Source: Asparagopsis taxiformis
Lineage: Eukaryota; Rhodophyta; Florideophyceae; Bonnemaisoniales; Bonnemaisoniaceae
Direction: 5' to 3'
NCBI GenBank assembly: GCA_030407315.1
Contig: JALQPE010000106.1
Coordinates: 56,264 to 120,263 of the forward strand
DNA: 64,000 nucleotides
The notes under the pieces were generated by a model. It made no database searches. It was not told the DNA's origin and saw nothing but the letters and a program-made list of their open reading frames with translations. Positions within the stretch are counted from its first letter, which is position 1. Every line of letters begins with the position of its first letter. Positions 1-64,000 of the stretch are shown here, one piece after another. Both the position numbers and the translations under genes were made by a program.

Positions 1-434
1 AGTAGAGAACGGGACAAAGAGGGCAGCGGTGTCAAAACGACACTTGTATTCGATGCACAGGAGTTGGCGATGATCAAACATAACCACGAATTAACTTGGC
101 GGGCAGGTGACTGGAACGGTTGACTGGAAAGCTGGCTGCTCGCATGTAACATATGGCCGTCTAGCAGCAATCGACATCTGCATCCGTGGTGTAAAGATGA
201 CTCATCCCATTGATCGAGGGCCAAAATTAAATCATGACTATTAGTACCTGCCATATGGCGATCTGTGCTCAACTGTATCATTAAAGGTGTTGGCTGTTTC
301 TACGCACTGTCGCAGCGAGTGCAAGTGCGTGCGGCTCCGACCCGTTTCTTCATTTTGCCTTGTTGGCGATCTAGCCAACTGGGCGAAATCTATGTCAAAT
401 TGGCCACCCACTCGGCGACAAATCCAATCCCCAT
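1..434. other. 3' flank of the TIR gene, no gene seen
   Basis: This stretch lies beyond the stop codon of the minus-strand NB-WD40-TIR gene. It holds only short overlapping open frames without a recognisable domain, tRNA or repeat. A further frame on the minus strand (241-528) overlaps the gene end, but its composition gives no support for coding. Confidence 0.5.
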
Positions 435-3400
435 CTAAGGCATGGCTGCAACAACAGCATCTGATAAATGTTTGGCAAAACTGGCTCGTTTGCGAACCTC
501 TTCTCCACCTTGCCCATTCGTCACACATTCACGATTTTCAATTCCCGTGATATATCGTAGACTTTGAAACGCATTGAGAATGTCCTGATATGAGCCACCT
601 TCCTCAGCCACCCATTTGAACAAACTTTCCTTCTTGAAAAGACTTTCACCGTTTTCATCGCGTAACGAGAACAACGTATCAAAGTTGACACAGTCTTGCA
701 AGTGCAGCCGATAGAAGACAGGAATAATAATTACAGCTCGTTCGCGGTCCTTTCGCGCTTTTCGAAATCGACGTAAGAAGCAGTACACTTCTCTCATAGT
801 CAATTTTTGCGCGGCATATTCTGGAGATAGAATGACAACCGCAGCTTTTGTTGTCTCCATTGCGTAGACCCTTTCTTGCGCCGCATTATGACCTGGCTTC
901 AATGAAAAAATATCCAGGAACACCTTATATCCAAGAGCTACTAGCAATCGGTACAGCTCCTCTGCAAGCAGTTTGTCTGATCCGTCGTAACTGATATACA
1001 CATCATAAATGTCCTTCACGACCTCCCTTTCCGATTTGTTATTATCACCACACAAATTGGTCGGTGCGGGGTTGGAGTGTGACGCATTAGCGTGCACATT
1101 AGTCGGCTGGGCAGTGACCGTCGTTCCTGCTTCCACTTCATATCCCGGTTGCGCCGTGACGAGAGAATCCTGCGAGTCTGAAAGGTCGCTTTCGACAAAC
1201 TCGGTCGCGCTTCCTTCCATTAAATCTATATGATGTAAGCCGCCATTTTTCCATAATATCCACATGCGATTCATGTCGTGTGAGAAAGCAACTTCATGTG
1301 GATCTTGTTGTAACGAGGCAATACAATGATCACTATTACTGTCCCCTTCTACCAGGTCAATATCACGTTGGGGAAGGAAATTTGCTCTTTTGCAGCAGAC
1401 AAATTTTTTTCTTTCCGATCTCGCGTCATGACCATCCAACCTTTTCGGTTCGCTGGGTCTATTCATAAAGTCCCACTGAAATTGCGATGACCTCCAAATA
1501 TCCTTATAACCGCTGTACACACAAACTCTGAAAACAAGTGTGCAGCTATCTGCTGTGAACGCAATTGACGTTACAATGGGTCTAGCCGGCTCAGCGGCGC
1601 ACATTTCAAACTTTGCAACGTCAATACAACGCCTTCTTCTCCCCGCTACTACGTCAAAAACGTACAACTTGTTGTACATCTCACGAGATGTGAATGCGAC
1701 CCATTTTTGATCACTCGAAACTGCAATTCTGTTAATACTACTGATGGCATTTTTTGTGGTGCGATGAATCATCTCCAAGTCGACAGAGCACCTCGCTTGT
1801 GCATCATGCATCTGATGGATGTCGCATATTTCAAGCAGGCCACAACCTTGACTTTGAGTTTCGTCTTGTTGACGGCTATTTCGGCGCCCATCTTCAGCTT
1901 GACCCGGGCCTTTATGGTGCAATACGATTGTGTTGCCATCGGCAGAAACACCAAATGCACTGATATTGGCAAATTGATCTTCAACCGGTATTTGGCGGAA
2001 TTGCGCGTGCCAAACGTACACTGCATAGTGGTTGTACGAGTTGGCATATAATTCTTTGCCATCACTGCTGAGGCGCAACGAAGTAACGCTATCCATGTGA
2101 TAGTTCACAAACTTGCATTGTAGTTGGCAATTTTCCAAATCTCCCGACAACCCGACGTCCCAAACCAATATCTCGCCATGACTACCAGCGTATAGCATGT
2201 TGCCTTCGTTGTTGAAGATTATCGATTCTACACCCTTTTATGTTTAAGGTATACGTTTGCGGATTTTGTTTCATCTTGCTCATTGTTCCAAACATGTACA
2301 GAACAATCTACCGCACAAGCGATCAATTTCTCATCCCGTCTCATGACAATGCACTTCACCGACTGCGGGTAGGTGATTTCTTTGACGGCGCTCTTATTAT
2401 TAATTTTCCACAGGCAAACCACATGATCCGAAGAACTCGATGCAAAGTATTCTCCACTTCCACCACCACACGTGAGACAGTTCAATCTGCCTGTGCGAGG
2501 TGGGCCAAAATCGTCCTTCTCATTACCTTTGTAATACCAAAGCACGAGACGGCTGGTATTTCTAGTGCTGCTTACCCCGAGTATAATGCGATCGGATCCC
2601 CACTGGCCTTCAACGCAAGTGATTTTCTCATCTTTGCCCATGTAAAATTCCACATCATTTTGGCCGCGATCGTGGTAGTGCAACAGCACAGTTCCATCTG
2701 AGAAGAGGAAACAAATCTTGTCTGACGTTTTGTCTGCACAAATTTCGAGTGCCACCTTTGGACATTTTGTTAGTGTTCTATTAACGCGTCCGTCGTGGAG
2801 GCTGAGAATGCGTGCTTCCTTTCTCGTGGCTACCATGACGAATTCGTACTTGTCTGGCAAAACCTCCATGGCAGCAATCGGTAAGTCGCACGAAAGTTTT
2901 CGCTTCAAGTTCACTTCCAGACCCTCGTGGTAGTGTAACATTCCTGCAGATGGTTTCAACCATGGACGATCGGCATGTGCAATTATGCTCGCGATCAAGG
3001 CTCTCAAAATGTTCGACGTAGGCTTCAAAAATGAAAGTCTTCCGTACAACTGAAAAGCATACTGTCGATGATGGGCAAACAATGGTACCATGCACTTGTG
3101 CATAATGTCCACAAGGACGTCAATTGCATATTGAATAGGCCTAGCGTCATTTGTCTCCTGTTCAACTCTTGCTCTCAGAAGAAGCAAATCAGATATCACT
3201 GGATGAAAAGGAATATGCGGACCTTCGTTGATGCGTATTTGAATCCATCGGTAATCCATTACCAATTGCCGAACTTTTTCCAGTTGACCGCCGCATGATA
3301 AATGCCAAACCAAATTATTCTTCAGATACTCATTGCTTGAAATGATTTGGCGAGTTTCGGGAACCGAAAGCAAGTCTTCGTCGATGGAAAAGTACGCCTC

Positions 3401-4756
3401 GACAAAGCGGCGATGTACATCGGGAGTCCTCTCGGCGGATGATTTAATTTCTTCGTGTATCAAGTCATGAATTACGAAATGATCACCGTCTTCTGCGCAT
3501 GTCAGTATTTTCGCTTTCGTGAGTACCGAAACTGATTTCTCAACTTGAATGTTGTTTTTTTGCCACAGTTTCTCCAGAACATGGAGTGGAATCTTGGTTC
3601 GCCGCTTGAATATCGCCAAGGAAGAAATGACTTCTGACATTCGATTGCCCTGTTCGTCGAAAAGGTCTCGTATCTTCAAACTAGCTTGCAAAACTTGAGA
3701 GAATGAATATTGCTTTGGTCGTGTGATCGCAAAGCTATCTGGGAAACATTGCAAAACAGCGCAGCAAACACAACCAAGATTCTTCCTACCTCTCCATAAC
3801 TTTGATGGCGTTTTCGTACTACGACCACATCGGCCAGAGCAATTGTTGTTCCTTTGTCGTAATAGAAGAACAGATGCTCCGGCAAGACTTACTGTCATTG
3901 ACAAGTTGCCGCATATTGAGAACAAGTCGGCGGATGAATGCGAGCCTCGAGGTAGCGCAGAGTCAAAGTTGGATTCTGGCGTGCGTGCAGAGTGGCGGAA
4001 AATACAAATAGCTTTGTGGTTGGCAAACGGGGCATCAACTGTTTGGTGATTGACTTGATCATCGGCTTCCTCGTCAGATTCACTATCCATTTGCATGTCA
4101 GCATCGTCCGTCAGTATGTTGGGAATATGAATATCACAAAGCAACGAGGCGGCGTGATGATTTTCATTGGATGACATAAGCAACTTGAGCGAAGAAGGGC
4201 GCTGTTTGGAAATTTGGCGAACTGCTTCGGCAACTCGTTTGAGCAGAAAATTGATCGGTTCTACAGCAACATGAACATCTTCGATAATGATCAATACACC
4301 GTCTCCGAGCCACGAAACAATCTCTTGCATGAGATGCGGATGGGCGCTTTCATGAGCAACCAAGTTGACAAATTCGTGCAAGTTTTGTGAACAGAGATGA
4401 GACACGAGCTGGAACAAGTGATCGAGAAAGGACGGAAGATCGAGATCTGGGCTAAGTTGAATGAGCCAAATAGCCTTATGAAAGACGGTACGCACTCTAC
4501 GATCATGTGCAATGAAACTGATTGCGACTGATTTTCCGGAACCGGAGTGTCCCTGCAGTAAGATGACAGAGGTATTCGGTTGGTCGGACAGCAAGCAACG
4601 TTTGAGCTGGCCGTCAGGCGTGTGTTTATGGCTGGTGAAATCGAGGAGGGATTGGGACGGACTCGGTACGTTGCATACGAGATTCTGCCACGCATAATGT
4701 TTGCACACGGTGAGCAAGTTTGGAAAACGGCCGGATGTGGTTGGAACGGTTTGCAT
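435..4756 (-). CDS. NB-ATPase / WD40 / TIR receptor-like protein, frameshifted
   Basis: Two minus-strand frames (4756-2228, 842 codons; 2198-435, 587 codons) appear to be one gene. The first starts at an ATG. It carries a P-loop GHSGSGKS at residues 69-76, a Walker B strand VLIIIED at 154-160, a winged-helix-like stretch around residue 385, and then WD40-type repeats. The second frame continues the WD40 propeller and ends in a TIR domain (about residues 393-505, nt 1020-680). That domain has the strand DVYISYDGS and, after VVILSPEY, a Glu in REVY placed like the catalytic Glu of NAD-cleaving TIRs. The repeat pattern runs on upstream of 2198 in the second frame, so the break is a one-base shift in an A4G3 run near 2233. 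Residues about 245-345 of the first frame match nothing and may hide another shift. By family this is a STAND-type signalling ATPase, probably cytosolic and immune-like. TIR at the C-terminus is the reverse of plant TNLs. Confidence 0.8.
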
Positions 4757-7070
4757 CTAGGTGAGGTAGGGACTGAAGAGCGGAGATGAAGATGTGCTGA
4801 TGACGTTTGCGCAGTCTCGCCGCATCGCGACGGTGTAAATATGAACGAGGTGTAGAGATGGTGGCCATCGTTGTCTGTAAGTGCTGCGGCTGTGCAACTC
4901 GTTCATCCGATTCGATGATGGATCAAGTTGAGATTGTGGCGAACAAGATGTCAAGCTACTCATGAGAAGCGTCCATGTGTGCCACTTGGCAGTCTAAAAT
5001 TGCAGCAATGTGAAAGAATAACGAAAATATTTTAAAACTTTTCGAAAAGATATGTTGCGCGAGTTGTAAGCGGTGCGCGGTACGCGCGTCTGGAAAGTGC
5101 ATGCAAGGTGAAACCCTTGGTGTACCGGGACATCTTAGAGAGGTAATGAAGAAGTTGTCATGTCGTGGTGCGGAAATGTATCGTTGCAAAGGAGAAATAT
5201 AAGTGTCCCTCACGAGCTGTCCAGCCTTGTTGACAGCAAATTGAATCATACCCGAGAAAAGACAGTCGCCAATAATTGCCAATAAGAGCCGTTGGACGTG
5301 TCGATACCGTCGGACAGGAGGGCAAGTACGCCGTGCAACTATAGTATTGACCAATCCTCAATCAGCGCAGATCATCAAATTACACGCTGGAAGATGATCT
5401 GTGCATCGGCTCGACGACGGGCACAATTGAGGACAGTGCGCGAATAGGGGGCACTTTGAAGCGAGCATGAAATTGCAGATAGGACCGCCACGTTTGTACG
5501 TGAACGAGGTAGCGACCCAACGAATTGGGTGCGCTCCCTGCAAGTTGTGACGTGTACCGGCAGGACATGGCAACTAGACATTGGGAGTATAAATAGCGCA
5601 TGTCCATGTTCCACTCTGCAGTCTGTGTATTTTTACTGCTAGCTAGCTACACTCGTATGACGTGATTTTTGTCAAACAAATGGACTGCACTGGTTGCAGC
5701 TCACCATCGGTTATCACAATGTCGATCGATATGTTCACGGTGTGGAATCGAATGTGAGCGACGATTGTACACTGCTGCGATCGCTGTCGGCGTTCTACTA
5801 GCTAGTAACACTGTTGCTGAGATGAATAAGCGCTCATGCAGCTGATGTAGCATCCGAAGTATCCTTGTCTTTACCCTTGGATTTGTTGCAGCTGACGAGA
5901 ATCGACACCGACATGTGCAGCTGACTTGAAGGTAGCCAGCGTCGATGGAGGAGAACTGATGATGTCATGAGGTGCGATTGTGACGGACGGACGGACGGAC
6001 GGACGGATGGATGGACGGCTGGATGAGCGCCAACAGCAGTAGTGGCACGCAGGTATTTATACTGGTAGGCGAGTCGATAGCGTTTAGACTGGAATACACA
6101 TGACATTATGTGCGGCACAAGGTGGTATGCACATGGTGTTGTTGCGCATCAGTTTGATGTCGCGTGTGGGGGAAGGTGGAGGGTGCTGATCGCGGCGAGC
6201 TCATCGAGAGCGGATACTGGAGGTCGCATGCGTCGTAGCGCGAAATGGTGGTGATCGACGGGTGTAGACAAGATTGATGATGTGAATGGAAGAGGAGATT
6301 TGTCGTCGTGGACGGCGAAGAAAAGGGTGAAGCGATTAAATAACACGGTCCAAGTCGATTTGGATCGACATGATGGAGGTTGATTTACGAGCGCGTGCGA
6401 CAGCGGCGGCGGCTGCATGTGTGCGATTGAAACGTCGTCTCTCCCGAGAGTTGAACGGTGTAATGTAATGAGTGTAGCGTCCAACAATTTACTGCACATA
6501 GCCCAACGTTTTGATTGTGCGCACTGTCTCGCGATGACTCTAATGTACCCAGTCATTGTTGTCACAGCAAATGGTGCAGGCAATTAAATTGACGTCACCA
6601 GGGAGCGCTGGTGCTTTCCAAGTGTGCGGCGCGGCGCGGCACAATGCGATGCGATGCGATGCGATGCGGCGGCAAGTTACGTAACGTTGCCCAAAAGCGT
6701 TTACAAGACAATGATAAGCGTCCATTGGCGGGCGTGTAGAGTGTGATTGCGGGCGGCACCAACAAACAAACTTGAGACCAGAAGAGATTGCACAGCGCAC
6801 CGCAAAGTAGGGCAACCAACCACACAGGAGGAGCTGGTATGGCGTCGAATCACAGTACAACACTGCACAGTTGCATTATGATTCGCCGCCGCTTTGAGCT
6901 GCCGCAGCCAAGCGCAGCGAATCTGCATTGCTGGCACAGATGGATATGCAGCACATACCTCCAAATTCGGCCACACGTTGGCCTTGTACTATCTCAACTC
7001 GTTGGTATATTAAGCGAGTTGCGCAACGCCTCTCGACGACTGTTTGCTTCCCAACCACCGACAAACAAAC
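4757..7070. other. Intergenic region with short tandem repeats and TATA boxes
   Basis: No convincing protein gene is seen in 2.3 kb. The stretch holds a (GGAC)n-type tetranucleotide run at about 5978-6015 and a (GATGC)n run at 6645-6668. TATA-like sequences lie at about 5588 (+) and about 6055 (- strand sense), with no long frame behind either. Open frames of 60-144 codons on both strands lack any domain and are rich in Arg, Ser and His, as expected of chance frames in GC-rich DNA. Confidence 0.55.
7004..7012 (+). promoter_or_regulatory. TATA-like box of the GRDP-like gene
   Basis: The sequence GGTATATTA lies about 60 bases upstream of the ATG at 7071 and is the only TATA-like element close to that start. 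Assignment is by position and sequence only. Confidence 0.5.
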
Positions 7071-9236
7071 ATGGCGCTCAAGAAGCAGCTATCACGTCCG
7101 CGCATTCGTCTCTCCACCCGTCGCGGTAGCAACACTCCCGCAACCTCGCTCCCCGTTCATAGCGCGACAATCGCCTATCTCAACTTTCTCTCGCAAATTG
7201 ACACAATGCCCGCCTTGTATTTCAACAAACGCGTCCTAACCAACGCGATTCGACGCTACGAAACCCTCTGGTTACCATTACTCCTTCGCCTCCCCGTCGC
7301 CAAGCATCGCGCGCTACTGGCACCGCTCGACATCGAGTGGGTGTGGTGTTTGCATCTATTGGCGCCAAGCGCGTATCGACAAGACGTTATCGCCGTGGCG
7401 CGTGCTAATAAATTTCCATACCCTTCCGCGCTATCCGTCGATCACGCCGTGCTCGTCGGCGATGATCGCGACAAGGGCCTACGAAAAGCGCGTCAATTGT
7501 GGCAAGAAAACTATGGCGACGAGCCATTTTCCGTCACCGATCAAATCCGAAGCGACGCCCCGCAGGACGACACCGATATAGAGGATGGATACAAGTCGCT
7601 CATGTCGCACGACTTGGTGGCGGCGGCGGCGAGACAATCGACATTTGCGTATCAAGTCACTAGTTTGCCGCATTATCGAGATAAGAGCTTTCTGGCCAAT
7701 GCGGCCGTGAGGTATTTCAATTCGTTTATGGTGCTGCAGAAAGTGGCGCCCGATCGTATCTGGGTGCCGAGCTATGACATCGATCTGATGTGGCATGTGC
7801 ATCTCATGTTTGCGTCCACGTATGCTTTGGAAACGATTCGACAAACGGGACGATTGGTGCGTCATGACGACACGGACACGGGACAGGAGTCGAGCGGTTC
7901 GGCGCAGTCCAACTGGAAGATGACGCGTAAAGCATGGCGCATGATTTTCAAGGAGGACATATCGGTGAATGGCGCCATATGGCGCGGCGATATTTGCATG
8001 CAAGAGCGATGCATGCAGAGTACATTGAAAGAATTGATCGCTGCATCGGAGCGTAAATGTCAACAATTGTTCAGTCAGGGTCATCGCCAATTGAGTATTG
8101 TCGCCGCGGAACGTCTGCCCGACCTGCATGACAAATACGCGAGCGATATTGCATGGATTCATCTCAACGATATGAAAGGTGCACACACAATGGCGCCGCA
8201 CTGCACGATGGAGCGTATCGAACGATTCACCAGTCTCAAGTCGTGCACCGACGAAGAAGAAACGATTCTCTACCAAAGCCGTACCATCCATCAAGTACTC
8301 TCCGAGGGCAGTGTGGCATCAGCAATTGAAATCTACGCATGCGAAAAGGGCACACTACCAATCGCGACGGCGCACACCATTGACCAACGCCAAATGCCAA
8401 CCGAGCGAGCGCAAATCGACGAATCACCCGAACTGGCCACACTAGGCAAGAATGAAAAAGCGCTACTACTGCGCATCGGCGGACAGGACGTCGCCATCCT
8501 GATCGGACACTGGTCGGGCTTCGCGGCGCCACAACCGGGCTACGTGTCGAAAGACGGGCGACAAAACGCGCACGCTCGCGCGGGACAGGTCGGGAATCTG
8601 GTCGTGCGATTGGGCGTTCTACGCGACGGCAAGGGACGCAGCATGAGCGCGGATAAGGTGTGGCGCGCGGTGTCGTTCCACTCGGAGCGACGCATGATCA
8701 GTGCGCATGCGCAAGCGGTTCTGGACAGTTATTTCATGGGCGGTGGTAGCGGCGGTGCGCACGACGATGTTGCACGACGACGACGACGATCCATGCACGA
8801 TGACACGGTGCAATGCAAATCAGCCAAGGATATCCTATTGGAATATCTGATCAGTATGTCCACAGCCATGCTGTATGTCATGTTGCAGCCGCGCTTCGAG
8901 CCCGACGACGCCACACCCATCGCGTCCATGTATCCGCATTGGTCGTGCGCGCAGAGGGGCATCGCGATTCTCGAGGGCGCCGGCGGCGAAATGGCGCCGC
9001 TTGGCGCGTTGAAAAGCTACGGCGCGTTGGTCGTGAAGAGTGTACATGTGCCGCTGAGAAGCGCCAGTGGTAGTGGTAGTGGCGGTAGTAGTTCGTTTGA
9101 AGCGCTGTCGGACGACCCGAGTATGTCGTTTTCGCGCGTGTCGATCGGCGCTAGTTTGGGACGCATGAGTTGTGATAATTGTGAACGAATGAGACGTAGC
9201 TTGGGAGATGTTGGTACTAGTCAGGTTCGATTGTAA
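7071..9236 (+). CDS. GRDP-like (DUF1399) protein
   Basis: This is an intact frame of 721 codons. The frame is open upstream to 7044, but the first ATG is at 7071, preceded by ACAAAC and a TATA-like box, so that start is chosen. The protein shows the hallmark of the glycine-rich-domain-protein-like family (PF07173): two repeats of D-I-D/E-x-x-W-x-x-H-L. One is near residue 88 (DIEWVWCLHLL) and a closer match is near residue 235 (DIDLMWHVHLM, preceded by P-S-Y). The C-terminal third has Ser/Gly-rich linkers and no domain I recognise. Plant GRDPs are linked to stress and hormone responses, but their biochemical role is unsettled, so none is assigned. The gene stands alone; the next gene on the same strand begins about 0.86 kb downstream. 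Confidence 0.85.
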   Translation: MALKKQLSRPRIRLSTRRGSNTPATSLPVHSATIAYLNFLSQIDTMPALYFNKRVLTNAIRRYETLWLPLLLRLPVAKHRALLAPLDIEWVWCLHLLAPSAYRQDVIAVARANKFPYPSALSVDHAVLVGDDRDKGLRKARQLWQENYGDEPFSVTDQIRSDAPQDDTDIEDGYKSLMSHDLVAAAARQSTFAYQVTSLPHYRDKSFLANAAVRYFNSFMVLQKVAPDRIWVPSYDIDLMWHVHLMFASTYALETIRQTGRLVRHDDTDTGQESSGSAQSNWKMTRKAWRMIFKEDISVNGAIWRGDICMQERCMQSTLKELIAASERKCQQLFSQGHRQLSIVAAERLPDLHDKYASDIAWIHLNDMKGAHTMAPHCTMERIERFTSLKSCTDEEETILYQSRTIHQVLSEGSVASAIEIYACEKGTLPIATAHTIDQRQMPTERAQIDESPELATLGKNEKALLLRIGGQDVAILIGHWSGFAAPQPGYVSKDGRQNAHARAGQVGNLVVRLGVLRDGKGRSMSADKVWRAVSFHSERRMISAHAQAVLDSYFMGGGSGGAHDDVARRRRRSMHDDTVQCKSAKDILLEYLISMSTAMLYVMLQPRFEPDDATPIASMYPHWSCAQRGIAILEGAGGEMAPLGALKSYGALVVKSVHVPLRSASGSGSGGSSSFEALSDDPSMSFSRVSIGASLGRMSCDNCERMRRSLGDVGTSQVRL

Positions 9237-10092
9237 ATTTTTAATGATTATGTGGTGTGTTGATTGTTTGATGGCGCGTGTGGATTTACGGCCATGGATT
9301 GTGCTTTTCACGGCGCTTGACGTTGTTTGGACCGGTACAGTGGCTATGTCAACGACGCGTGACGATTGGTCGGAATAAAGTCGCGTGCAATAAATCAATA
9401 ATAAAAAATACGCGTCGTTTGCTACGGTAACCTACGCGCTCGCTCAGATTCGCAGTTGTAACGCGCGGGATTGATTGCAGATTGATTTGCAGAGACTACC
9501 CAACGAATCCGCGTCGCGCATTGGCTATCGTGCATCAAGTTGAGCTGCACGATGGCGCGATGTGCCCCACATGCGAGCCGCTTGGCTATCACGACGCGAT
9601 ACGATGCAACGCCCCGTTGCAGTTCCATTACACTTGTAGTAGCCCGCTCCGTGCTCGTTCAAATGCGCATCAATTGGTGCAATGTATGTGTAACGACGTC
9701 CGCTACCTCAAAGACGCGATTGGTCCATGCCGCGCACAGACTTGTGTGGCTATCGACTGCGCGACCGCATCTGACAGCCGCCCTCTCCCTCGTCCACTTT
9801 GCCTCGTCACGTGAACGACTCATCCATCGCGCTGTGAATCACTTACTGCCGTCTGCATCCAACGTGAATGACGTGAAACTTTCCCATCCAGTCCACACCC
9901 GCTCATACCGCCCGAGCGAGTAATGAACCCGCTGTGCCACTCACTCACTCACTCACATTTCCATATACCTGCAGGTAGCGCATATAAAACCACGGTGCAG
10001 TCATACATGTACGCAACAATCCGCATCCACCAGATCAACTGCACGCGTCTACTTAACGCGCATCCCATGCAACCGCGACTCTATGGTCTCGC
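9237..10092. other. Intergenic region; AT-rich 3' flank, then short frames
   Basis: An AT-rich tail with AATAAAG-type motifs near 9374 and 9400 follows the GRDP-like gene and could serve its 3' end. A Cys/His-containing frame at 9482-9814 has no ATG until about 9560 and no recognisable zinc-finger spacing, so it is not called as a gene. Confidence 0.5.
9983..9989 (+). promoter_or_regulatory. TATA box of the chromate transporter gene
   Basis: TATAAAA lies about 110 bases upstream of the ATG at 10093 and reads in the same direction. This is close to the TATA-to-ATG spacing of about 117-126 bases seen for the small genes near 28-39 kb in this window. Confidence 0.5.
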
Positions 10093-11443
10093 ATGCAACC
10101 CGGCCTACCTCAGCCAGCCATGGCATTGGAAACGACCCCGCTACTCCCGTATAACAAACCGTCCATCTGGACGCGACCGCCACGTCCAGTCTCGCCCTTT
10201 GTCCCGTTTATTCAAACCGTCTTCCAAATCTCCTTCATCGCTTTCGGCGGCCCGCAGGCTAACACCGCCCTGTTTCACACGACCTTTGTGCGCGACGCGC
10301 CGATATACAAACACCAGCCCTATGTCACCGAAGCGACTTTTCTCGAGCTCTACGCCTCGGCCAGTCGCTGCCCGGCCCCGCGACGACAAAGCTCATCATG
10401 GCGCTCGGCGCGACTTTTGGCGGCGTGTCGGGCGCATTCATAACCCTGCTCGTCTGGCTGCTGCCCAGTGGTGTGATCATGTCCTGCGCCGGCGTCTGGT
10501 TTCACTCCCATTTGGCAGATGCCAATTCCGCACATCTGGTGCAAAGTCTCGGACACTATTCTGTCGGGCTGGTGGCCGCCGCTTTCGCTATGGTGCTTAT
10601 TGCCGCGCAGAAAATCGTCACTGCCGTTTGTGAAACTGATAAAGTGAAAAGTGCAATCGCCGTCTTGTCTATGGTGTTTACCGTGCTTATGCCCCCACAG
10701 TTGGCCAGTTGGACCGCGATTTCGCTGTTGATGTTTGGCGCCTTTGTGTATTATGTGTACGACGCGTACATGCCGCGGGAGGAGAAGACGTTGCAGGCGG
10801 AGAATGGATGTCATAATGAATGGTCAACCGATATCACCCGATTGCAAGGCGCTGCTTTAATGGCTGTTGTCATTTTTGGCACGCTGGTCGTCGCGCTACT
10901 ACCGCTTCATAACATGGATATGCGCGTGTTACGCATCTTCTGGAAGATAGGAATGTGTGTATACGGCGGTGCAACAGTCGTCGTGCCGTTGCTGTTGGCG
11001 GAATTTGTAGACACAGGATTGTTACCGCCGTCGGTATTCATGGCTGCGTTTGGATTGTTCGGTTGTATTCCGGGACGATGACCAATCTCGCGCCATTTCT
11101 AGGTGCCGCCATTCTATCCTGGCGCGGCGCCCTGTATGGTCTAGTCGGTAGTTATTTGCCCGGCGTCTGTCTGCAAGTCGGCTTGCTGCCGTTCTGGTAC
11201 AAGGTGCGCCATATGGCCAAGGTGCAGGTCGTGTTGCAGGGCATGAATTCCGCAGCAGCTGGTCTAATTCTTGCGGGTGTTTGGATGTTATTGAGGAAAG
11301 CTCTGACCGTTTCGGCGGCGTATGCCATGGCCGTTTCGGCTGGCGCCTTCATTTTGGTGTATAAAGTTCCACTACCAGTTACGATAGCGTTGCACGGATT
11401 GATAGGCATCGCTTTGGCACACAATGGTATTGGTATGTCATGA
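10093..11443 (+). CDS. CHR-family chromate transporter, two frameshifts
   Basis: Three plus-strand frames (10093-10443, 10398-11081, 10955-11443) together give a two-domain, roughly 450-residue membrane protein of the chromate ion transporter family (ChrA-like). The first half has the signature FGGPQAN followed by an FLELYA segment. The LPGP motif and the following Gly-rich helix are in the next frame, just upstream of 10398. The second half repeats the fold: FGLFGCIPG ends one frame and TMTNLAPFLGA begins the next. Both breaks are single-base shifts (near 10360 and 11078) at places where a family member would read through. Many hydrophobic helices support a plasma- or organelle-membrane location. 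ChrA proteins export chromate and relate to sulfate handling; algal members are known but rarely tested. ATGs at 10093 and 10120 are both possible starts. It is either a decayed gene or an indel-damaged sequence. Confidence 0.85.
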
Positions 11444-11997
11444 GTGTATTAATAGTATGTATTCCTATGTACACTGCAAGCACGAGTGTATGCGCCCACC
11501 CCGTGTGTGCACCCGTGGAATTTGTCAACTCGATATGTTTGCAGATACGATCTCTCTCTGTTCGGTAGAGTCGCTATAATGGTTTCCAATTTACTATCAC
11601 CGCTGCTCCATAAATCGATTCCCACGAGACGACGCCCATGACGACGACAACGATGAGCGATCAAATCACCGCCGTCATCGATCCATACTGCCCAACTATT
11701 GTGCTTGCCACATTTGCATAATCATCGCCCAGTGGAACATCGCCGTCCTCGTAATGCGCCACTCGGTATTACCAATCATTCCATCAAAATTCATTCACTC
11801 GCTTCCACACTCGTAAATATCCCCGACCGCTTGCCTTTCACCTTCTCAACAATTACCTCAACACCATGGACCTCTCAACAACAAACATCCTCCCATGCAC
11901 CATATCGCGCCCACCGCACATATAACCAATCACGAAACCAAACGCACCCGCAATCAACCGCACCCAAACCTAACCCTTGTCCCCGAGAAGATAAATC
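11444..11997. other. Upstream region of the haem peroxidase gene
   Basis: No gene is seen here. A TATA-like CATATAACC lies about 75 bases before the ATG at 11998. The last 300 bases are C/A-rich on the plus strand, like the leaders of other genes in this window. Confidence 0.45.
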
Positions 11998-13599
11998 ATG
12001 TCCCTCATCATCCACCTCCTCATCCTCTCCCTTCTCGTCGTTCGACACCCTGCCGCCGCCTTTCCACTCTGCCCGGCCCGTCGCACCTTCTCGGGCGCCT
12101 GTTCAAGCCTCTTTAATCCGTCCTGGGGTGCAATAAACACACCGCATCGTCGTTTAATCGCGTCACCAAGCCCGCTACCAAGCGATCTCCCGTCGCCCCG
12201 TCTCCTCTCCAACATCCTCTGTCGTCACAACAACGTCAAATCAACACGTTATCTCAATGAGCTCACAACCTTTTTCGGCCAATTTGTCGACCATAACATC
12301 GTGCTCACCCCTGCTGACGGCCCATTATTTCCGATTCCCGTACCGCCCTCCGACCCGCTCTTTGCCAATTTCTCCAACGGTCTCCCGTTTCATCGTTCGC
12401 GTCGCGTGCAAGCTTTCACCGACCACGTCTTCTCTGAACGTGGTCCCCCCGATGTCTTTGTGCCTATCAACGTCGTGTCCTCCGTCCTCGACCTCTCCGC
12501 CGTGTACGGCCCGACGATTAGCAGGGTGCGTGCGCTGAGAGGGAACGGCGGAAAATTGAAAACGTCTCACGACGGTCGTTTTCTGCCCTTCAATCATCCG
12601 CATCTAGACAATGAACCGACAACTGGTAATATCTTTTTCGTTGCCGGTGATACCCGTTCCAATGAACATCCAGTGCTCACTGCGTTGCACACCCTATTCG
12701 TTCGTGAACATAATGATCTCGTCGATGAGCTCGCAAGCAAATTTTCAAACTACTCGGACGATTGGTTATTTCAGACGGCGAGGGCCGTTAACATTGCGCA
12801 GTTTCAGAAAATCACTCTAGAACATTTCTATCCCGCCATGACCGGACGCGGACTGCCGCCATCATCGCTGTTCTCAGACAAGTATGTCGATGCCTCTATC
12901 ATCGACGTCTTTGCGACGGCCGCCTTTCGCGTCGGACACACCATGGTGAACGACGTCATATCGCCGCGCGACAAACACGGTCCATTGCCATCAATAAAAA
13001 TGTCCGAGACATTCTTTCAACCGGGCGAACACATGGTGCACACTGATATCGATCGCTTCCTTCGTGGCGCTGCATGGGTTCGCGCGCAACAGGTCGATTT
13101 GGCTGTGGTGGACGCGTTGCGAAACCATTTATTCACCAGCGTTCGCGGCGAAGAAGGCGTCGATTTGGTAGCAATCAACATTCAACGCAGTCGGGACAAC
13201 GGTCTGCCAAGTTATAATGACATTCGAGAGGCGGTTGGTATTCCGCGCGCGTCGTGTTTTGCAAACATCTCGCGGAAAGTCTCGGTGCAAACAGCGCTTA
13301 GCACTGCGTACGGCTCTGTGGATCGTGTCGAAGCGTGGATAGGAATGGTGGCAGAGGATCATGCACCGGGCGCAGCTATGGGGGAGACGTTGATTGCAGT
13401 TTGGGAATTGCAGTTTAGAAAGATTCGTGATGGCGATCGCCTTTATTTTCGAAAGCCTGGCTTGTTTCCAGACGTGGTTACGAATCAAATTGCAAGGGTT
13501 CGAGACTTGTTCTATGACAGTGACACATTGCGAAATATCGTGCTGAGGAATACGGATATTGAAGATGACGAGTTGCCAAGAAGAATGTTCTTCGTGTAG
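11998..13599 (+). CDS. Secreted animal-type haem peroxidase (peroxinectin-like)
   Basis: This intact frame of 533 codons starts at the first ATG. Residues 1-21 form a signal peptide (hydrophobic core ending AAA). The catalytic features of the animal haem peroxidase superfamily are present. The distal motif GQFVDHN is at 94-100 (Asp98 for the haem ester link and Ca site, His99 as distal base). A segment HPVLTALHTLFVREHNDL supplies the conserved Arg and Glu. The proximal His is about residue 314 in AFRVGHTM, and IQRSRDNG lies at about 395-402. The length matches a single catalytic domain with no N-terminal extras. The protein should act outside the cell or in vesicles, oxidising halides or phenolics with H2O2. 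Red algae use such enzymes in oxidative and halogen chemistry, but the substrate cannot be read from sequence. The gene is not interrupted, unlike several neighbours. Confidence 0.93.
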   Translation: MSLIIHLLILSLLVVRHPAAAFPLCPARRTFSGACSSLFNPSWGAINTPHRRLIASPSPLPSDLPSPRLLSNILCRHNNVKSTRYLNELTTFFGQFVDHNIVLTPADGPLFPIPVPPSDPLFANFSNGLPFHRSRRVQAFTDHVFSERGPPDVFVPINVVSSVLDLSAVYGPTISRVRALRGNGGKLKTSHDGRFLPFNHPHLDNEPTTGNIFFVAGDTRSNEHPVLTALHTLFVREHNDLVDELASKFSNYSDDWLFQTARAVNIAQFQKITLEHFYPAMTGRGLPPSSLFSDKYVDASIIDVFATAAFRVGHTMVNDVISPRDKHGPLPSIKMSETFFQPGEHMVHTDIDRFLRGAAWVRAQQVDLAVVDALRNHLFTSVRGEEGVDLVAINIQRSRDNGLPSYNDIREAVGIPRASCFANISRKVSVQTALSTAYGSVDRVEAWIGMVAEDHAPGAAMGETLIAVWELQFRKIRDGDRLYFRKPGLFPDVVTNQIARVRDLFYDSDTLRNIVLRNTDIEDDELPRRMFFV

Positions 13600-14910
13600 A
13601 CGCAGAGATGTATAGTATTGTTAGTTGGTCGTTTGCGAGACTACTAGCTAGGCAGTTTGCAATCATTCATTCTATTATACGCAGGACACATGGATAGCAC
13701 CTGATAAATATACGTCTGCACAGCGATGCTGTTGGTGTTCCACGGCGAAACTGTCGTGTCCGTTGTGGGCGGTTAAAATTTCCGGACGTGTGCAGGTAGT
13801 AACAACATGTAGTGTATATTACCTGTGCAACGCAGACGTGTGAAACACGGTCCAACACACTTGGCGATGGAACGATTATTCGATTCCCAATTGGACAAAT
13901 ATCCAAGTGGTGCTACCAAGTTCCACTCTCAATTCACTCTACTACCGCTCATCCACTCCACCCGATTGTAAGGGCACCCCATCCAACAAATATACAAATA
14001 CGCTTTCTCTATCGGCAATAACGGATAAATACGGTCAAACGGTATGTTGTGGCATCGAACAACTGGTTCCCATTGACAATGAATCGGTGCACACGCAACT
14101 ACTTTGAGTTTTCCGTGACGACATGATGGTACCTTGAGGAGTGAGTGTATCCAATACACTACAGTGCGGAGCCAAATTTACAAGTGTTTTGTAGCGCATG
14201 AATTTTGGCGTTTTAGGAACGTTGCGGCATCGGATGTAGGGAATCGGACAGCGACAAACAGTTACCCTTTAGCGTACCTGCAATATTGATGTACGAGCTT
14301 GTTTCCAACGCGGTCGCAAGCAAAGCAATGAGATATTTTGTGTGGACGGTGGGAATTTGACCACGAGGCATGCGCATGGTCGGGCAAGTGGATGAAAAAA
14401 CACGTCTGGTCACAATATTTCTCAACTCGGATGTTGGATTGCTGCATGGCTGCACTCAATATGACACACACTTCTATGACACTTCGTGTGTGTGGTAGTA
14501 TAGAACAAGAAAACGTTTTGTCGAAAAACTTGTCTCAATCATGAGCTCTTGACAGGCTAGTAAGGGACTGACTGTTTGGTCGACAATTGCTGACATGATA
14601 CAGATGAAAGTTCATTATCACACATGCAAGCTTGTAATGCATCTGCCCATATGTCGCTTGGTTAGCTTTTTACGTTATGGTCCGACGCTTCGAGTTGGTA
14701 TTTTATCTCGAGGCGGAGGTACAGAAACGCAGGACGCTGCAAAGAAAAAATAATCTCCCCGAAACAATGATTGTTCGACCGAATCGATGAGGGGGATGCT
14801 TTCTTTCACTAGAGAATCGTCCAGATTATCAGGCATGAAGTCAGCCAGTGAAATAATTTCAAAATTAAAAATTATTTATTAAAATTCATTGTGCCAAATT
14901 TACCATCCGT
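13600..14910. other. Intergenic region, no gene seen
   Basis: Only short frames without domains occur on either strand. The last 60 bases before the first tRNA gene are very AT-rich (around 14855-14895), a common Pol III gene flank. Confidence 0.5.
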
Positions 14911-14997
14911 GCCTCCCTAGCTCAGTCGGTAGAGCGACAGACTCTTAGCGATCAGAGTGGAATCTGTTGGTCGCGGGTTCGAGCCCCGCGGGAGGTG
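14911..14997 (+). tRNA. tRNA-Lys(CTT) with a 14-nt intron
   Basis: A full cloverleaf can be drawn. The acceptor GCCTCCC pairs with GGGAGGT (G-U at the first pair). The D arm is GCTC/GAGC, the anticodon stem ACAGA/TCTGT and the T arm GCGGG-TTCGAGC-CCCGC. The anticodon loop is CTCTTA plus A, giving anticodon CTT. Fourteen extra bases (14948-14961) sit between positions 37 and 38, where eukaryotic nuclear tRNA introns lie. Box A (TAGCTCAGTCGG) and box B (GGTTCGAGCCC) are intact. A T-run terminator follows at about 15043. Confidence 0.92.
14948..14961 (+). other. tRNA-Lys intron (14 nt)
   Basis: The bases GCGATCAGAGTGGA are the only part of the gene that does not fit the mature cloverleaf. They follow A37. 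The same 14 bases are present in the inverted copy at 15118-15131. Confidence 0.85.
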
Positions 14998-15081
14998 AGC
15001 ATCGTAAAGTGCTTTACAAGAGCTGTTCATTTTGAAACTGTTTTTATAGTATTTTAAAAATAGTCTAGGGTTAAAAACATC

Positions 15082-15168
15082 CACCTCCCGCGGGGCTCGA
15101 ACCCGCGACCAACAGATTCCACTCTGATCGCTAAGAGTCTGTCGCTCTACCGACTGAGCTAGGGAGGC
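15082..15168 (-). tRNA. tRNA-Lys(CTT) with a 14-nt intron, inverted copy
   Basis: This is a base-for-base reverse-complement copy of the tRNA at 14911-14997, intron included, lying tail to tail with it across an 84-bp spacer. Identity stops within a couple of bases of the gene ends on both sides. Its own T-run terminator (GTTTTTAACC in the minus sense) lies at about 15070, inside the spacer, so both genes look independently functional. Confidence 0.92.
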
Positions 15169-15588
15169 ACTGGCGCACTGCGGGGGAGTCAGTTCATTTT
15201 CTAATTTTTTTCCTGGCCACTGAAATCCCGGGTCTTTATTAGCGGATAAAATAAATTTCGCGCTTCGAGGTCTCGTTTCCAATAGAAGCTTGTGTTAGGT
15301 TCGCGGCGTCTGTTCGCTACTTCTGCGTCACACGCGTTCGCTGCGTCTCAACCGCCAGCCGTTTGGCTGTGCTTCTGCTTCGGCGCCGAAGCATTTCTAT
15401 TGTATACAATTAATCTAGTCCGTTCCCCATCGTCATCTAGCCAGCCTCCTGTGTGTTTCCGTTGCGATGGCACCAGAGTTTCAAGTATCATCGCATTACG
15501 AACAAACTGGATTCCGAAAATTGTTCAACATCACTCAAGTCATCTTATTGCATGTCATGCGACACAACTACCCATTTCCACACAAGCG
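15169..15588. other. Intergenic region, no gene seen
   Basis: This is the gap between the inverted tRNA-Lys copy and the 3' end of the membrane-protein gene. A plus-strand frame (15292-15849) runs antisense into that gene and has no domain, so it is taken as a shadow. Confidence 0.4.
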
Positions 15589-16533
15589 TCAATTGAAACA
15601 AACTTTCCTCACCAACAAGTCCTGGTCAGCCGTATCCCATTGCACATAAGCGCCATAAGTGTCTTCAACCACGGAAAATCTTTCACCGAGAATAGCCAAA
15701 ACCGCCGTTGTAGTCTCGGGCGCATGCCACTTTCGTCCGTTCTGATATGTGCGAGCATAACAACCTCTTTTCAAGCCTCTAATGGGCTCGTCCGCCATGA
15801 CGATGTACAGCGCCACAAGCGCATTCCGTTCGTCCTTACTAAGCGTTGAAAGCGGTCCCGCACAAATCCCATGCAGTGTTCCGAACCATGTGCCGCGACT
15901 AGTGATCTGCAGAAAGCCGGCGAAAAGTAGGATATAATTTGTCAACCATTCAGCAAGTGCCTTCCCAACTTGATGATCCTAGTCAACCCATCTTCAAGCA
16001 CTTCCAGCGCTGCAAATCGTGCCGCCCACATGATACCAGTTGCAATTGTGACGTTCATGAAGACGATCAACCATTGTGACGTCTCCACAAATCCAACTTT
16101 GGGTAGTACAGCAATGTGTTCCTCGACGATCTGCGCTATTGCTCGTCGCTCGTCATCTGAGAGCGGCTTGTACGCACTCCACGGTACTACTTCACCGGGT
16201 GCGAGTCGAATAGCTGTGTCGATCTTGCTCAACACACTGTGCATTCCACGCGCAAACTTGGGTCGAAACGGCCATCGGATGACGCTCAATGCCCAGTGTG
16301 CTGCCTTTCCTTTTGCGATTCTAGCGCGATGCAACCGGCGTAACGAGATGATCGGTGTGATAAACGACACGTAGAACCATGCAACTCCAGCAGTGACGTA
16401 AGTTAGATTGGCGTTCACATTTGCCTCCTGCAGTTGTTTGATGGATAGAATACGTTCTGAACGCCCAGACAAATGGTGGTAAGATTACCAACGAGAGGAT
16501 CAAGAAGAGGATATTGCGATGGTTGGGTTCCAT
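15589..16533 (-). CDS. Unknown membrane protein, frameshifted
   Basis: Three minus-strand frames fit end to end. The ATG at 16533 begins a segment with a strongly hydrophobic stretch ILFLILSLVILPPFVWAF (signal anchor). The frame changes near 16440 and continues through 16400-15942, with further hydrophobic helices (VTAGVAWFYVSFI; LIVFMNVTIATGIMWAA). It changes again near 15955 and ends at 15589. At the second join both frames share a short overlap, and a one-base loss explains it. The total is about 310 residues. Neither the soluble loop (DDERRAIAQIVEEHI) nor the C-terminal part matches a family I know, so no function is given. The same kind of single-base breaks affects the neighbouring genes. 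Confidence 0.6.
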
Positions 16534-16578
16534 TGTAATTTCATAACGTGCTCGATGTGACGGCGAGTTGAGGCTCAC

Positions 16579-17314
16579 TTGGTGAGCATGCCTCTACTAA
16601 ATATGGACTGCTCAGGTGAGGTCAAGGCGTGTGATCCAAGCGACTGGGAATTGTGCTGCTATCTGTATACAGTTGAGTGGAATATTATGGTGAGGTATGT
16701 TTAGAAGAGGCGGCCTTATTACAGTACGGTACAAATGTATCTAATTGGTGCGGCACTGTATGTTTCTTGCGTCACAATTGTTTTGATTTGTCGTCTAGTT
16801 CCTCCTTCCGACTCCGTCTAAGGTACCCCACGGCAACAAGGGCGCATTGCTTGCACTGCGCAGCATTTTTTGGACTTGTGTCGAAATTTTATTGGACTGT
16901 TTCGCCGATCCAACGATGATGCAGCAACCATTTACACCCATGGGATTAACAACATCCTCACAGACGGGATGCACAAGACGTTACCCTGCAGCAGCAATGA
17001 CCTTTTCACATTAGCCAACAAAACAGAAACACCAACGGTAAAAGAATCGCACAAGGTTTTTTCACGACGTCTAATTACTTCCTGGGTGTATCATCAAAAC
17101 ACATCAAACCTCTGAATTTTCCACTACATACACTGCACCATTCCCTTTACTCGACCAGTACAGCTCACCCCCGCTACCCCTCCCCAAACGAATATCAGCT
17201 CTTCTGGTTCCCTCACCGCCCATTGCACTTCTCACCACACCCCCAGCGAATCAAACATTTTCTCTCCACCGTTTTCAACCAGAACGATTTTCGCCTCAAA
17301 CGTTGTCGCCTGTG
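16579..17314. other. Intergenic region, no gene seen
   Basis: Short frames only (up to 81 codons), without domains. The distal 150 bases are C-rich on the plus strand. No tRNA, terminal repeat or palindrome was noticed. Confidence 0.45.
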
Positions 17315-18487
17315 TCAGACTGGTCGGGGCCCCCTGGTCGTTGCACGTCGCAACTCCCTCAGTTCGCTGTAAAACAACCGACCACTGAGCGGAAAATCAG
17401 AGTAGAAATATTTTCCTGAAAGAGGAGAAACCATTTTGTACTGGACATCCACCAGCAATTGCCTGACCAACAAAGCCGGCTCCGCGAGGTCCATCGTGGC
17501 CAACTTGAGCGGCGGGATACGTGAACCCATTCGAAACGTCATTCGCTGGAAGCGGACTGATGCCGGTTAGAATGCCTCCTGTTTCCAGATGCACGAATGT
17601 CCCTTCACGTGATGGCCACCCATAGTTTCCTCCTCTACTTACTAGATTCACTTCTTCAACATTGTCATCACCAGAGTCGGCGACAAAAAGCTCCCAGATG
17701 CACTGAAACAGATGTGGTGTGGATTGCGGAAACCAAAAGCCCACACTTCGTTTAGGATATTTGGATTGTTGATGAACGGGTTGGAGTTAGGCACCGTGTA
17801 GGGACGATTTCCATTTCGAAGTGGATTGATTCTGAGGATCGTTCCCAATGCACTGTTCGCTCCAGTTGATGTAAGGTCCTCAGGAACTCCGTGAGCAATG
17901 AACAAAAGGTTTCCCATGAAAGCAATTTGTTTGATCGTATTATCGTAAATCGGTGTTCCAATACGCACAACTTGTCTGTAGCTGTTTAGCTGCGGTCTCA
18001 TTGTAGATAAATTTACTCTCCACTCCGCAACAACTCCATCGGCTTCAATCGGGGAGGGGACATCGGAAAGGTATTCCAAATTTGCGGTGTTGTCAGGTCT
18101 CTGTTCCATGAATGACGTGTAGAACAAACCGTTACTCTGGAATGAAGGATGAAAAGCAATACCACGAAGTCCTCCATGGATTGAGTTGGAATTATCGACA
18201 TTTCGGCCTATAGAAGTGCTGACACCTGCACGTACATCAAACCAAAATTGAACATTACCAGATGCACTAACACGAAAAATTCTTGAAGAAATGTTATCGC
18301 ATATGTACAGGAAACCTCCTTCGGAGACAATCGAGTTGATGGAGGCGGGCTTGCCTTGAAAATTGGGAAGTTGGGCGTAGAGACGAGTGCGTACTCTCAG
18401 TTGACTCGTCACAATCGGTTCGTCGACGGGGTTGGCACCGTAAAAGCAATGTCCTAGAAGTAGGCAGAGAAGAAGGAATAGCTTCAT
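17315..18487 (-). CDS. Secreted HHIP / glucose-sorbosone dehydrogenase-like beta-propeller, frameshifted
   Basis: The ATG at 18487 begins a clear signal peptide (MKLFLLLCLLLGHCFYGA). The propeller follows, with family hallmarks GGLRGIAFHPSF, GTILRINP and WAFGFRNPHHICF. The frame then breaks in a GGG run near 17693, and the reading continues in another frame with LFVADSGDDNVEEVNLV and GGNYGWP. A second shift near 17430 returns to the original frame for LSGKYFYSDF and LSGRLF, and the protein ends at 17315. Two compensating one-base shifts in a gene whose motifs all remain suggest sequence error or very recent decay. Soluble relatives bind PQQ and oxidise aldoses; HHIP-like members lack proven activity. 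I infer a secreted sugar-oxidising or carbohydrate-binding protein. Confidence 0.8.
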
Positions 18488-19407
18488 GTCGGAATTCTCA
18501 ATAGAGTTTCGAAAGGTGATGGCACTGGTAATTCAGACATGTTCTACTGGAGTTTAACCTCGTGCACAAATAGCAAACCAGCAAGCACTGCTTAACCAAT
18601 AGGGTCGAAAGCTTGTAGTCGCGGGGGGGGGGCAAAATGGGAAATGTATGATGGAAAAGCATTTTGGAAAGAAGAACATCCGGTTGCTGTTGTAATGAAC
18701 TGGATAGGTATATTACTGAGAGCGTCGGTAAATCGGTGTGGGAAGAGCAGATGTATGTGATGCATTCCTCTTTCGATTGGCCATCGAAGCAACTAGAGAG
18801 GATCAATCTGAGAAGAATATATGAAATGCTGGCCATAGTCATCATATATTTAGGGATATATGGAAGAGTTATTCTTGATACGCTGAAAGATGAAGGTGTC
18901 TGGAAGCACAGAGATATGGGTAGGGGTAATAAGAAACGGCTATTGGGCATGGTATTGCGTGCAAGGCTTGTTGAAGCATTGATGTAGAGAAAAGCTAAAC
19001 ACTCGAGACTCTTGAAGAATTGGGGTGTCGTGATGCTTAAAACAGGCTTCTATGCATACTGGTTGATTTGCACAAGAAAAATTCGTTGGTGATGATATGG
19101 ATGGCATGGCTTGTTCCTCAACTGAATATTTTTAGTGGGCTTCTCGCACTTCTAGCACGAGATCTCGTCAGATTGTGGAAGACATGTTATGTTGGTCGCA
19201 AAAAAAATATTCTGCCGAGTAGCAATTTAACTGCGTCATTAAGATGGCAAGTCAATGATGAGATTGTTTATAATGGTTAGTGGTCGTCGACGAGAAGCTC
19301 ATGCAATTAAGAAATGATGCATAAAATTTCCTTGCAAAAAATCAAATTGATAATTGCACTGCTGCTGAACAGGTGGGTCAGTTCTTCATCGAACGAACTG
19401 TAAGTCT
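18488..19407. other. Intergenic region, no gene seen
   Basis: A frame of 107 codons (18664-18987, +) has no domain and a poor initiation context. A G-run of nine or ten bases lies at about 18625-18634. The rest is AT-rich with short frames only. Confidence 0.45.
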
Positions 19408-20750
19408 CTAAAATGTGTCACACACTACGTTGCTTCCTCCAGGTAGGTAAACCTCAACGGAGGTCAGACGCGGCCCACCACCACGTCTGCCAACGCCAGC
19501 CGCAATGAAAATCTGTCCACACGAGCAGTCTGACACCGCCAACCCAGTTCCATGCCTTCCCTGATTGAGCGAATCCACACTGGTCCAACTCACACCATCG
19601 AACACATCAACATTATCATGCGCGGGTCTCATTCCTGATTCACCGCCTGCAATCATCAAATGACCATCACAAGTTGTTTCCGTCGCAGCACCGGCACGTC
19701 CAGCAGGCAGTTCGGCGTTCATGTTGATCCAAGTATTGGTTGCAAATTCGTAACAATACGTACTTAGAATCGTCTGTTCAAAAAACTGAGACGAGCCACC
19801 ATCCCTTCCACCAGCCACGCAAAACTTATCGCCGTTCACCACAGCGCCGCCGACGTGATCGCGTGGCTCAGGAAGATCCGGCAGTGACTCGGTACTCCAC
19901 TCACCGGTAAATATATCGAACACATCCAAATAACCGAGTGTGGTAGCATGGTCACCATGGCCGCCACGGTTACCACCAGCGGTCCAGATTTTGTTATCGA
20001 AGATCACAGAGGCACTACCACCGCGTCTTCTCGGCTCTGGCAATCCTGGTAGTGTTCCCCATGAATCGTTCATAGTATCATACACGATGACTGATTCATG
20101 GTTTTCCTCGAATGGGAAATCACCAAACCAACCATTGACCATATACACATTGTCACCGAAGGCCACGCATTGAATATGATGCACCTCTAGTGGCGGCACA
20201 CGTCCACGCGTCCATGTACGTGTACGCGGATCATAGATGGACGGACGGGGACGACCACGGCCGCCTAGCAGATAACCGCGTCCATTCACCATGAGGAAGC
20301 ATCCTTCCTCCCGCGAGACAGGACTGCCAGAGATGTCAGTGACAGTACTCCAGATCGAACCGGGAACAAACACAGACACGGTCCTGGGCGTTGCTTCGAG
20401 TGGCGTTGGTGCGACTGGCGTCGGCGGGACTGGCGTCGGCGGGACTGGTGTCGGTACCGATTGGGTAGTTGGTGGTGGTGTAGTTGGCGGCGGAATCAAA
20501 CAGGGCGGTCCGGAATCAGCACAGGATATGGCACGAATGCGTGCACGTCTTCTGCAGCATTCGGCATTAGGTCCGAGATCTCTGCAGCCGGGGCCGCCGC
20601 ATCGCTCGCATCGAGCGGGACAGCAGACATTTTGCGATATTATGCCGGTTTCACATGTAGGGTCGGGCGATGTTGGGCGTGTGTGCGATGCAAGGAGACG
20701 GAGAGGAGGACGAGGTATAGACAGAAATTGATGAGGATGTGGCGGTTCAT
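19408..20750 (-). CDS. Secreted Cys-rich kelch-repeat protein, frameshifted near the N-terminus
   Basis: The ATG at 20750 opens a short frame with a good signal peptide (MNRHILINFCLYLVLLSVSL). After about 30 codons a one-base shift near 20670 leads into the long frame that runs to 19408. That frame holds a Cys-rich module with motifs such as VCCPARCERCGGPGC and ten Cys in about 55 residues. A linker of PTPVPP repeats follows, then five to six kelch repeats with double-Gly turns (VNGRGYLLGGRG, TAGGNRGG, VAGGRDGG, IAGGESG, AAGVGRRGG). This should be an extracellular or cell-surface beta-propeller. The Cys module may bind cell-wall material, but I do not recognise its family. Other possible starts lie further upstream in the long frame but give no signal peptide. 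Confidence 0.8.
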
Positions 20751-21121
20751 GTTGGGGAAGATGAGTGCGCACTGGATTGGCGAGCGTCGGGAGCAAGCGC
20801 AAGCTTATGAATTGATGGCGTTTATGTGGCATGGGTGGCATTGTAAAGGAAGCCGCGTCATGGTGGGTTGGGATGAGTTGAAGGAGGGCCCATCGATGTG
20901 TGCGTGGTATAATTGGCACTAGTGTTGATTAGGGTCCAAGTTGCAGTAATAAGGACTTACATATATCTGTCGTTTACTGCCATGGTTTCTCTCTTTACAG
21001 TTGCACGCAATAATTGTTGACGTTAGACACTCCCGCGGGTAATACACCCACAGCCCTGCGGGGGACACAAAGTTAAGCATTGAAATAATGCACCAGCTTT
21101 GATTGAGTCGAAATCGGACAA
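20751..21121. other. Intergenic region before tRNA-Gly
   Basis: No gene is seen. A GC-rich imperfect palindrome (CCCGCGGG and CCCTGCGGGGG) lies at about 21032-21065. Confidence 0.4.
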
Positions 21122-21193
21122 GCACCAGTGGTCCAGTGGTTAAGATCTCCGCCTCCCACGCGGAGGACCCGGATTCGATTTCCGGCTGGTGTA
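21122..21193 (+). tRNA. tRNA-Gly(CCC)
   Basis: The cloverleaf is complete without an intron. The acceptor GCACCAG pairs with CTGGTGT. The D arm begins GTCC-AGTGG, the anticodon stem is TCCGC/GCGGA around the loop CTCCCAC (anticodon CCC), and the T loop is ATTCGAT. The discriminator is A. A CT-rich stretch with a T-run (ACTTTTTGC) follows within 15 bases and can act as Pol III terminator. Confidence 0.9.
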
Positions 21194-21419
21194 AGAATAC
21201 TTTTTGCACTGACGTACCTGAGCTTTGGGCCAAATGAAATCGTCGTTGTGTTGAAACCGCCGCAATTCAGTGCATTACTGTACACGTGTCACCAATTCTA
21301 CGTAGCAAATCGCATCCAACCCTTTGGACTATGTGTGTCAGGCTGAGATGATTCGTCTGTGGACACGGAACGCTACTTGTCACGTCATAGACCATTCCCG
21401 TCCAATCGTAGCTGTCAGC

Positions 21420-22050
21420 ATAATTAAAGCCGACGCCCGCATCCAGCTTTCTTGCAGCCCGTGGGGAGAGCGTTTGATCAAGGTACAAAGTTGTCAACAA
21501 CAACATTCGACATTGGCGCTTCACGCACCACTCAATTATATGACAGTGCTCTGCGCGAGGCAAATAATTACACCACAATCCAAGGCCTTGCCGTTTGGCT
21601 GACCGGCAATGGATCACAAGTGGAGCCCGATGCGATACGCGCACCGAAGCCGATTTGTGTCGGGCATTTGATGCAGACAGTGGTTGTGACGCAATGTATA
21701 ACCTCTCTTTTCTGCCCCTCGATGGCCCATCCGGTATTGAAGGTGATTCTGTACAAGCTGTCAAACCCTATGCAACAGCCGTTTCTGAGCGTAATGATTG
21801 TGCTCCAACCTTCAATCTCGCGTCTCTGTTCTGTGACGCGGCGTCAGACATTCCTGGTGACGCCGTTCGTGCTGTGCAGTGGTACAGAGGAAGTATTGAG
21901 AAATATGGTGATTTGCGGTCTGTGATCGGGCGTGCAAACGTTTCGGGGGCGGCCAAGGAAGATTTAGATGCCGCTGAGGAGTTGTATCAGGCAATTATCA
22001 ACAAGATAACTGGTCGTGACACCATGACACATTCGCTGATCTGTAGCTGA
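21420..22050 (+). pseudogene. Decayed Sel1-like repeat gene
   Basis: Sel1-type repeats are spread over at least two plus-strand frames. One frame (near 21590) has GNGSQVEPDAIRA. Another (21595-22050) has a repeat around MYNLSFLPLDG...DSVQAVKPYATA, then NLASLFCDAASDIPGDAVRAVQWY and a terminal half repeat with DLDAAEELYQAI. No start codon or signal lies upstream in a consistent frame, and stops separate the pieces. Intact Sel1 proteins are adaptor or ER-quality-control solenoids. This copy is a fragment, and no function is inferred. Confidence 0.55.
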
Positions 22051-23052
22051 AAAGTAGAGATGGCGCGGAAGCCCTTTGGGAGTGCGCGCAGCGATAATGA
22101 GCGCGATGCGAGGAAACCAGGATTAAGAAAGAGCGTGAGCTTGTCGCGATCTGTTTGAAAAAGCGTCGGAACAAGCTGCGATGACTGGGAGCTTAAAGAC
22201 CAGAAGATAAGTGCATGGTCAGAAGATGCCAGTTTTGCGAAATTGAGTGATCATCGTTGTTCTGCATTCATGGTGACAGAAGATAGTGTACGAAAAAAGA
22301 TGATGACTGCACCAACTTTTCGGGATGTAATGGCTGGACAACTGCACAAGCGTGATACCGAAATCATGCGACTGCAATTGTGAATGCTTGCAACGCAAGT
22401 TGTTTGTGTCAAATTGGATTACGCGTTGATTCATCGCCTCGCAATAGCTCACCCGCCGTCAAGGCATGGCGAGACCTACCATTCATGGTCGATATGCACG
22501 GACGGTGTGGAATCTGAAGATTAGACTCCAAACTGCCATGGCTCACATAGACATCAGAGCACAACTCGCGGATGTTTAACTGGGAGTCGAGCGCCTACTG
22601 ATGTGACGGACCCGGCTGGGGCTATAATGGGAACGTGTCCGAACAATTTGCTAATTGTAAAATGTGGAAATTAATGCTAATTACTTTGCCAAATTCCATA
22701 TCCTGCATACGTGCTATCGCTCGCGGTGCTGGAATACTACTGAACTGATTAACAGTTCTGAACTGTTCACTGTAATCAAATCGTAAGCCGCCATTATGTC
22801 CGTGAGTCCTCAGATCGGTATGTTCCATTCCATGTAACATTTTGATGTGGAGTGCTGTTCCGCATTTATCCATCTCCAGAGACGCACCTCTCACGGGTGA
22901 CATCAGCATTTTCTCCATCTCCATTGTTTCTGTACCTTGTTGGGAAAACAATCATACACTTCTCAGACAACTGTGTTTCCACATTGCCCACCCCCGCTCT
23001 ACAAAGATAACCAATACATGCTTCTTCTCAGCATGTTTTACGCCAGCGTCCC
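22051..23052. other. Intergenic region, host flank of the Copia-1 insertion
   Basis: No supported gene. Frames of 60-109 codons lack domains. The sequence just before the insertion duplication (to 23057) continues after the element at 27837, which shows this was ordinary host DNA before Copia-1 arrived. Confidence 0.5.
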
Positions 23053-23057
23053 GAAAC

Positions 23058-23324
23058 TGTTGGATATAATACTAGCTACAAGCAGGATTTCAAGCTTGAT
23101 GATTAGACTGCGGCTTGCAGAACATTATCTTGCCAAAATTGGCTTGTAATTCTGCAACTGGTGGTTGACACAGCATCGTAACGGATGGCTCTGTATTTGT
23201 GGCTCCTAATGTGCCTGTGCTATCACCGCCATTCCTTGTGATTAGCACAGAAACCATGACTACAAATAGATGAATAGATATCCTCAGTAGAGAGAAAAGA
23301 GCATCGAGAAATAAAGATTCATCA
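23058..23324 (+). repeat. 5' LTR of Copia-1
   Basis: Begins TGTTGGATATAATAC and ends with AATAAAGATTCATCA, so it has TG...CA ends and a polyadenylation-type AATAAA near its 3' end. It matches the 3' LTR over its full length by eye. Confidence 0.95.
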
Positions 23325-23338
23325 GGTTATGGGCCCAG
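23325..23338 (+). promoter_or_regulatory. Primer-binding site, half initiator tRNA-Met type
   Basis: GGTTATGGGCCCAG abuts the 5' LTR. It is the reverse complement of the anticodon arm of eukaryotic initiator tRNA-Met (CTGGGCCCATAACC), not of the tRNA 3' end. Drosophila copia uses this same internal site with a cleaved 5' half of the initiator tRNA, so the same priming mode is inferred here. Confidence 0.85.
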
Positions 23339-23484
23339 TGGCAACGACCACTACATCCAACTTGACTTCCGAAACAAGACACCACTGAAGCATTGTTCGG
23401 AGGTACTATCAGAAGAGCAGTCTCGATCACTGTTGTGCACACAAGGCACACCGAATAATCTACGCAATCGTCTACAGAACAAAA

Positions 23485-26400
23485 ATGACAAAAGACGATG
23501 ATGAAAGAATACAACGATTTCAAGGACGCACCACGGACGACTACAATCTATGGCGTCTACGTGCAGAAATTGCACTGAAAGGGAAAGGCTATTGGGGGAA
23601 ACTCAATAAGGATGAATGCCCCGATGACATCAAAGACAAAGCCACTGCACTGCTAACTGCGTCACTCGGAGATGCACCCTTTAGAGTGTGCAGTGCAAAA
23701 TATAATGATCCAATGGCAATGCTCAGCCTATTGGACAAGAGATATGCTTCAGACCGTGCAGCTACACGCATATCTACATTGACAACAGTATACTCCAAGC
23801 GGTTCTCATCAAATGACAATATGACAACATATATTGATGAATTTGAATCTCTATTCTCACAGCTCGACCGAATGGGAAGCGACGTATCCATTCCAGATAC
23901 TCACAAAGGACCTCTTCTCCTGGCCAGCATGGGGCAACAGTCCCCCCTAGAGCCAACTGTAGCCGCTCTGCGACTCAAGGAGGTAGACGAACTTACATGG
24001 GACGCAGTTACTGCGGATCTAATACAAGAATGGAAGCGAATCAAGGAGTCTAGTAGCTGTTCCAAACGAGAAAAGCACGACAGACACAAAACAGAGCAAC
24101 TGAAATTCCGCTCACTGCGTGCATCACACTCCATGAAAAGTGCCCGATGTTCCTTCTGCTCGAAAACAGGACACACGTCAGTTACCTGTTACTACAATCC
24201 AGAATCTGCCAAATGCAGAATATCTCCGGATGCAATCAGGAACATAAAAGGACTCAATGTGACTGACTCGGTGAAAGAAAAGAGCTCCGACAAACAGAAA
24301 AGGCACAGAATCACTTTTGGAGGCACTGCAGTGATAGAAAACAAATTCACTGCGGCGACATCATCAAAGAAAGACACTGTACAAAATCACTCTACACAAA
24401 TCCTTGACAGTGGAGCTTCTATTACATTGTTCAGGGACCGATACGAAGTGCATGATGACTCATACAAGCGAGGATCACAGAACACTGTAACATTAGCAGT
24501 TGGAAACAGAGAGTCACACTGTATCGGGGAAGGAACGATACATTGTGGAAGAATTACATTGCCAAACGCTCAACATGTCCATGGGCTTAATAACACATTG
24601 ATATCAGTTGGTCAGTTATGCGACCAGGGGAACATCGTGATATTCACTTCTAAAGAGGCAATTGTACTCAACAGACGAAACTTCACTGTCTACGAGTCCG
24701 ATATTATTTCCATTGCAAGTCGAGACAAGAATAACGGCTTGTACACTATGCTGTCGGCGGATGACAGACAAGCATATGCAAATTCTGTCATCACAAGGAA
24801 AGGCAGCTTGTCATTATGGCACCGACGATTAGTTCATACAAATGAACGCATTTTGAGACAACTGTCGATACATGCCAATGGAGTTCCTGAAATGCGCGGA
24901 GAACTCGATGTCTGCCATCCATGTAGACTTGGGAGAGCAACCAAAAAGGCCTTCAAGTCACAATTTAAAAGTGCAAATCACGCAGGAGAGATTGTGCATT
25001 CAGATCTAGTAGGGCCACTCCCGAAGAGTCACTGCGGACGAAAGTATTTTGTCACATTTACTGATCAATTCACAAGGTACACCCATGTAATTGCATTGAA
25101 CAGCAAGGGTGAAACTGCAGATGCTTTCAGAATGTATTCCAAAAGCTCACACGTTCTCAAGTACTTCCCAAACGGGATCGAAAGGCTGCATACGGATGGA
25201 GGCACGGAGTATAGCTGCATTGAATCTACCGAACATACAACGACAACACCGCATACGCCACAACATAATCCATTTTCCGAGCGCATCAATCGAACCCTTC
25301 TGGATCCTACCAGAATAATATTGGAGGAGTCTGGCATGGATGCGAATTGCTGGGAATGGGCACTCGATCACGTCGTATATGTCAAAAATCGCCTTCCACA
25401 CTCATTTATCGGCTGTTCCCCATTTGAAAAACTAACCAATAGTGCACCAGAGCTCCATCACCTCCGTGTATTTGGATGTTCTGCATTCGTGTATAATCAC
25501 GAACCAAAATCCAAACTTCACTCGACAGCTGAACCAGCAGTACTGCTTGGATGTGACGACAACGGTGTCTACACTGTGCAATTGTTGAAATCTGGAAAGA
25601 TTGTCAACTCGGTGCATGTCACTTTTGATGAAATGACGTTTCCGGGACTCGAAAATATAGAATCAAGTGAAGATGAAGGTGACACAGGCTCATATTCCTC
25701 CCCATCGGATACAGATAATGGCAATGAACAGTTCTTTTCTGCTCCATTTGACATTGATACTTCTTCAGAGGAAGGGAATGACGTGATGTCAGACCAAAAT
25801 ATCATAATTGACGTCGTGGATGACGCAGCTACAACTGCACGCCCCACACGAACACGCCGAGCCCCGAAGAGGCTAGCATACTCGGTAAATCAATACGATG
25901 ATGACGGTTGCAATTCTCTGATTACAACTCCTATCACAACTTCAGATACTCCTTCGGTGCTGGAGGCAATGCGAGCTACCAAAAATGAGGTATCATTATG
26001 GATGGAAGCCATACAATTCGAATTGAATAATCTAGAAAGAGCTGGAACATGGATTCCGATTGGTCCAAAACAAGAATGCCATGTTCCGGACAATCAAATC
26101 CTCCCGACACACGTAATACTCAAAATTAAGCGAAATCAAGAAGGAGTTGCGGCCCGATTCAAGGCGAGAATAGTGGCAGGAGGTCATCTGCAAGTCTATG
26201 GAAGAGATTATGACTCTGTTTATGCTCCAGTGGCCGATTTCAACATCGTACGACTAGTTCTCATACTTTCTTTGAAGAACAACTGGCATACAAGACATAT
26301 TGATGTCACCGCTGCCTTTTTGAATGGTGACATGGATCGGGAAGCCTTCGTGAAGCACCCCTATAATTTGCCAAAGAAACTACGACTTGACATGATATAT

Positions 26401-27543
26401 AGACTCAAGAAGGCACTATATGGGTTGAAACAGGCTCCTTTACAATGGTTTCGCAAACTACGTGACGTACTAGTCCATTCAATGTCATATGAGCAGCTAT
26501 TTTGTGATGGCTCCATTTTCAAGGGTGAAACTACGAGTGGAGGAGTACCGGTGCAAATATTGATACTCGTATACGTTGACGACATTCTCTTTGTCTGCGC
26601 AGATAATGATTCCTTGAATGAAGCAGTATCACAGTTTTTGAAAGAGTTCAAAGGCACTGACGAAGGAAATCTAAGCTGGTACTTGGGTGTGAATGTTATT
26701 CAAGAGGTTGACCAATGTTTTCTGTCACAGACATCATATATTGAGCAAATGTTGCGTCACTATAATTTGGAGGAAGTAACGAAGTATACCACACCAATGG
26801 TAAGCAATTTTTACGATGAATTGCAACATAATGTGGAACAGGAAATTCTCCAAGATGAGAAGTACCGGAACATGATTGGTTCCTTACTATACCTTGCCAA
26901 TAGAACAAGGCCAGACATATCTGCATGTGTCGGCATCTTAGCCCAGTACGTGCAGAATCCAACCAAATACCTCATGAAGGCAGTCACACGCGTTTTTGGG
27001 TACCTGCGTGCTACAGTCTCATACGGTCTATTGCTTCGAAAGACACAATCCCCCATGCAGAATGTATCATTTCATTCAGATGCAGATTTTGCTGGTGACA
27101 AACTGTCACGAAAATCCAGAACTGGATGGATTGGACACATCAATGGATCTGCGTTCGCCTGGTCCAGCACAAAACAAGACAATGTGTCTATCTCTACGGC
27201 AGAGTCAGAGCTAATTGCAATGTCAGAATGTGCACGTCAAATCAGACAATTTCGCCTCTTTCTTAGTGAAATTGGTTTGCTTTCAATGGATAGTGCTACT
27301 ATACTGTGCACTGATAACACTGCTGCAAAATGCTGGGCAGAAAGCTCGAAAGGGCTCCGCAAGACAAAGCATATAGATGTGCGGCACCAATTTGTTCGAG
27401 AGTGTGTGATCGCTAGAGAAATACAATTGAAACAGGTTGGAAGCAATGAGAACCTGGCAGACGGTTTTACTAAACCGTTGGATAGGAACCTTTTTGAGAA
27501 ATGGAGAGAGTCAATAGGTATTGGTTTGCCAAGTGACAGTTGA
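23485..27543 (+). CDS. Copia-1 Gag-Pol polyprotein
   Basis: A single frame of 1352 codons from an ATG. The order of parts is that of Ty1/copia. Gag comes first, with a CCHC zinc knuckle CSFCSKTGHTSVTC at about 222-235. An aspartic protease follows (LDSGAS at about 307-312). Next come the pre-integrase zinc region (WHRRLVH and CHPCRLGRA) and an integrase core whose D, D and E lie in HSDLVG (about 502), HTDGGTEY and NPFSERIN. Reverse transcriptase carries YVDD at about 1029-1032 and YGLKQAPLQWF. RNase H follows (HSDADFAG about 1197, TAESELIAM, TDNTAAK), and the protein ends with the usual DGFTKPLDRNLF block. No frameshift separates gag from pol. It encodes all the enzymes needed for copying and insertion. 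Confidence 0.97.
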   Translation: MTKDDDERIQRFQGRTTDDYNLWRLRAEIALKGKGYWGKLNKDECPDDIKDKATALLTASLGDAPFRVCSAKYNDPMAMLSLLDKRYASDRAATRISTLTTVYSKRFSSNDNMTTYIDEFESLFSQLDRMGSDVSIPDTHKGPLLLASMGQQSPLEPTVAALRLKEVDELTWDAVTADLIQEWKRIKESSSCSKREKHDRHKTEQLKFRSLRASHSMKSARCSFCSKTGHTSVTCYYNPESAKCRISPDAIRNIKGLNVTDSVKEKSSDKQKRHRITFGGTAVIENKFTAATSSKKDTVQNHSTQILDSGASITLFRDRYEVHDDSYKRGSQNTVTLAVGNRESHCIGEGTIHCGRITLPNAQHVHGLNNTLISVGQLCDQGNIVIFTSKEAIVLNRRNFTVYESDIISIASRDKNNGLYTMLSADDRQAYANSVITRKGSLSLWHRRLVHTNERILRQLSIHANGVPEMRGELDVCHPCRLGRATKKAFKSQFKSANHAGEIVHSDLVGPLPKSHCGRKYFVTFTDQFTRYTHVIALNSKGETADAFRMYSKSSHVLKYFPNGIERLHTDGGTEYSCIESTEHTTTTPHTPQHNPFSERINRTLLDPTRIILEESGMDANCWEWALDHVVYVKNRLPHSFIGCSPFEKLTNSAPELHHLRVFGCSAFVYNHEPKSKLHSTAEPAVLLGCDDNGVYTVQLLKSGKIVNSVHVTFDEMTFPGLENIESSEDEGDTGSYSSPSDTDNGNEQFFSAPFDIDTSSEEGNDVMSDQNIIIDVVDDAATTARPTRTRRAPKRLAYSVNQYDDDGCNSLITTPITTSDTPSVLEAMRATKNEVSLWMEAIQFELNNLERAGTWIPIGPKQECHVPDNQILPTHVILKIKRNQEGVAARFKARIVAGGHLQVYGRDYDSVYAPVADFNIVRLVLILSLKNNWHTRHIDVTAAFLNGDMDREAFVKHPYNLPKKLRLDMIYRLKKALYGLKQAPLQWFRKLRDVLVHSMSYEQLFCDGSIFKGETTSGGVPVQILILVYVDDILFVCADNDSLNEAVSQFLKEFKGTDEGNLSWYLGVNVIQEVDQCFLSQTSYIEQMLRHYNLEEVTKYTTPMVSNFYDELQHNVEQEILQDEKYRNMIGSLLYLANRTRPDISACVGILAQYVQNPTKYLMKAVTRVFGYLRATVSYGLLLRKTQSPMQNVSFHSDADFAGDKLSRKSRTGWIGHINGSAFAWSSTKQDNVSISTAESELIAMSECARQIRQFRLFLSEIGLLSMDSATILCTDNTAAKCWAESSKGLRKTKHIDVRHQFVRECVIAREIQLKQVGSNENLADGFTKPLDRNLFEKWRESIGIGLPSDS

Positions 27544-27552
27544 TCACTAACT

Positions 27553-27564
27553 AACCAGGAGGAG
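27553..27564 (+). promoter_or_regulatory. Polypurine tract of Copia-1
   Basis: The purine-rich AACCAGGAGGAG lies directly before the 3' LTR, the expected site for plus-strand DNA priming. Confidence 0.75.
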
Positions 27565-27831
27565 TGTTGGATATAATACTAGCTACAAGCAGGATTTCAA
27601 GCTTGATGATTAGACTGCGGCTTGCAGAACATTATCTTGCCAAAATTGGCTTGTAATTCTGCAACTGGTGGTTGACACAGCATCGTAACGGATGGCTCTG
27701 TATTTGTGGCTCCTAATGTGCCTGTGCTATCACCGCCATTCCTTGTGATTAGCACAGAAACCATGACTACAAATAGATGAATAGATATCCTCAGTAGAGA
27801 GAAAAGAGCATCGAGAAATAAAGATTCATCA
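27565..27831 (+). repeat. 3' LTR of Copia-1
   Basis: A 267-bp copy of the 5' LTR, in the same orientation, with no difference noticed on reading. Equal length and sequence mean little time has passed since insertion. Confidence 0.95.
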
Positions 27832-27836
27832 GAAAC

Positions 27837-28398
27837 GGTGTATTTTAAAGATACGCACCCAAACTTTACATCGTCATCCTCACAATCACATCCGTCAGCT
27901 TTATGACCTGACTTTTTGTTCTTCTCCACTCTTCGAATCAATGTTACCCATTCCCTTCATCTTCGTAAATTTCGTTCACAGCAAGGACAGCGCATTTTCC
28001 TCATCTCATAGTTTATCTGGAGGACCCTTCGTCTGACGGAGGCATGCATGCCAGCAAGATTGATACCGGAATGATTACTTTAACTTACTCCAGCAAATGG
28101 TTCCAACAATCGTCATGGGCCTCTTCTTTCCATGACATAAGATCAGTAGCACTGTAACTGCTTCTACGTTTTCCTCCATTAGAATACAACACGTCCAGTT
28201 CCGCGGACTCCTGCGGCTGGATAGCGTCCACACCGTATGCATCATTCGGATTGTATGGAATATGAACTGATGAGCCCCTTGTCATGGATGCTTAAATTTG
28301 ACTCGCTGTGAGTCTTAACCAAACTTTTTAGAGCAACAATGTACCACATTTCAAAGGTGAGCCAATACTCGAACCTCTCTCTACCCCATCTTTCTCTC
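27837..28398. other. Intergenic region with a possible 66-aa minus-strand frame
   Basis: The only candidate is a 66-codon minus-strand frame, 28285-28085, with an ATG start and a polar, evenly composed product without a domain. It could be a small gene or an exon but has no independent support. Confidence 0.35.
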
Positions 28399-28408
28399 TA
28401 TATATAAA
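28399..28408 (+). promoter_or_regulatory. TATA box of small-protein gene copy 1
   Basis: TATATATAAA lies 118 bases upstream of the ATG at 28517. The same box at the same distance precedes copy 2, and a similar TATATATATA precedes copy 3. Confidence 0.7.
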
Positions 28409-28516
28409 CCACTCATTCGACTTTCATCTCTCCATTTCCAAATCACGCACACAAACACATCGCACCCGCCTTCACATCTTACTACATTCCTCAACCACTC
28501 ATCCAAAACAATCGAA

Positions 28517-28642
28517 ATGAACTCAATGACTACCTCGTTCTCATCCTTCCAATCTGTTTCTTCATCAACATTCATGGAGAGTTTGATCGACTGTCGTCGC
28601 TCAAAAGACAAGAATACATCGAACGCTACGCAAGCTGCTTAA
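28517..28642 (+). CDS. Small Ser/Thr-rich protein, family copy 1 (41 aa)
   Basis: A 41-codon frame starting ATCGAAATGAA. The product is rich in Ser and Thr and ends in a charged tail with RRSKDKNTSNATQAA. Three things support coding. Copy 2 at 30670 encodes the same protein although their last seven codons differ at four third positions. Copy 3 at 32128 keeps the tail pattern RSKD-K/R-NTS-N/D-A-T/A-QAA. All three lie about 118-126 bases behind a TATA box. There is no signal peptide or membrane segment. I do not recognise the family and assign no function. It lies on the Copia-1 side of the cluster. Confidence 0.65.
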   Translation: MNSMTTSFSSFQSVSSSTFMESLIDCRRSKDKNTSNATQAA

Positions 28643-30487
28643 TTTTTCCTCTGGACGGCTAACTGGATCTAACTTGGATGATCATCTGGACGGAGTTGAG
28701 AGCCATTTTCCGGCTAAAAGGTTCAACTTTCGGGATACCATCTTGTCGATGGAAGTATCTTTCTGCTTTTGCCCTTTTACTAATAGTTTAACGAGTAAAA
28801 CTTAGCATTCTTTAATTTTTCTTGTTCATGCTGATATCCTGTGGTATAGAAATCCAAACATTTCATGGCTTCATACGGTATTGCAAAAGATCATCTTTGC
28901 ACATGGAAACATAACTTCATTCCTCATTCGTCCCTAGCTAGATTTCCATTCTTCCCTCTGCTCAACACTTGCACAAATTTCTAGTTTTACACGTCTTTAT
29001 TTCAGTTCCGATTGTGATGAGCGGTTATTCCTCATCAATGCTCTCCACTCGAACTTTCAATCAGGTTTGTCCCTTTCTTTTTATTTTTGAACTGATTGAC
29101 AGTGCCTACATGCTGCACTAGAAGTAGGCTTCTGTGCCAAGAGTGATTAGAAAAGCTGATATAGAATTCGTTGTAGCGGAAACGCTCTCGAAGAATTTCT
29201 GGGGACATCGCTTTCATCCCATTGCGAAGTCTCATCATCTTCTGTAACATGAGTGTCCACGGATTCTGTGTGCATGCAAGCGTTTCTTTATTTTGTGCAA
29301 TGCTCCATCATAGAGAGCTAAAATGTATCTCAAGCTAACAATTTCAAACGCAAATACTATGGATCATGATGCTCCAAGCTTTGCTGTATCATTGCTGTTT
29401 CATGGCTGGAAGGGTCGTTTTGGGAGCACTTGCTAGTTTTGGCGATAGATACCCACTCAGATTCCAGTCGTCGAGGAAAAGATTAGAATATTGGCTCGGT
29501 TTCCCAATGTCGCCAGGCTACGAATAAGGTGAGTGTTGGCCACAGGTATAGTTGGCTATTAGTCAGCCCATAATCATATTTTCTTGACAATCTGATTTGA
29601 GATACGCATGTCTGTCGTAAGGGAGAAATTGCTCTGCAGGTGGAGACGGAGGATGCAACGCATAAAATGAGTGTGCGTGAGTCACGCTGTGCTCTCTGCC
29701 TCTTACGTAATGCGCTTCTGTCAAGAGTACTCAAAAATTACAATATTTCTTATTACTGCAGGATACACCAGGTATGAGACAAGTGTAAATCTATGGACCA
29801 CAATGTGTGACAAGTGGACCAATAGAAAGTGCTCCGCACATATAGGGCTCTGATACGGACGATTTATGCACTGTCATTGATGACATCAGCACTTCCAGTT
29901 TGTTGCTTTCTTCTCCCCTAAAGTTTCCTGGCACAGTTGCAACACCAATCATTTCCATTCTGGACATAAATTTTCTACTGGTTCCCTCTGCACCATGATA
30001 GCCAATACGCGCCTCGACCTGTTTCATGCAAGCCACCAGTAGCCAAGTTACATTTTGCACTACCCTATGTCTTGAAGAAAACAAAATTAGACAACTTGAC
30101 CATTCACCTTCTTTGATTATGTTTCATTGCTCATACTGTGTTTAGCAGAGCAGCGCATTGCTTCTTCGACTCTGAGCCTCCTCCAACTGAAACATCCAAT
30201 GCGCGTAAGCCAGCTCGAAAGAAGTAATTTTTTCCACTCTATATATACTCCGACTATGAGCGCAGCCTCTTCTTGGACATAATATAGGTGTTTCTGCTCG
30301 ACATAGGGAAAAGTGCCCGAGACCACCTCGACATGAAGGATTCCCCGGGCAACTTGACCAACATTCCACATTTTCGAATCATGTACATTTCATCACCTTG
30401 GGAAGTCCGAAACCTGCGACGCGTTGTTCCCCTATGGCTAGTAGTGAACCTGTGCGTTGCTGGGAAGGTACACGTATTGTAAAATGC
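28643..30487. other. Spacer between small-protein copies 1 and 2
   Basis: No supported gene. Short minus-strand frames (29035-29250, 29791-30084, 30117-30371) show no domains. The sequence just after the stop of copy 1 bears no likeness to that after copy 2, so duplication ended at the coding region. Confidence 0.45.
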
Positions 30488-30669
30488 AACAATGTACCAC
30501 ATTTCAAAGGTGAGCCAATACTTGTACCTCTCTCTACCCCATCTTTCTCTCTATATATAAACCACTCATTCGACTTTCATCTCTCCATTTCCAAATCACG
30601 CACACAAACACATCGCACCCGCCTTCACATCTTACTACATTCCTCAACCACTCATCCAAAACAATCGAA
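30488..30669 (+). repeat. Duplicated upstream block of the small-protein gene
   Basis: The 180 bases before copy 2 (from ACAATGTACCACATTTC, including the TATA box at 30552-30561) are nearly identical to 28336-28516 before copy 1. Promoter, leader and coding part were therefore duplicated together. Confidence 0.85.
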
Positions 30670-30795
30670 ATGAACTCAATGACTACCTCGTTCTCATCCT
30701 TCCAATCTGTTTCTTCATCAACATTCATGGAGAGTTTGATCGACTGTCGTCGCTCAAAAGACAAGAATACATCGAATGCAACACAAGCTGCCTAA
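30670..30795 (+). CDS. Small Ser/Thr-rich protein, family copy 2 (41 aa)
   Basis: The predicted product is identical to copy 1. The DNA is nearly identical through the leader and most of the frame. Over the last seven codons it differs only at synonymous third positions (AAC/AAT, GCT/GCA, ACG/ACA, GCT/GCC), and after the stop it diverges completely. That pattern is hard to explain except by selection on the protein. Unknown function; no secretion signal. Confidence 0.65.
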   Translation: MNSMTTSFSSFQSVSSSTFMESLIDCRRSKDKNTSNATQAA

Positions 30796-32001
30796 CTTTC
30801 TACTTTCAGAACTAACCGTACTAACTACGGCTTTTCCGGAAAATGACCCAAAACTTGGTAGCTGGCCGTTGTCACAAACGTGTTGAACAAGATCATGACA
30901 TTCCGGCCGGGACCCTAGCATCTAACACAATTATCTGTTCTCTTTCTCCTTGACTGATAGTATAACTTGTAAAACATAAACTTTCTGTATTGATTACTCT
31001 TTGACTTTGTCCACTCTTCTAGATCTATTAGTTGATTTCGACGATTATCCCGCTCTGGAAAATTTGTACTTGTAGATGCCGGTCACATTGATACAAAGGA
31101 CCTGAAAAGTGACTACCAATTCGCAATGATATGCCTGTTGCACACATAGGAGGATGAATATGCTGCCACAAAGAAAGCGACTTGTCGCCTCGAGTTCACT
31201 GTGATTCAATGTGATGCAGTATTCCTTCAAGAAAGTACATTGTCCATTCGAATGGGATGGCCACGTGTCAACGGATGTCTGCGAAGTACCCGATGATGAC
31301 ACGAAAAAATTTTCAAAGCAATACCATGTAAACCAATAGATATCCGCATGCCAAAGCCCCCCTGACTCCTGCGAGGTTTTCCATTTTGATCCTTAGCTGC
31401 CCGTCAACACCTAGACATGACATCAGCAGTGCGTTTGGTCCTCCAACAGACGTTGGAATCGAACGAACCGTACGAAAATCGGTCCAACCACCGTGCTCCA
31501 GCGAGGAGAAACGAGATGTGCGCAGCGAATCTATATGGAATGAGAGTATAGGGTGGATTCGGATTTTGAATTGTGATTCCACCAGCATCATCATCGCGCT
31601 GTACCGCTTCGTAACGAGACTTGCAGTTTGTCAACAACATAAACTTATTGGAAATGTTTCCATCATACTGCATGGCGATCTCATGTACATCATCAGCATT
31701 TCCAGCGGGAAGTGTGGACATCACATGGTCCTCCTCCGTGACGTGAGAAAATTCCATAGAAACTGTTACTCATTACGACATCGCACTTCTCCTCGTATGT
31801 TTCTGTTGACGCTCTCCTTTGATTGCGCAATGTTGCGTTTTGACACGCGCAGAATAAGAGCACTACGAACTTGCATGGGTGGCCATAGCGCAAAGGGATC
31901 TAGATGGTTGTAAGTAGAAGCACATCTAACGTTTGCATGTTCATACGGTGAGCTCAACCGCCATGTCGATCGGCTCCAAATTGAAATATCCACTCCACAT
32001 G
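30796..32001. other. Spacer between small-protein copies 2 and 3
   Basis: The minus-strand frame 31757-31404 (117 codons) shows no domain, and plus-strand frames overlap it. A gene here cannot be excluded, but nothing beyond length supports one. Confidence 0.4.
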
Positions 32002-32011
32002 TATATATATA
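32002..32011 (+). promoter_or_regulatory. TATA box of small-protein gene copy 3
   Basis: TATATATATA lies 126 bases upstream of the ATG at 32128, close to the 118-base spacing of copies 1 and 2. Confidence 0.6.
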
Positions 32012-32127
32012 GATGCGGCTGTTTTGTGTTTCGCTCTTTTCGATATAGCACACACATACCACCAACTTGAATCGGAAACATCGTCGGAACAGTTTGCAAC
32101 CATCCGTCTACAGATTCACTCATCGAA

Positions 32128-32265
32128 ATGAATTCATTTGCAGTTACTAGCTATGCTTCATTATTTTGCTACAGGCCTGGATCTTCATCCACTTTCATCA
32201 ACTCCTCTGTCGACTTTGGTCGATCAAAGGACCGAAACACGTCTGACGCCGCCCAAGCGGCCTAA
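32128..32265 (+). CDS. Small Ser/Thr-rich protein, divergent family copy 3 (45 aa)
   Basis: The start context CATCGAAATGAA matches copies 1 and 2. The product begins MNS like them, has an SSSTF block in the middle, and ends GRSKDRNTSDAAQAA. The N-terminal half has diverged and the C-terminal 15 residues are conserved, so the tail is the likely functional part. The leader resembles the other copies only in having a TATA box at similar distance. Function unknown. Confidence 0.6.
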   Translation: MNSFAVTSYASLFCYRPGSSSTFINSSVDFGRSKDRNTSDAAQAA

Positions 32266-32444
32266 CTGACGACTGCAGAAAAATGGCTAACTGGAGGCAC
32301 TGACTGTACAGTAATATGCTTCCTTGCACAGTACTGACATTAACTATTGACTTTTCTAAAATTAGTAAACGAGGGATATTCTGGCTGGCATCCAATCAGT
32401 TCAATACAAGTGTCTCAATTTCAAAATTTCTCTTCTGTGGAAAC

Positions 32445-33789
32445 TGTCAGGGCGCTAACTCATCGCACGCAATAACTGCACCTTATACCAGAGACCATTA
32501 CACTGACAACACGTCAGATCCATCAAACAGTAGTATTTAAGATAGAACAAGTGCCCTATACGCGCTGGCGCGCGCTTCGCGCGCGAATCTGATGCACCGA
32601 AGTTCTGTTTGCCAAAGCAGGCAGGTCTTAGCTAGCAATCCACCAGTAGATTCCCATTCCTAAATATCCATACACCCTAACATACTATGGTAGTGTAGCA
32701 TGTCCTCATAAGTACCGTATTCGCTACTCTACCTAAGCTTGGATACACTTTTACAGGACTAAAATATAGTGTCGCAATGGCAGACAGGGCACCTTGTGCA
32801 TACACTATTATCCATCTACTTCACTATACACTACTGAAATGGCCATGTGCAGCGATTGCTCGGCAAGTTGCACTGCACATGGCGAAGTAGAACTTAGCGT
32901 GCCATGTGTGCAACGTGTGGTCATATGAGCCAGTAGGGATAGAGTATTTCGTAAAGTAGCGTACTGTACTGTGCCAAGTGGGCGAGTAGATTATGAGATT
33001 CGCTGCTGCTGAATTTTTTTATTGGGTAGTTGGGGGTTGAATTTTGGATGTAACTATGAAGAAAAACGGGTCTATTGGCTAGGAAAGACTTTCAGCGACC
33101 ATGAAATAGAGTAGAAATTTAATAGTGATTCTAGGTAAATCGTTACTATAAGGAGAACAAGAGCTAAGGGCGGGCTTCGCGCGCGTCTGGAGTGCGGTGG
33201 GGTCGGGGGATGCGGTGGGCGAGGGGATCGCGGAGGGTGGTGGGAGCGAGGAGCGGTGGCGGGGTGCGCTGGCGCGCGCGGAGCAGCGCAGGGTTGCTGG
33301 TGGATGCAGCGAGTATGGGACAGCGTGTCGCATGGGGTGGGGTAGCGTGGCTGTGGCCACTGATACAGTATGGCGAAATTGGTAGCAATTTACGATGACA
33401 CTGAGTGTCGTTGATAGTGGTATGGCCAGAGCGTACACTGTGATAGTGTATGGTGTAGTGTAGGTGGATGGGGGAGTGTATGGGTGACAGTGTGATGACG
33501 CAACCAGTAAACGTACAGTTTTGTGGCGTGCAGCCTACAGTGATATGGCAAGTGGACGAACAGATGTCGAGGTTTGCTGCTGCTGCTGCTGGTGAATTTT
33601 TGTATTGGCGCATAGAGGGTGAAATGGAATAAATGGAGCAGATATGGTGTGATAATACAGTAGTGGGTGGTACAGTAGAATGTAGAAATTTAGTTGAAAG
33701 TGAAGGGGAAACAGACCAAATCATTACTATAATGAGAATACCGTGATCTCAATAAACGGCCGACGGCAAGGAAGAATCTCCTTCTAACA
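32445..33789 (+). repeat. 5' LTR of Copia-2 (1345 bp) with internal tandem units
   Basis: Starts TGTCAGGGCGCTAACTCATCG and ends CTCCTTCTAACA. After the shared TAGTATTTAAGATAGAA it carries about 1.19 kb absent from the 3' LTR. That block is two diverged tandem units starting at about 32545 and 33155 (GAACAAG ... CTTCGCGCGCG), each ending in a tract with GCTGCTG, AATTTTT-T/G-TATTGG and TTACTATAA. The shared 3' part resumes at GAATACCGTGATCTC (33735). Confidence 0.85.
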
Positions 33790-33801
33790 GGTTATCGGCC
33801 C
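33790..33801 (+). promoter_or_regulatory. Primer-binding site of Copia-2
   Basis: GGTTATCGGCCC abuts the LTR and differs by one base from the half initiator tRNA-Met site of Copia-1, so it probably uses the same kind of primer. Confidence 0.7.
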
Positions 33802-33831
33802 TTCTTCGCTAACGCTGCGCAACTCCCCACG

Positions 33832-35610
33832 ATGACCACTCCAGCGCTACCGCCACTCGAAATCGACAACGCACCGTACTGGCATCGCATGCTTCAGGCG
33901 ATCGCCCTGGACATGGACCTAGACCACTTCCTGGATGCCTCCCACACAGCCCCAACCGATCCCACAGAATACAAAGACTACAAGCGTCAACAGGAGCGCC
34001 TCACCATGATCATTCTGGCCAGCCTCCCAAAGACAATCACTTCCGACATCACTGCCGATCAGCTGAAGCTGTCGCCGTACCTACTCACACGCCTCATCCT
34101 TAACGCCGTCGACGAACACACCGCAATAGACCACTCCATCCTGGAAGCCAACGCCCGGAACCTTCGACTAACCTCCCTCCACGACGCCCCTGAGTATATT
34201 GAAAAGCACAAAAACCTACGCCGCACGATGCGCAACGCAAATTACCCCAACATACAAGATGAGACCACCACCGTCCACTTCATGATCCACGGAATACAGG
34301 GCGTCACTGCACTCCACAAAGCACACGACACATTCATACTCCATCCCCCACCAAAAATCGCTGCATTTTCCACCAGACTTCAACGTGTCATCAACAGCAT
34401 CCTATCCCGCCAATGCGAAGACCCACCAACCTCCATACGTTACTCGAGAACAGCAAAAACCCGAACGCCCTACCACCAACACACAAATCGCCCCACGCCA
34501 CACTGGAAGCGCAATAGAGCCCCTAGGCCTAGAACTTCACACATGTGGTGCGATTTCCACAACTCGAAAACCCACACGAACAAAGAATGTCGCGCACAGA
34601 ACAAATCCGAACACCCATACAAACAAGCGCACGAAACCATAAACCTCTACCAAGAGTGTGCCGACACAAACACTACAGTCTCTGACGACACGGAACCCAA
34701 CCGTAAGTCCTTCATATTAGATTCCGGAGCACACCCCACGCACCTCAACCATCCGCACCCTTCTACAACGCCGCTAACGTCACCTCAATACACCCACACT
34801 GCTGCGAACCACCGACACTCCGTCACCCACTCGGGTCCAATACAGATCAAGACACCTTCCATGCCGCTCAATATTAAGCACACGATCGTCACTCCAGACC
34901 TCCGACACAATCTTGTCTCCGTACATTCCCTGTCGAACCACCACGGTCCGGTCACCTTCACCCCGTCCAAAGCATTCATCACCCCGCGCGGCCGCCGCAA
35001 GCCCCGGAAGATAGCTACTTTCAAACGCGGCCTATATGTTGTGGACAATAAACCTCCAGGATTCCCTCCCCTACCAAAAGTGTGCAACAACACCACGCCA
35101 ACCTCTGCTCGCTCGCGGAGCACTCCTCCCGTCACGGCGTCAACACGCTCCCGCTCTCAACAACGAAACACATCCACCACGCACCGCAGCGGACAACAGC
35201 CTCCTCCCGACGCACCATCTCAAAACACAAGATCCAAAAAGCAAACGCCCAAGTGGGATAGACCATGGCGCACTTCCACTCCTAGCCCCAAGTCGAAGGA
35301 CACATCTACAAAGGTGGCCACAACACCTAACAAACCAAAAAACAAGCCGCGCCACAGACCGGCCCCACGCCTCCAAACCCAAGCGACTCCGAAACACCAC
35401 AACACTACACCATCACATCGGAGCACCACCCACGCCACACCTGCAAAATCCACAACGGGTGCAAACAAAACCACAAGCACGAAAGAATCTGCTCCACTCT
35501 TAACTTTCTACAAACTCACCCAGCATCCCAAATCACCACCCCAACCTGGAAACAACACTTCCATACGACAAACCACGGATCCGCGACCCCCTCTACAACC
35601 CAAACCCTGA
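33832..35610 (+). CDS. Copia-2 Gag-protease
   Basis: A 592-codon frame from an ATG. The N-terminal 200 residues are a copia-type Gag (alpha-helical, with ILASLPKTI and a helical region around NARNLRL). A zinc knuckle of unusual spacing CDFHNSKTHTNKEC has His in place of the second Cys. A protease follows with FILDSGAHPTH and the downstream block RHNLVSVHSLSNHHGPVTF. The last 170 residues are a very Pro/Thr/Lys-rich tail before the stop, much longer than the usual protease-integrase joint. The integrase frame begins in the +1 phase and overlaps at 35504-35610. It provides the particle shell and processing enzyme. Confidence 0.9.
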   Translation: MTTPALPPLEIDNAPYWHRMLQAIALDMDLDHFLDASHTAPTDPTEYKDYKRQQERLTMIILASLPKTITSDITADQLKLSPYLLTRLILNAVDEHTAIDHSILEANARNLRLTSLHDAPEYIEKHKNLRRTMRNANYPNIQDETTTVHFMIHGIQGVTALHKAHDTFILHPPPKIAAFSTRLQRVINSILSRQCEDPPTSIRYSRTAKTRTPYHQHTNRPTPHWKRNRAPRPRTSHMWCDFHNSKTHTNKECRAQNKSEHPYKQAHETINLYQECADTNTTVSDDTEPNRKSFILDSGAHPTHLNHPHPSTTPLTSPQYTHTAANHRHSVTHSGPIQIKTPSMPLNIKHTIVTPDLRHNLVSVHSLSNHHGPVTFTPSKAFITPRGRRKPRKIATFKRGLYVVDNKPPGFPPLPKVCNNTTPTSARSRSTPPVTASTRSRSQQRNTSTTHRSGQQPPPDAPSQNTRSKKQTPKWDRPWRTSTPSPKSKDTSTKVATTPNKPKNKPRHRPAPRLQTQATPKHHNTTPSHRSTTHATPAKSTTGANKTTSTKESAPLLTFYKLTQHPKSPPQPGNNTSIRQTTDPRPPLQPKP

Positions 35611-38365
35611 CGACAAACCACATACTGCACACGACCTCCACCTCCAACTTGGTCACCCAAACCCACAAACCATGCGCCGCATGTGCCGCCACAAACACAT
35701 ACCTGCACTCGCACCATATCAGCATCTCGTCATTCCTGACATGACATGCAGTGCATGCGCGATCGCCAAAATCAAATCTGCTCCACACAAGCCCACGACA
35801 CACAGTCACCATATCGGGAATCACATATCCTCCGACGTCTGTGGACCCATGTCCACCACGTCATCCCAAGGCAGCCGCTACTTTGTCACATTCATTGACA
35901 CCAAGACACGTTTCATAACCGTCTACTTCCTACACAATCGTGCCGCCATACCGGACGTAACAATTCGACACATGGAATACATCCACACCGCGCACGGAAA
36001 ATACCCCCGCTTCTTCCGATCAGACAACGCGCGCGAATACACATCATCCACACTACAAAAAGCGCTGTCAGCCAGAGGAATTACACACATTACAACAGCG
36101 CCTTACACGCCGCAACAGAACAGTCTTGCTGAACGGATCAACTTAACATTAATGGACACAGTCCGCGCCAACCTCACTCACAGCAACCTCTCCGACAAGA
36201 ACTGGCAGTTCGCACTGATGGAAGCCGTCTTCAAGCGCAACATCACGCTACACAGTACGACCAGCAAAATACCATACACCGAATGGTATGGGATGAAACC
36301 CAACATAAAACGGCTATTCGCATTCGGCCAAATCGGCCACATACCGATCCCCAACCCAACCACAAAACTGGAAGACTGCGGCACTCTCGTCCGATACCTG
36401 GCCGCAACAGACCAAGACAACATACTAGTTGCTAAAACCAAAACAAACCAAACCCTCAAAATCCCCGCGCTCGACTTCCACCCATACACGACAATGACTG
36501 ACCCCACCGCCACCACACCATTCGCATTCCACTCAACAAAAGCCACCCCAAAACGCCACAATGTCCCGCAACACATTACACCGCACACACCAGCCCCACC
36601 TAACCACCGTCTCGCTCGCCAATATCCAGACGCCCATCTATGGTCAGTAGCACACGACAGCGAACTTGCCAAAATTGACCAAATGCGAGCAATTGACTGG
36701 ATCCTACGCTCATTAGCCCCGACCAAGTCCAAACCCATCCCACTTACAATGACATATCGATACAAGCGTGATGCCAACGGTCACATAGAAGAAAGAAAGG
36801 CACGGTGTGCTGTACGAGGCGACCTAATGAAACCAAACATGCACTTTGACCCCAACAACACTGCCACATTCGCCGCTGACAAAACCTCGATCCGACTATT
36901 ACTAGCACATGCCGCCGCCCACCGCCTACACACAGAGCACATAGATATCTCATCCGCCTTCCTCCACGAGGAATTTAACCACTCCATACCTGTATACGTC
37001 AAACAACACCCCTCCTTCGATGGCACATTTCGTCACGATGCCCACGTTGGGCACCTACGCGGAAACTTATACGGAACAAGACAAGCCGGCCGCATCTTCA
37101 CCGATGGTATACGCCAATTCCTCCAATCCTTGGGGTACACACAACTACGATCTGACCCATGCCTCTTCCACAAGACCAACAAAACAGGCCAAACCATAAT
37201 AGCAACTACTATCGACGACTTCCTTGTAAGTTCAACCAGTCCTCAGCTCATCTCAGAATTCTTCAGACTCCTCACAACCAAATACAAGGCAAAACGCCTC
37301 GGCAAACCCTCCAAGTATCTGAACTGGAAAATCACACACCACCACAATGGGATACACATTTCCCAACCCCACATCATTGCATCTATCATATCCAAGACCA
37401 AAATGGACGACGCTAAGCCAATCACACACCTATACTCTGATGGAATTGACCTCTCTCCACCCAAAGATTCGGACGAAGAAGACACCACCACAGCCACAGT
37501 GTTTCGTGAGGCCTTAGGCGAGCTCCGTTACTTGACGGACTCGACTCGCCCAGATATTCAATTCTACACGAATGCACTTGCCCGCGCCAACCACAGACCC
37601 ACGACGCGTCACTGGAAACTACTCAAACGCTTAGTGCGCTTCCTCAAACACACCCCCAACACTGGAATCACCATGCCCAACAGTCCTACATCTGAAACTC
37701 TTATCACATACACAGACGCAGACTTCGCGAATGACACCACCACTAGAAAATCAATATCTGGATCGGTACACACCTTGTATGGCTCTCCCATCCATTGGAC
37801 ATCGCAACGACAATCACTAGTAGCCACAAGCACATGTGAAGCCGAAACCATCCCGGCATCAGAGGCCGTCCGCCAAGCCAATTGGCTCGGCGACCTCCTT
37901 AAAGAACTCCACATAATTAACCCTCAACAAGCGATCCTCACATATATAGACTCCCAGTCGGCTCTAACTATCGCAAAGAACAGCGCACCAACCAAGAGAC
38001 GAAAATTTATAGACATCCGACATCACCACCTCATGGACAATGTCCAGTCTGGTCGCATCAATTTACAATACCTCCCGTCCAACGCCATGCTTGGAGACAT
38101 TTTTACCAAACCACTAACCAAACAACCCTTCCAATCTCTAACAACCGCTCTGCGAATAATGCCACCCACTACAACTACCACACCATCGCTCCCCGCCCCT
38201 CGGCGACAGGGGGAGTGTCAGGGCGCTAACTCACTCTATATGTCGCCCAGCGACGACTCGCTCACAGAACATCAGGGCGCTAACTCATCGCACGCAATAA
38301 CTGCACCTTACACTAGAGACCATTACACTGACAACACGTCAGATCCATCAAACAGTAGTATTTAA
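35507..38365 (+). CDS. Copia-2 Pol (integrase, reverse transcriptase, RNase H), +1 frame
   Basis: The +1 phase is open from just after a stop at 35503. The pre-integrase motif LQLGHPNPQT lies upstream of the first ATG at 35672, so translation must enter from the gag frame by +1 shifting, or a base has been lost. Integrase shows D, D and E in SSDVCGP, RSDNAREY and QNSLAERIN. Reverse transcriptase has RKARCAVRGDL, IDISSAFLHEEF and YGTRQAGR. Its catalytic box reads TIDD instead of YVDD, with both Asp kept. RNase H follows (TDADFAND, TSTCEAETIP, IDSQSALTI), and then the terminal DIFTKPLTKQPF block. There are no internal stops, so the enzyme set could be functional. The last codons run into the 3' LTR. 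Confidence 0.9.
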   Translation, partial: STNSPSIPNHHPNLETTLPYDKPRIRDPLYNPNPDDKPHTAHDLHLQLGHPNPQTMRRMCRHKHIPALAPYQHLVIPDMTCSACAIAKIKSAPHKPTTHSHHIGNHISSDVCGPMSTTSSQGSRYFVTFIDTKTRFITVYFLHNRAAIPDVTIRHMEYIHTAHGKYPRFFRSDNAREYTSSTLQKALSARGITHITTAPYTPQQNSLAERINLTLMDTVRANLTHSNLSDKNWQFALMEAVFKRNITLHSTTSKIPYTEWYGMKPNIKRLFAFGQIGHIPIPNPTTKLEDCGTLVRYLAATDQDNILVAKTKTNQTLKIPALDFHPYTTMTDPTATTPFAFHSTKATPKRHNVPQHITPHTPAPPNHRLARQYPDAHLWSVAHDSELAKIDQMRAIDWILRSLAPTKSKPIPLTMTYRYKRDANGHIEERKARCAVRGDLMKPNMHFDPNNTATFAADKTSIRLLLAHAAAHRLHTEHIDISSAFLHEEFNHSIPVYVKQHPSFDGTFRHDAHVGHLRGNLYGTRQAGRIFTDGIRQFLQSLGYTQLRSDPCLFHKTNKTGQTIIATTIDDFLVSSTSPQLISEFFRLLTTKYKAKRLGKPSKYLNWKITHHHNGIHISQPHIIASIISKTKMDDAKPITHLYSDGIDLSPPKDSDEEDTTTATVFREALGELRYLTDSTRPDIQFYTNALARANHRPTTRHWKLLKRLVRFLKHTPNTGITMPNSPTSETLITYTDADFANDTTTRKSISGSVHTLYGSPIHWTSQRQSLVATSTCEAETIPASEAVRQANWLGDLLKELHIINPQQAILTYIDSQSALTIAKNSAPTKRRKFIDIRHHHLMDNVQSGRINLQYLPSNAMLGDIFTKPLTKQPFQSLTTALRIMPPTTTTTPSLPAPRRQGECQGANSLYMSPSDDSLTEHQGANSSHAITAPYTRDHYTDNTSDPSNSSI
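38208..38215 (+). promoter_or_regulatory. Polypurine tract of Copia-2
   Basis: The purine run AGGGGGAG stands directly before the TGTCAGG start of the 3' LTR. Confidence 0.75.
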
Positions 38366-38423
38366 GATAGAATACCGTGATCTCAATAAACGGCCGACGG
38401 CAAGGAAGAATCTCCTTCTAACA
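38216..38423 (+). repeat. 3' LTR of Copia-2 (208 bp)
   Basis: It shares both ends with the 5' LTR but lacks the 1.19-kb tandem block; its sequence joins at AGAA, a short repeat present at both edges of that block. It also has about 55 bp more than the 5' LTR near its start, between two copies of CAGGGCGCTAACTCA. Deletions between short direct repeats, one in each LTR, explain both differences. Confidence 0.85.
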
Positions 38424-38428
38424 GAAAC

Positions 38429-39423
38429 GAAACTCTGAGGTCATCCCGGGGGCATCTTGACATGCCGAGATCTCTGGCGTCTGGCACCGGCGAGATGTAT
38501 CTACACCAAGAAATTTAGTTGGTTAGGATGCAATTGCGCATCTTCATTGACCCGAACTATGAAACTATTTCATGGTAGTAAACCTACGACTTTAGCGTCC
38601 CAGGAGTAATCTTTGCAGAGTGTCAGAGCTCGAGTCATAAATGTTACCTTAGCTCAAATCAAATCAACGAATAAATCTATGATCCTCGTCAAACAGCAAC
38701 GTATTTTAGATTAACAGTTCTTACAAAATGGCGACACGGTACCCTCTATTACCTTTTCTGGGCGGTACCCTCGAGAGCTATTTCTCTTGGACGATATTGC
38801 AGCCTTGTAATGAGACTTATATTCATCAACCCACAGCACGAAATATCTTATCGATAAGTCACCAATACTTCTTACAAAGTTGTCGCTGAGCACCCGTGGG
38901 TAATCTCTATGGGCGTTCACGTCGGGTACAGCTGATCTCACGCGATAGCGCAGCATTACAAAGGAAGCGACAGATTCAATCTGTAAGATAAGTTATCAAT
39001 ATGTAATGGACGACAGGAAGTAGTGACACGCATAGGTTGGTCTGATGATGATATGCCCTCATATCTTCACTACTAACTAACAGGTTAGTTCAGACTGATA
39101 GAAAAATGTCAACCAAATGCTGACAATCGAAATCTGTTCAATCTCTAGAGCGGAAATTAATCATTCTGGCGAGATTCACTCCCACCACCACCCTTATCAT
39201 CATCCTTAGAAATTCTTCGATGTTTTGACCCTTCAAGTAATACCACAGAACGAACAAACATTTTTCAGACCCCTGCCATACGTATGAAGAATGAGAGCGA
39301 GCTCCCAATTCCATCTCATCCCATGATGTTTCAAACATTTGCCTCTCGATAGTAGAATACAATCGGATATAATCGGACGGCCTGTCCGTTCTACCTTCTT
39401 TCCAATCTCACTAAAATTATGCA
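38429..39423. other. Intergenic region, no gene seen
   Basis: Host flank to the right of Copia-2. Frames of 60-81 codons without domains; no palindromes or tRNA noticed. Confidence 0.45.
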
Positions 39424-39431
39424 TATATATA
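39424..39431 (+). promoter_or_regulatory. TATA box upstream of a hypothetical gene
   Basis: TATATATA lies 117 bases before the ATG at 39541, the same spacing as in the small-protein genes at 28.5 and 30.7 kb. Confidence 0.5.
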
Positions 39432-39540
39432 GCGGCCTCGCCTTTCGACCGGCCCCATCACAACCACCCATCGCAAAAACCCACAAAAACATATTCTCAC
39501 ATCGTCATGGAATCTTATTCCCCGCACAACTCTCTATCTG

Positions 39541-39945
39541 ATGGGAATCGCCGAAGGCAAGCTTATCGGTGGCATCTTGCGTCCTGGTTACACTACTGCC
39601 TGGATTGAGCTCTTCACCAACGAATACTTGACTTACGAACTCGACAGTGTCGCGCATATATGGCATGGAAATCAATCTGCTATAATGGCTTCCACGCCCA
39701 AAATACGGAACAGCATACTGGGCGTCTTCAAAGCTACTAATCTTGTAGATGCTGGCAAGTTTCAGACCCAACTTGATGAAGGCATCCACGAAACTCTGAA
39801 CTTCTTCTTCAAAACAAGTGATAAATATGCCATGGATCCCTATAAGAAAATGAATATGTACCCAGGATATACCTCAGATGAACCTATGATGTACGTGATA
39901 TCTCTACTGTGCGCAAGAGATACTTCGCTGATGTCCGAAAGATGA
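39541..39945 (+). CDS. Hypothetical protein (134 aa)
   Basis: A 134-codon frame with balanced composition, aromatic residues and no low complexity, so more gene-like than most short frames here. A TATA box stands at the usual distance. An earlier ATG at 39507 opens a 33-codon frame in another phase that overlaps the start and could act as an upstream ORF. There is no signal peptide, membrane segment or domain I recognise. Function unknown. Confidence 0.4.
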   Translation: MGIAEGKLIGGILRPGYTTAWIELFTNEYLTYELDSVAHIWHGNQSAIMASTPKIRNSILGVFKATNLVDAGKFQTQLDEGIHETLNFFFKTSDKYAMDPYKKMNMYPGYTSDEPMMYVISLLCARDTSLMSER

Positions 39946-40050
39946 GCGTAAAGACATCTCAGGTCTATCTTTGGTGTATCGCTATGCGGCCATCAGCTGA
40001 AGAGCGATTGTTCCTTATCGGTACATCAGAGGAACACCATGTATGTCATA

Positions 40051-40743
40051 TGTTCATCATACGGCCATCATTGGTACATCTTCGAGTCTTACTGGGGATT
40101 TTGCGTCCAAGGCATATCGGATGATCAAACCATTACAGAGCACATTACAGCAAATAGCTCATTCAGTATTTAACCATCGCCGCCGAGCCGGCAGTCACAG
40201 AATAAAGTTATGCAATGAGCCTCATCATCAACAGGTTATGGACCCAACCGCTAACGCGCTAACGATCTCACCCGCCCACCATCCCCCGACGCAGCTCGCG
40301 GCGACTAGCTAACGCAACCACTCCTCGCAACATTACTCCGCCAACATCTCGCGCAGCGCGCTGCGCGAATCGTTCACTCATCCGAAGCCGTCAACAAGCC
40401 CTCGACGAACACGTCTACGACCTCTACACTCAAACCTTAATCGAACTCGACCCATCCCACCCTTTTCCTATTACAATGACTGACTCCCCGCCCCCACCAA
40501 CACCCGCTCCATCCTCCTCACCCTCAACCCTTCCCAACGTTCCACCCCCTCTTCACTTCGATATTCCCCTCCTCACCCAACACAACCTCATTCAATGGTG
40601 TCACACAGTTGAGAGCCACGCCACCATCTATGATCTCATCCCCTATCTCCACGGGCCTGTGCCACCGGCCCCAACAGAAGCCAACGCGTTGCTTCATCAC
40701 CGACAACAGATCGCACTAACACGACTCCTCATACACAGCATGA
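40051..40743 (+). mobile_element. 5' remnant of a third copia-like retrotransposon
   Basis: A solo LTR-like end has the same layout as the other two elements: TATTTAA, then AATAAAG, then ATCAACA directly followed by GGTTATGGACCC at 40234, a variant half initiator tRNA-Met primer site. The 5' limit at TGTTCATC (40051) is a guess. After a leader, an ATG at 40476 begins a copia-type Gag. The similarity stops at about 40743, in the middle of Gag, and no remaining part was found elsewhere in the window. Confidence 0.65.
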
Positions 40744-40889
40744 GCAAAAATGGCTATTTTTCCAGCCCAGATTTTAGTTCGTACAGTGGTGAAAAACCAG
40801 GCCAGGTCGCTGGTTACAACGATCCCCAACCTCTGGATACGTCTGTGTTTTCGGAAGTGGACGCGGACGTCCAACTGAGAAGAAAGTAG
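40476..40889 (+). pseudogene. Truncated copia Gag
   Basis: Residues 1 to about 88 look like the N-terminus of a copia Gag: a Pro-rich start, then NLIQWCHTVESHATIYDL, a hydrophobic core and HRQQIALTRLLIHSM. From about residue 89 the composition changes abruptly to an unrelated tail that runs to a stop at 40889. The change marks the junction with the cassette to the right. Confidence 0.65.
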
Positions 40890-40986
40890 TAGAACAAGTA
40901 AGAAAAGTTTAATGGGTGCGGTGCCGACGCTACATTGGTAAAGAAGGGAATAACATGGTAGAGTGCTCTATTCCACGTGGAATTGT

Positions 40987-43749
40987 CTACGAGGTCTTGT
41001 TGAAATACTCAGGACCGTAGTCAAGGAGTAGTTCCTCATTGGGTGAGATAGGTCGAGTGGCAATTATTCTAACAGAAGAGTACTTCTGAAGCATATCGAC
41101 ATCAAGAATATCTTCATCGGGACACTCAAAATCAACGTTGGGCTCTCGGAAGTCAGCTTCCATGCTTTCGACGGAGCTGATCCTTTTCGGATCATTAATC
41201 ATCGCACAGACGCAGAATTCGAAAGGGATAAGGAAGATGGGAAGCTTTCGAGCCGAGGGAATGAGGCAGCTACGATCTGCGTGCTTGATTTGAAGGGCAT
41301 AATCACGAAAGCGGGCCGTGTTGAATGCAGTGGCATCACGTCCATGTGACGAGCGCCTGGAATTGTACAGATTACTGTACGCGAGAGACCCGTAATAGTA
41401 GCCCACCAAGTCTCCAACTTCGAAACCATCTCTTGAAAAAAGACCGTTGCCTGCGTTCGGAATAGAGGATGGAGCAACGTAAACTTTTTGGTACATTGCG
41501 TCCACGGCGAGGAGATAGAAAGATTCAACGGTGAGAAGGTTTGCCCTGACGGATTGAGCCCAGTTGTCCACTGGTGTGGACTGAAGGGCAGGGTAGTGCG
41601 AAGGGGACTTCCAAACTCCGCAGAGAACACTGGTGAGGTGTTCGGGGATTGTCGTAGACTGGGGAAGGTGTGCACCAGGCGGGGTGTTATTGCGAATCTC
41701 AGCACGATATTTTTGGACGTGTGCAGTTGCCAGACCCTGAACTTCGGAGGAGGAATGAGAGGCAAAATTTCCGTCGGAGAGCTGTTCGCAAAACGCGAGC
41801 TGTAGCTTGGGAAAGGAGACGTCGTGGCAGTATTGTTGCTGCTCACACCCGACGAAAGTGCGGTACTGACCGTCGTTCATGGTGAGGGCGGCTATACCGG
41901 TAGAGTATGTGCCCGCGAACATGTCAACGACGACATCACCGGGCTGTGAGAAACGAGCGATAATTTGCTTGAGAAGAGCACTTGTCTTCTGCTCTGGTCG
42001 GAGAGCCATCTTGCGCTTGGCGTTGCGAGGGTCCACGACGGTGATTCGTTCTTCATGAGACAAACGGGGGATGTTGTTGATTATGTTTGTCCAGGGTTGA
42101 AAGTTGGAACAAACGTAACCGTGTGGGGAATAGTTGACGAGTCCCCAGCCGGCGGTACCGGCGCCCAGCTTTGTAACGTGGACAACTACCTCAACCATAT
42201 TCATTAGACTTGTCGTCATGCGAAGGGGCGTGGAAGAGTAGTTGGTCCGGTGGCGGATGCAGAAGAGCGGCTGGTTGTCCACGGAGAACATCTGAGTGTG
42301 ATCCGGGTAAACCACTTCGCCCAGAGCCTGGGACCATTTGGGGAAAAGAACCGACGAGGTGAAAATGAGACCATGACCACCTGGACGGAGGATCCTGGAC
42401 ATCATTGCGACGCAATCTTCTATATCCCGGTCAGTGAGGATGTCATACTGTGAGATACGGAGACCAGCATTCCTCCTTGTGTTGTACGGCGGGTCAGTGA
42501 GAACGAGTTGGACGTTGCCTTCGAGAGGGGGTAGGGGATTGGAATCAGCAGCAGCGGCAGAAGCTGACTTGTATGCCTCTTCGAGACCGCGGAAGGAGCA
42601 ATTGAAGACGCGAGCGAAATTGTCCATTGTACTGGCAAGAGGGGGAGCGAAAGCGATGACGGGGTCATCTTCTTGGTCTTCGTCGAACGTCAAGACGTTT
42701 TCGTTGTCTCCTTGGTTGTCCTCGGCGGTTTGTGGAGCTGAAGGATCCAGACGAGTCTTCTTCGATGCGGGCTGACCGGGACGAGAAACGTCATCACCAT
42801 CCTGCTTCATCGCATCAGCAGTGCGTCTCGTGACGGAGCTGCTGGGCTCAACGAGATCTTCTGTGACAACATCCATATTTGTAGGAGTGAAGTCCTGCTG
42901 AGTACCTGGACGGAAAGCCGTGAGAGATCTCTCCACCGAGGCCAGAGCCGGGATTCGTGTGAACCGTTCTGTGTCGGAGGCCGGAGAGGACTCAGGTTTG
43001 CGATAGGAGTTGAGGAAGGCGACATCCTCTGGAGATTCCTTGAATAGGTCTTGTTCTGAAGCAATCATGAGAATTTGCTGAATGAAGTTTTGCGCCGCCA
43101 TACGCATTTGCTTGTCTTGTAGGTCGCTGCGCTGGAGCGCCCAGGTGCTGATCGCAGCAGGATACTGTGAACCGCGAATGGCTCCTCTGCCGTGGAGGAT
43201 GGTGAGGAGCTCCTGGAGCGGTGCATATTTCCGGTGGTGACTGGGGCGGGCATCTGTTATAGCGGTATACATGTTGACGTGTTCGTCGAACAGGATGTAA
43301 GGCTGCAGTAAGGTCTCTGCGTCTTGTACACCGAGGCAGGTGGCGAGATCATTCCAGGCGTCCACAATGGTGAGTACAGCGTAACCGACGTGCTGTGCAG
43401 CAGCTGTACTCGCCCTTTCGAAGCGGAAAGCCGATTTCCTTGATCTTTTCGTCCTGACTTTGGTCTTCTCGATGGAAACCAGGACGGTGAGGAAGAGGAC
43501 CTTTTCGAAGGTGGTTGCAGGACGAGAGGTATCCCAGGGATTTGGCTTCGAGGATCTTCGCTCAGCTGGACGGTAGAGGTGTTTGATCATGAAGGTGGGA
43601 ACGAGGGTCTGGCGAGTGAAAGGGGAGCGAGGGTAGTTTGTACGTTCCATCTGAACAGTGCTGTAGGTGAGGTCCATTTTCTGATGCACCTCGGTGAAGA
43701 GAGATGTGGATAGATCGAACAAGTCTCGTCCAGTTCCGCGAAGGAACAT
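40987..43749 (-). CDS. Beta-class DNA methyltransferase fused to a SET domain
   Basis: An intact 920-codon minus-strand frame from an ATG. Residues about 80-240 form a helical N-terminal domain that recurs alone at 58.5 kb. A polar linker has a basic patch PASKKTR near 327-333 (possible nuclear signal). Residues about 410-650 are a methyltransferase with the catalytic motif IV first (LTDPPYN, DPPY at 419-422) and the AdoMet motif I second (VVVDMFAGTYSTG, about 607-618), preceded by KTSALLKQIIARFSQPGD. That circular order defines the beta class typical of bacterial and phage enzymes, and DPPY is usual for N6-adenine. Residues about 757-917 are a SET lysine-methyltransferase domain: NAGNGLFS, VGYYYG, INDPK...PNVDFE (ND where NH is usual) and ISPNEELLLDYGPEYF. 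It is expected to act in the nucleus on DNA and histone or other protein. The frame upstream is open in phase back to a stop 34 bp before this ATG. Confidence 0.85.
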   Translation of the reverse strand: MFLRGTGRDLFDLSTSLFTEVHQKMDLTYSTVQMERTNYPRSPFTRQTLVPTFMIKHLYRPAERRSSKPNPWDTSRPATTFEKVLFLTVLVSIEKTKVRTKRSRKSAFRFERASTAAAQHVGYAVLTIVDAWNDLATCLGVQDAETLLQPYILFDEHVNMYTAITDARPSHHRKYAPLQELLTILHGRGAIRGSQYPAAISTWALQRSDLQDKQMRMAAQNFIQQILMIASEQDLFKESPEDVAFLNSYRKPESSPASDTERFTRIPALASVERSLTAFRPGTQQDFTPTNMDVVTEDLVEPSSSVTRRTADAMKQDGDDVSRPGQPASKKTRLDPSAPQTAEDNQGDNENVLTFDEDQEDDPVIAFAPPLASTMDNFARVFNCSFRGLEEAYKSASAAAADSNPLPPLEGNVQLVLTDPPYNTRRNAGLRISQYDILTDRDIEDCVAMMSRILRPGGHGLIFTSSVLFPKWSQALGEVVYPDHTQMFSVDNQPLFCIRHRTNYSSTPLRMTTSLMNMVEVVVHVTKLGAGTAGWGLVNYSPHGYVCSNFQPWTNIINNIPRLSHEERITVVDPRNAKRKMALRPEQKTSALLKQIIARFSQPGDVVVDMFAGTYSTGIAALTMNDGQYRTFVGCEQQQYCHDVSFPKLQLAFCEQLSDGNFASHSSSEVQGLATAHVQKYRAEIRNNTPPGAHLPQSTTIPEHLTSVLCGVWKSPSHYPALQSTPVDNWAQSVRANLLTVESFYLLAVDAMYQKVYVAPSSIPNAGNGLFSRDGFEVGDLVGYYYGSLAYSNLYNSRRSSHGRDATAFNTARFRDYALQIKHADRSCLIPSARKLPIFLIPFEFCVCAMINDPKRISSVESMEADFREPNVDFECPDEDILDVDMLQKYSSVRIIATRPISPNEELLLDYGPEYFNKTS

Positions 43750-43782
43750 TTCCCAGACTCTGGTGTCTATGGGGGAGACGGA

Positions 43783-44481
43783 TTAGTCTGCAGCAGCGGC
43801 AGTTAGATCCGCAGAGGTGTACGGGCGGAGAGACTGCGCGATGTTGTAAGTGTGTCTCAGGTAGGTCATTGAGAAGAAGTACAGAACAAACGCGGTTGCA
43901 TTGTCTTCAAGCACCTGGCACTGCATCTTGACCCAATCCAAGAGCTTGGCGAAAGAGCGGTCTCCCAAGGGCATATTGTCGGCCGAAAAGTCGGCCATGT
44001 GCCAGCAGTCGCGAAGGTAGAGCATGATAAGGACACATTCCTCCATTTCTAGCCCACGCCCAGCGCGGAAAATGTGGGCAAGGATGGCTAGTAAGGTCGT
44101 TACGTCGCTGGCATGCACGTCGTAGCGCATCTTGACATACGAAATGGAGTCTGTGGAGTGCTCTGAAGACCAGTAGCTCTCGCAGTCGAAGGCCCCGCCG
44201 AGTAGAACGACATCCTGTTCGGCTGTGAGGTACCCATGGATATTGGGTCCATCCCACTCCGGAGGGGGCTGCTGGACCCTGCGCGAAGGAGAAGAGGAAG
44301 ACCTGGGACTGCGAGAACGGGAAGTGCGATTGGTAGCACCTTCTACGCCATGAATGGCGGGCACGGAAATGACCCTGGCTGGGTCTATCCATAGAATGGT
44401 CCCGTTACCGTGTTCATGGTTGGGGAGAGGGGGAAGGGCACCCTCTGTGCTAACAACGGAGCCGTGCGTGTCTTGAGGCAT
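43783..44481 (-). CDS. Hypothetical protein (232 aa), probable N-terminal part of the methyltransferase-SET gene
   Basis: An ATG-initiated frame ending in TAA at 43783. It lies in the same phase as the methyltransferase-SET frame that begins 34 bp downstream; only the stop separates them. Its 5' leader is CT-rich, like those of the ParB-oxygenase genes, while the downstream frame has no leader of its own. The product has a Ser/Arg-rich stretch (residues about 50-70) and a helical C-terminal half with no family match. Two readings are possible: one gene of about 1160 codons with a nonsense mutation, or two genes in an operon-like pair. A short intron removing the stop was looked for; a GT...TAG candidate of 56 bases does not keep the frame. 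Confidence 0.6.
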   Translation of the reverse strand: MPQDTHGSVVSTEGALPPLPNHEHGNGTILWIDPARVISVPAIHGVEGATNRTSRSRSPRSSSSPSRRVQQPPPEWDGPNIHGYLTAEQDVVLLGGAFDCESYWSSEHSTDSISYVKMRYDVHASDVTTLLAILAHIFRAGRGLEMEECVLIMLYLRDCWHMADFSADNMPLGDRSFAKLLDWVKMQCQVLEDNATAFVLYFFSMTYLRHTYNIAQSLRPYTSADLTAAAAD

Positions 44482-45046
44482 AGTGTTGGTGAGAACGAAA
44501 AGTAGAGAGATGGGAGTGATAGAGAGAGGGATGGAATAGAGAGGACTTGTGGAGGGGAACGACGTGATGTTTTGTACCGAGTCGAAATAGACAAACCGTA
44601 CAAATCAGTTCCTTATATGCGTGAATAAACGCTGAAATTTAAAAAAATATTGATGAAATGACGTGCGACGAGGGGGATTAATTCGAACAATACCTGAAGA
44701 ACGGGGAACAGGGATTCTATTGCATTCGTACAAGCGTATGAGGGAGGGTGATTGCCGATGAAGCACATAGATTGGTAATAATATAGAGGGAAATGGACGA
44801 GTGAGTGCACCCATTTCGTGGCCTGCGATTTGAACGGGTTCAGAAAGGTGGCCATTACAGCTATTATACAAACTAAAGTTTTTTTACCAAATGCGGGTGT
44901 GAACGGGTTTGGCAGTTGGATGAAATGAGCGGTTTCGGATCGTGGTGGAGTATGTAACATGTGACACGCAATGCATCCTTGTAACTCCAAGCTGCAAAGC
45001 CGTTCAAACTGCCGCATGAGCGGTTTTGAGGGCTCTGGTAGCGAAT
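44482..45046. promoter_or_regulatory. Left half of the divergent promoter region
   Basis: This stretch separates the minus-strand methyltransferase-SET gene from the palindromic element. The first 80 bases are purine-rich on the plus strand (CT-rich in the gene sense). No ORF or TATA box stands out. It forms part of a 1.4-kb head-to-head intergenic region. Confidence 0.45.
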
Positions 45047-45280
45047 TGTCATACTGGACTTGCTCGAGCAATACTCAATCCGGGGTACGAACTAGTTCGG
45101 ATTGAGTATTGCTCGAGCAATTTCAGGCGGCCGTTCGGCCCGAAAATTGAAAATATTTTTTCAGAAATTATTTCCGCCCAATTTCGGCCATTTTGGGCGC
45201 CAGAAATTGCTCGAGCAATACTCAATCCGAACTAGTTCGTACTCCGGATTGAGTATTGCTCGAGCAAGTCCAGTATGACA
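45047..45280. repeat. Foldback/MITE-like element with nested palindromes
   Basis: A 234-bp unit bounded by TGTCATACTGGACTTGC and its reverse complement. The two arms, about 77 bp each, differ by one base. Each arm is itself a palindrome: CTCGAGCAATACTCAATCCG, then a short spacer with ACTAGT, then the reverse complement. The junctions contain the perfect 14-bp palindrome ATTGCTCGAGCAAT. The 80-bp centre holds CCGTTCGGCCCG and an AT-rich tract. AAT is present on both outer sides, so a 3-bp duplication is possible. Confidence 0.85.
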
Positions 45281-45630
45281 AATGTCACGGAAACGCCACC
45301 ACACCCCTCCAGCTGGCACCCTCGAGTAATAATACTAGTCTTCCAGGAATCATGTGCTGTCAGACATGCTCAGGGGCACCTTGCCTGGTGAAAAAACTGA
45401 ACCAACCATGCGTGGGCTACCGGGTGGGACCTGGTGACCAAGTCCATCAACGGGTAGAGCCAAGACCGCTTATTAGTTTGAATTCAAAATGTCAATGGTC
45501 ATCCATGCTCCCACTTCATTTTGAATTTGGAAGGGTCAGTATCGATAAGCGGGTTTGAGGTATGGTTCCAGCAAGGCTGTTTGAGAGAGATGACGAAATC
45601 GCTGTTTCCGCACGATTTGGAGGGGTCGAC

Positions 45631-45704
45631 TTGCTCGAGCAATACTCAATCCGGAGTAAGAATTAGTTCGGATTGAGTCTTGCTCGAGCAATTTTGGTAT
45701 GACA
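45631..45704. repeat. Single palindromic arm of the same repeat family
   Basis: One arm with CTTGCTCGAGCAATACTCAA, spacer AGTAAGAATTAGTT, and the inverted copy with one change (GAGTCTTGCTCGAGC). It ends TTTTGGTATGACA, matching the terminal CCAGTATGACA of the element at 45047-45280. It stands 217 bp upstream of the ATG of the first ParB-oxygenase gene. Confidence 0.8.
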
Positions 45705-45920
45705 AATAATGATGGATATATCATAAAAACCGTTCATTTTCATTTTTCCCTATTAAACGAGGTATGCCAAAGCCTGACTACTGGTACCGTACTACGCGTG
45801 TCACCGCAACCTCAGCTTCCGCTCTTCTCACTTCTCACTCTCTCTCACTCACTCTCTCTTTCTCCATTTCCATCTCTATCTCCCGCTCTCCCCCCCACCA
45901 ACCACACCACCCAAACCAAA

Positions 45921-48900
45921 ATGCGTAACGCCAGGAAAGTTTTCGATAAACTTGAGCTGTCCATGTACACCATGGAAAATGGCACGCTGTCGGTCAATGA
46001 CATTTTCGTCTCCGACCAGCAATCTCGCGAAGTGGACATGGCCCACGTCGACGCCATGTACCAAGAGATGCTCCGCGATGGGTACCCTAAGCACGCGCTG
46101 GGTCTCATCACAGTCGGAAAAATCTCGCGCACCGTCGGTGGAAACACCATTGCGCGCTACGAGATCTGCGACGGGCTTCACCGCCACGCTGTCGGGAAAA
46201 GGGCCGTCGCCTCTGACGACGATAGCGAGAAGGCGACTATTCTCCGCGACACGTTCCTTGCCCTCCCGGTTAGCATCGTGTCTCGCAAGGACAACAAGGA
46301 CCTAGTCACCGAGGACTTGTTGTTCCTTAGCCAGGCGCTCAATGCCAAGGCACACAGGGTCCTTCCCACCAGGCCTCGCGACTTTGTACACACCGCTATC
46401 AGCATGTACAACGCTGTCGGTGGGAAGTTTGCCGGTGTGGAGCTCAAGACGGCGGCCGCATTCGCATCGTACTTGGAACACCGCTTGTTCGGTTCAGTCC
46501 ACAAGGCGAAGGCATTGAGCTACGCCACGGTTTCCCTGAAGATGATGTCAAGCCCGTTGACGTACGAGGCGTTCAAGGTCATTGGCAGTGTTAACGACGA
46601 CGTTGCACTCGTCATTCTCAAGAACAGCGCCTTCACCAGTGCGCATGACCGAGCCTCTCTCCTGATGCTCGACTGCCTCATGCTTCGCAAGAAGTACGCT
46701 TCGAGGCATCAGGCCTTTGGACGAATCAAGCTTCTCGTGAGGGAGTACCTCCTCAACATCCGGGCGTATTACACCTGTATGCGCAATCTGGCCGACCGGT
46801 TCGAGAAGGACATCGCTGAGCTGTACAGCATCCCTGACCTCCGCGTCAGTGGCAATGCCTCATTCTCCACTGTGGACGTCGTTTACGGGTTTGTCACCGA
46901 GTTTGAGCACCCTGACGCTCGTTCCCCGTCGGCCCAGAATGCCCGCATGGAGTCGTTCGAAAAACTCTTCAACGACCGGTACAAGCCTGTACCGAAACCC
47001 CCAAGGCGCCCCACTCCCCCCGCCCCCTCATCTTCTTCGGCACAGGATCCTGTCGACAATCCCGCCTCTCGCCAACCTGCTGGTGCAGCCTCTGGCTCCG
47101 CCGCACAAGGTGATGCGGATGTCAACATGGACAACAGCTCGGACGAAGAAGAGCCGCTCCCTCTTGGCCCATCTCTCGCCACCCCTCCTGCCACCTCTTC
47201 GCCCTCACATACTCCCAATCCTCTTGCGACGCCTCCTGTTCGCACAAAGTCGCCCACCTCGCGTCGCACGAAGCAGGCTGGGCGCAGGAGGCGTTCGGAC
47301 TCCGGTCCGGATTTCACCCGCAATGTGAAACGCAAGAGTGATTTCGCACCCGCTTCCGTCACGTCACCGGGCTCTGCAAACAGATTCAGAAGCACCCCGG
47401 AGGGCAGCGGTCAGCGAGGGCGAGGAAGTGGCCAGGCAGGGCGTCGTCAAAGCTCCCGTCTCATGGCTCGCATCCAACGCGAGCAGGGGAAGGCCGCACA
47501 GGTATCCAGTGATGAATACTCTGATGCTGGTAGTGACGACGTCGAGATTATCGAAATCGAGTCAGTAGTCGAGGTTTCGGATGATGAGGGAAGTGACGTG
47601 GCCATGGATGATGTCCCTGAGACGTACGGTGCATTCCAAGTCCACCGATACGAGGATGCCCAGCAGGCTGTCCCAGCTGCAGTTCTCAGAAATGTCCCCG
47701 CCGGTACTGCAAAGGAAAGAGTGCAATCGGCGTCTTCTCTGCTCCACCCGGAGCATAGAAGCGGGTTCTACCTGACGGACACGGACATCATGGCCATCAA
47801 CGGGTCCATTATGTCTGCAGTTGGCGGCAATGCATCCGATCGAACATGAGTGTTCAAGCGAGCACGGGGCTTCATGGACTCCGTTGGGTATGTTTGTCTA
47901 CAGGACATATTCTCCCAGGGCATCGTCAAGGAAGCTGTCGACACACTTTGCCGGTCGTTCGCTGACAAGTTCACCGACAAGGCTGAAGGTGTCTGGGGAA
48001 AAATCCTGAACAAGGAGCCTTCAGGGTTGGTCGACGGTGACGGGAACAAAATCAAGCCCCATCCGTACGACGGGAAGAATCATGACCGCTACATGACTTC
48101 CTGTGCCTCAGTCACCGACATGCTGGAGAACAAAGACCCCGAGACCTTCAAGGCCAAGCTCATTGTCGATGTTGCACTGGCAATGGTCGGAGACATGCTG
48201 TTCGTCCAGTACGAGCTAGACAGTGCTCGCAAATGCCAACCGGGTACAAAGCTCTCCTTTGCCAAGTCAGGACTGCGCCTTCTCCTGACTGGCGAGGACT
48301 GCAAACGGCAGGTGCCGCATCTGGACTTCATGTATCCAGGTCCGGACAAGAAGGACAAGAAGAAGTATTGGGGAACGCCAATGCCGAACCCAAACTTCGC
48401 CATCCTGGCGACTGGTGCAGTCAGCTCTTGCCTCCTCGTTCGCCCGCGTTCGCACGTCTACCTGAACGGGCCTACAAGTATGGCTTCACAGCTATTGCCA
48501 GCTCTGAACGCTAAGGTCGTTCACATCCCGCCGTTCTCCGTCATGTTCAGCCGTGGTGATTTGGAACACGCTGGTCCTGGATGGTCCGACCACAGGGAGA
48601 ATACCAAGGAATTCGACGGTATCGACCTGGAATCGGCGGGTGGAGAGCGTGACCCCCGTAATATCTATGGACATTACCTCCGCATTCACACCATGGCAAT
48701 TCGTGAAGGGGAGTCGATGGTCAACGATCTCGTGTTCACACCTGGTGGACCTGCACCGTACATCGTGCCGTACGACTCCGCCTACGTTCCGCCAAGTTCG
48801 TCAGACAGCGAGGAGGAGAGCGACGACGGCAGCCAAGATGGTGGTGAACAGGGCAACCAGGACGGGAGCGAAGATGGCAGCCCGCCGGGGAGCCCCAGTA

Positions 48901-48950
48901 GTAGTAGCAATTCGTCTTCTGATAGTGAAGAAACAGAAAGTGAAGAGTAA
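45921..48950 (+). CDS. ParB-like / Fe(II)-2OG oxygenase-like fusion, copy 1, with one in-frame TGA
   Basis: The ATG at 45921 follows a CT-rich leader ending CCAAACCAAA. Codons 1-642 end in TGA (47847-47849). The same phase then continues without a shift to 48950, and the paralogue reads through the matching place. Residues about 25-150 are a ParB/sulfiredoxin-like domain with REVDMAHVD, LGLITVGKI and the nucleotide-site motif EICDGLHRHAVGKR (81-94). A disordered acidic and basic middle follows, with a SUMO-interaction-like patch EIIEIESVVEVSDDE. The C-terminal part is a double-stranded-beta-helix oxygenase-like domain. Its iron ligands would be H and D of VPHLDF (nt about 48318-48326) and H of GDLEHAGPGW (48567), with a 2-oxoglutarate Arg in HYLRIH (48681). 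The tail is acidic. This would be a nuclear DNA-binding oxidase, possibly removing or modifying methyl groups. If the TGA is real, the oxygenase half is lost. Confidence 0.75.
47847..47849 (+). other. In-frame TGA interrupting ParB-oxygenase copy 1
   Basis: TGA stands in phase between the conserved linker (SGFYLTDTDIMAINGS) and the oxygenase part (FKRARGFMDSVGYV). In copy 2 the corresponding place is QQEIFFERARG without a stop. One C-to-T change from CGA would create it. Confidence 0.75.
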
Positions 48951-49208
48951 GTTTAGTTCTAGAGTACTTAGCATGCAGCTAGAACTAACTCTTCTAACTC
49001 ATAAACATCTCACTATTGAACAGCATCTCCATACCTACTAAGCTAGCAGTACTATAGGCCTATACTACGCTATACCTTGGGGTATTACCCCTATTGCCTA
49101 ATACTTCTACTCCTAGTTAACGGACGAGGACAGCCTTGGTGTAGCAGAGGCAGCAGCAGTACTACTCGGGGAGACCCATATCTGCTTCAGAGCCTCCTGG
49201 GGCAGACT
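48951..49208. other. 3' flank of ParB-oxygenase copy 1, no gene seen
   Basis: This gap runs from the stop at 48950 to the border of the next palindromic element. It has short stop-rich AT stretches near 49040-49080 and no frame of interest. Confidence 0.4.
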
Positions 49209-49582
49209 TGTCATACTGGACTTGCTCGAGCAATACTCAATCCGGGGTACGGATTAGTTCGGATTGAGTATTGCTCGAGCAATTTCTCGTGGCCAAAATG
49301 GCCGAAATTTGTCCGAAATAATTTCTGAAAAAATATTCTCAGTTGTTTTGGCCGCCAGAAATTACTCGAGCAATACTCAATCCGGGGTACGAATTAGTTC
49401 GGATTGAGTATTGCTCGAGCAATTTCTGGCGGACACTTGGCCCGCGAAAATTGAAAATATTTTTTCAGAAATTATTTCCGCCCAATTTCGGCCATTTTGG
49501 CGGCCAGAAATTGCTCGAGCAATACTCAATCCGAACTAATTCGTACCCCGGATTGAGTATTGCTCGAGGAAGCCCGGTAAGT
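49209..49582. repeat. Composite of three palindromic arms, same repeat family
   Basis: Begins with the border TGTCATACTGGACTTGC and contains three full palindromic arms, centred at about 49251, 49393 and 49540. Each is built from CTCGAGCAATACTCAATCCG and its inverse. The 80-bp inter-arm segments (CGTGGCCAAAATGGCC; GAAAATATTTTTTCAG) resemble the centre of the 45047 element. The right border is eroded (GCTCGAGGAAGCCCGGTAAG). It looks like two fused copies of the 234-bp unit sharing a middle arm. Confidence 0.8.
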
Positions 49583-49803
49583 ATAGCTGTGATTAATGCG
49601 TGCCTGACACGTGACATGTCCCTCAATGCCCTAAATGAAATACGGCCAATTTTATTTTTAAAAGCACAGGTCCTGTCACCATCTCCCGGCATTCAACCTT
49701 TGCTCTGTACAGCAAAGCTCTTGCTCCGTTACATTTCTCTCTCTCCATCTCCCTCTCTCCACCTCTCCGCCCTTTTACGTTCTCACTCTTCCAACCACGC
49801 ACA

Positions 49804-52800
49804 ATGGCCGATAAGCAACCTGAGCACAACTTCGAAGAACTGGTCTGGAGCAGTTACTCCTTTCGCGGCGAGCGCATGTCCATCGAGGACACCCATGTCG
49901 CTGCGCAGACCTCTCGCGAGGTTGACGACGCTCACGTGGATCGCATGCTCCAGGAAATGCTCGTCGATGGGTACACGGAAAAAGGCCTCGGCCAAATCAC
50001 TGTGGCCGAGCGCATGCACAACGGCAATAAGCGTTTCGAAATTGCTGATGGACTGCATCGTCGCACTGTTGGTATGCGTATCCTCGCGTCCACGGATGTC
50101 TCCGAAAAGACAAAGGCTCTGCAGAGGCAGTTTCGCAACATGCCCATCCAGATTGTCAGCCGTAACGATGGCTTGGAAATGACTCTCGAAGATCTCCTCT
50201 TCATCAGTCAGCGAATGAACTCCAAGTCTCATCGCATTCTTCCCACACGACCTCGAGACCGCGTCCACAGCGCCATTAGCTTGTACAACGCTGCTGTCAA
50301 TGGACGCATGGGTACGGCAAAGCTGAAAACGGCTGCTACGTTCGGGATGTTCCTTCACTCGCGCCACTTTCATATGGCAATGAAGTTATCTCAGGCCATT
50401 TCATACGCATCCGTCGCGTTGAAAATGATGCACAGCCCATTGACCTATGCAGCGTTCAAGACCTTCAGTGCCGACGACGAGGAAGGCGTTGCTTTCAGCG
50501 TACTGAAAAACTCCGTGTTCACTCGAGCTACGGATAGAGCTTCGCTGCTCATCCTTACCTGTCTCAAGCTCCGCAAGGACAATCCCTCCAAACATCTCGC
50601 TTTCGGGCAGTACAAGGATCTCAAGGTCAAGGACTACCTGCAGAACATCTGTGATTATTCCGCGGTCATGCGCACTGCTGCAGAACAGCTCAATGTAGAT
50701 ATTGCCACCATTCACGATCTCCCTGATCTTTTTGTTCGCAATGGCGAACAGGTTTCCACAACTACCTACGTTTACGAAAAGGTTACAATGTTCGAGAAAG
50801 GTCTCGTGCCTAGAACGAAGGATGCTCAACAGCTCCGTGACCAACGATTCAAACAGGCCATTATCGACCGTTTGAATCCGCCCACATCTCCCAAGCCTAC
50901 CCTACCGTCCCAGCAGGATGACATTCCATCACCCTCCCCTGCCACACCTATCGAGGGCCTCGAGCCAGCCCCTCTCCCTGCTACCACTAATACCCCTCCA
51001 ACGCAAGGTCCAGTCATTGATGACGATGCAGCCAGTGATAGGCTGACAAAACACCATCCCGCGGACGACAACGACAGCGCTCATTCCATTGAGCAGAAAC
51101 TCCGTCGCGATACAGCTGTTCACGATGGAATATCTCCTGAAAGGGATGAAAACATTCCAAACTTCGAGAGCGCTTTCAGTGGTTCTGCAGACCATAATCA
51201 ACATGGCTCCGATGAAGATAGCCCTTCCTCCAGTGAAGATGCTATCATACCGGACGTGCGAGATACTACTGTCGAAGGTGACCCCAGCAGTCCCTTCCAG
51301 TGTGCACTCGGGGAACACTGCCGTCTCCCTTTATCCAAACCAGCTCACAAGTGCACAACGTGCAACTCTGTTGCTGTTCACAACCTCTGTGATTATCCAA
51401 GAGTGCACCACCTCATCCCAGTGAAGTACATCAACAATGGTGATAGAGACATGCTCATGGTTTGCTCTCGCAAATGTTACGATGGCAAAAATGAGGGAGA
51501 CCTTCCTTCCTTTGCCCCACCTCCCGGTGTTTCCGTTCAGGAAGCATGGAAAGGAGATCCTTTCGACCCTTTCAAACCCAGCACTGCCAAGTCTCCTCTC
51601 AAGTCCACTCCGAAAAAGAATACCCCAAGGAGCACTACAGCCGGGAAATCCCCCATCCTCCCCACTCCGAAGGGAAGCAAGTCTGCTGCTGCTTCAACGG
51701 AACCCCCTTCCACGCCTAGAATCGTGGCGGAGAGTGCCCATTCCCCGGTTGCCGAGAAGGTTGCGGAAATGCCATCCACTGCTCCTGTGCGTAAAAGTCC
51801 CCGCATGAAGAGGAACGTTACCTCTCTTTACACTCCGGAACGCAATGTCAAGCAAAGGATTTCTAGCTCCGCTTCCAAGAAGGTCCCGAAAACAAAAACA
51901 CTCAAGGGCTCGGAAACCAATTCTGCATTTCCAGCACCGTTCTCTGGCGTCCCCCACCCTAGGAACGAGGACCACCAGCAAGACGTCCCTCCTGCCGTGC
52001 TGGATAAAGTTTCCGCTCAGAAGGCCGCCCGCAACGTTCACCTCGCTTCGTCTCTACTACCAAACAACCATAGAAGCGGTTTCTATCTCACCGTGGAGAA
52101 GATTCAGACCATCAAGGACTCTATTGCTATCGCCGCGGCGAGTGAGCCTCTACAGCAGGAAATCTTCTTTGAACGCGCAAGAGGTTCCATTGAGTCCCTC
52201 GGTTATGCTGTTCTTGATGATATCCTCAGTCAGCGCATTGTCAAGGCTTCCGTCGATGTTCTCTGCAAGTCTTTTGCAGACATGTTCACCAATCAAAGCA
52301 AGAACTCTTGGATGCTCATACCCAATATTGGCACCTCGACCGTCGACACTTCCACCAGTGCAAACGAGCGTCGCTACATGACTCCCTGTTCGGCCGTCAC
52401 CGACGATCTGGAGAATTGCAACGAGCCGCTTTTCTCAGATAAGCTCATTGTGGACGTCGCTTTGGCTGTTGTCGGACATCAGCTCCATCTGCGCTCTGCT
52501 ATATCCAGCCTGCGTGAATATACTGAAGGCTCGGAGTTGAAGTTTCAAGAGTCCGGACTTCGACTTCTTCTTACAGGCAATGGCACTAAACGCCAGGCCT
52601 CCCACTTCGCCTTCAATCCCACTACCCCCGGCAAATTGTGGAAGAACAATGTTGAGGCAAACCCTGAACCGAGCTATGTCTTCATTGCCACCGGGGCTGT
52701 TGGGTCTCCAGTGCTCCTTCGCCCTCGCTCACATGTATACGTCAATTGTGCCCCGCGCTATGTCTCCAAAATTTGGCATCTTCTTCCTCCTCGGGTTGTA

Positions 52801-53045
52801 TGGATCCCCCCTTCTCCGTCATGGTCATGCGCGGTGACATCGAACATGCTGGTCCCGGTTGGGATGACTACGCTCTCATGAGAACCATGCATCCCAATGA
52901 TGGTCAGCTCTCTACGTACGGACAGTATGTCCGTATTCAGTCTCTAGCTGTTCGCGAGGGTGACATTGTTCCTGAAGAAATGCAATGCATCGACAACTCC
53001 CCCAAACGCTACAAATTTCCACATGACGACGTCCAAGTCATCTAA
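49804..53045 (+). CDS. ParB-like / zinc finger / Fe(II)-2OG oxygenase-like fusion, copy 2, frameshifted at the end
   Basis: The ATG follows a CT-rich leader, as in copy 1. The ParB-like domain has REVDDAHVD, LGQITVAERM and EIADGLHRRTVG (79-90). The middle differs from copy 1 by a Cys/His module, residues about 500-560 (CALGEHC, HKCTTCN, HNLCDY, MVCSRKC), probably zinc-binding and PHD/ZZ-like. The shared linker ASSLL...HRSGFYLT is followed by the oxygenase-like domain. Here the first iron-ligand motif reads HFA (52603-52611, His934 and Ala936) instead of H-x-D. A one-base shift in a C6 run near 52810 moves the rest (GDIEHAGPGW, YGQYVRIQSL) into another frame, ending at 53045. The distal His and the Arg are kept there. 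Loss of the Asp means no demethylase-type activity, or halogenase-like chemistry. The full length is about 1079 residues. Confidence 0.75.
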
Positions 53046-53273
53046 ACCTCCATCAAATGGTGTCCCACCAACCTCCTTTCCATTCTCTCTACCATCATCT
53101 TCATCATGTTCTGCAGGGTTTCTCTCTATTCTTCCTCTACCTTTCCTTGCTCCTAGCTAGTCTTAATGCATGTCTTAAACTGATTGCCACACTTCTTTTT
53201 CATTTCCACTTCTCTCATTCCATCTCCGTCCATCGCTGGTGTTCTCATTTCAGTCTCCACTCTTCGCCCTGCA

Positions 53274-53451
53274 AAGAGAATTGGTCGAGCAAATCTCAAT
53301 CCGGCATTGTGTGGTTCCCGGATTGAGTATTGCTCGACCAATTTCAGTATGACAATACTTCATTTCAGTATGACAACTACAAATTGGTCGAGCAATACTC
53401 AATCCGGGAACCACGCAATGCCGGATTGAGATTTGCTCGACCAATTCTCTT
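53274..53451. repeat. 71-bp inverted repeat with a 36-bp spacer
   Basis: Arms 53274-53344 and 53381-53451 are reverse complements with one mismatch. Each arm carries a variant of the family palindrome, with GGTCGAGCAA in place of GCTCGAGCAA: ATTGGTCGAGCAAATCTCAA ... GAGTATTGCTCGACCAAT. The spacer holds the 15-bp direct repeat ATTTCAGTATGACAA twice (53341 and 53362), whose CAGTATGACA matches the border of the 45047 element. It lies between copy 2 and the next gene and would form a strong hairpin. Confidence 0.88.
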
Positions 53452-53569
53452 CCCAGTGTAACGGTCATCCTAGAAGTAAACTGCCTGCCTCGTCGTCCCC
53501 TCCACTACATTCTGCTCCGAGCATATTCCGTCGGTTCACTCCTTTCACTCGCAAGACGTTCTCTCCCTC

Positions 53570-55213
53570 ATGGCTCCTCCCAACAATGCTGAACTCCTCC
53601 GCGAGATTGAAGCGCGATTCTCCGCTCTTCTTCAACAGTTCCTCGCTCCCATCCAGGATGAACTGGCCGCTCTACGTTACCTTTCTTCCCTCCTCGCCGG
53701 TACCAACACTGTTCCAGCCGCCAATGCTGAGGACCCATGTAGGAATGTTCATATTGCCTGTCAGCTTGTGAACAGCATTTTCAGCAACAAAGGAACCGTC
53801 TCTCGCTTCGTGGCTCACTGCACGGTCAAGGAGTTGGCCAGGACTGGCGCTCCGTTCGAGACCAGCAATTCTAGTTCCTCCCATCCTTCCGACTCCTGTC
53901 CAACTCTGATCCTCGCTGCACTGTCCTTTTCCCAATTCTCTTCCACTACCGCAGACTCCGCAAAGTCCAAGCGTTCCCTCATTTCAAGCCCCGTAGGGAA
54001 GAAGCACGTCTATTTGAAGCGCTCAATCGTCGGTTCCGCTTTCTTCTCAATGGCCAACGACCAGATCGTTAGGTGGAAGGACTCGACATCACGTAAAGCC
54101 GGCAACGTAGACCCTGGAGAAGAGGATGACCTCAACATGTCGACAGCCATCCGCAGCTACCCCCTCCGCAACGCCACCGTTGTAACTCAGGATAAGCCCG
54201 CCTGGGTGCGCCTCCCGCCTCATGCTCTTCGTGAAGCCTTTGCACTGGCAATGCCCACCGACGAAGACAACATCGTTGTGCCTCCTTCAAAGCGGAAGCG
54301 ACTATCTACCGGCACCGATGGAGACTCCATCCGAGCTCCCCCCGCCTCTTCCTCGACATCCAGAAATTCCGCTATCGCTGCTGCAGATACTGGACCCGTT
54401 ATGTTGGCTACGTCCGCGCTGCGTGCCCTTACAAAGTTCTTTAACAACTCTAGAAAAACTTTGAAACAAGAACTTCTCAAATCATGTTTCTTTCTTCTTC
54501 ACCAAGATTTCGACGCCGTTATTCTCGACAACTCCCCAGATAGTAATCAAGCATCGTTCATGACGTTTAATAACGACTTTCCCCTTCGTTGCAATGATTC
54601 TATTCCTACCACTGCTAGGGCGTACGGGAACAGTGCAGAAGCAAACAAGGTATATGAAGAAAACGACAGAATCTTCAATACTTTCACACTCGACTGTCAG
54701 GAGCTCATTATTCAGGTCATCTATACAGTTTCTGTCAAAGACTCTGTGGCCGACTCCTCTCCTTCTCGTTCCTCACAGCAAAGAAAAGCTCTGACCAAAT
54801 TTTCCTTCCTCACCACTGCAATGGTACTACTTACACGTTTCTGCCAATGCCCTCAACGCCATCTTCTCTGCTACAATTCGGAAGCTATTCTTGCCTCTTA
54901 CAAGATAGCTATATGCTTAAAATCACTATTCTGCACAATGATAGAATCCGATGAATATGGTAGAGATGGCTTCCCGCTTGTTGGAAGTCACGGATGCCTT
55001 GACCTCCGCGACTATATTCCTGGTGGCGAACTACTCTCCAGCTTCATTCGAAAGAAGAAGAATATATCCGCCCACGAATATGATGCAATCAAATTCGACA
55101 GAACAGATATTCGTTCCATAGCAACTGAGGACCTCGATCCTCCCTGCAACGTTACAGAAGACTATCAACCTTTGCAGGAGGATGACGAGCTTGGAATATC
55201 CCTCGTCATGTGA
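53570..55213 (+). CDS. Orphan protein of the cassette (547 aa)
   Basis: An intact frame from an ATG after a CT-rich leader (CGTTCTCTCCCTCATGG), as for the ParB-oxygenase genes. The N-terminus is predicted helical (ELLREIEARFSALLQQFLAPIQDELAALRYLSSLL). A basic nuclear-signal-like motif PPSKRKRLS lies at about residues 239-247. The second half is hydrophobic-helical (SALRALTKFFNNS, LLKSCFFLLHQDF, FLTTAMVLLTRFCQC) with no transmembrane pattern. I recognise no domain. Its leader, position and uninterrupted frame suggest a working member of the cassette, perhaps the mobilising or packaging factor, but nothing in the sequence shows such activity. It converges on the minus-strand gene with about 120 bp between stops. 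Confidence 0.7.
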   Translation: MAPPNNAELLREIEARFSALLQQFLAPIQDELAALRYLSSLLAGTNTVPAANAEDPCRNVHIACQLVNSIFSNKGTVSRFVAHCTVKELARTGAPFETSNSSSSHPSDSCPTLILAALSFSQFSSTTADSAKSKRSLISSPVGKKHVYLKRSIVGSAFFSMANDQIVRWKDSTSRKAGNVDPGEEDDLNMSTAIRSYPLRNATVVTQDKPAWVRLPPHALREAFALAMPTDEDNIVVPPSKRKRLSTGTDGDSIRAPPASSSTSRNSAIAAADTGPVMLATSALRALTKFFNNSRKTLKQELLKSCFFLLHQDFDAVILDNSPDSNQASFMTFNNDFPLRCNDSIPTTARAYGNSAEANKVYEENDRIFNTFTLDCQELIIQVIYTVSVKDSVADSSPSRSSQQRKALTKFSFLTTAMVLLTRFCQCPQRHLLCYNSEAILASYKIAICLKSLFCTMIESDEYGRDGFPLVGSHGCLDLRDYIPGGELLSSFIRKKKNISAHEYDAIKFDRTDIRSIATEDLDPPCNVTEDYQPLQEDDELGISLVM

Positions 55214-55333
55214 CTTCTCCTTTCCCCTTATACCTAGTAGCTTCAAACTATAATGTAAACTGTAGTCTTCTTTGAAACCTTCAAACCTTTACCGTTCTCC
55301 TTTCATATTCTACTCATCCATTTGTTTATCATT

Positions 55334-57055
55334 TTATATCAGGTACTTCTCGGCTAGCTTTTCCATTCTTTCCGCCCCTACTGCCCTGTTCACTACTTCT
55401 TCGGACATCAGTCTGGCTATCCTTCGCGGTTCTTCAACACCATGGATTAAAACATATGGTACGTAAACTCGCAAACAACCCCACTGCCCCTCTCCATTCC
55501 TTCCACGTTTCCTCTGCCCAACAGGCTCCCATTCCACCCGGAAACTCTTCACAACTCCGTTCCTTCGAGTTCTTCCTCCATTGTCACATACACTGCGAAC
55601 CTCTGAGTGAATTGGGCATGCCCCCTCCCGACTCTCAACCTCCATCTTCGAAACGTACTGTCCCTGCACTATTGTGCGATCCCGTCGAACTGCACACTGT
55701 GCAGATTGTTCCCTCCGCAACGCACAGAACATGCTGCTCCCGATGCTCATCGATACCGGTCCATTCTCACTATTCCCTCCATCATCCTCACAAAGTGCCG
55801 TCCCTAATATTTGCAGGCTGCTCTGCTTCCAAAAGCTCTCTCCATTCGCTTCTTCTTCATCTTTCCCGTCAGTAGCAGACACGTTACGGGTGTGCACAAG
55901 CATTTCGCTGCGCTGCAATAAAGATATTCCTAGCATGTCGGATAGCACAGCAAAGTTGCTGCAAACCACTGTGATCGCTTCGTTTCCAGTTCCATGCACT
56001 GCCGAGTGTAAACTAGGATACACATCGTACCGACCTTCACCGTATAGGTCTATTGTTCCCTTCAGTAACTCTCTGAATATCCCGCTGCACAATGCAGCAG
56101 GAACTTGTATCGGAGAGGTCACCAGATTTCCGCACATCATAGCTCCGTCCACCATACTTGTAGAGAACACGCGACTAGAGCTTCCAGTCGGTATTCGTAC
56201 AGCCTGTTCTACCATCTTCTCCACTCCTCTCCGCATCATCGACAACAGCATCAGACCAACATTATCGACGATGCTGCTGGAACAATTAAACTTCCCAGCG
56301 TCCAACAACGACATTGCATCCTCCAGAACTCGCACCCTGGTCTCCAGCTGCCTCTCATTCGACGTCCTCTGTGCCCTCACTTCTCCATCTTCGGTTTTAA
56401 CACGCTTGTAACCCGGCTCCCCAGCTTTCCGACTATCCTCAGCGCTACTGTAGCTGGACTCCTCCGACAGTTCAATCTCCTCCCGCTCATCGTGACCGTC
56501 AACGTTTCCGACAGAGCATTTTCCTCTGCGCCACGCAGTCGGCTGCTGTCCGGCGCACATAATTCTCCGCCCGAGTAGGAACGTTCCATCATCATACCCC
56601 ACGCAGGGATATCCCTTTTCGGGCATTGCATCGTACAGAATCCTGCCTTCAGCGATGATCTCTTCCTCGAATTTCGGCTGCACGCTACCCGAAAATCTCC
56701 AAGACCTTACATCCGAAAACGCCACCTTTCTCCCACCTTGTATAATATGGATCATGATCACCGACGCGCCGTCTCCATCCTTAGCGTCCCCAGATTCCAC
56801 GACCCCGGGCACGTACACTCCACTTTCCCTCTCCACGTCTACGAGGGCTCCTGGCGGAGGAGCTCCCGTGCATACTGGAAACTCTTCGGGGAGGCTCAGT
56901 GACACCACCTTCCCACCACATCCCCACACCAGACACCTCAAACCACACTTCGATCCTAGACCCGACTTTCGGCAGGTCTTCGATACCGAGTACCCTCTCT
57001 TGGGCACGGTTCGCAATCGCTTTTTCGCTCTTGCACCTAATCCTCGCTGACTCAC
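55334..57055 (-). CDS. Orphan protein of the cassette (up to 573 aa)
   Basis: A long open minus-strand frame without a recognised domain. At 57055 the frame begins with GTG, not ATG. An ATG at 57068 lies in another phase and is followed at once by GTGAGT, which resembles a 5' splice site, so the real N-terminus may be an upstream exon. Visible features are a basic start, an acidic Ser-rich stretch (EEIELSEESSYSSAEDS), a short coiled-coil candidate (NERQLETRVRVLEDAM) and a basic patch GQRKRGRNGEG. The opposite strand is also open in patches, but codon quality is better on this strand. It is placed tail to tail with the 547-aa orphan. Function unknown; it could be mis-stranded. Confidence 0.5.
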   Translation of the reverse strand: MSQRGLGARAKKRLRTVPKRGYSVSKTCRKSGLGSKCGLRCLVWGCGGKVVSLSLPEEFPVCTGAPPPGALVDVERESGVYVPGVVESGDAKDGDGASVIMIHIIQGGRKVAFSDVRSWRFSGSVQPKFEEEIIAEGRILYDAMPEKGYPCVGYDDGTFLLGRRIMCAGQQPTAWRRGKCSVGNVDGHDEREEIELSEESSYSSAEDSRKAGEPGYKRVKTEDGEVRAQRTSNERQLETRVRVLEDAMSLLDAGKFNCSSSIVDNVGLMLLSMMRRGVEKMVEQAVRIPTGSSSRVFSTSMVDGAMMCGNLVTSPIQVPAALCSGIFRELLKGTIDLYGEGRYDVYPSLHSAVHGTGNEAITVVCSNFAVLSDMLGISLLQRSEMLVHTRNVSATDGKDEEEANGESFWKQSSLQILGTALCEDDGGNSENGPVSMSIGSSMFCALRREQSAQCAVRRDRTIVQGQYVSKMEVESREGACPIHSEVRSVCDNGGRTRRNGVVKSFRVEWEPVGQRKRGRNGEGQWGCLRVYVPYVLIHGVEEPRRIARLMSEEVVNRAVGAERMEKLAEKYLI

Positions 57056-57252
57056 GCCTGTTCGTCATGATTCCCCTTCCAAATTAGTTCTAATGCTAGA
57101 GAAGACGACAATTTAACAATGCAGTTGATGCAATACCAACTTTTCACTACGGCGATACAGCCTCATATATGTGTACATAATCATGATGAATCATCTACTC
57201 CGTAACGTCATTACGTTTACCACGAAATGGCATGACTCGCTGATCGATTCTT

Positions 57253-57310
57253 TCATACTCAACTTACTCGAGCAAAACTCAATCCGGCATGTCAACCAGC
57301 CCGGATTGCG
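57253..57310. repeat. Degenerate arm of the palindromic repeat family
   Basis: TTCATACTCAACTTACTCGAG, then CAAAACTCAATCCGG, matches the border and first half of an arm (TGTCATACTGGACTTGCTCGAG, then CAATACTCAATCCGG) with several changes. A decayed inverse half (CCCGGATTGCGATGC) follows. It is the rightmost copy seen and marks the end of the orphan gene pair. Confidence 0.65.
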
Positions 57311-57517
57311 ATGCTGACCATTTTTAATTTCAATTTTTTCACATTCGCTTCTAATTACCCATTATAGCTCCCGATCACACGTGTGTGATCCTCCATTTCG
57401 TGATTGGCAATTCAAATTAATGTTGCCCATCCTCAGCCACTTCCCTCGAGAGTATATATAGAGTCTCTGGGTACTAATGCGCCAAGGTCCCATACGTAAA
57501 TAGTGCCTCTGGCTACA

Positions 57518-57640
57518 ACGACCCTTACGCGCGCTCCCACGCACCGGATCCTATGCAAAGCGCGACGAACCAAACGGGTCTGGTTCGTCGCGAGATGCGT
57601 ATGGGTCCTGTGCGTGGGAACGTGCGTATGGGTCGTTCAA
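57518..57640. repeat. Imperfect inverted repeat with about 60-bp arms
   Basis: The left arm, AACGACCCTTACGCGCGC ... GCGCGACGAACCAAACGG, pairs with the right arm read in reverse, AACGACCCATACGCACG ... CGCGACGAACCAGACCC, at roughly 80% identity with almost no loop. It stands about 60 bp downstream of a TATA box. Confidence 0.7.
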
Positions 57641-58053
57641 ATCGATCTTGGTAACTGGAAGAATTCCGGTTCTACGGATTCGTATGCATACCGGGTGGAA
57701 GTATTGGATTGCCAATCTGCAGATATGTAGATTATGAGCGCGACGCCAAACCATTTCCTGACCTACTGTACAATGTCAATCCCTCCACTCTTCATTGTAA
57801 TTCCCGTGTTCACTACGGCTCCACCACCCAATTGACCTCCCTTCCAGCACTACCATACTATACTACCTATCAATTATTTCCTAGCTTTCACCTTCTCACC
57901 TACCTTAACATAGGATATTTCCCTCGCTCACCGCAACGCCAGAATATATTCCAAGAAACATTTTCATACATGCACCTAGCCTACAAGCAGCTCACCCTAA
58001 GACATTGCTCATGCGTAAGTTCATTTACACCATGTCCCAAACTACACCTACTG

Positions 58054-58460
58054 TAATGGAACCACCAAAACCAGCGAAACCAGCCTCCCAAACTAGTCCA
58101 TGCACTGGTTTCAACCACCCTCCGTACTGTATCCGTCGCTGGTTTGCCATTCCCGTCATTCCATAGCCGAAATTAGTAATTTCAATGGTTTTTTTCCACC
58201 CACCGCCGGCCGCCAGCGAATGGACGGGCGCAAATCTAAAAGCATCAAAAAAATCATGCCCAACTACAGTACAGAACCAGCCTTTCAGCCTGGCCTGGCC
58301 AATACTTTCCTCTGGTTTTTTTCCATCCCATTTCTCTACTGTATCCAGCCACGTCGCGTGGTTTTTTTCCAATAAAATTTACAAATTTTGCTCTGGCCGG
58401 CTATTCCATCCAAATCTACTGGTTCAAACCAGTGAAATCAATGGTTTTCTCAAAAATTGC
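58054..58460. repeat. Degenerate CCAG/CTGG and GG-T7-CC repeat region
   Basis: Several loosely repeated motifs crowd here: AACCAGC, GGTTTTTTTCCA (58187, 58314 and 58359) and ACTGGTT/AACCAGT in both orientations. A related patch, GTGGTGAAAAACCAGGCCAGG, lies near 40.79 kb at the other edge of the cassette in the opposite sense. Confidence 0.45.
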
Positions 58461-59177
58461 TCATGCTGTGGATGTAACATGCTTCCTTCGCCACTACAGG
58501 CGCCGCAGCGCGGGGAACCAAGCGCCTTCGTTCTTGCTCCACCGGAAACGTTCGAGGTATTGATGTATTTCCAAGCGTTGTCTATCATCCGAAATCACAG
58601 CAAGAACCTGCCACGTTGCCGAATAGGCGACGCGGCCGAAGAGGGGAACGAAGCCGCACGCGTCCCAGCCCATCGGAAAAGCACTAATCGAGCTTGTTAC
58701 GTGGTTCAAGTTTTATACCATGCTTGGACCGATGTGGCCTTCGCCGCAAAGTTTTCCAGCTTCGAAGAGTTGATGGCGCCGTACATCATTTTCGACAGCA
58801 GTGAGCATTGGTTTGACGTGCTCGATGAAGGTCTATTCGCACCGATAGAGCAGAAGCTAGATCTCTACCACGACAAAGCTCCCCTATCTCATCCTGATGG
58901 ATATGGTGGAAAAGTAGAGACAAGAACCAGTGCGCAGCACAGTGCATTTAGGGACCTTGTGAGGAAGTTCTTCGACCGGTTGCAGTTTCTTATCGTCAAC
59001 CCGGACCTGTACACCTGGCCGGAGTCCGACCGCTGGGGGGCGCTGGAAAATACTTGTCAAGCGGAAATCCGGACAAGCTGCCAGCGTACTTTGACACCCT
59101 CGACGAACACTACTGTGTCTGAAATCGGGCCTGGGGCAGTACTGTACGACAGTAGAATTTACTGCCTGAGGCAGTAA
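58185..59177 (+). pseudogene. Fragment related to the N-terminal domain of the methyltransferase-SET gene
   Basis: Residues from about 120 to 300 of this 330-codon frame align with residues about 80-240 of the methyltransferase-SET protein. TFEVLMYFQALSII matches TFEKVLFLTVLVSI. VVQVLYHAWTDVAFAAKF and ELMAPYIIFDSSEHWFDVL match the corresponding AVLTIVDAWNDLATCLG and TLLQPYILFDEHVNMYTAI. The later helix with FLIVNPDLY matches LMIASEQDLF. The first 100 codons lie in repeat DNA and are unlikely to be real; the ATG at 58479 is a better start. The frame ends in the TACTGCC array without any methyltransferase or SET part, so it is a truncated or domain-only relic. Confidence 0.6.
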
Positions 59178-60330
59178 AATTTAGTACTGTAAAAATATAA
59201 ATTAATGCCCTACTTGCCGGCAGTACACAGTGCACTGCCCGGAGGCAGTGGCCATGTGCTGCCGACGGCAGTAGAAGTACTGCCTGGATGTATGACGTGA
59301 GCGTGGTGGGAGGCAGTGATAGTTGCTGGATTTAGATTGCTTTCTGGCAGTGATTTGGGCTACATTGGCCTGTAAAATAAAGTAGTATATTTGTGCTGAC
59401 TTGGGCAAGCACGGGGAGGGAGTAAAATATGCTGTCCAGGAATATGGCCCATGGCAGTACTATTGGTGGCGTGGGATGCACCGTGTGGCAGTAGAAGCTA
59501 GTGTTTCGGCAGCGTGCTGTGCTGGCTGCAGGCCCTAATGACGGCAGCACATTTTTGCTATATTTAGGTAGTGCCCCGATGTACGAATGATGATTTGCCT
59601 GCAGGTCATGGCAGAGGCAGAGAAATGTACTGTATTCTATTATTGGACAAGCAGTAATTTCTGCTGCTGTGTGGTGCTGCTTTTTTTTGTACTTACAGGT
59701 AGTGACAAGTCTATGTTCTGGCAGTAGAGTAATGCAGTGGAATATGATGACAGCAGACATGCTTCGAGGCTGTGTATTCTACTGCCTGTGGAAGCGAGTG
59801 GGGACAGTAAATTATGATGTCTGACGAAATGTGTGAAAGCAATGAAGTGAGGTGTCTGATAGTCTCTGGAAAAAGCTGCCTGATAGTACTGCTTTATGAT
59901 ACGAAAAGTGCTACCGTACCGTGCTACTTGCCGTGGGTGGAAAGTGCTGCCGTGCTCTACTACTTGCGTATGTGTAAATCACTGCCACGCTGTACTGCTC
60001 CAGGATATGTGAATTGCTGCCCCACAGCACTACAAAAAGTAGTAGATTTTGATGTATTATAGAGCTGTCCAGATCAGCGTAAAGTACTGTCTGATAGTGA
60101 TATCCTCGGCAGGGCATAGGACAGTATCACTTACTGCCTGTGCCAGTGCAGTGTAATACCTGGGTGAGTGCTACCTGTGGCAGTACATTTCACTACCTGG
60201 AACTAGTGCTTGAGACAGTACAATTTACTGCCGGAAGTCTATACTGAAACAGTAAATTGTAGTGCCTGGCGGTACTGACTCGGACAGAACGGGAAAGTAG
60301 TAGAATATGATGCCTAGGGTAATACTTTCT
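59131..60330. repeat. Array of degenerate TACTGCC / GGCAGTA motifs
   Basis: Over about 1.2 kb, ACTGCC, TACTGCC, GGCAGTA, CAGTA and TACTG recur every 20-60 bases in both orientations. They often form short palindromes such as TTTACTGCCTGAGGCAGTAAA at about 59158. There is no fixed period, so it is not a simple satellite. No gene is seen in it. Confidence 0.7.
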
Positions 60331-60861
60331 AGTGCCTACAATTGATGTTCAGGACGATAGAATGAGGTGGAAATGCCATTCCAGCCGCATGTTCAGGCAT
60401 CTGGCTACGAAATGTCGGGCAGAATGGAGTATCTCTCTCGGTGGTCTTCATAGAAGTGTATTGGGATAACCAAGTGTGATCTAAAAGGATGTCAGAATTT
60501 TTATGTAGCAAGGACAACGATGCCTGAAGGATTGTTTCAGTTCTATCATTAGACTAGACTACTCATAAAATCGAACTATCGTATCTAAAATCTTAAGATT
60601 TTAGATATAGTAATTACTATCTCTACAACCAGGACTATTGTGCAAGCAAATCGAGTTCCTTGCTGTTTCAAAACTACATGTGATGTTCAGACAGGAGGGA
60701 AATAAACACCATTACAGATGATTTGCAACAGGTTAGCAATCGGATATAGAAAAGCATTGTAAAGGATGAGAAGATCATGAGTATGAATGGAATGAACAAA
60801 CTTACCATCATTGAACTATTTTTGCGTGCAACGGTATTGGTTGTAGGTTGGAATGACGAAA
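60331..60861. other. Intergenic region with a perfect 26-bp palindrome
   Basis: No gene seen. A perfect 26-bp palindrome centred on CTTAAG lies at 60582-60607 (TATCTAAAAT and its inverse), and the palindrome ATAGTAATTACTAT adjoins it at 60606-60619. Confidence 0.5.
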
Positions 60862-60969
60862 ACTGATCCTATTCTAGTCTATTGATTTGAACGGTTTCTG
60901 GCATATGTATTGCTTAAGCAATACATATTCCAGAAGCCATTCAAATCAATAGACTAGAATAGGATCAGT
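60862..60969. repeat. Long hairpin: 108-bp near-perfect inverted repeat
   Basis: The arms begin ACTGATCCTATTCTAGTC and end with the exact inverse; they run about 50 bp with only a few mismatches. The centre is GTATTGCTTAAGCAATAC, which differs only in its two middle bases from GTATTGCTCGAGCAATAC of the 45-49 kb palindromes if the inner CAATAC is taken on both sides. Confidence 0.85.
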
Positions 60970-62465
60970 GAAGAACGATACTCATGGTTAGTGCACTGTC
61001 TTCCATGCAAAACATGTGGAAAGAAATGAGAGAGGGGAAAGATACCTACTCGACAACGTACCAATCTTACCTGTCATCTTCATGATAACCGGATGATGAA
61101 ATGGTCCTATACGTCGCGCATCAACAGCCTTAAATAGACAGCTCATCCACTCATAATGACCTCGTAACTGGAAGGCAGATGATTTGGCAGACGATGATGT
61201 GGCAGATGATTTGGCAGCGGATGATCTGTCAAATTTTCTGGACGTGATAAATTAGCAGAAATAGAAATCATGCCCCTACGCAATGTCAATCCAACCTAAA
61301 AGTCTTGGTATTGATGTTTAGCTGCATACTGAAGGAGAAACATCGAATAAATGCTGTAAATTAGAGTAGTAGACAATCCGAAAGAGAATTGCAACGTGTT
61401 CTCATCTATATATAGTTTATTACCATAACAAGATTACTGATGAGGCCTATTATACCATGTACTGAAGCTAAATTGTAAATGATTCGTGTATTTCATTCAG
61501 AAAAGGAAGCAGGAATCGTTGGAGGCATTAAAGCTCGCTGAAGAACCCAACATAGGAATCAAGTCACCTGTTCCTTGAGTTAGGTAGGACACTAGTCAGT
61601 GTGAAGTTTTCGATAGATGTAACGGTAAGAAAATATAGGTACCATAAACTATTACAGTGGCCTGGTTAAAAAGAGACGGATACCATCTTATTAGTTGCCT
61701 ACTAGTTGACATTAATCCACAATTTGTGCAAGGTTCTCTCGAATCCACACAGGATAAGCAAAAATAGAGAATATTCCATGGAAAATGCCGTATTGTACAG
61801 TAGAACTAGTCACCATATTTTAGCGGAACGCCCATCCCCAACGTTTGGATGAGGCCCATCGAAAAAAATGTAAAAAATCATGGGCTGAGACCAGCACGGC
61901 GATTTGGTTTTACAGTAGGCAGGAACCAAGCAGAACTATGGTGTGGCCGTGAGGTGATGGCTGAACCATGTACGGAAGGACACGTAGGGATGGAAATGAA
62001 CCACGTCCATATATGAGTAGGACGGCGGGTTGACTAGAACGGGCCAAGTCACGCAGGCATGGACTGTTGGAATGGAACCAGTACTGTATATGGGTATAGT
62101 TAGATATGGGGTGCACCGTGACTGCGATATGTGGTGGAAGGTGCAGAGCGATTCGTAGAAATAAACTATAAATATAATGGGCACACCGTGACGGTCCGGT
62201 GTCTGAAACAGGCGTAAGCAGCACTCGCTGAATGGACGGTGACCAAAGTATGATATTGTATTCATTGGAATAATTCCAGAGTAGGTGACTTTTTGCTTAT
62301 GGGACGTGACCAAGCTGACTTGTGGAACTGTCAAACGATATCTGGAAGGGACCATTGACTGGGCATGTACGGCCAAGGCAAAGCGCGGTTAGTTTCCAAA
62401 CTACGTACTGTGTAAAGCCCGGATATATTCTATTATAACACCTGCTCGTGACACTGGTATTATTC
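60970..62465. other. Intergenic region, no gene seen
   Basis: Short frames only. A small tandem GGCAGATGATTTGGCAGA-like repeat lies at about 61171-61220. The minus-strand frames at 61910-62376 have no domain. Confidence 0.45.
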
Positions 62466-62632
62466 CACCGTGGAGCATTGTAATGGGTACGGTTCACTTC
62501 CACTGGATGTAGTGGTGGTACCGTCGGGTTGGCGTGGACCATGTTCACTGGGTAGAGTAGTTGTACCGTCGGGTGGGCGTGGACCATGTCCACTGGGTAG
62601 AGTGGTTGCACACGCCGGTGGGCGCTCTGGGT
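62466..62632. repeat. 48-bp minisatellite, about three units
   Basis: Units of about 48 bp share TACCGTCGGGTGGGCGTGGACCATG and CACTGGGTAGAGTGGTTG with small changes. Read on the minus strand they give a 16-residue repeat with PDGTTTLPS and HGPRPP, but the surrounding frame has no other coding sign. Confidence 0.75.
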
Positions 62633-63780
62633 AGAAACTGAAAGGTAGAACGGCGGGCACATCGCACTTTTGCGGAGAAACTGCAGGACGGATAGGTCTG
62701 ACTGAAACGATATCTAGGTAGAATGGGAATCGGCATGGGACGATGAATTAGACTAGGTTGCAGCCAGTAGCGGGTACGTTGACTTTACGATATTGTGTAG
62801 TGGATAGGGAATAGGTAAATGGCAGCTAACGCCAAAAGTTTAACGACATGAAGATCATCTGTACACTGCACTACGGAACTATGAACTATGCCACCATGGC
62901 AGATACTAAACGGCAAAACACTAGCTCTACATAAAGTAACTACAAATACATATAGGCATGAAAAGAGAGATGAGGGGAAGCCAGAAATTTCTGTTGGCAC
63001 CTGGAAGGAAAAGAATAGATGAATCAATGGTTTAGTGCTAGGAATGTAAACTTCATCAACGCTAGAAGCATGGTTAGAAGCGAGAGAACATACCGTTGAA
63101 TGTGGAGCCAGAGCTTGAGTAAGCGGATTGTAGAGAACCCAGAAACTTCTGCTGGCACAGAGATGGAAAGAAGTGGATGACACAGTGGTTAGTGCTGGAA
63201 ACGGTATGCCAAAAGCTCGATTAGAAGTGAGAAACGTAGTAATGACAGTAGCCCTGGAGAAAGACGAAACAAGAAAGTAGGAAAGGCAGAAAAGTATGTT
63301 AGCAGAAGAACAACGAAGAACCGCAGAAAAAAGAGAATGGGAGGAAGATAAAAAGACTAAATGAGCTGGAAAACCTTATCGTAGGATGGAGCGGCGGGGC
63401 ACAATCACATCCGTAAGGATGTGATTGCACTCCGCGCCCCATCCTGCGTAGGTGGTGTGCTCCGAGCGACAGGTGCTGGCGATGTTGCCCGGCGTGACGC
63501 AAGGCTTAAATACTGCTGCAGAGTGAGCCCAGAGGTCGCGTATTTCACTTGCGTAGTGAGAAAGCGCGCGCTTTTCTGTACTGACAATCAGAAACAAATC
63601 ATCGATGATCTATGAACACGTCATGGACTCGAGAGGGACTCGTCATGAATACGTAATAAATAGAACCACTAGGTAGTGTTCTTCTATTCATTACAGCTGG
63701 CGTGCAGCTGCACGCTTGTGAGCGGAAACGTGTATTGCAGGCTGAGGAGCCATGATGAAAAAGTGTAGAAAAAAATGACT
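62633..63780. other. Intergenic region with one imperfect hairpin
   Basis: No supported gene. An imperfect hairpin lies at about 63384-63447, with inner stem ATCACATCC-GTAA-GGATGTGAT and outer GGATGG...CCATCC. The rest is AT-rich. Confidence 0.5.
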
Positions 63781-63783
63781 AGT

Positions 63784-63847
63784 TACTGCAGTAAAAAGTG
63801 ATCTAGGAAGATGCATTTGGTAGATCAGTTTTTACTGCAGTAAAAGA
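63784..63847. repeat. Small foldback element (about 64 bp)
   Basis: Arms TTACTGCAGTAAAAAGTGATC and the inverse of TTACTGCAGTAAAAACTGATC (one mismatch) enclose an 18-bp loop. Each arm starts with the 12-bp palindrome TTACTGCAGTAA, the same nested design as the elements at 45-49 kb. Confidence 0.75.
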
Positions 63848-64000
63848 AACCTAATTTTACTTAATTTTTATTGGGTCGTTCCCGCCCTGAGGATGCTGGT
63901 TTTCATGCTTGAGGCAGTTCAAGGAAATGATAAGCTCTGGAAGAAGCATGAAAGGTATAGACGAGGAATTAGAGATGGTTACATAGAATAGAACATAGTG

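Follow-up and report, generated by a model that had tools for sequence, protein, structure and literature searches.

The locus examined here raises the question of why a DPPY methyltransferase joined to a SET domain should be encoded head to head with two ParB-like, oxygenase-like proteins, with palindromes in the spaces between them, and to what kind of unit these genes belong. A sequence-only reading of the window, i.e., of the whole stretch of 64,000 nucleotides that was analysed, had placed them in a mobile cassette at 40987..53045. The true unit is longer, from 40734 to 58470, and it belongs to a giant DNA transposon, of which the window contains a copy with an internal deletion; the features of this copy are collected in Table 1.

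Table 1. Features of the element copy in the window
Feature	Position	Strand	Remarks
Left element end CACAGCATGAGCAAAAATGG	40734..40753	+	First 14 bases are the terminal inverted repeat
Internal-deletion scar	40840..40873		40734-40839 aligns with C398 130-235, and 40874 onward with C398 6872 onward
Beta-class DNA methyltransferase fused to SET (by sequence)	40987..44481	-	1164 aa in intact relatives; in-frame TAA here
Three palindromes	45073-45107, 45220-45254, 45644-45678		Divergent promoter space of methyltransferase and partner 1
Partner 1	45921..48950	+	N-terminus ParB-like and C-terminus PhyH/2OG-like (HxD, H, R), both by motif, joined by a linker
Three palindromes	49235-49269, 49375-49409, 49524-49558		5′ of partner 2
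Partner 2	49804..53042	+	Partner-1 paralogue, HFA replacing HxD
Two palindromes	53294-53328, 53397-53431		5′ of ORF5
ORF5, 547 aa	53570..55213	+	Open in full copy C2178; dN/dS 0.26
ORF6, up to 573 aa	55334..57055	-	Homologous DNA in C2178 and C2279
Palindrome	57277..57311		5′ of ORF6
Right element end TCAAAAATTGCTCATGCTGTG	58450..58470	+	Boundary in C2178 and C2279

A giant CA...TG DNA transposon

The element has the termini 5′-CACAG...CTGTG-3′, with a 14-bp terminal inverted repeat. The left end, searched as the start of an exact 25-base pattern, occurs in at least 90 places of the 141-Mb host assembly and the right end, also exact, in at least 92, these counts being lower bounds from one assembly, and the reversed-pattern control gave 0 for either end. 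The left end forms a sharp sequence boundary across six aligned copies, and its chance expectation within the window is 0.02 (≤3 mismatches). When ten complete copies, picked from the lists of exact ends, were examined, 2-bp target duplications were found in seven, a result that shuffled pairs give in only 4 of 100,000 cases; a matching duplication is absent at C2127, C1616, C2882 and the window copy. A 3-bp duplication was rejected, being found in none of the ten complete copies, whereas 2 bp fits seven. The interpretation of the cassette given by the sequence-only reading is, overall, partly supported.

The full copies (n = 3) are about 24.5-26 kb long. Elements of 19.8 kb and 6 kb are also present. 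About 6.6 kb, which in full copies contains the transposase candidate, is missing from the window copy, which is one among many that are broken or truncated. All three enzyme genes are interrupted in the window, and intact copies were found elsewhere in the genome. Since C2322 is 99.4% identical to the window locus over 12.9 kb and has open partner frames, the lesions of the window may have arisen recently, or may be allelic or due to errors of assembly. The block contains the accessory genes of a giant CA...TG DNA transposon, which has been active recently and is multi-copy in one eukaryotic genome.

The transposase candidate is a 1326-aa ORF in C2178, with C(2)C (position 700) and H(3)H (position 837), in which the D/D/E assignment was made by eye only; both signatures were found in seven of the ten fetched copies, the exceptions being C2279, C1608 and C2322. 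According to the part of PMC12730594 that was consulted, CMCT transposases carry C(2)C and H(3-4)H between the second D and the last E, and CMCT target-site duplications range from 2 to 5 bp. The present element has the 5′-CA...TG-3′ termini with terminal inverted repeats expected for CMCT, and its 2-bp duplication falls within the range. The candidate had no Pfam match, either as the whole ORF up to E 1 or as a 386-aa piece up to E 10, and none of the 36 genomic matches to PF02992 (TNP2) lies on the contigs with the 43 matches of the candidate. The element looks like one of the EnSpm/CMCT kind.

The enzyme genes and their conservation

Profile searches confirmed the first reading of the DPPY protein as a methyltransferase joined to SET, the methyltransferase being a predicted N6/N4 DNA enzyme of the beta class. 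Its methyltransferase domain in the window matches PF01555 (E 4.6e-13), with DPPY preceding the AdoMet FxG motif, and the predicted structure matched a CcrM-like fold, in matches that cover almost exclusively the methyltransferase domain and barely the SET and ParB parts. The SET domain matches PF00856 in the window at E 4e-4 and 21.1 bits, below the cut-off of 22.4, and in the intact relative P0001 at 22.6 bits, above it. Among the nine relatives scanned, six exceeded this cut-off (P0001, P0002, P0003, P0005, P0006 and P0008), P0009 remained below it, and P0004, which ends early, and P0010 gave no match. The C-terminal SET motif ELxxDY is present, as EELLLDYG. SET domains usually read NHS at a further motif, where this protein reads IND. 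The gene has at least 42 genomic matches, 10 of them full-length and open, and a dN/dS of 0.17. The N-terminus of P0009 matches ParB (phrog_1033, E 2e-5; phrog_4715, E 0.003), the one positive of four family proteins scanned with PHROGs, the others being P0001, P0004 and P0005. A tblastn search of phages with P0009 returned 143 records, and the 10 listed cover the methyltransferase part only.

Partners 1 and 2 are paralogues, 42% identical. Their head-to-head start with the methyltransferase gene, described by the sequence-only reading, stands; the ParB and 2OG identities that it gave them come from motifs only. Both N-termini carry a DGLHR-type ParB-like motif, spotted by eye. In the alignment of the oxygenase-like domain (A5), H157, H240 and R278 are found in all six sequences and D159 in five, the exception being partner 2 (HFA). 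Scans of the partners with Pfam, PHROGs and NCBIfam gave no ParB or 2OG match, the PF02195 (ParB_N) and PF05721 (PhyH) models had no match within the element, and TET/JBP and AlkB gave no Pfam match to the partners up to E 10, at a distance where HMMER is weak. Comparison of the partner profiles with hhalign, the profiles being tiny, gave no support. Searching the PDB with profile A5 returned four entries, the best a transcriptional regulator (E 0.033), with an ectoine hydroxylase as the best oxygenase at E 0.48, and the other PDB sequence searches yielded chance-like matches or none. Structure prediction, which the earlier reading had proposed as a check on each protein, delivered a fold for the methyltransferase; for partner 1, an AlphaFold2 model made with three sequences reached a pLDDT of 30, with no usable fold. 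By motif the partners are ParB-like and PhyH/2OG-like; profile, PDB and fold searches gave no confirmation. The oxygenase-like domain was not found in phages by tblastn. A virus was rejected as the nature of the unit, with no partner relatives confirmed in viral_contigs and methyltransferase matches there that are short and distant.

The partner-1 frame contains an in-frame TGA in the window and is open in other copies. The frame of partner 2 shifts near 52806, at a run of C that counts 6 in the window, C1584 and C2279 and 7 in C2178, and just 2 of its 52 matches are open from end to end. The longest open piece of ORF6 is 325 aa in C2178 and 299 aa in C2279; ORF5 and ORF6 had no match, or chance-level ones, in Pfam, PHROG and NCBIfam.

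Co-occurrence of the homologues in the same order, proposed as a check across red-algal genomes, was found within this genome: partner 1 lies head to head with the methyltransferase-SET gene in 24 of its 42 matches (23/38 contigs), and both partners lie beside it in the same order in 18 (17/38 contigs), in a count that took in partner-1 rows at ≥60% identity (44) and 52 partner-2 rows and left out 69 partner-1 rows at 42-47% identity. The block is collinear, whole or in large part, in ten fetched genomic copies (of 42), so it is not a product of chance, and a one-off gene cluster was rejected.

Comparing the window copy with C2178, we obtained dN/dS values of 0.12 for the methyltransferase domain and 0.16 for SET; in partner 1 of 0.11 for the ParB part, 0.19 for the 2OG part and 0.62 for the linker; and in partner 2, where both compared copies change frame, of 0.15, then 0.43 in the middle and 0.21 in the 2OG part. 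The enzyme genes evolved under purifying selection. It would then be very improbable that they are passenger cargo, i.e., genes that the element has captured and carries along although they do nothing for it. Many broken copies agree with cargo, as do giant families with only non-transposase genes, likened to Pack-MULEs in the consulted part of PMC12477816; against it are the values of 0.11-0.21 in catalytic and DNA-binding parts, compared with 0.38-0.62 in linkers, and the presence in this genome of divergent families of these proteins.

Palindromes and a proposed function

The palindromes between the genes belong to one family, as the earlier reading had noticed. C2178 has 14 of them, distributed over the five spaces 5′ of genes, with none within genes or in 3′-only spaces. 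The palindrome occurs in at least 426 places in the genome against 0 for the control, and a chance origin was rejected on this count. A perfect 12-bp palindrome, TTGCTCGAGCAA, lies inside the arms at part of the sites, as might be expected if the palindromes served as signals for transposition or replication, such as hairpins or binding sites of the transposase, independent of the accessory proteins. In CACTA elements a protein of the element binds to subterminal repeats, which would offer a precedent. The palindromes here, however, lie deep inside the element before genes and not at its ends, and we consider such signals improbable.

On balance, and with modest confidence, we propose that the enzymes of the transposon mark and control the element's own DNA and chromatin, addressed by the palindromes. 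The methyltransferase-SET protein would mark the DNA of the element with N6-methyladenine or N4-methylcytosine and might also methylate lysines in chromatin proteins close by. As the address would serve the palindromes 5′ of the element genes, bound by the ParB-like ends of the partners and possibly by the decayed ParB-like end of the methyltransferase. At these sites partner 1 would oxidise the mark, either a methylated base or a lysine, and partner 2, which lacks one predicted iron ligand, may serve in binding or regulation. In sum, the element promoters would be kept in a self-controlled state (anti-silencing or self-regulation), or the DNA would be marked for the transposase.

The accessory proteins might instead act on the host genome, by chromatin reprogramming or broad anti-silencing, with the palindromes serving as promoter or transcription-factor sites only. 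The union of SET and a DNA methyltransferase in one protein suggests a wide writer, palindromes common to the element genes would fit a single transcription factor of the host or of the element, and, among the 50 palindromes that were listed out of 426, 4 have no known element feature within 20 kb. The other 46 of these 50 are, however, ≤8 kb from an element end or gene, and the ParB-like motifs, together with an earlier ParB-methyltransferase transposon proposal (PMC12477816, in the part consulted), favour self-recognition, so that we find a host target rather doubtful.

A more elaborate form of the self-marking proposal, which we put forward only tentatively, is that the palindromes act like parS: the ParB-like domains would load and spread over the DNA of the element, one protein would write DNA and histone marks and another would oxidise them. 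A eukaryotic mobile element would then possess an epigenetic circuit of its own that links DNA and histones and is built on a phage-type ParB-methyltransferase. If self-marking is true, a single protein would link the methylation of DNA to that of histones on a mobile element that also encodes an oxygenase-like pair and its own address. The element would then allow a direct test of whether transposons of eukaryotes set, read and remove marks on their own chromatin, and of how prokaryotic base-modification genes entered eukaryotic parasites. Because many copies are near-identical, modification mapping and expression tests are feasible.

Relation to known systems

For Sola1-1_Ec32 of Ectocarpus, the consulted part of PMC12477816 describes a 1104-aa ParB-methyltransferase accessory protein of a giant algal transposon. 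Common to both is an N6/N4-type DNA methyltransferase of ~1100 aa inside a DNA transposon of the 20-kb class; unlike what that part describes, the protein here also contains SET, a pair of oxygenase-like paralogues accompanies it and palindromes stand before the genes. A viral protein retrieved with this methyltransferase family, L002 (IMG/VR), has a ParB_N-like stretch (E 1e-4, below the curated cut-off) followed by a beta-class methyltransferase; unlike the element protein, it has 455 aa, no SET match and a place on a prokaryotic virus contig. In viral and bacterial ParB-N6/N4 methyltransferases, the methyltransferase part is matched by phrog_67.

Fungal DNA transposons, EnSpm included, carry TET/JBP genes, some with CAC..GTG termini, and HarbingerS and MuDR transposons of oomycetes carry SET genes (PMC12730594, in the part consulted). 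With the former the present element shares a DNA transposon with a dioxygenase(-like) gene; unlike what is described there, its oxygenase-like domain matches no known dioxygenase model, leans towards PhyH by motif, and is encoded next to DNA and lysine methyltransferases. With the latter it shares a transposon-borne putative SET lysine methyltransferase, which is here fused to a DNA methyltransferase, the oomycete genes being compared by mention alone.

Transposons with ParB-methyltransferase, SET or TET/JBP genes are already published (PMC12477816, PMC12730594). Overlap with the red-algal Bostrychia work (Curr Biol 2025) is possible; as far as the consulted parts of these sources extend, the combination of the methyltransferase-SET fusion with a pair of oxygenase-like proteins and palindromes common to the genes looks new.

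Transposon ends, internal deletion and transposase candidate

The methyltransferase/partner block is part of a transposon. The methyltransferase-SET gene has 42 matches over 38 contigs of the host genome, full-length and without stops in 10 of the 42, and ten matches taken with their flanks are collinear with the window over the whole block or a large part of it (91-99% identity in the main pieces). At the left end, CACAGCATGAGCAAAAATGG, six of ten fetched copies start at the identical base in the alignment and differ in the DNA in front; the right end is TCAAAAATTGCTCATGCTGTG. The host genome contains 90 copies of the left-end 25-mer and 92 of the right-end 21-mer; the reversed-pattern control of each gave none. 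We read ten complete elements, chosen from the end-match lists, at both ends: seven (on contigs C305, C895, C1910, C23, C420, C729 and C951) carry 2-base target duplications and three (C2127, C1616 and C2882) have none, while shuffling the pairing gave a mean of 1.2 duplications and seven or more in 4 of 100,000 cases. The common exact ends and the duplications bear out the mobility that the sequence-only reading proposed for the cassette. The left and right flanks of the window copy do not match each other, so this copy may be rearranged. The complete elements on C23, C420, C729, C951, C1616 and C2882 are ~6.1-6.6 kb long, with ends identical to those of the large element. The window copy directly adjoins a fragment of a second methyltransferase lineage on the right; this DPPY lineage has at least 121 genome matches, with open frames to ~1150 aa.

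The left part of the window copy is deleted, and contig C398 has ~6.6 kb in its place. In C2178, a full element copy, the deleted region holds a 1326-aa minus-strand ORF, the transposase candidate, which has 43 matches in the host genome and was matched by no Pfam model. Within it, C(2)C lies at position 700 and H(3)H at position 837, and both were found in seven of the ten fetched copies. According to PMC12730594, these two motifs occur in CMCT transposases (EnSpm/CACTA and relatives), and most members of the clade have termini of the type CA..TG with duplications of 2-5 bp. The candidate's DYPA...MGHIS..PC..C pattern recurs in a second, divergent stretch in the L040 region of C398 or its neighbours L032-L033.

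Features of the element and of the surrounding window
Feature	Position	Strand	Remarks
APAF1/NLR-like candidate gene or remnant	435-4756	-	Two frames; TIR domain PF13676, E 6e-14; WD40, AAA and NB-ARC matches weaker, below cut-off
Ty1/copia retrotransposon	23485-27543	+	Open 1352-aa polyprotein
Second copia-like element	33832-38365	+	Two open frames
Segment matched by contig C2322	37889-50802		99.4% identical; partner genes open in C2322; perhaps duplicate or other haplotype
Left end of element	40734		Same end as the six aligned copies
Retained left part	40734-40839, then 40874 onward		Deletion between
Right end of element	58450-58470		
Fragment of second methyltransferase lineage	58471-59110	+	
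Second CACAG-type terminus	61748-61767	+	3 mismatches to element left end; perhaps related family

Palindromes in front of genes

Each palindrome site has two arms around CTCAATCCG...CGGATTGAG, with outer TTGCTCGAGCAA or a close variant. That one palindrome family lies between the blocks proved correct: C2178 has 14, in groups of 3, 3, 3, 3 and 2, and every group is 5' of a gene. The five spaces are those in front of the transposase candidate, between the divergent methyltransferase and partner 1 genes, and in front of partner 2, ORF5 and ORF6 (further element ORFs; the ORF6 start was taken from the homologous frame in the window); genes and 3'-only spaces contain no palindromes. With a stringent pattern, 426 sites are found across the host genome, against 0 for the control. 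For 46 of the 50 sites listed, the nearest element end or gene is no more than 8 kb off; for the remaining four, on C74 and C284, the distance exceeds 20 kb. The ~6.1-6.6 kb element on C23 contains two palindromes with a different core.

Partner proteins and selection on the cassette

Partner 1 (45921-48950) and partner 2 (49804-53042) are paralogues (42% identical) encoded head to head with the methyltransferase-SET gene; in the window, partner 1 is broken by an in-frame TGA and partner 2 by a frame change, and P0011 is an intact relative of partner 2. By eye, the N-terminal part carries a ParB-like SREVD...DGLHR motif, and alignment of the C-terminal part gave dGYvvLedil, PHLDF, RPRSH, RGDLEHAGPGW and a later R, a set which we take to resemble PhyH-type Fe/2OG oxygenases. 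Five of six aligned sequences keep the D of HxD, and HFA replaces HxD in partner 2, P0011 and all five copies showing that site. No model confirmed either domain (Pfam, PHROGs and NCBIfam; PF02195 and PF05721 against the element), structure prediction of partner 1 gave no usable fold, probably from too few homologues, and the best oxygenase for the C-terminal domain in a sequence search of solved structures was ectoine hydroxylase (E 0.48). The labels "ParB-like" and "2OG-like" are therefore kept as leads. Within the methyltransferase family, one of four members scanned (P0009) has an N-terminal ParB match, and a viral-contig methyltransferase picked up together with the family is preceded by a ParB_N match below the curated cut-off. 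The partner C-terminal domain has at least 113 host-genome matches in all, among them divergent relatives at 42-47%.

Partner 1 lies head to head within 8 kb in 24 of 42 methyltransferase rows (23 of 38 contigs), and both partners are beside the methyltransferase in 18 of 42 (17 of 38 contigs), counts whose misses come in part from contig ends and fragments. Partner 2 follows partner 1 on the same strand in 33 of 41 contigs having partner 1 at ≥60% identity; C2279 has lost partner 1. Between the window copy and C2178, the methyltransferase-SET gene as a whole has a dN/dS of 0.17, with 0.12 in the methyltransferase domain, 0.16 in SET, 0.18 in the N-terminal half and 0.38 in the linker, and ORF5 has 0.26; the N-terminal part, C-terminal part and linker gave 0.11, 0.19 and 0.62 in partner 1 and 0.15, 0.21 and 0.43 (middle) in partner 2. 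Judged from these sequence comparisons, the cassette is kept together and under selection, and the element genes would have been functional while the copies diverged.

Proposed working and known transposon cargo

The element is mobile, with selected writer genes and a common palindrome in front of its genes. The methyltransferase-SET protein would combine DNA N6 or N4 methylation and lysine methylation in a single protein, and the palindromes would direct both to the element. Partner 1 would oxidise some mark and partner 2 may have a non-canonical role; the system could serve self-regulation or escape from silencing by the host.

PMC12730594 reports TET/JBP genes from fungal DNA transposons belonging to eleven lineages and names oomycete transposons as carriers of SET genes. 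None of the titles and abstract beginnings searched describes a fusion of an N6/N4 methyltransferase with SET alongside oxygenase-like partners. Since related transposon genes are in print and those titles and abstract beginnings do not show this set, the fusion with its oxygenase-like partners looks like a new combination in a known type of transposon cargo.
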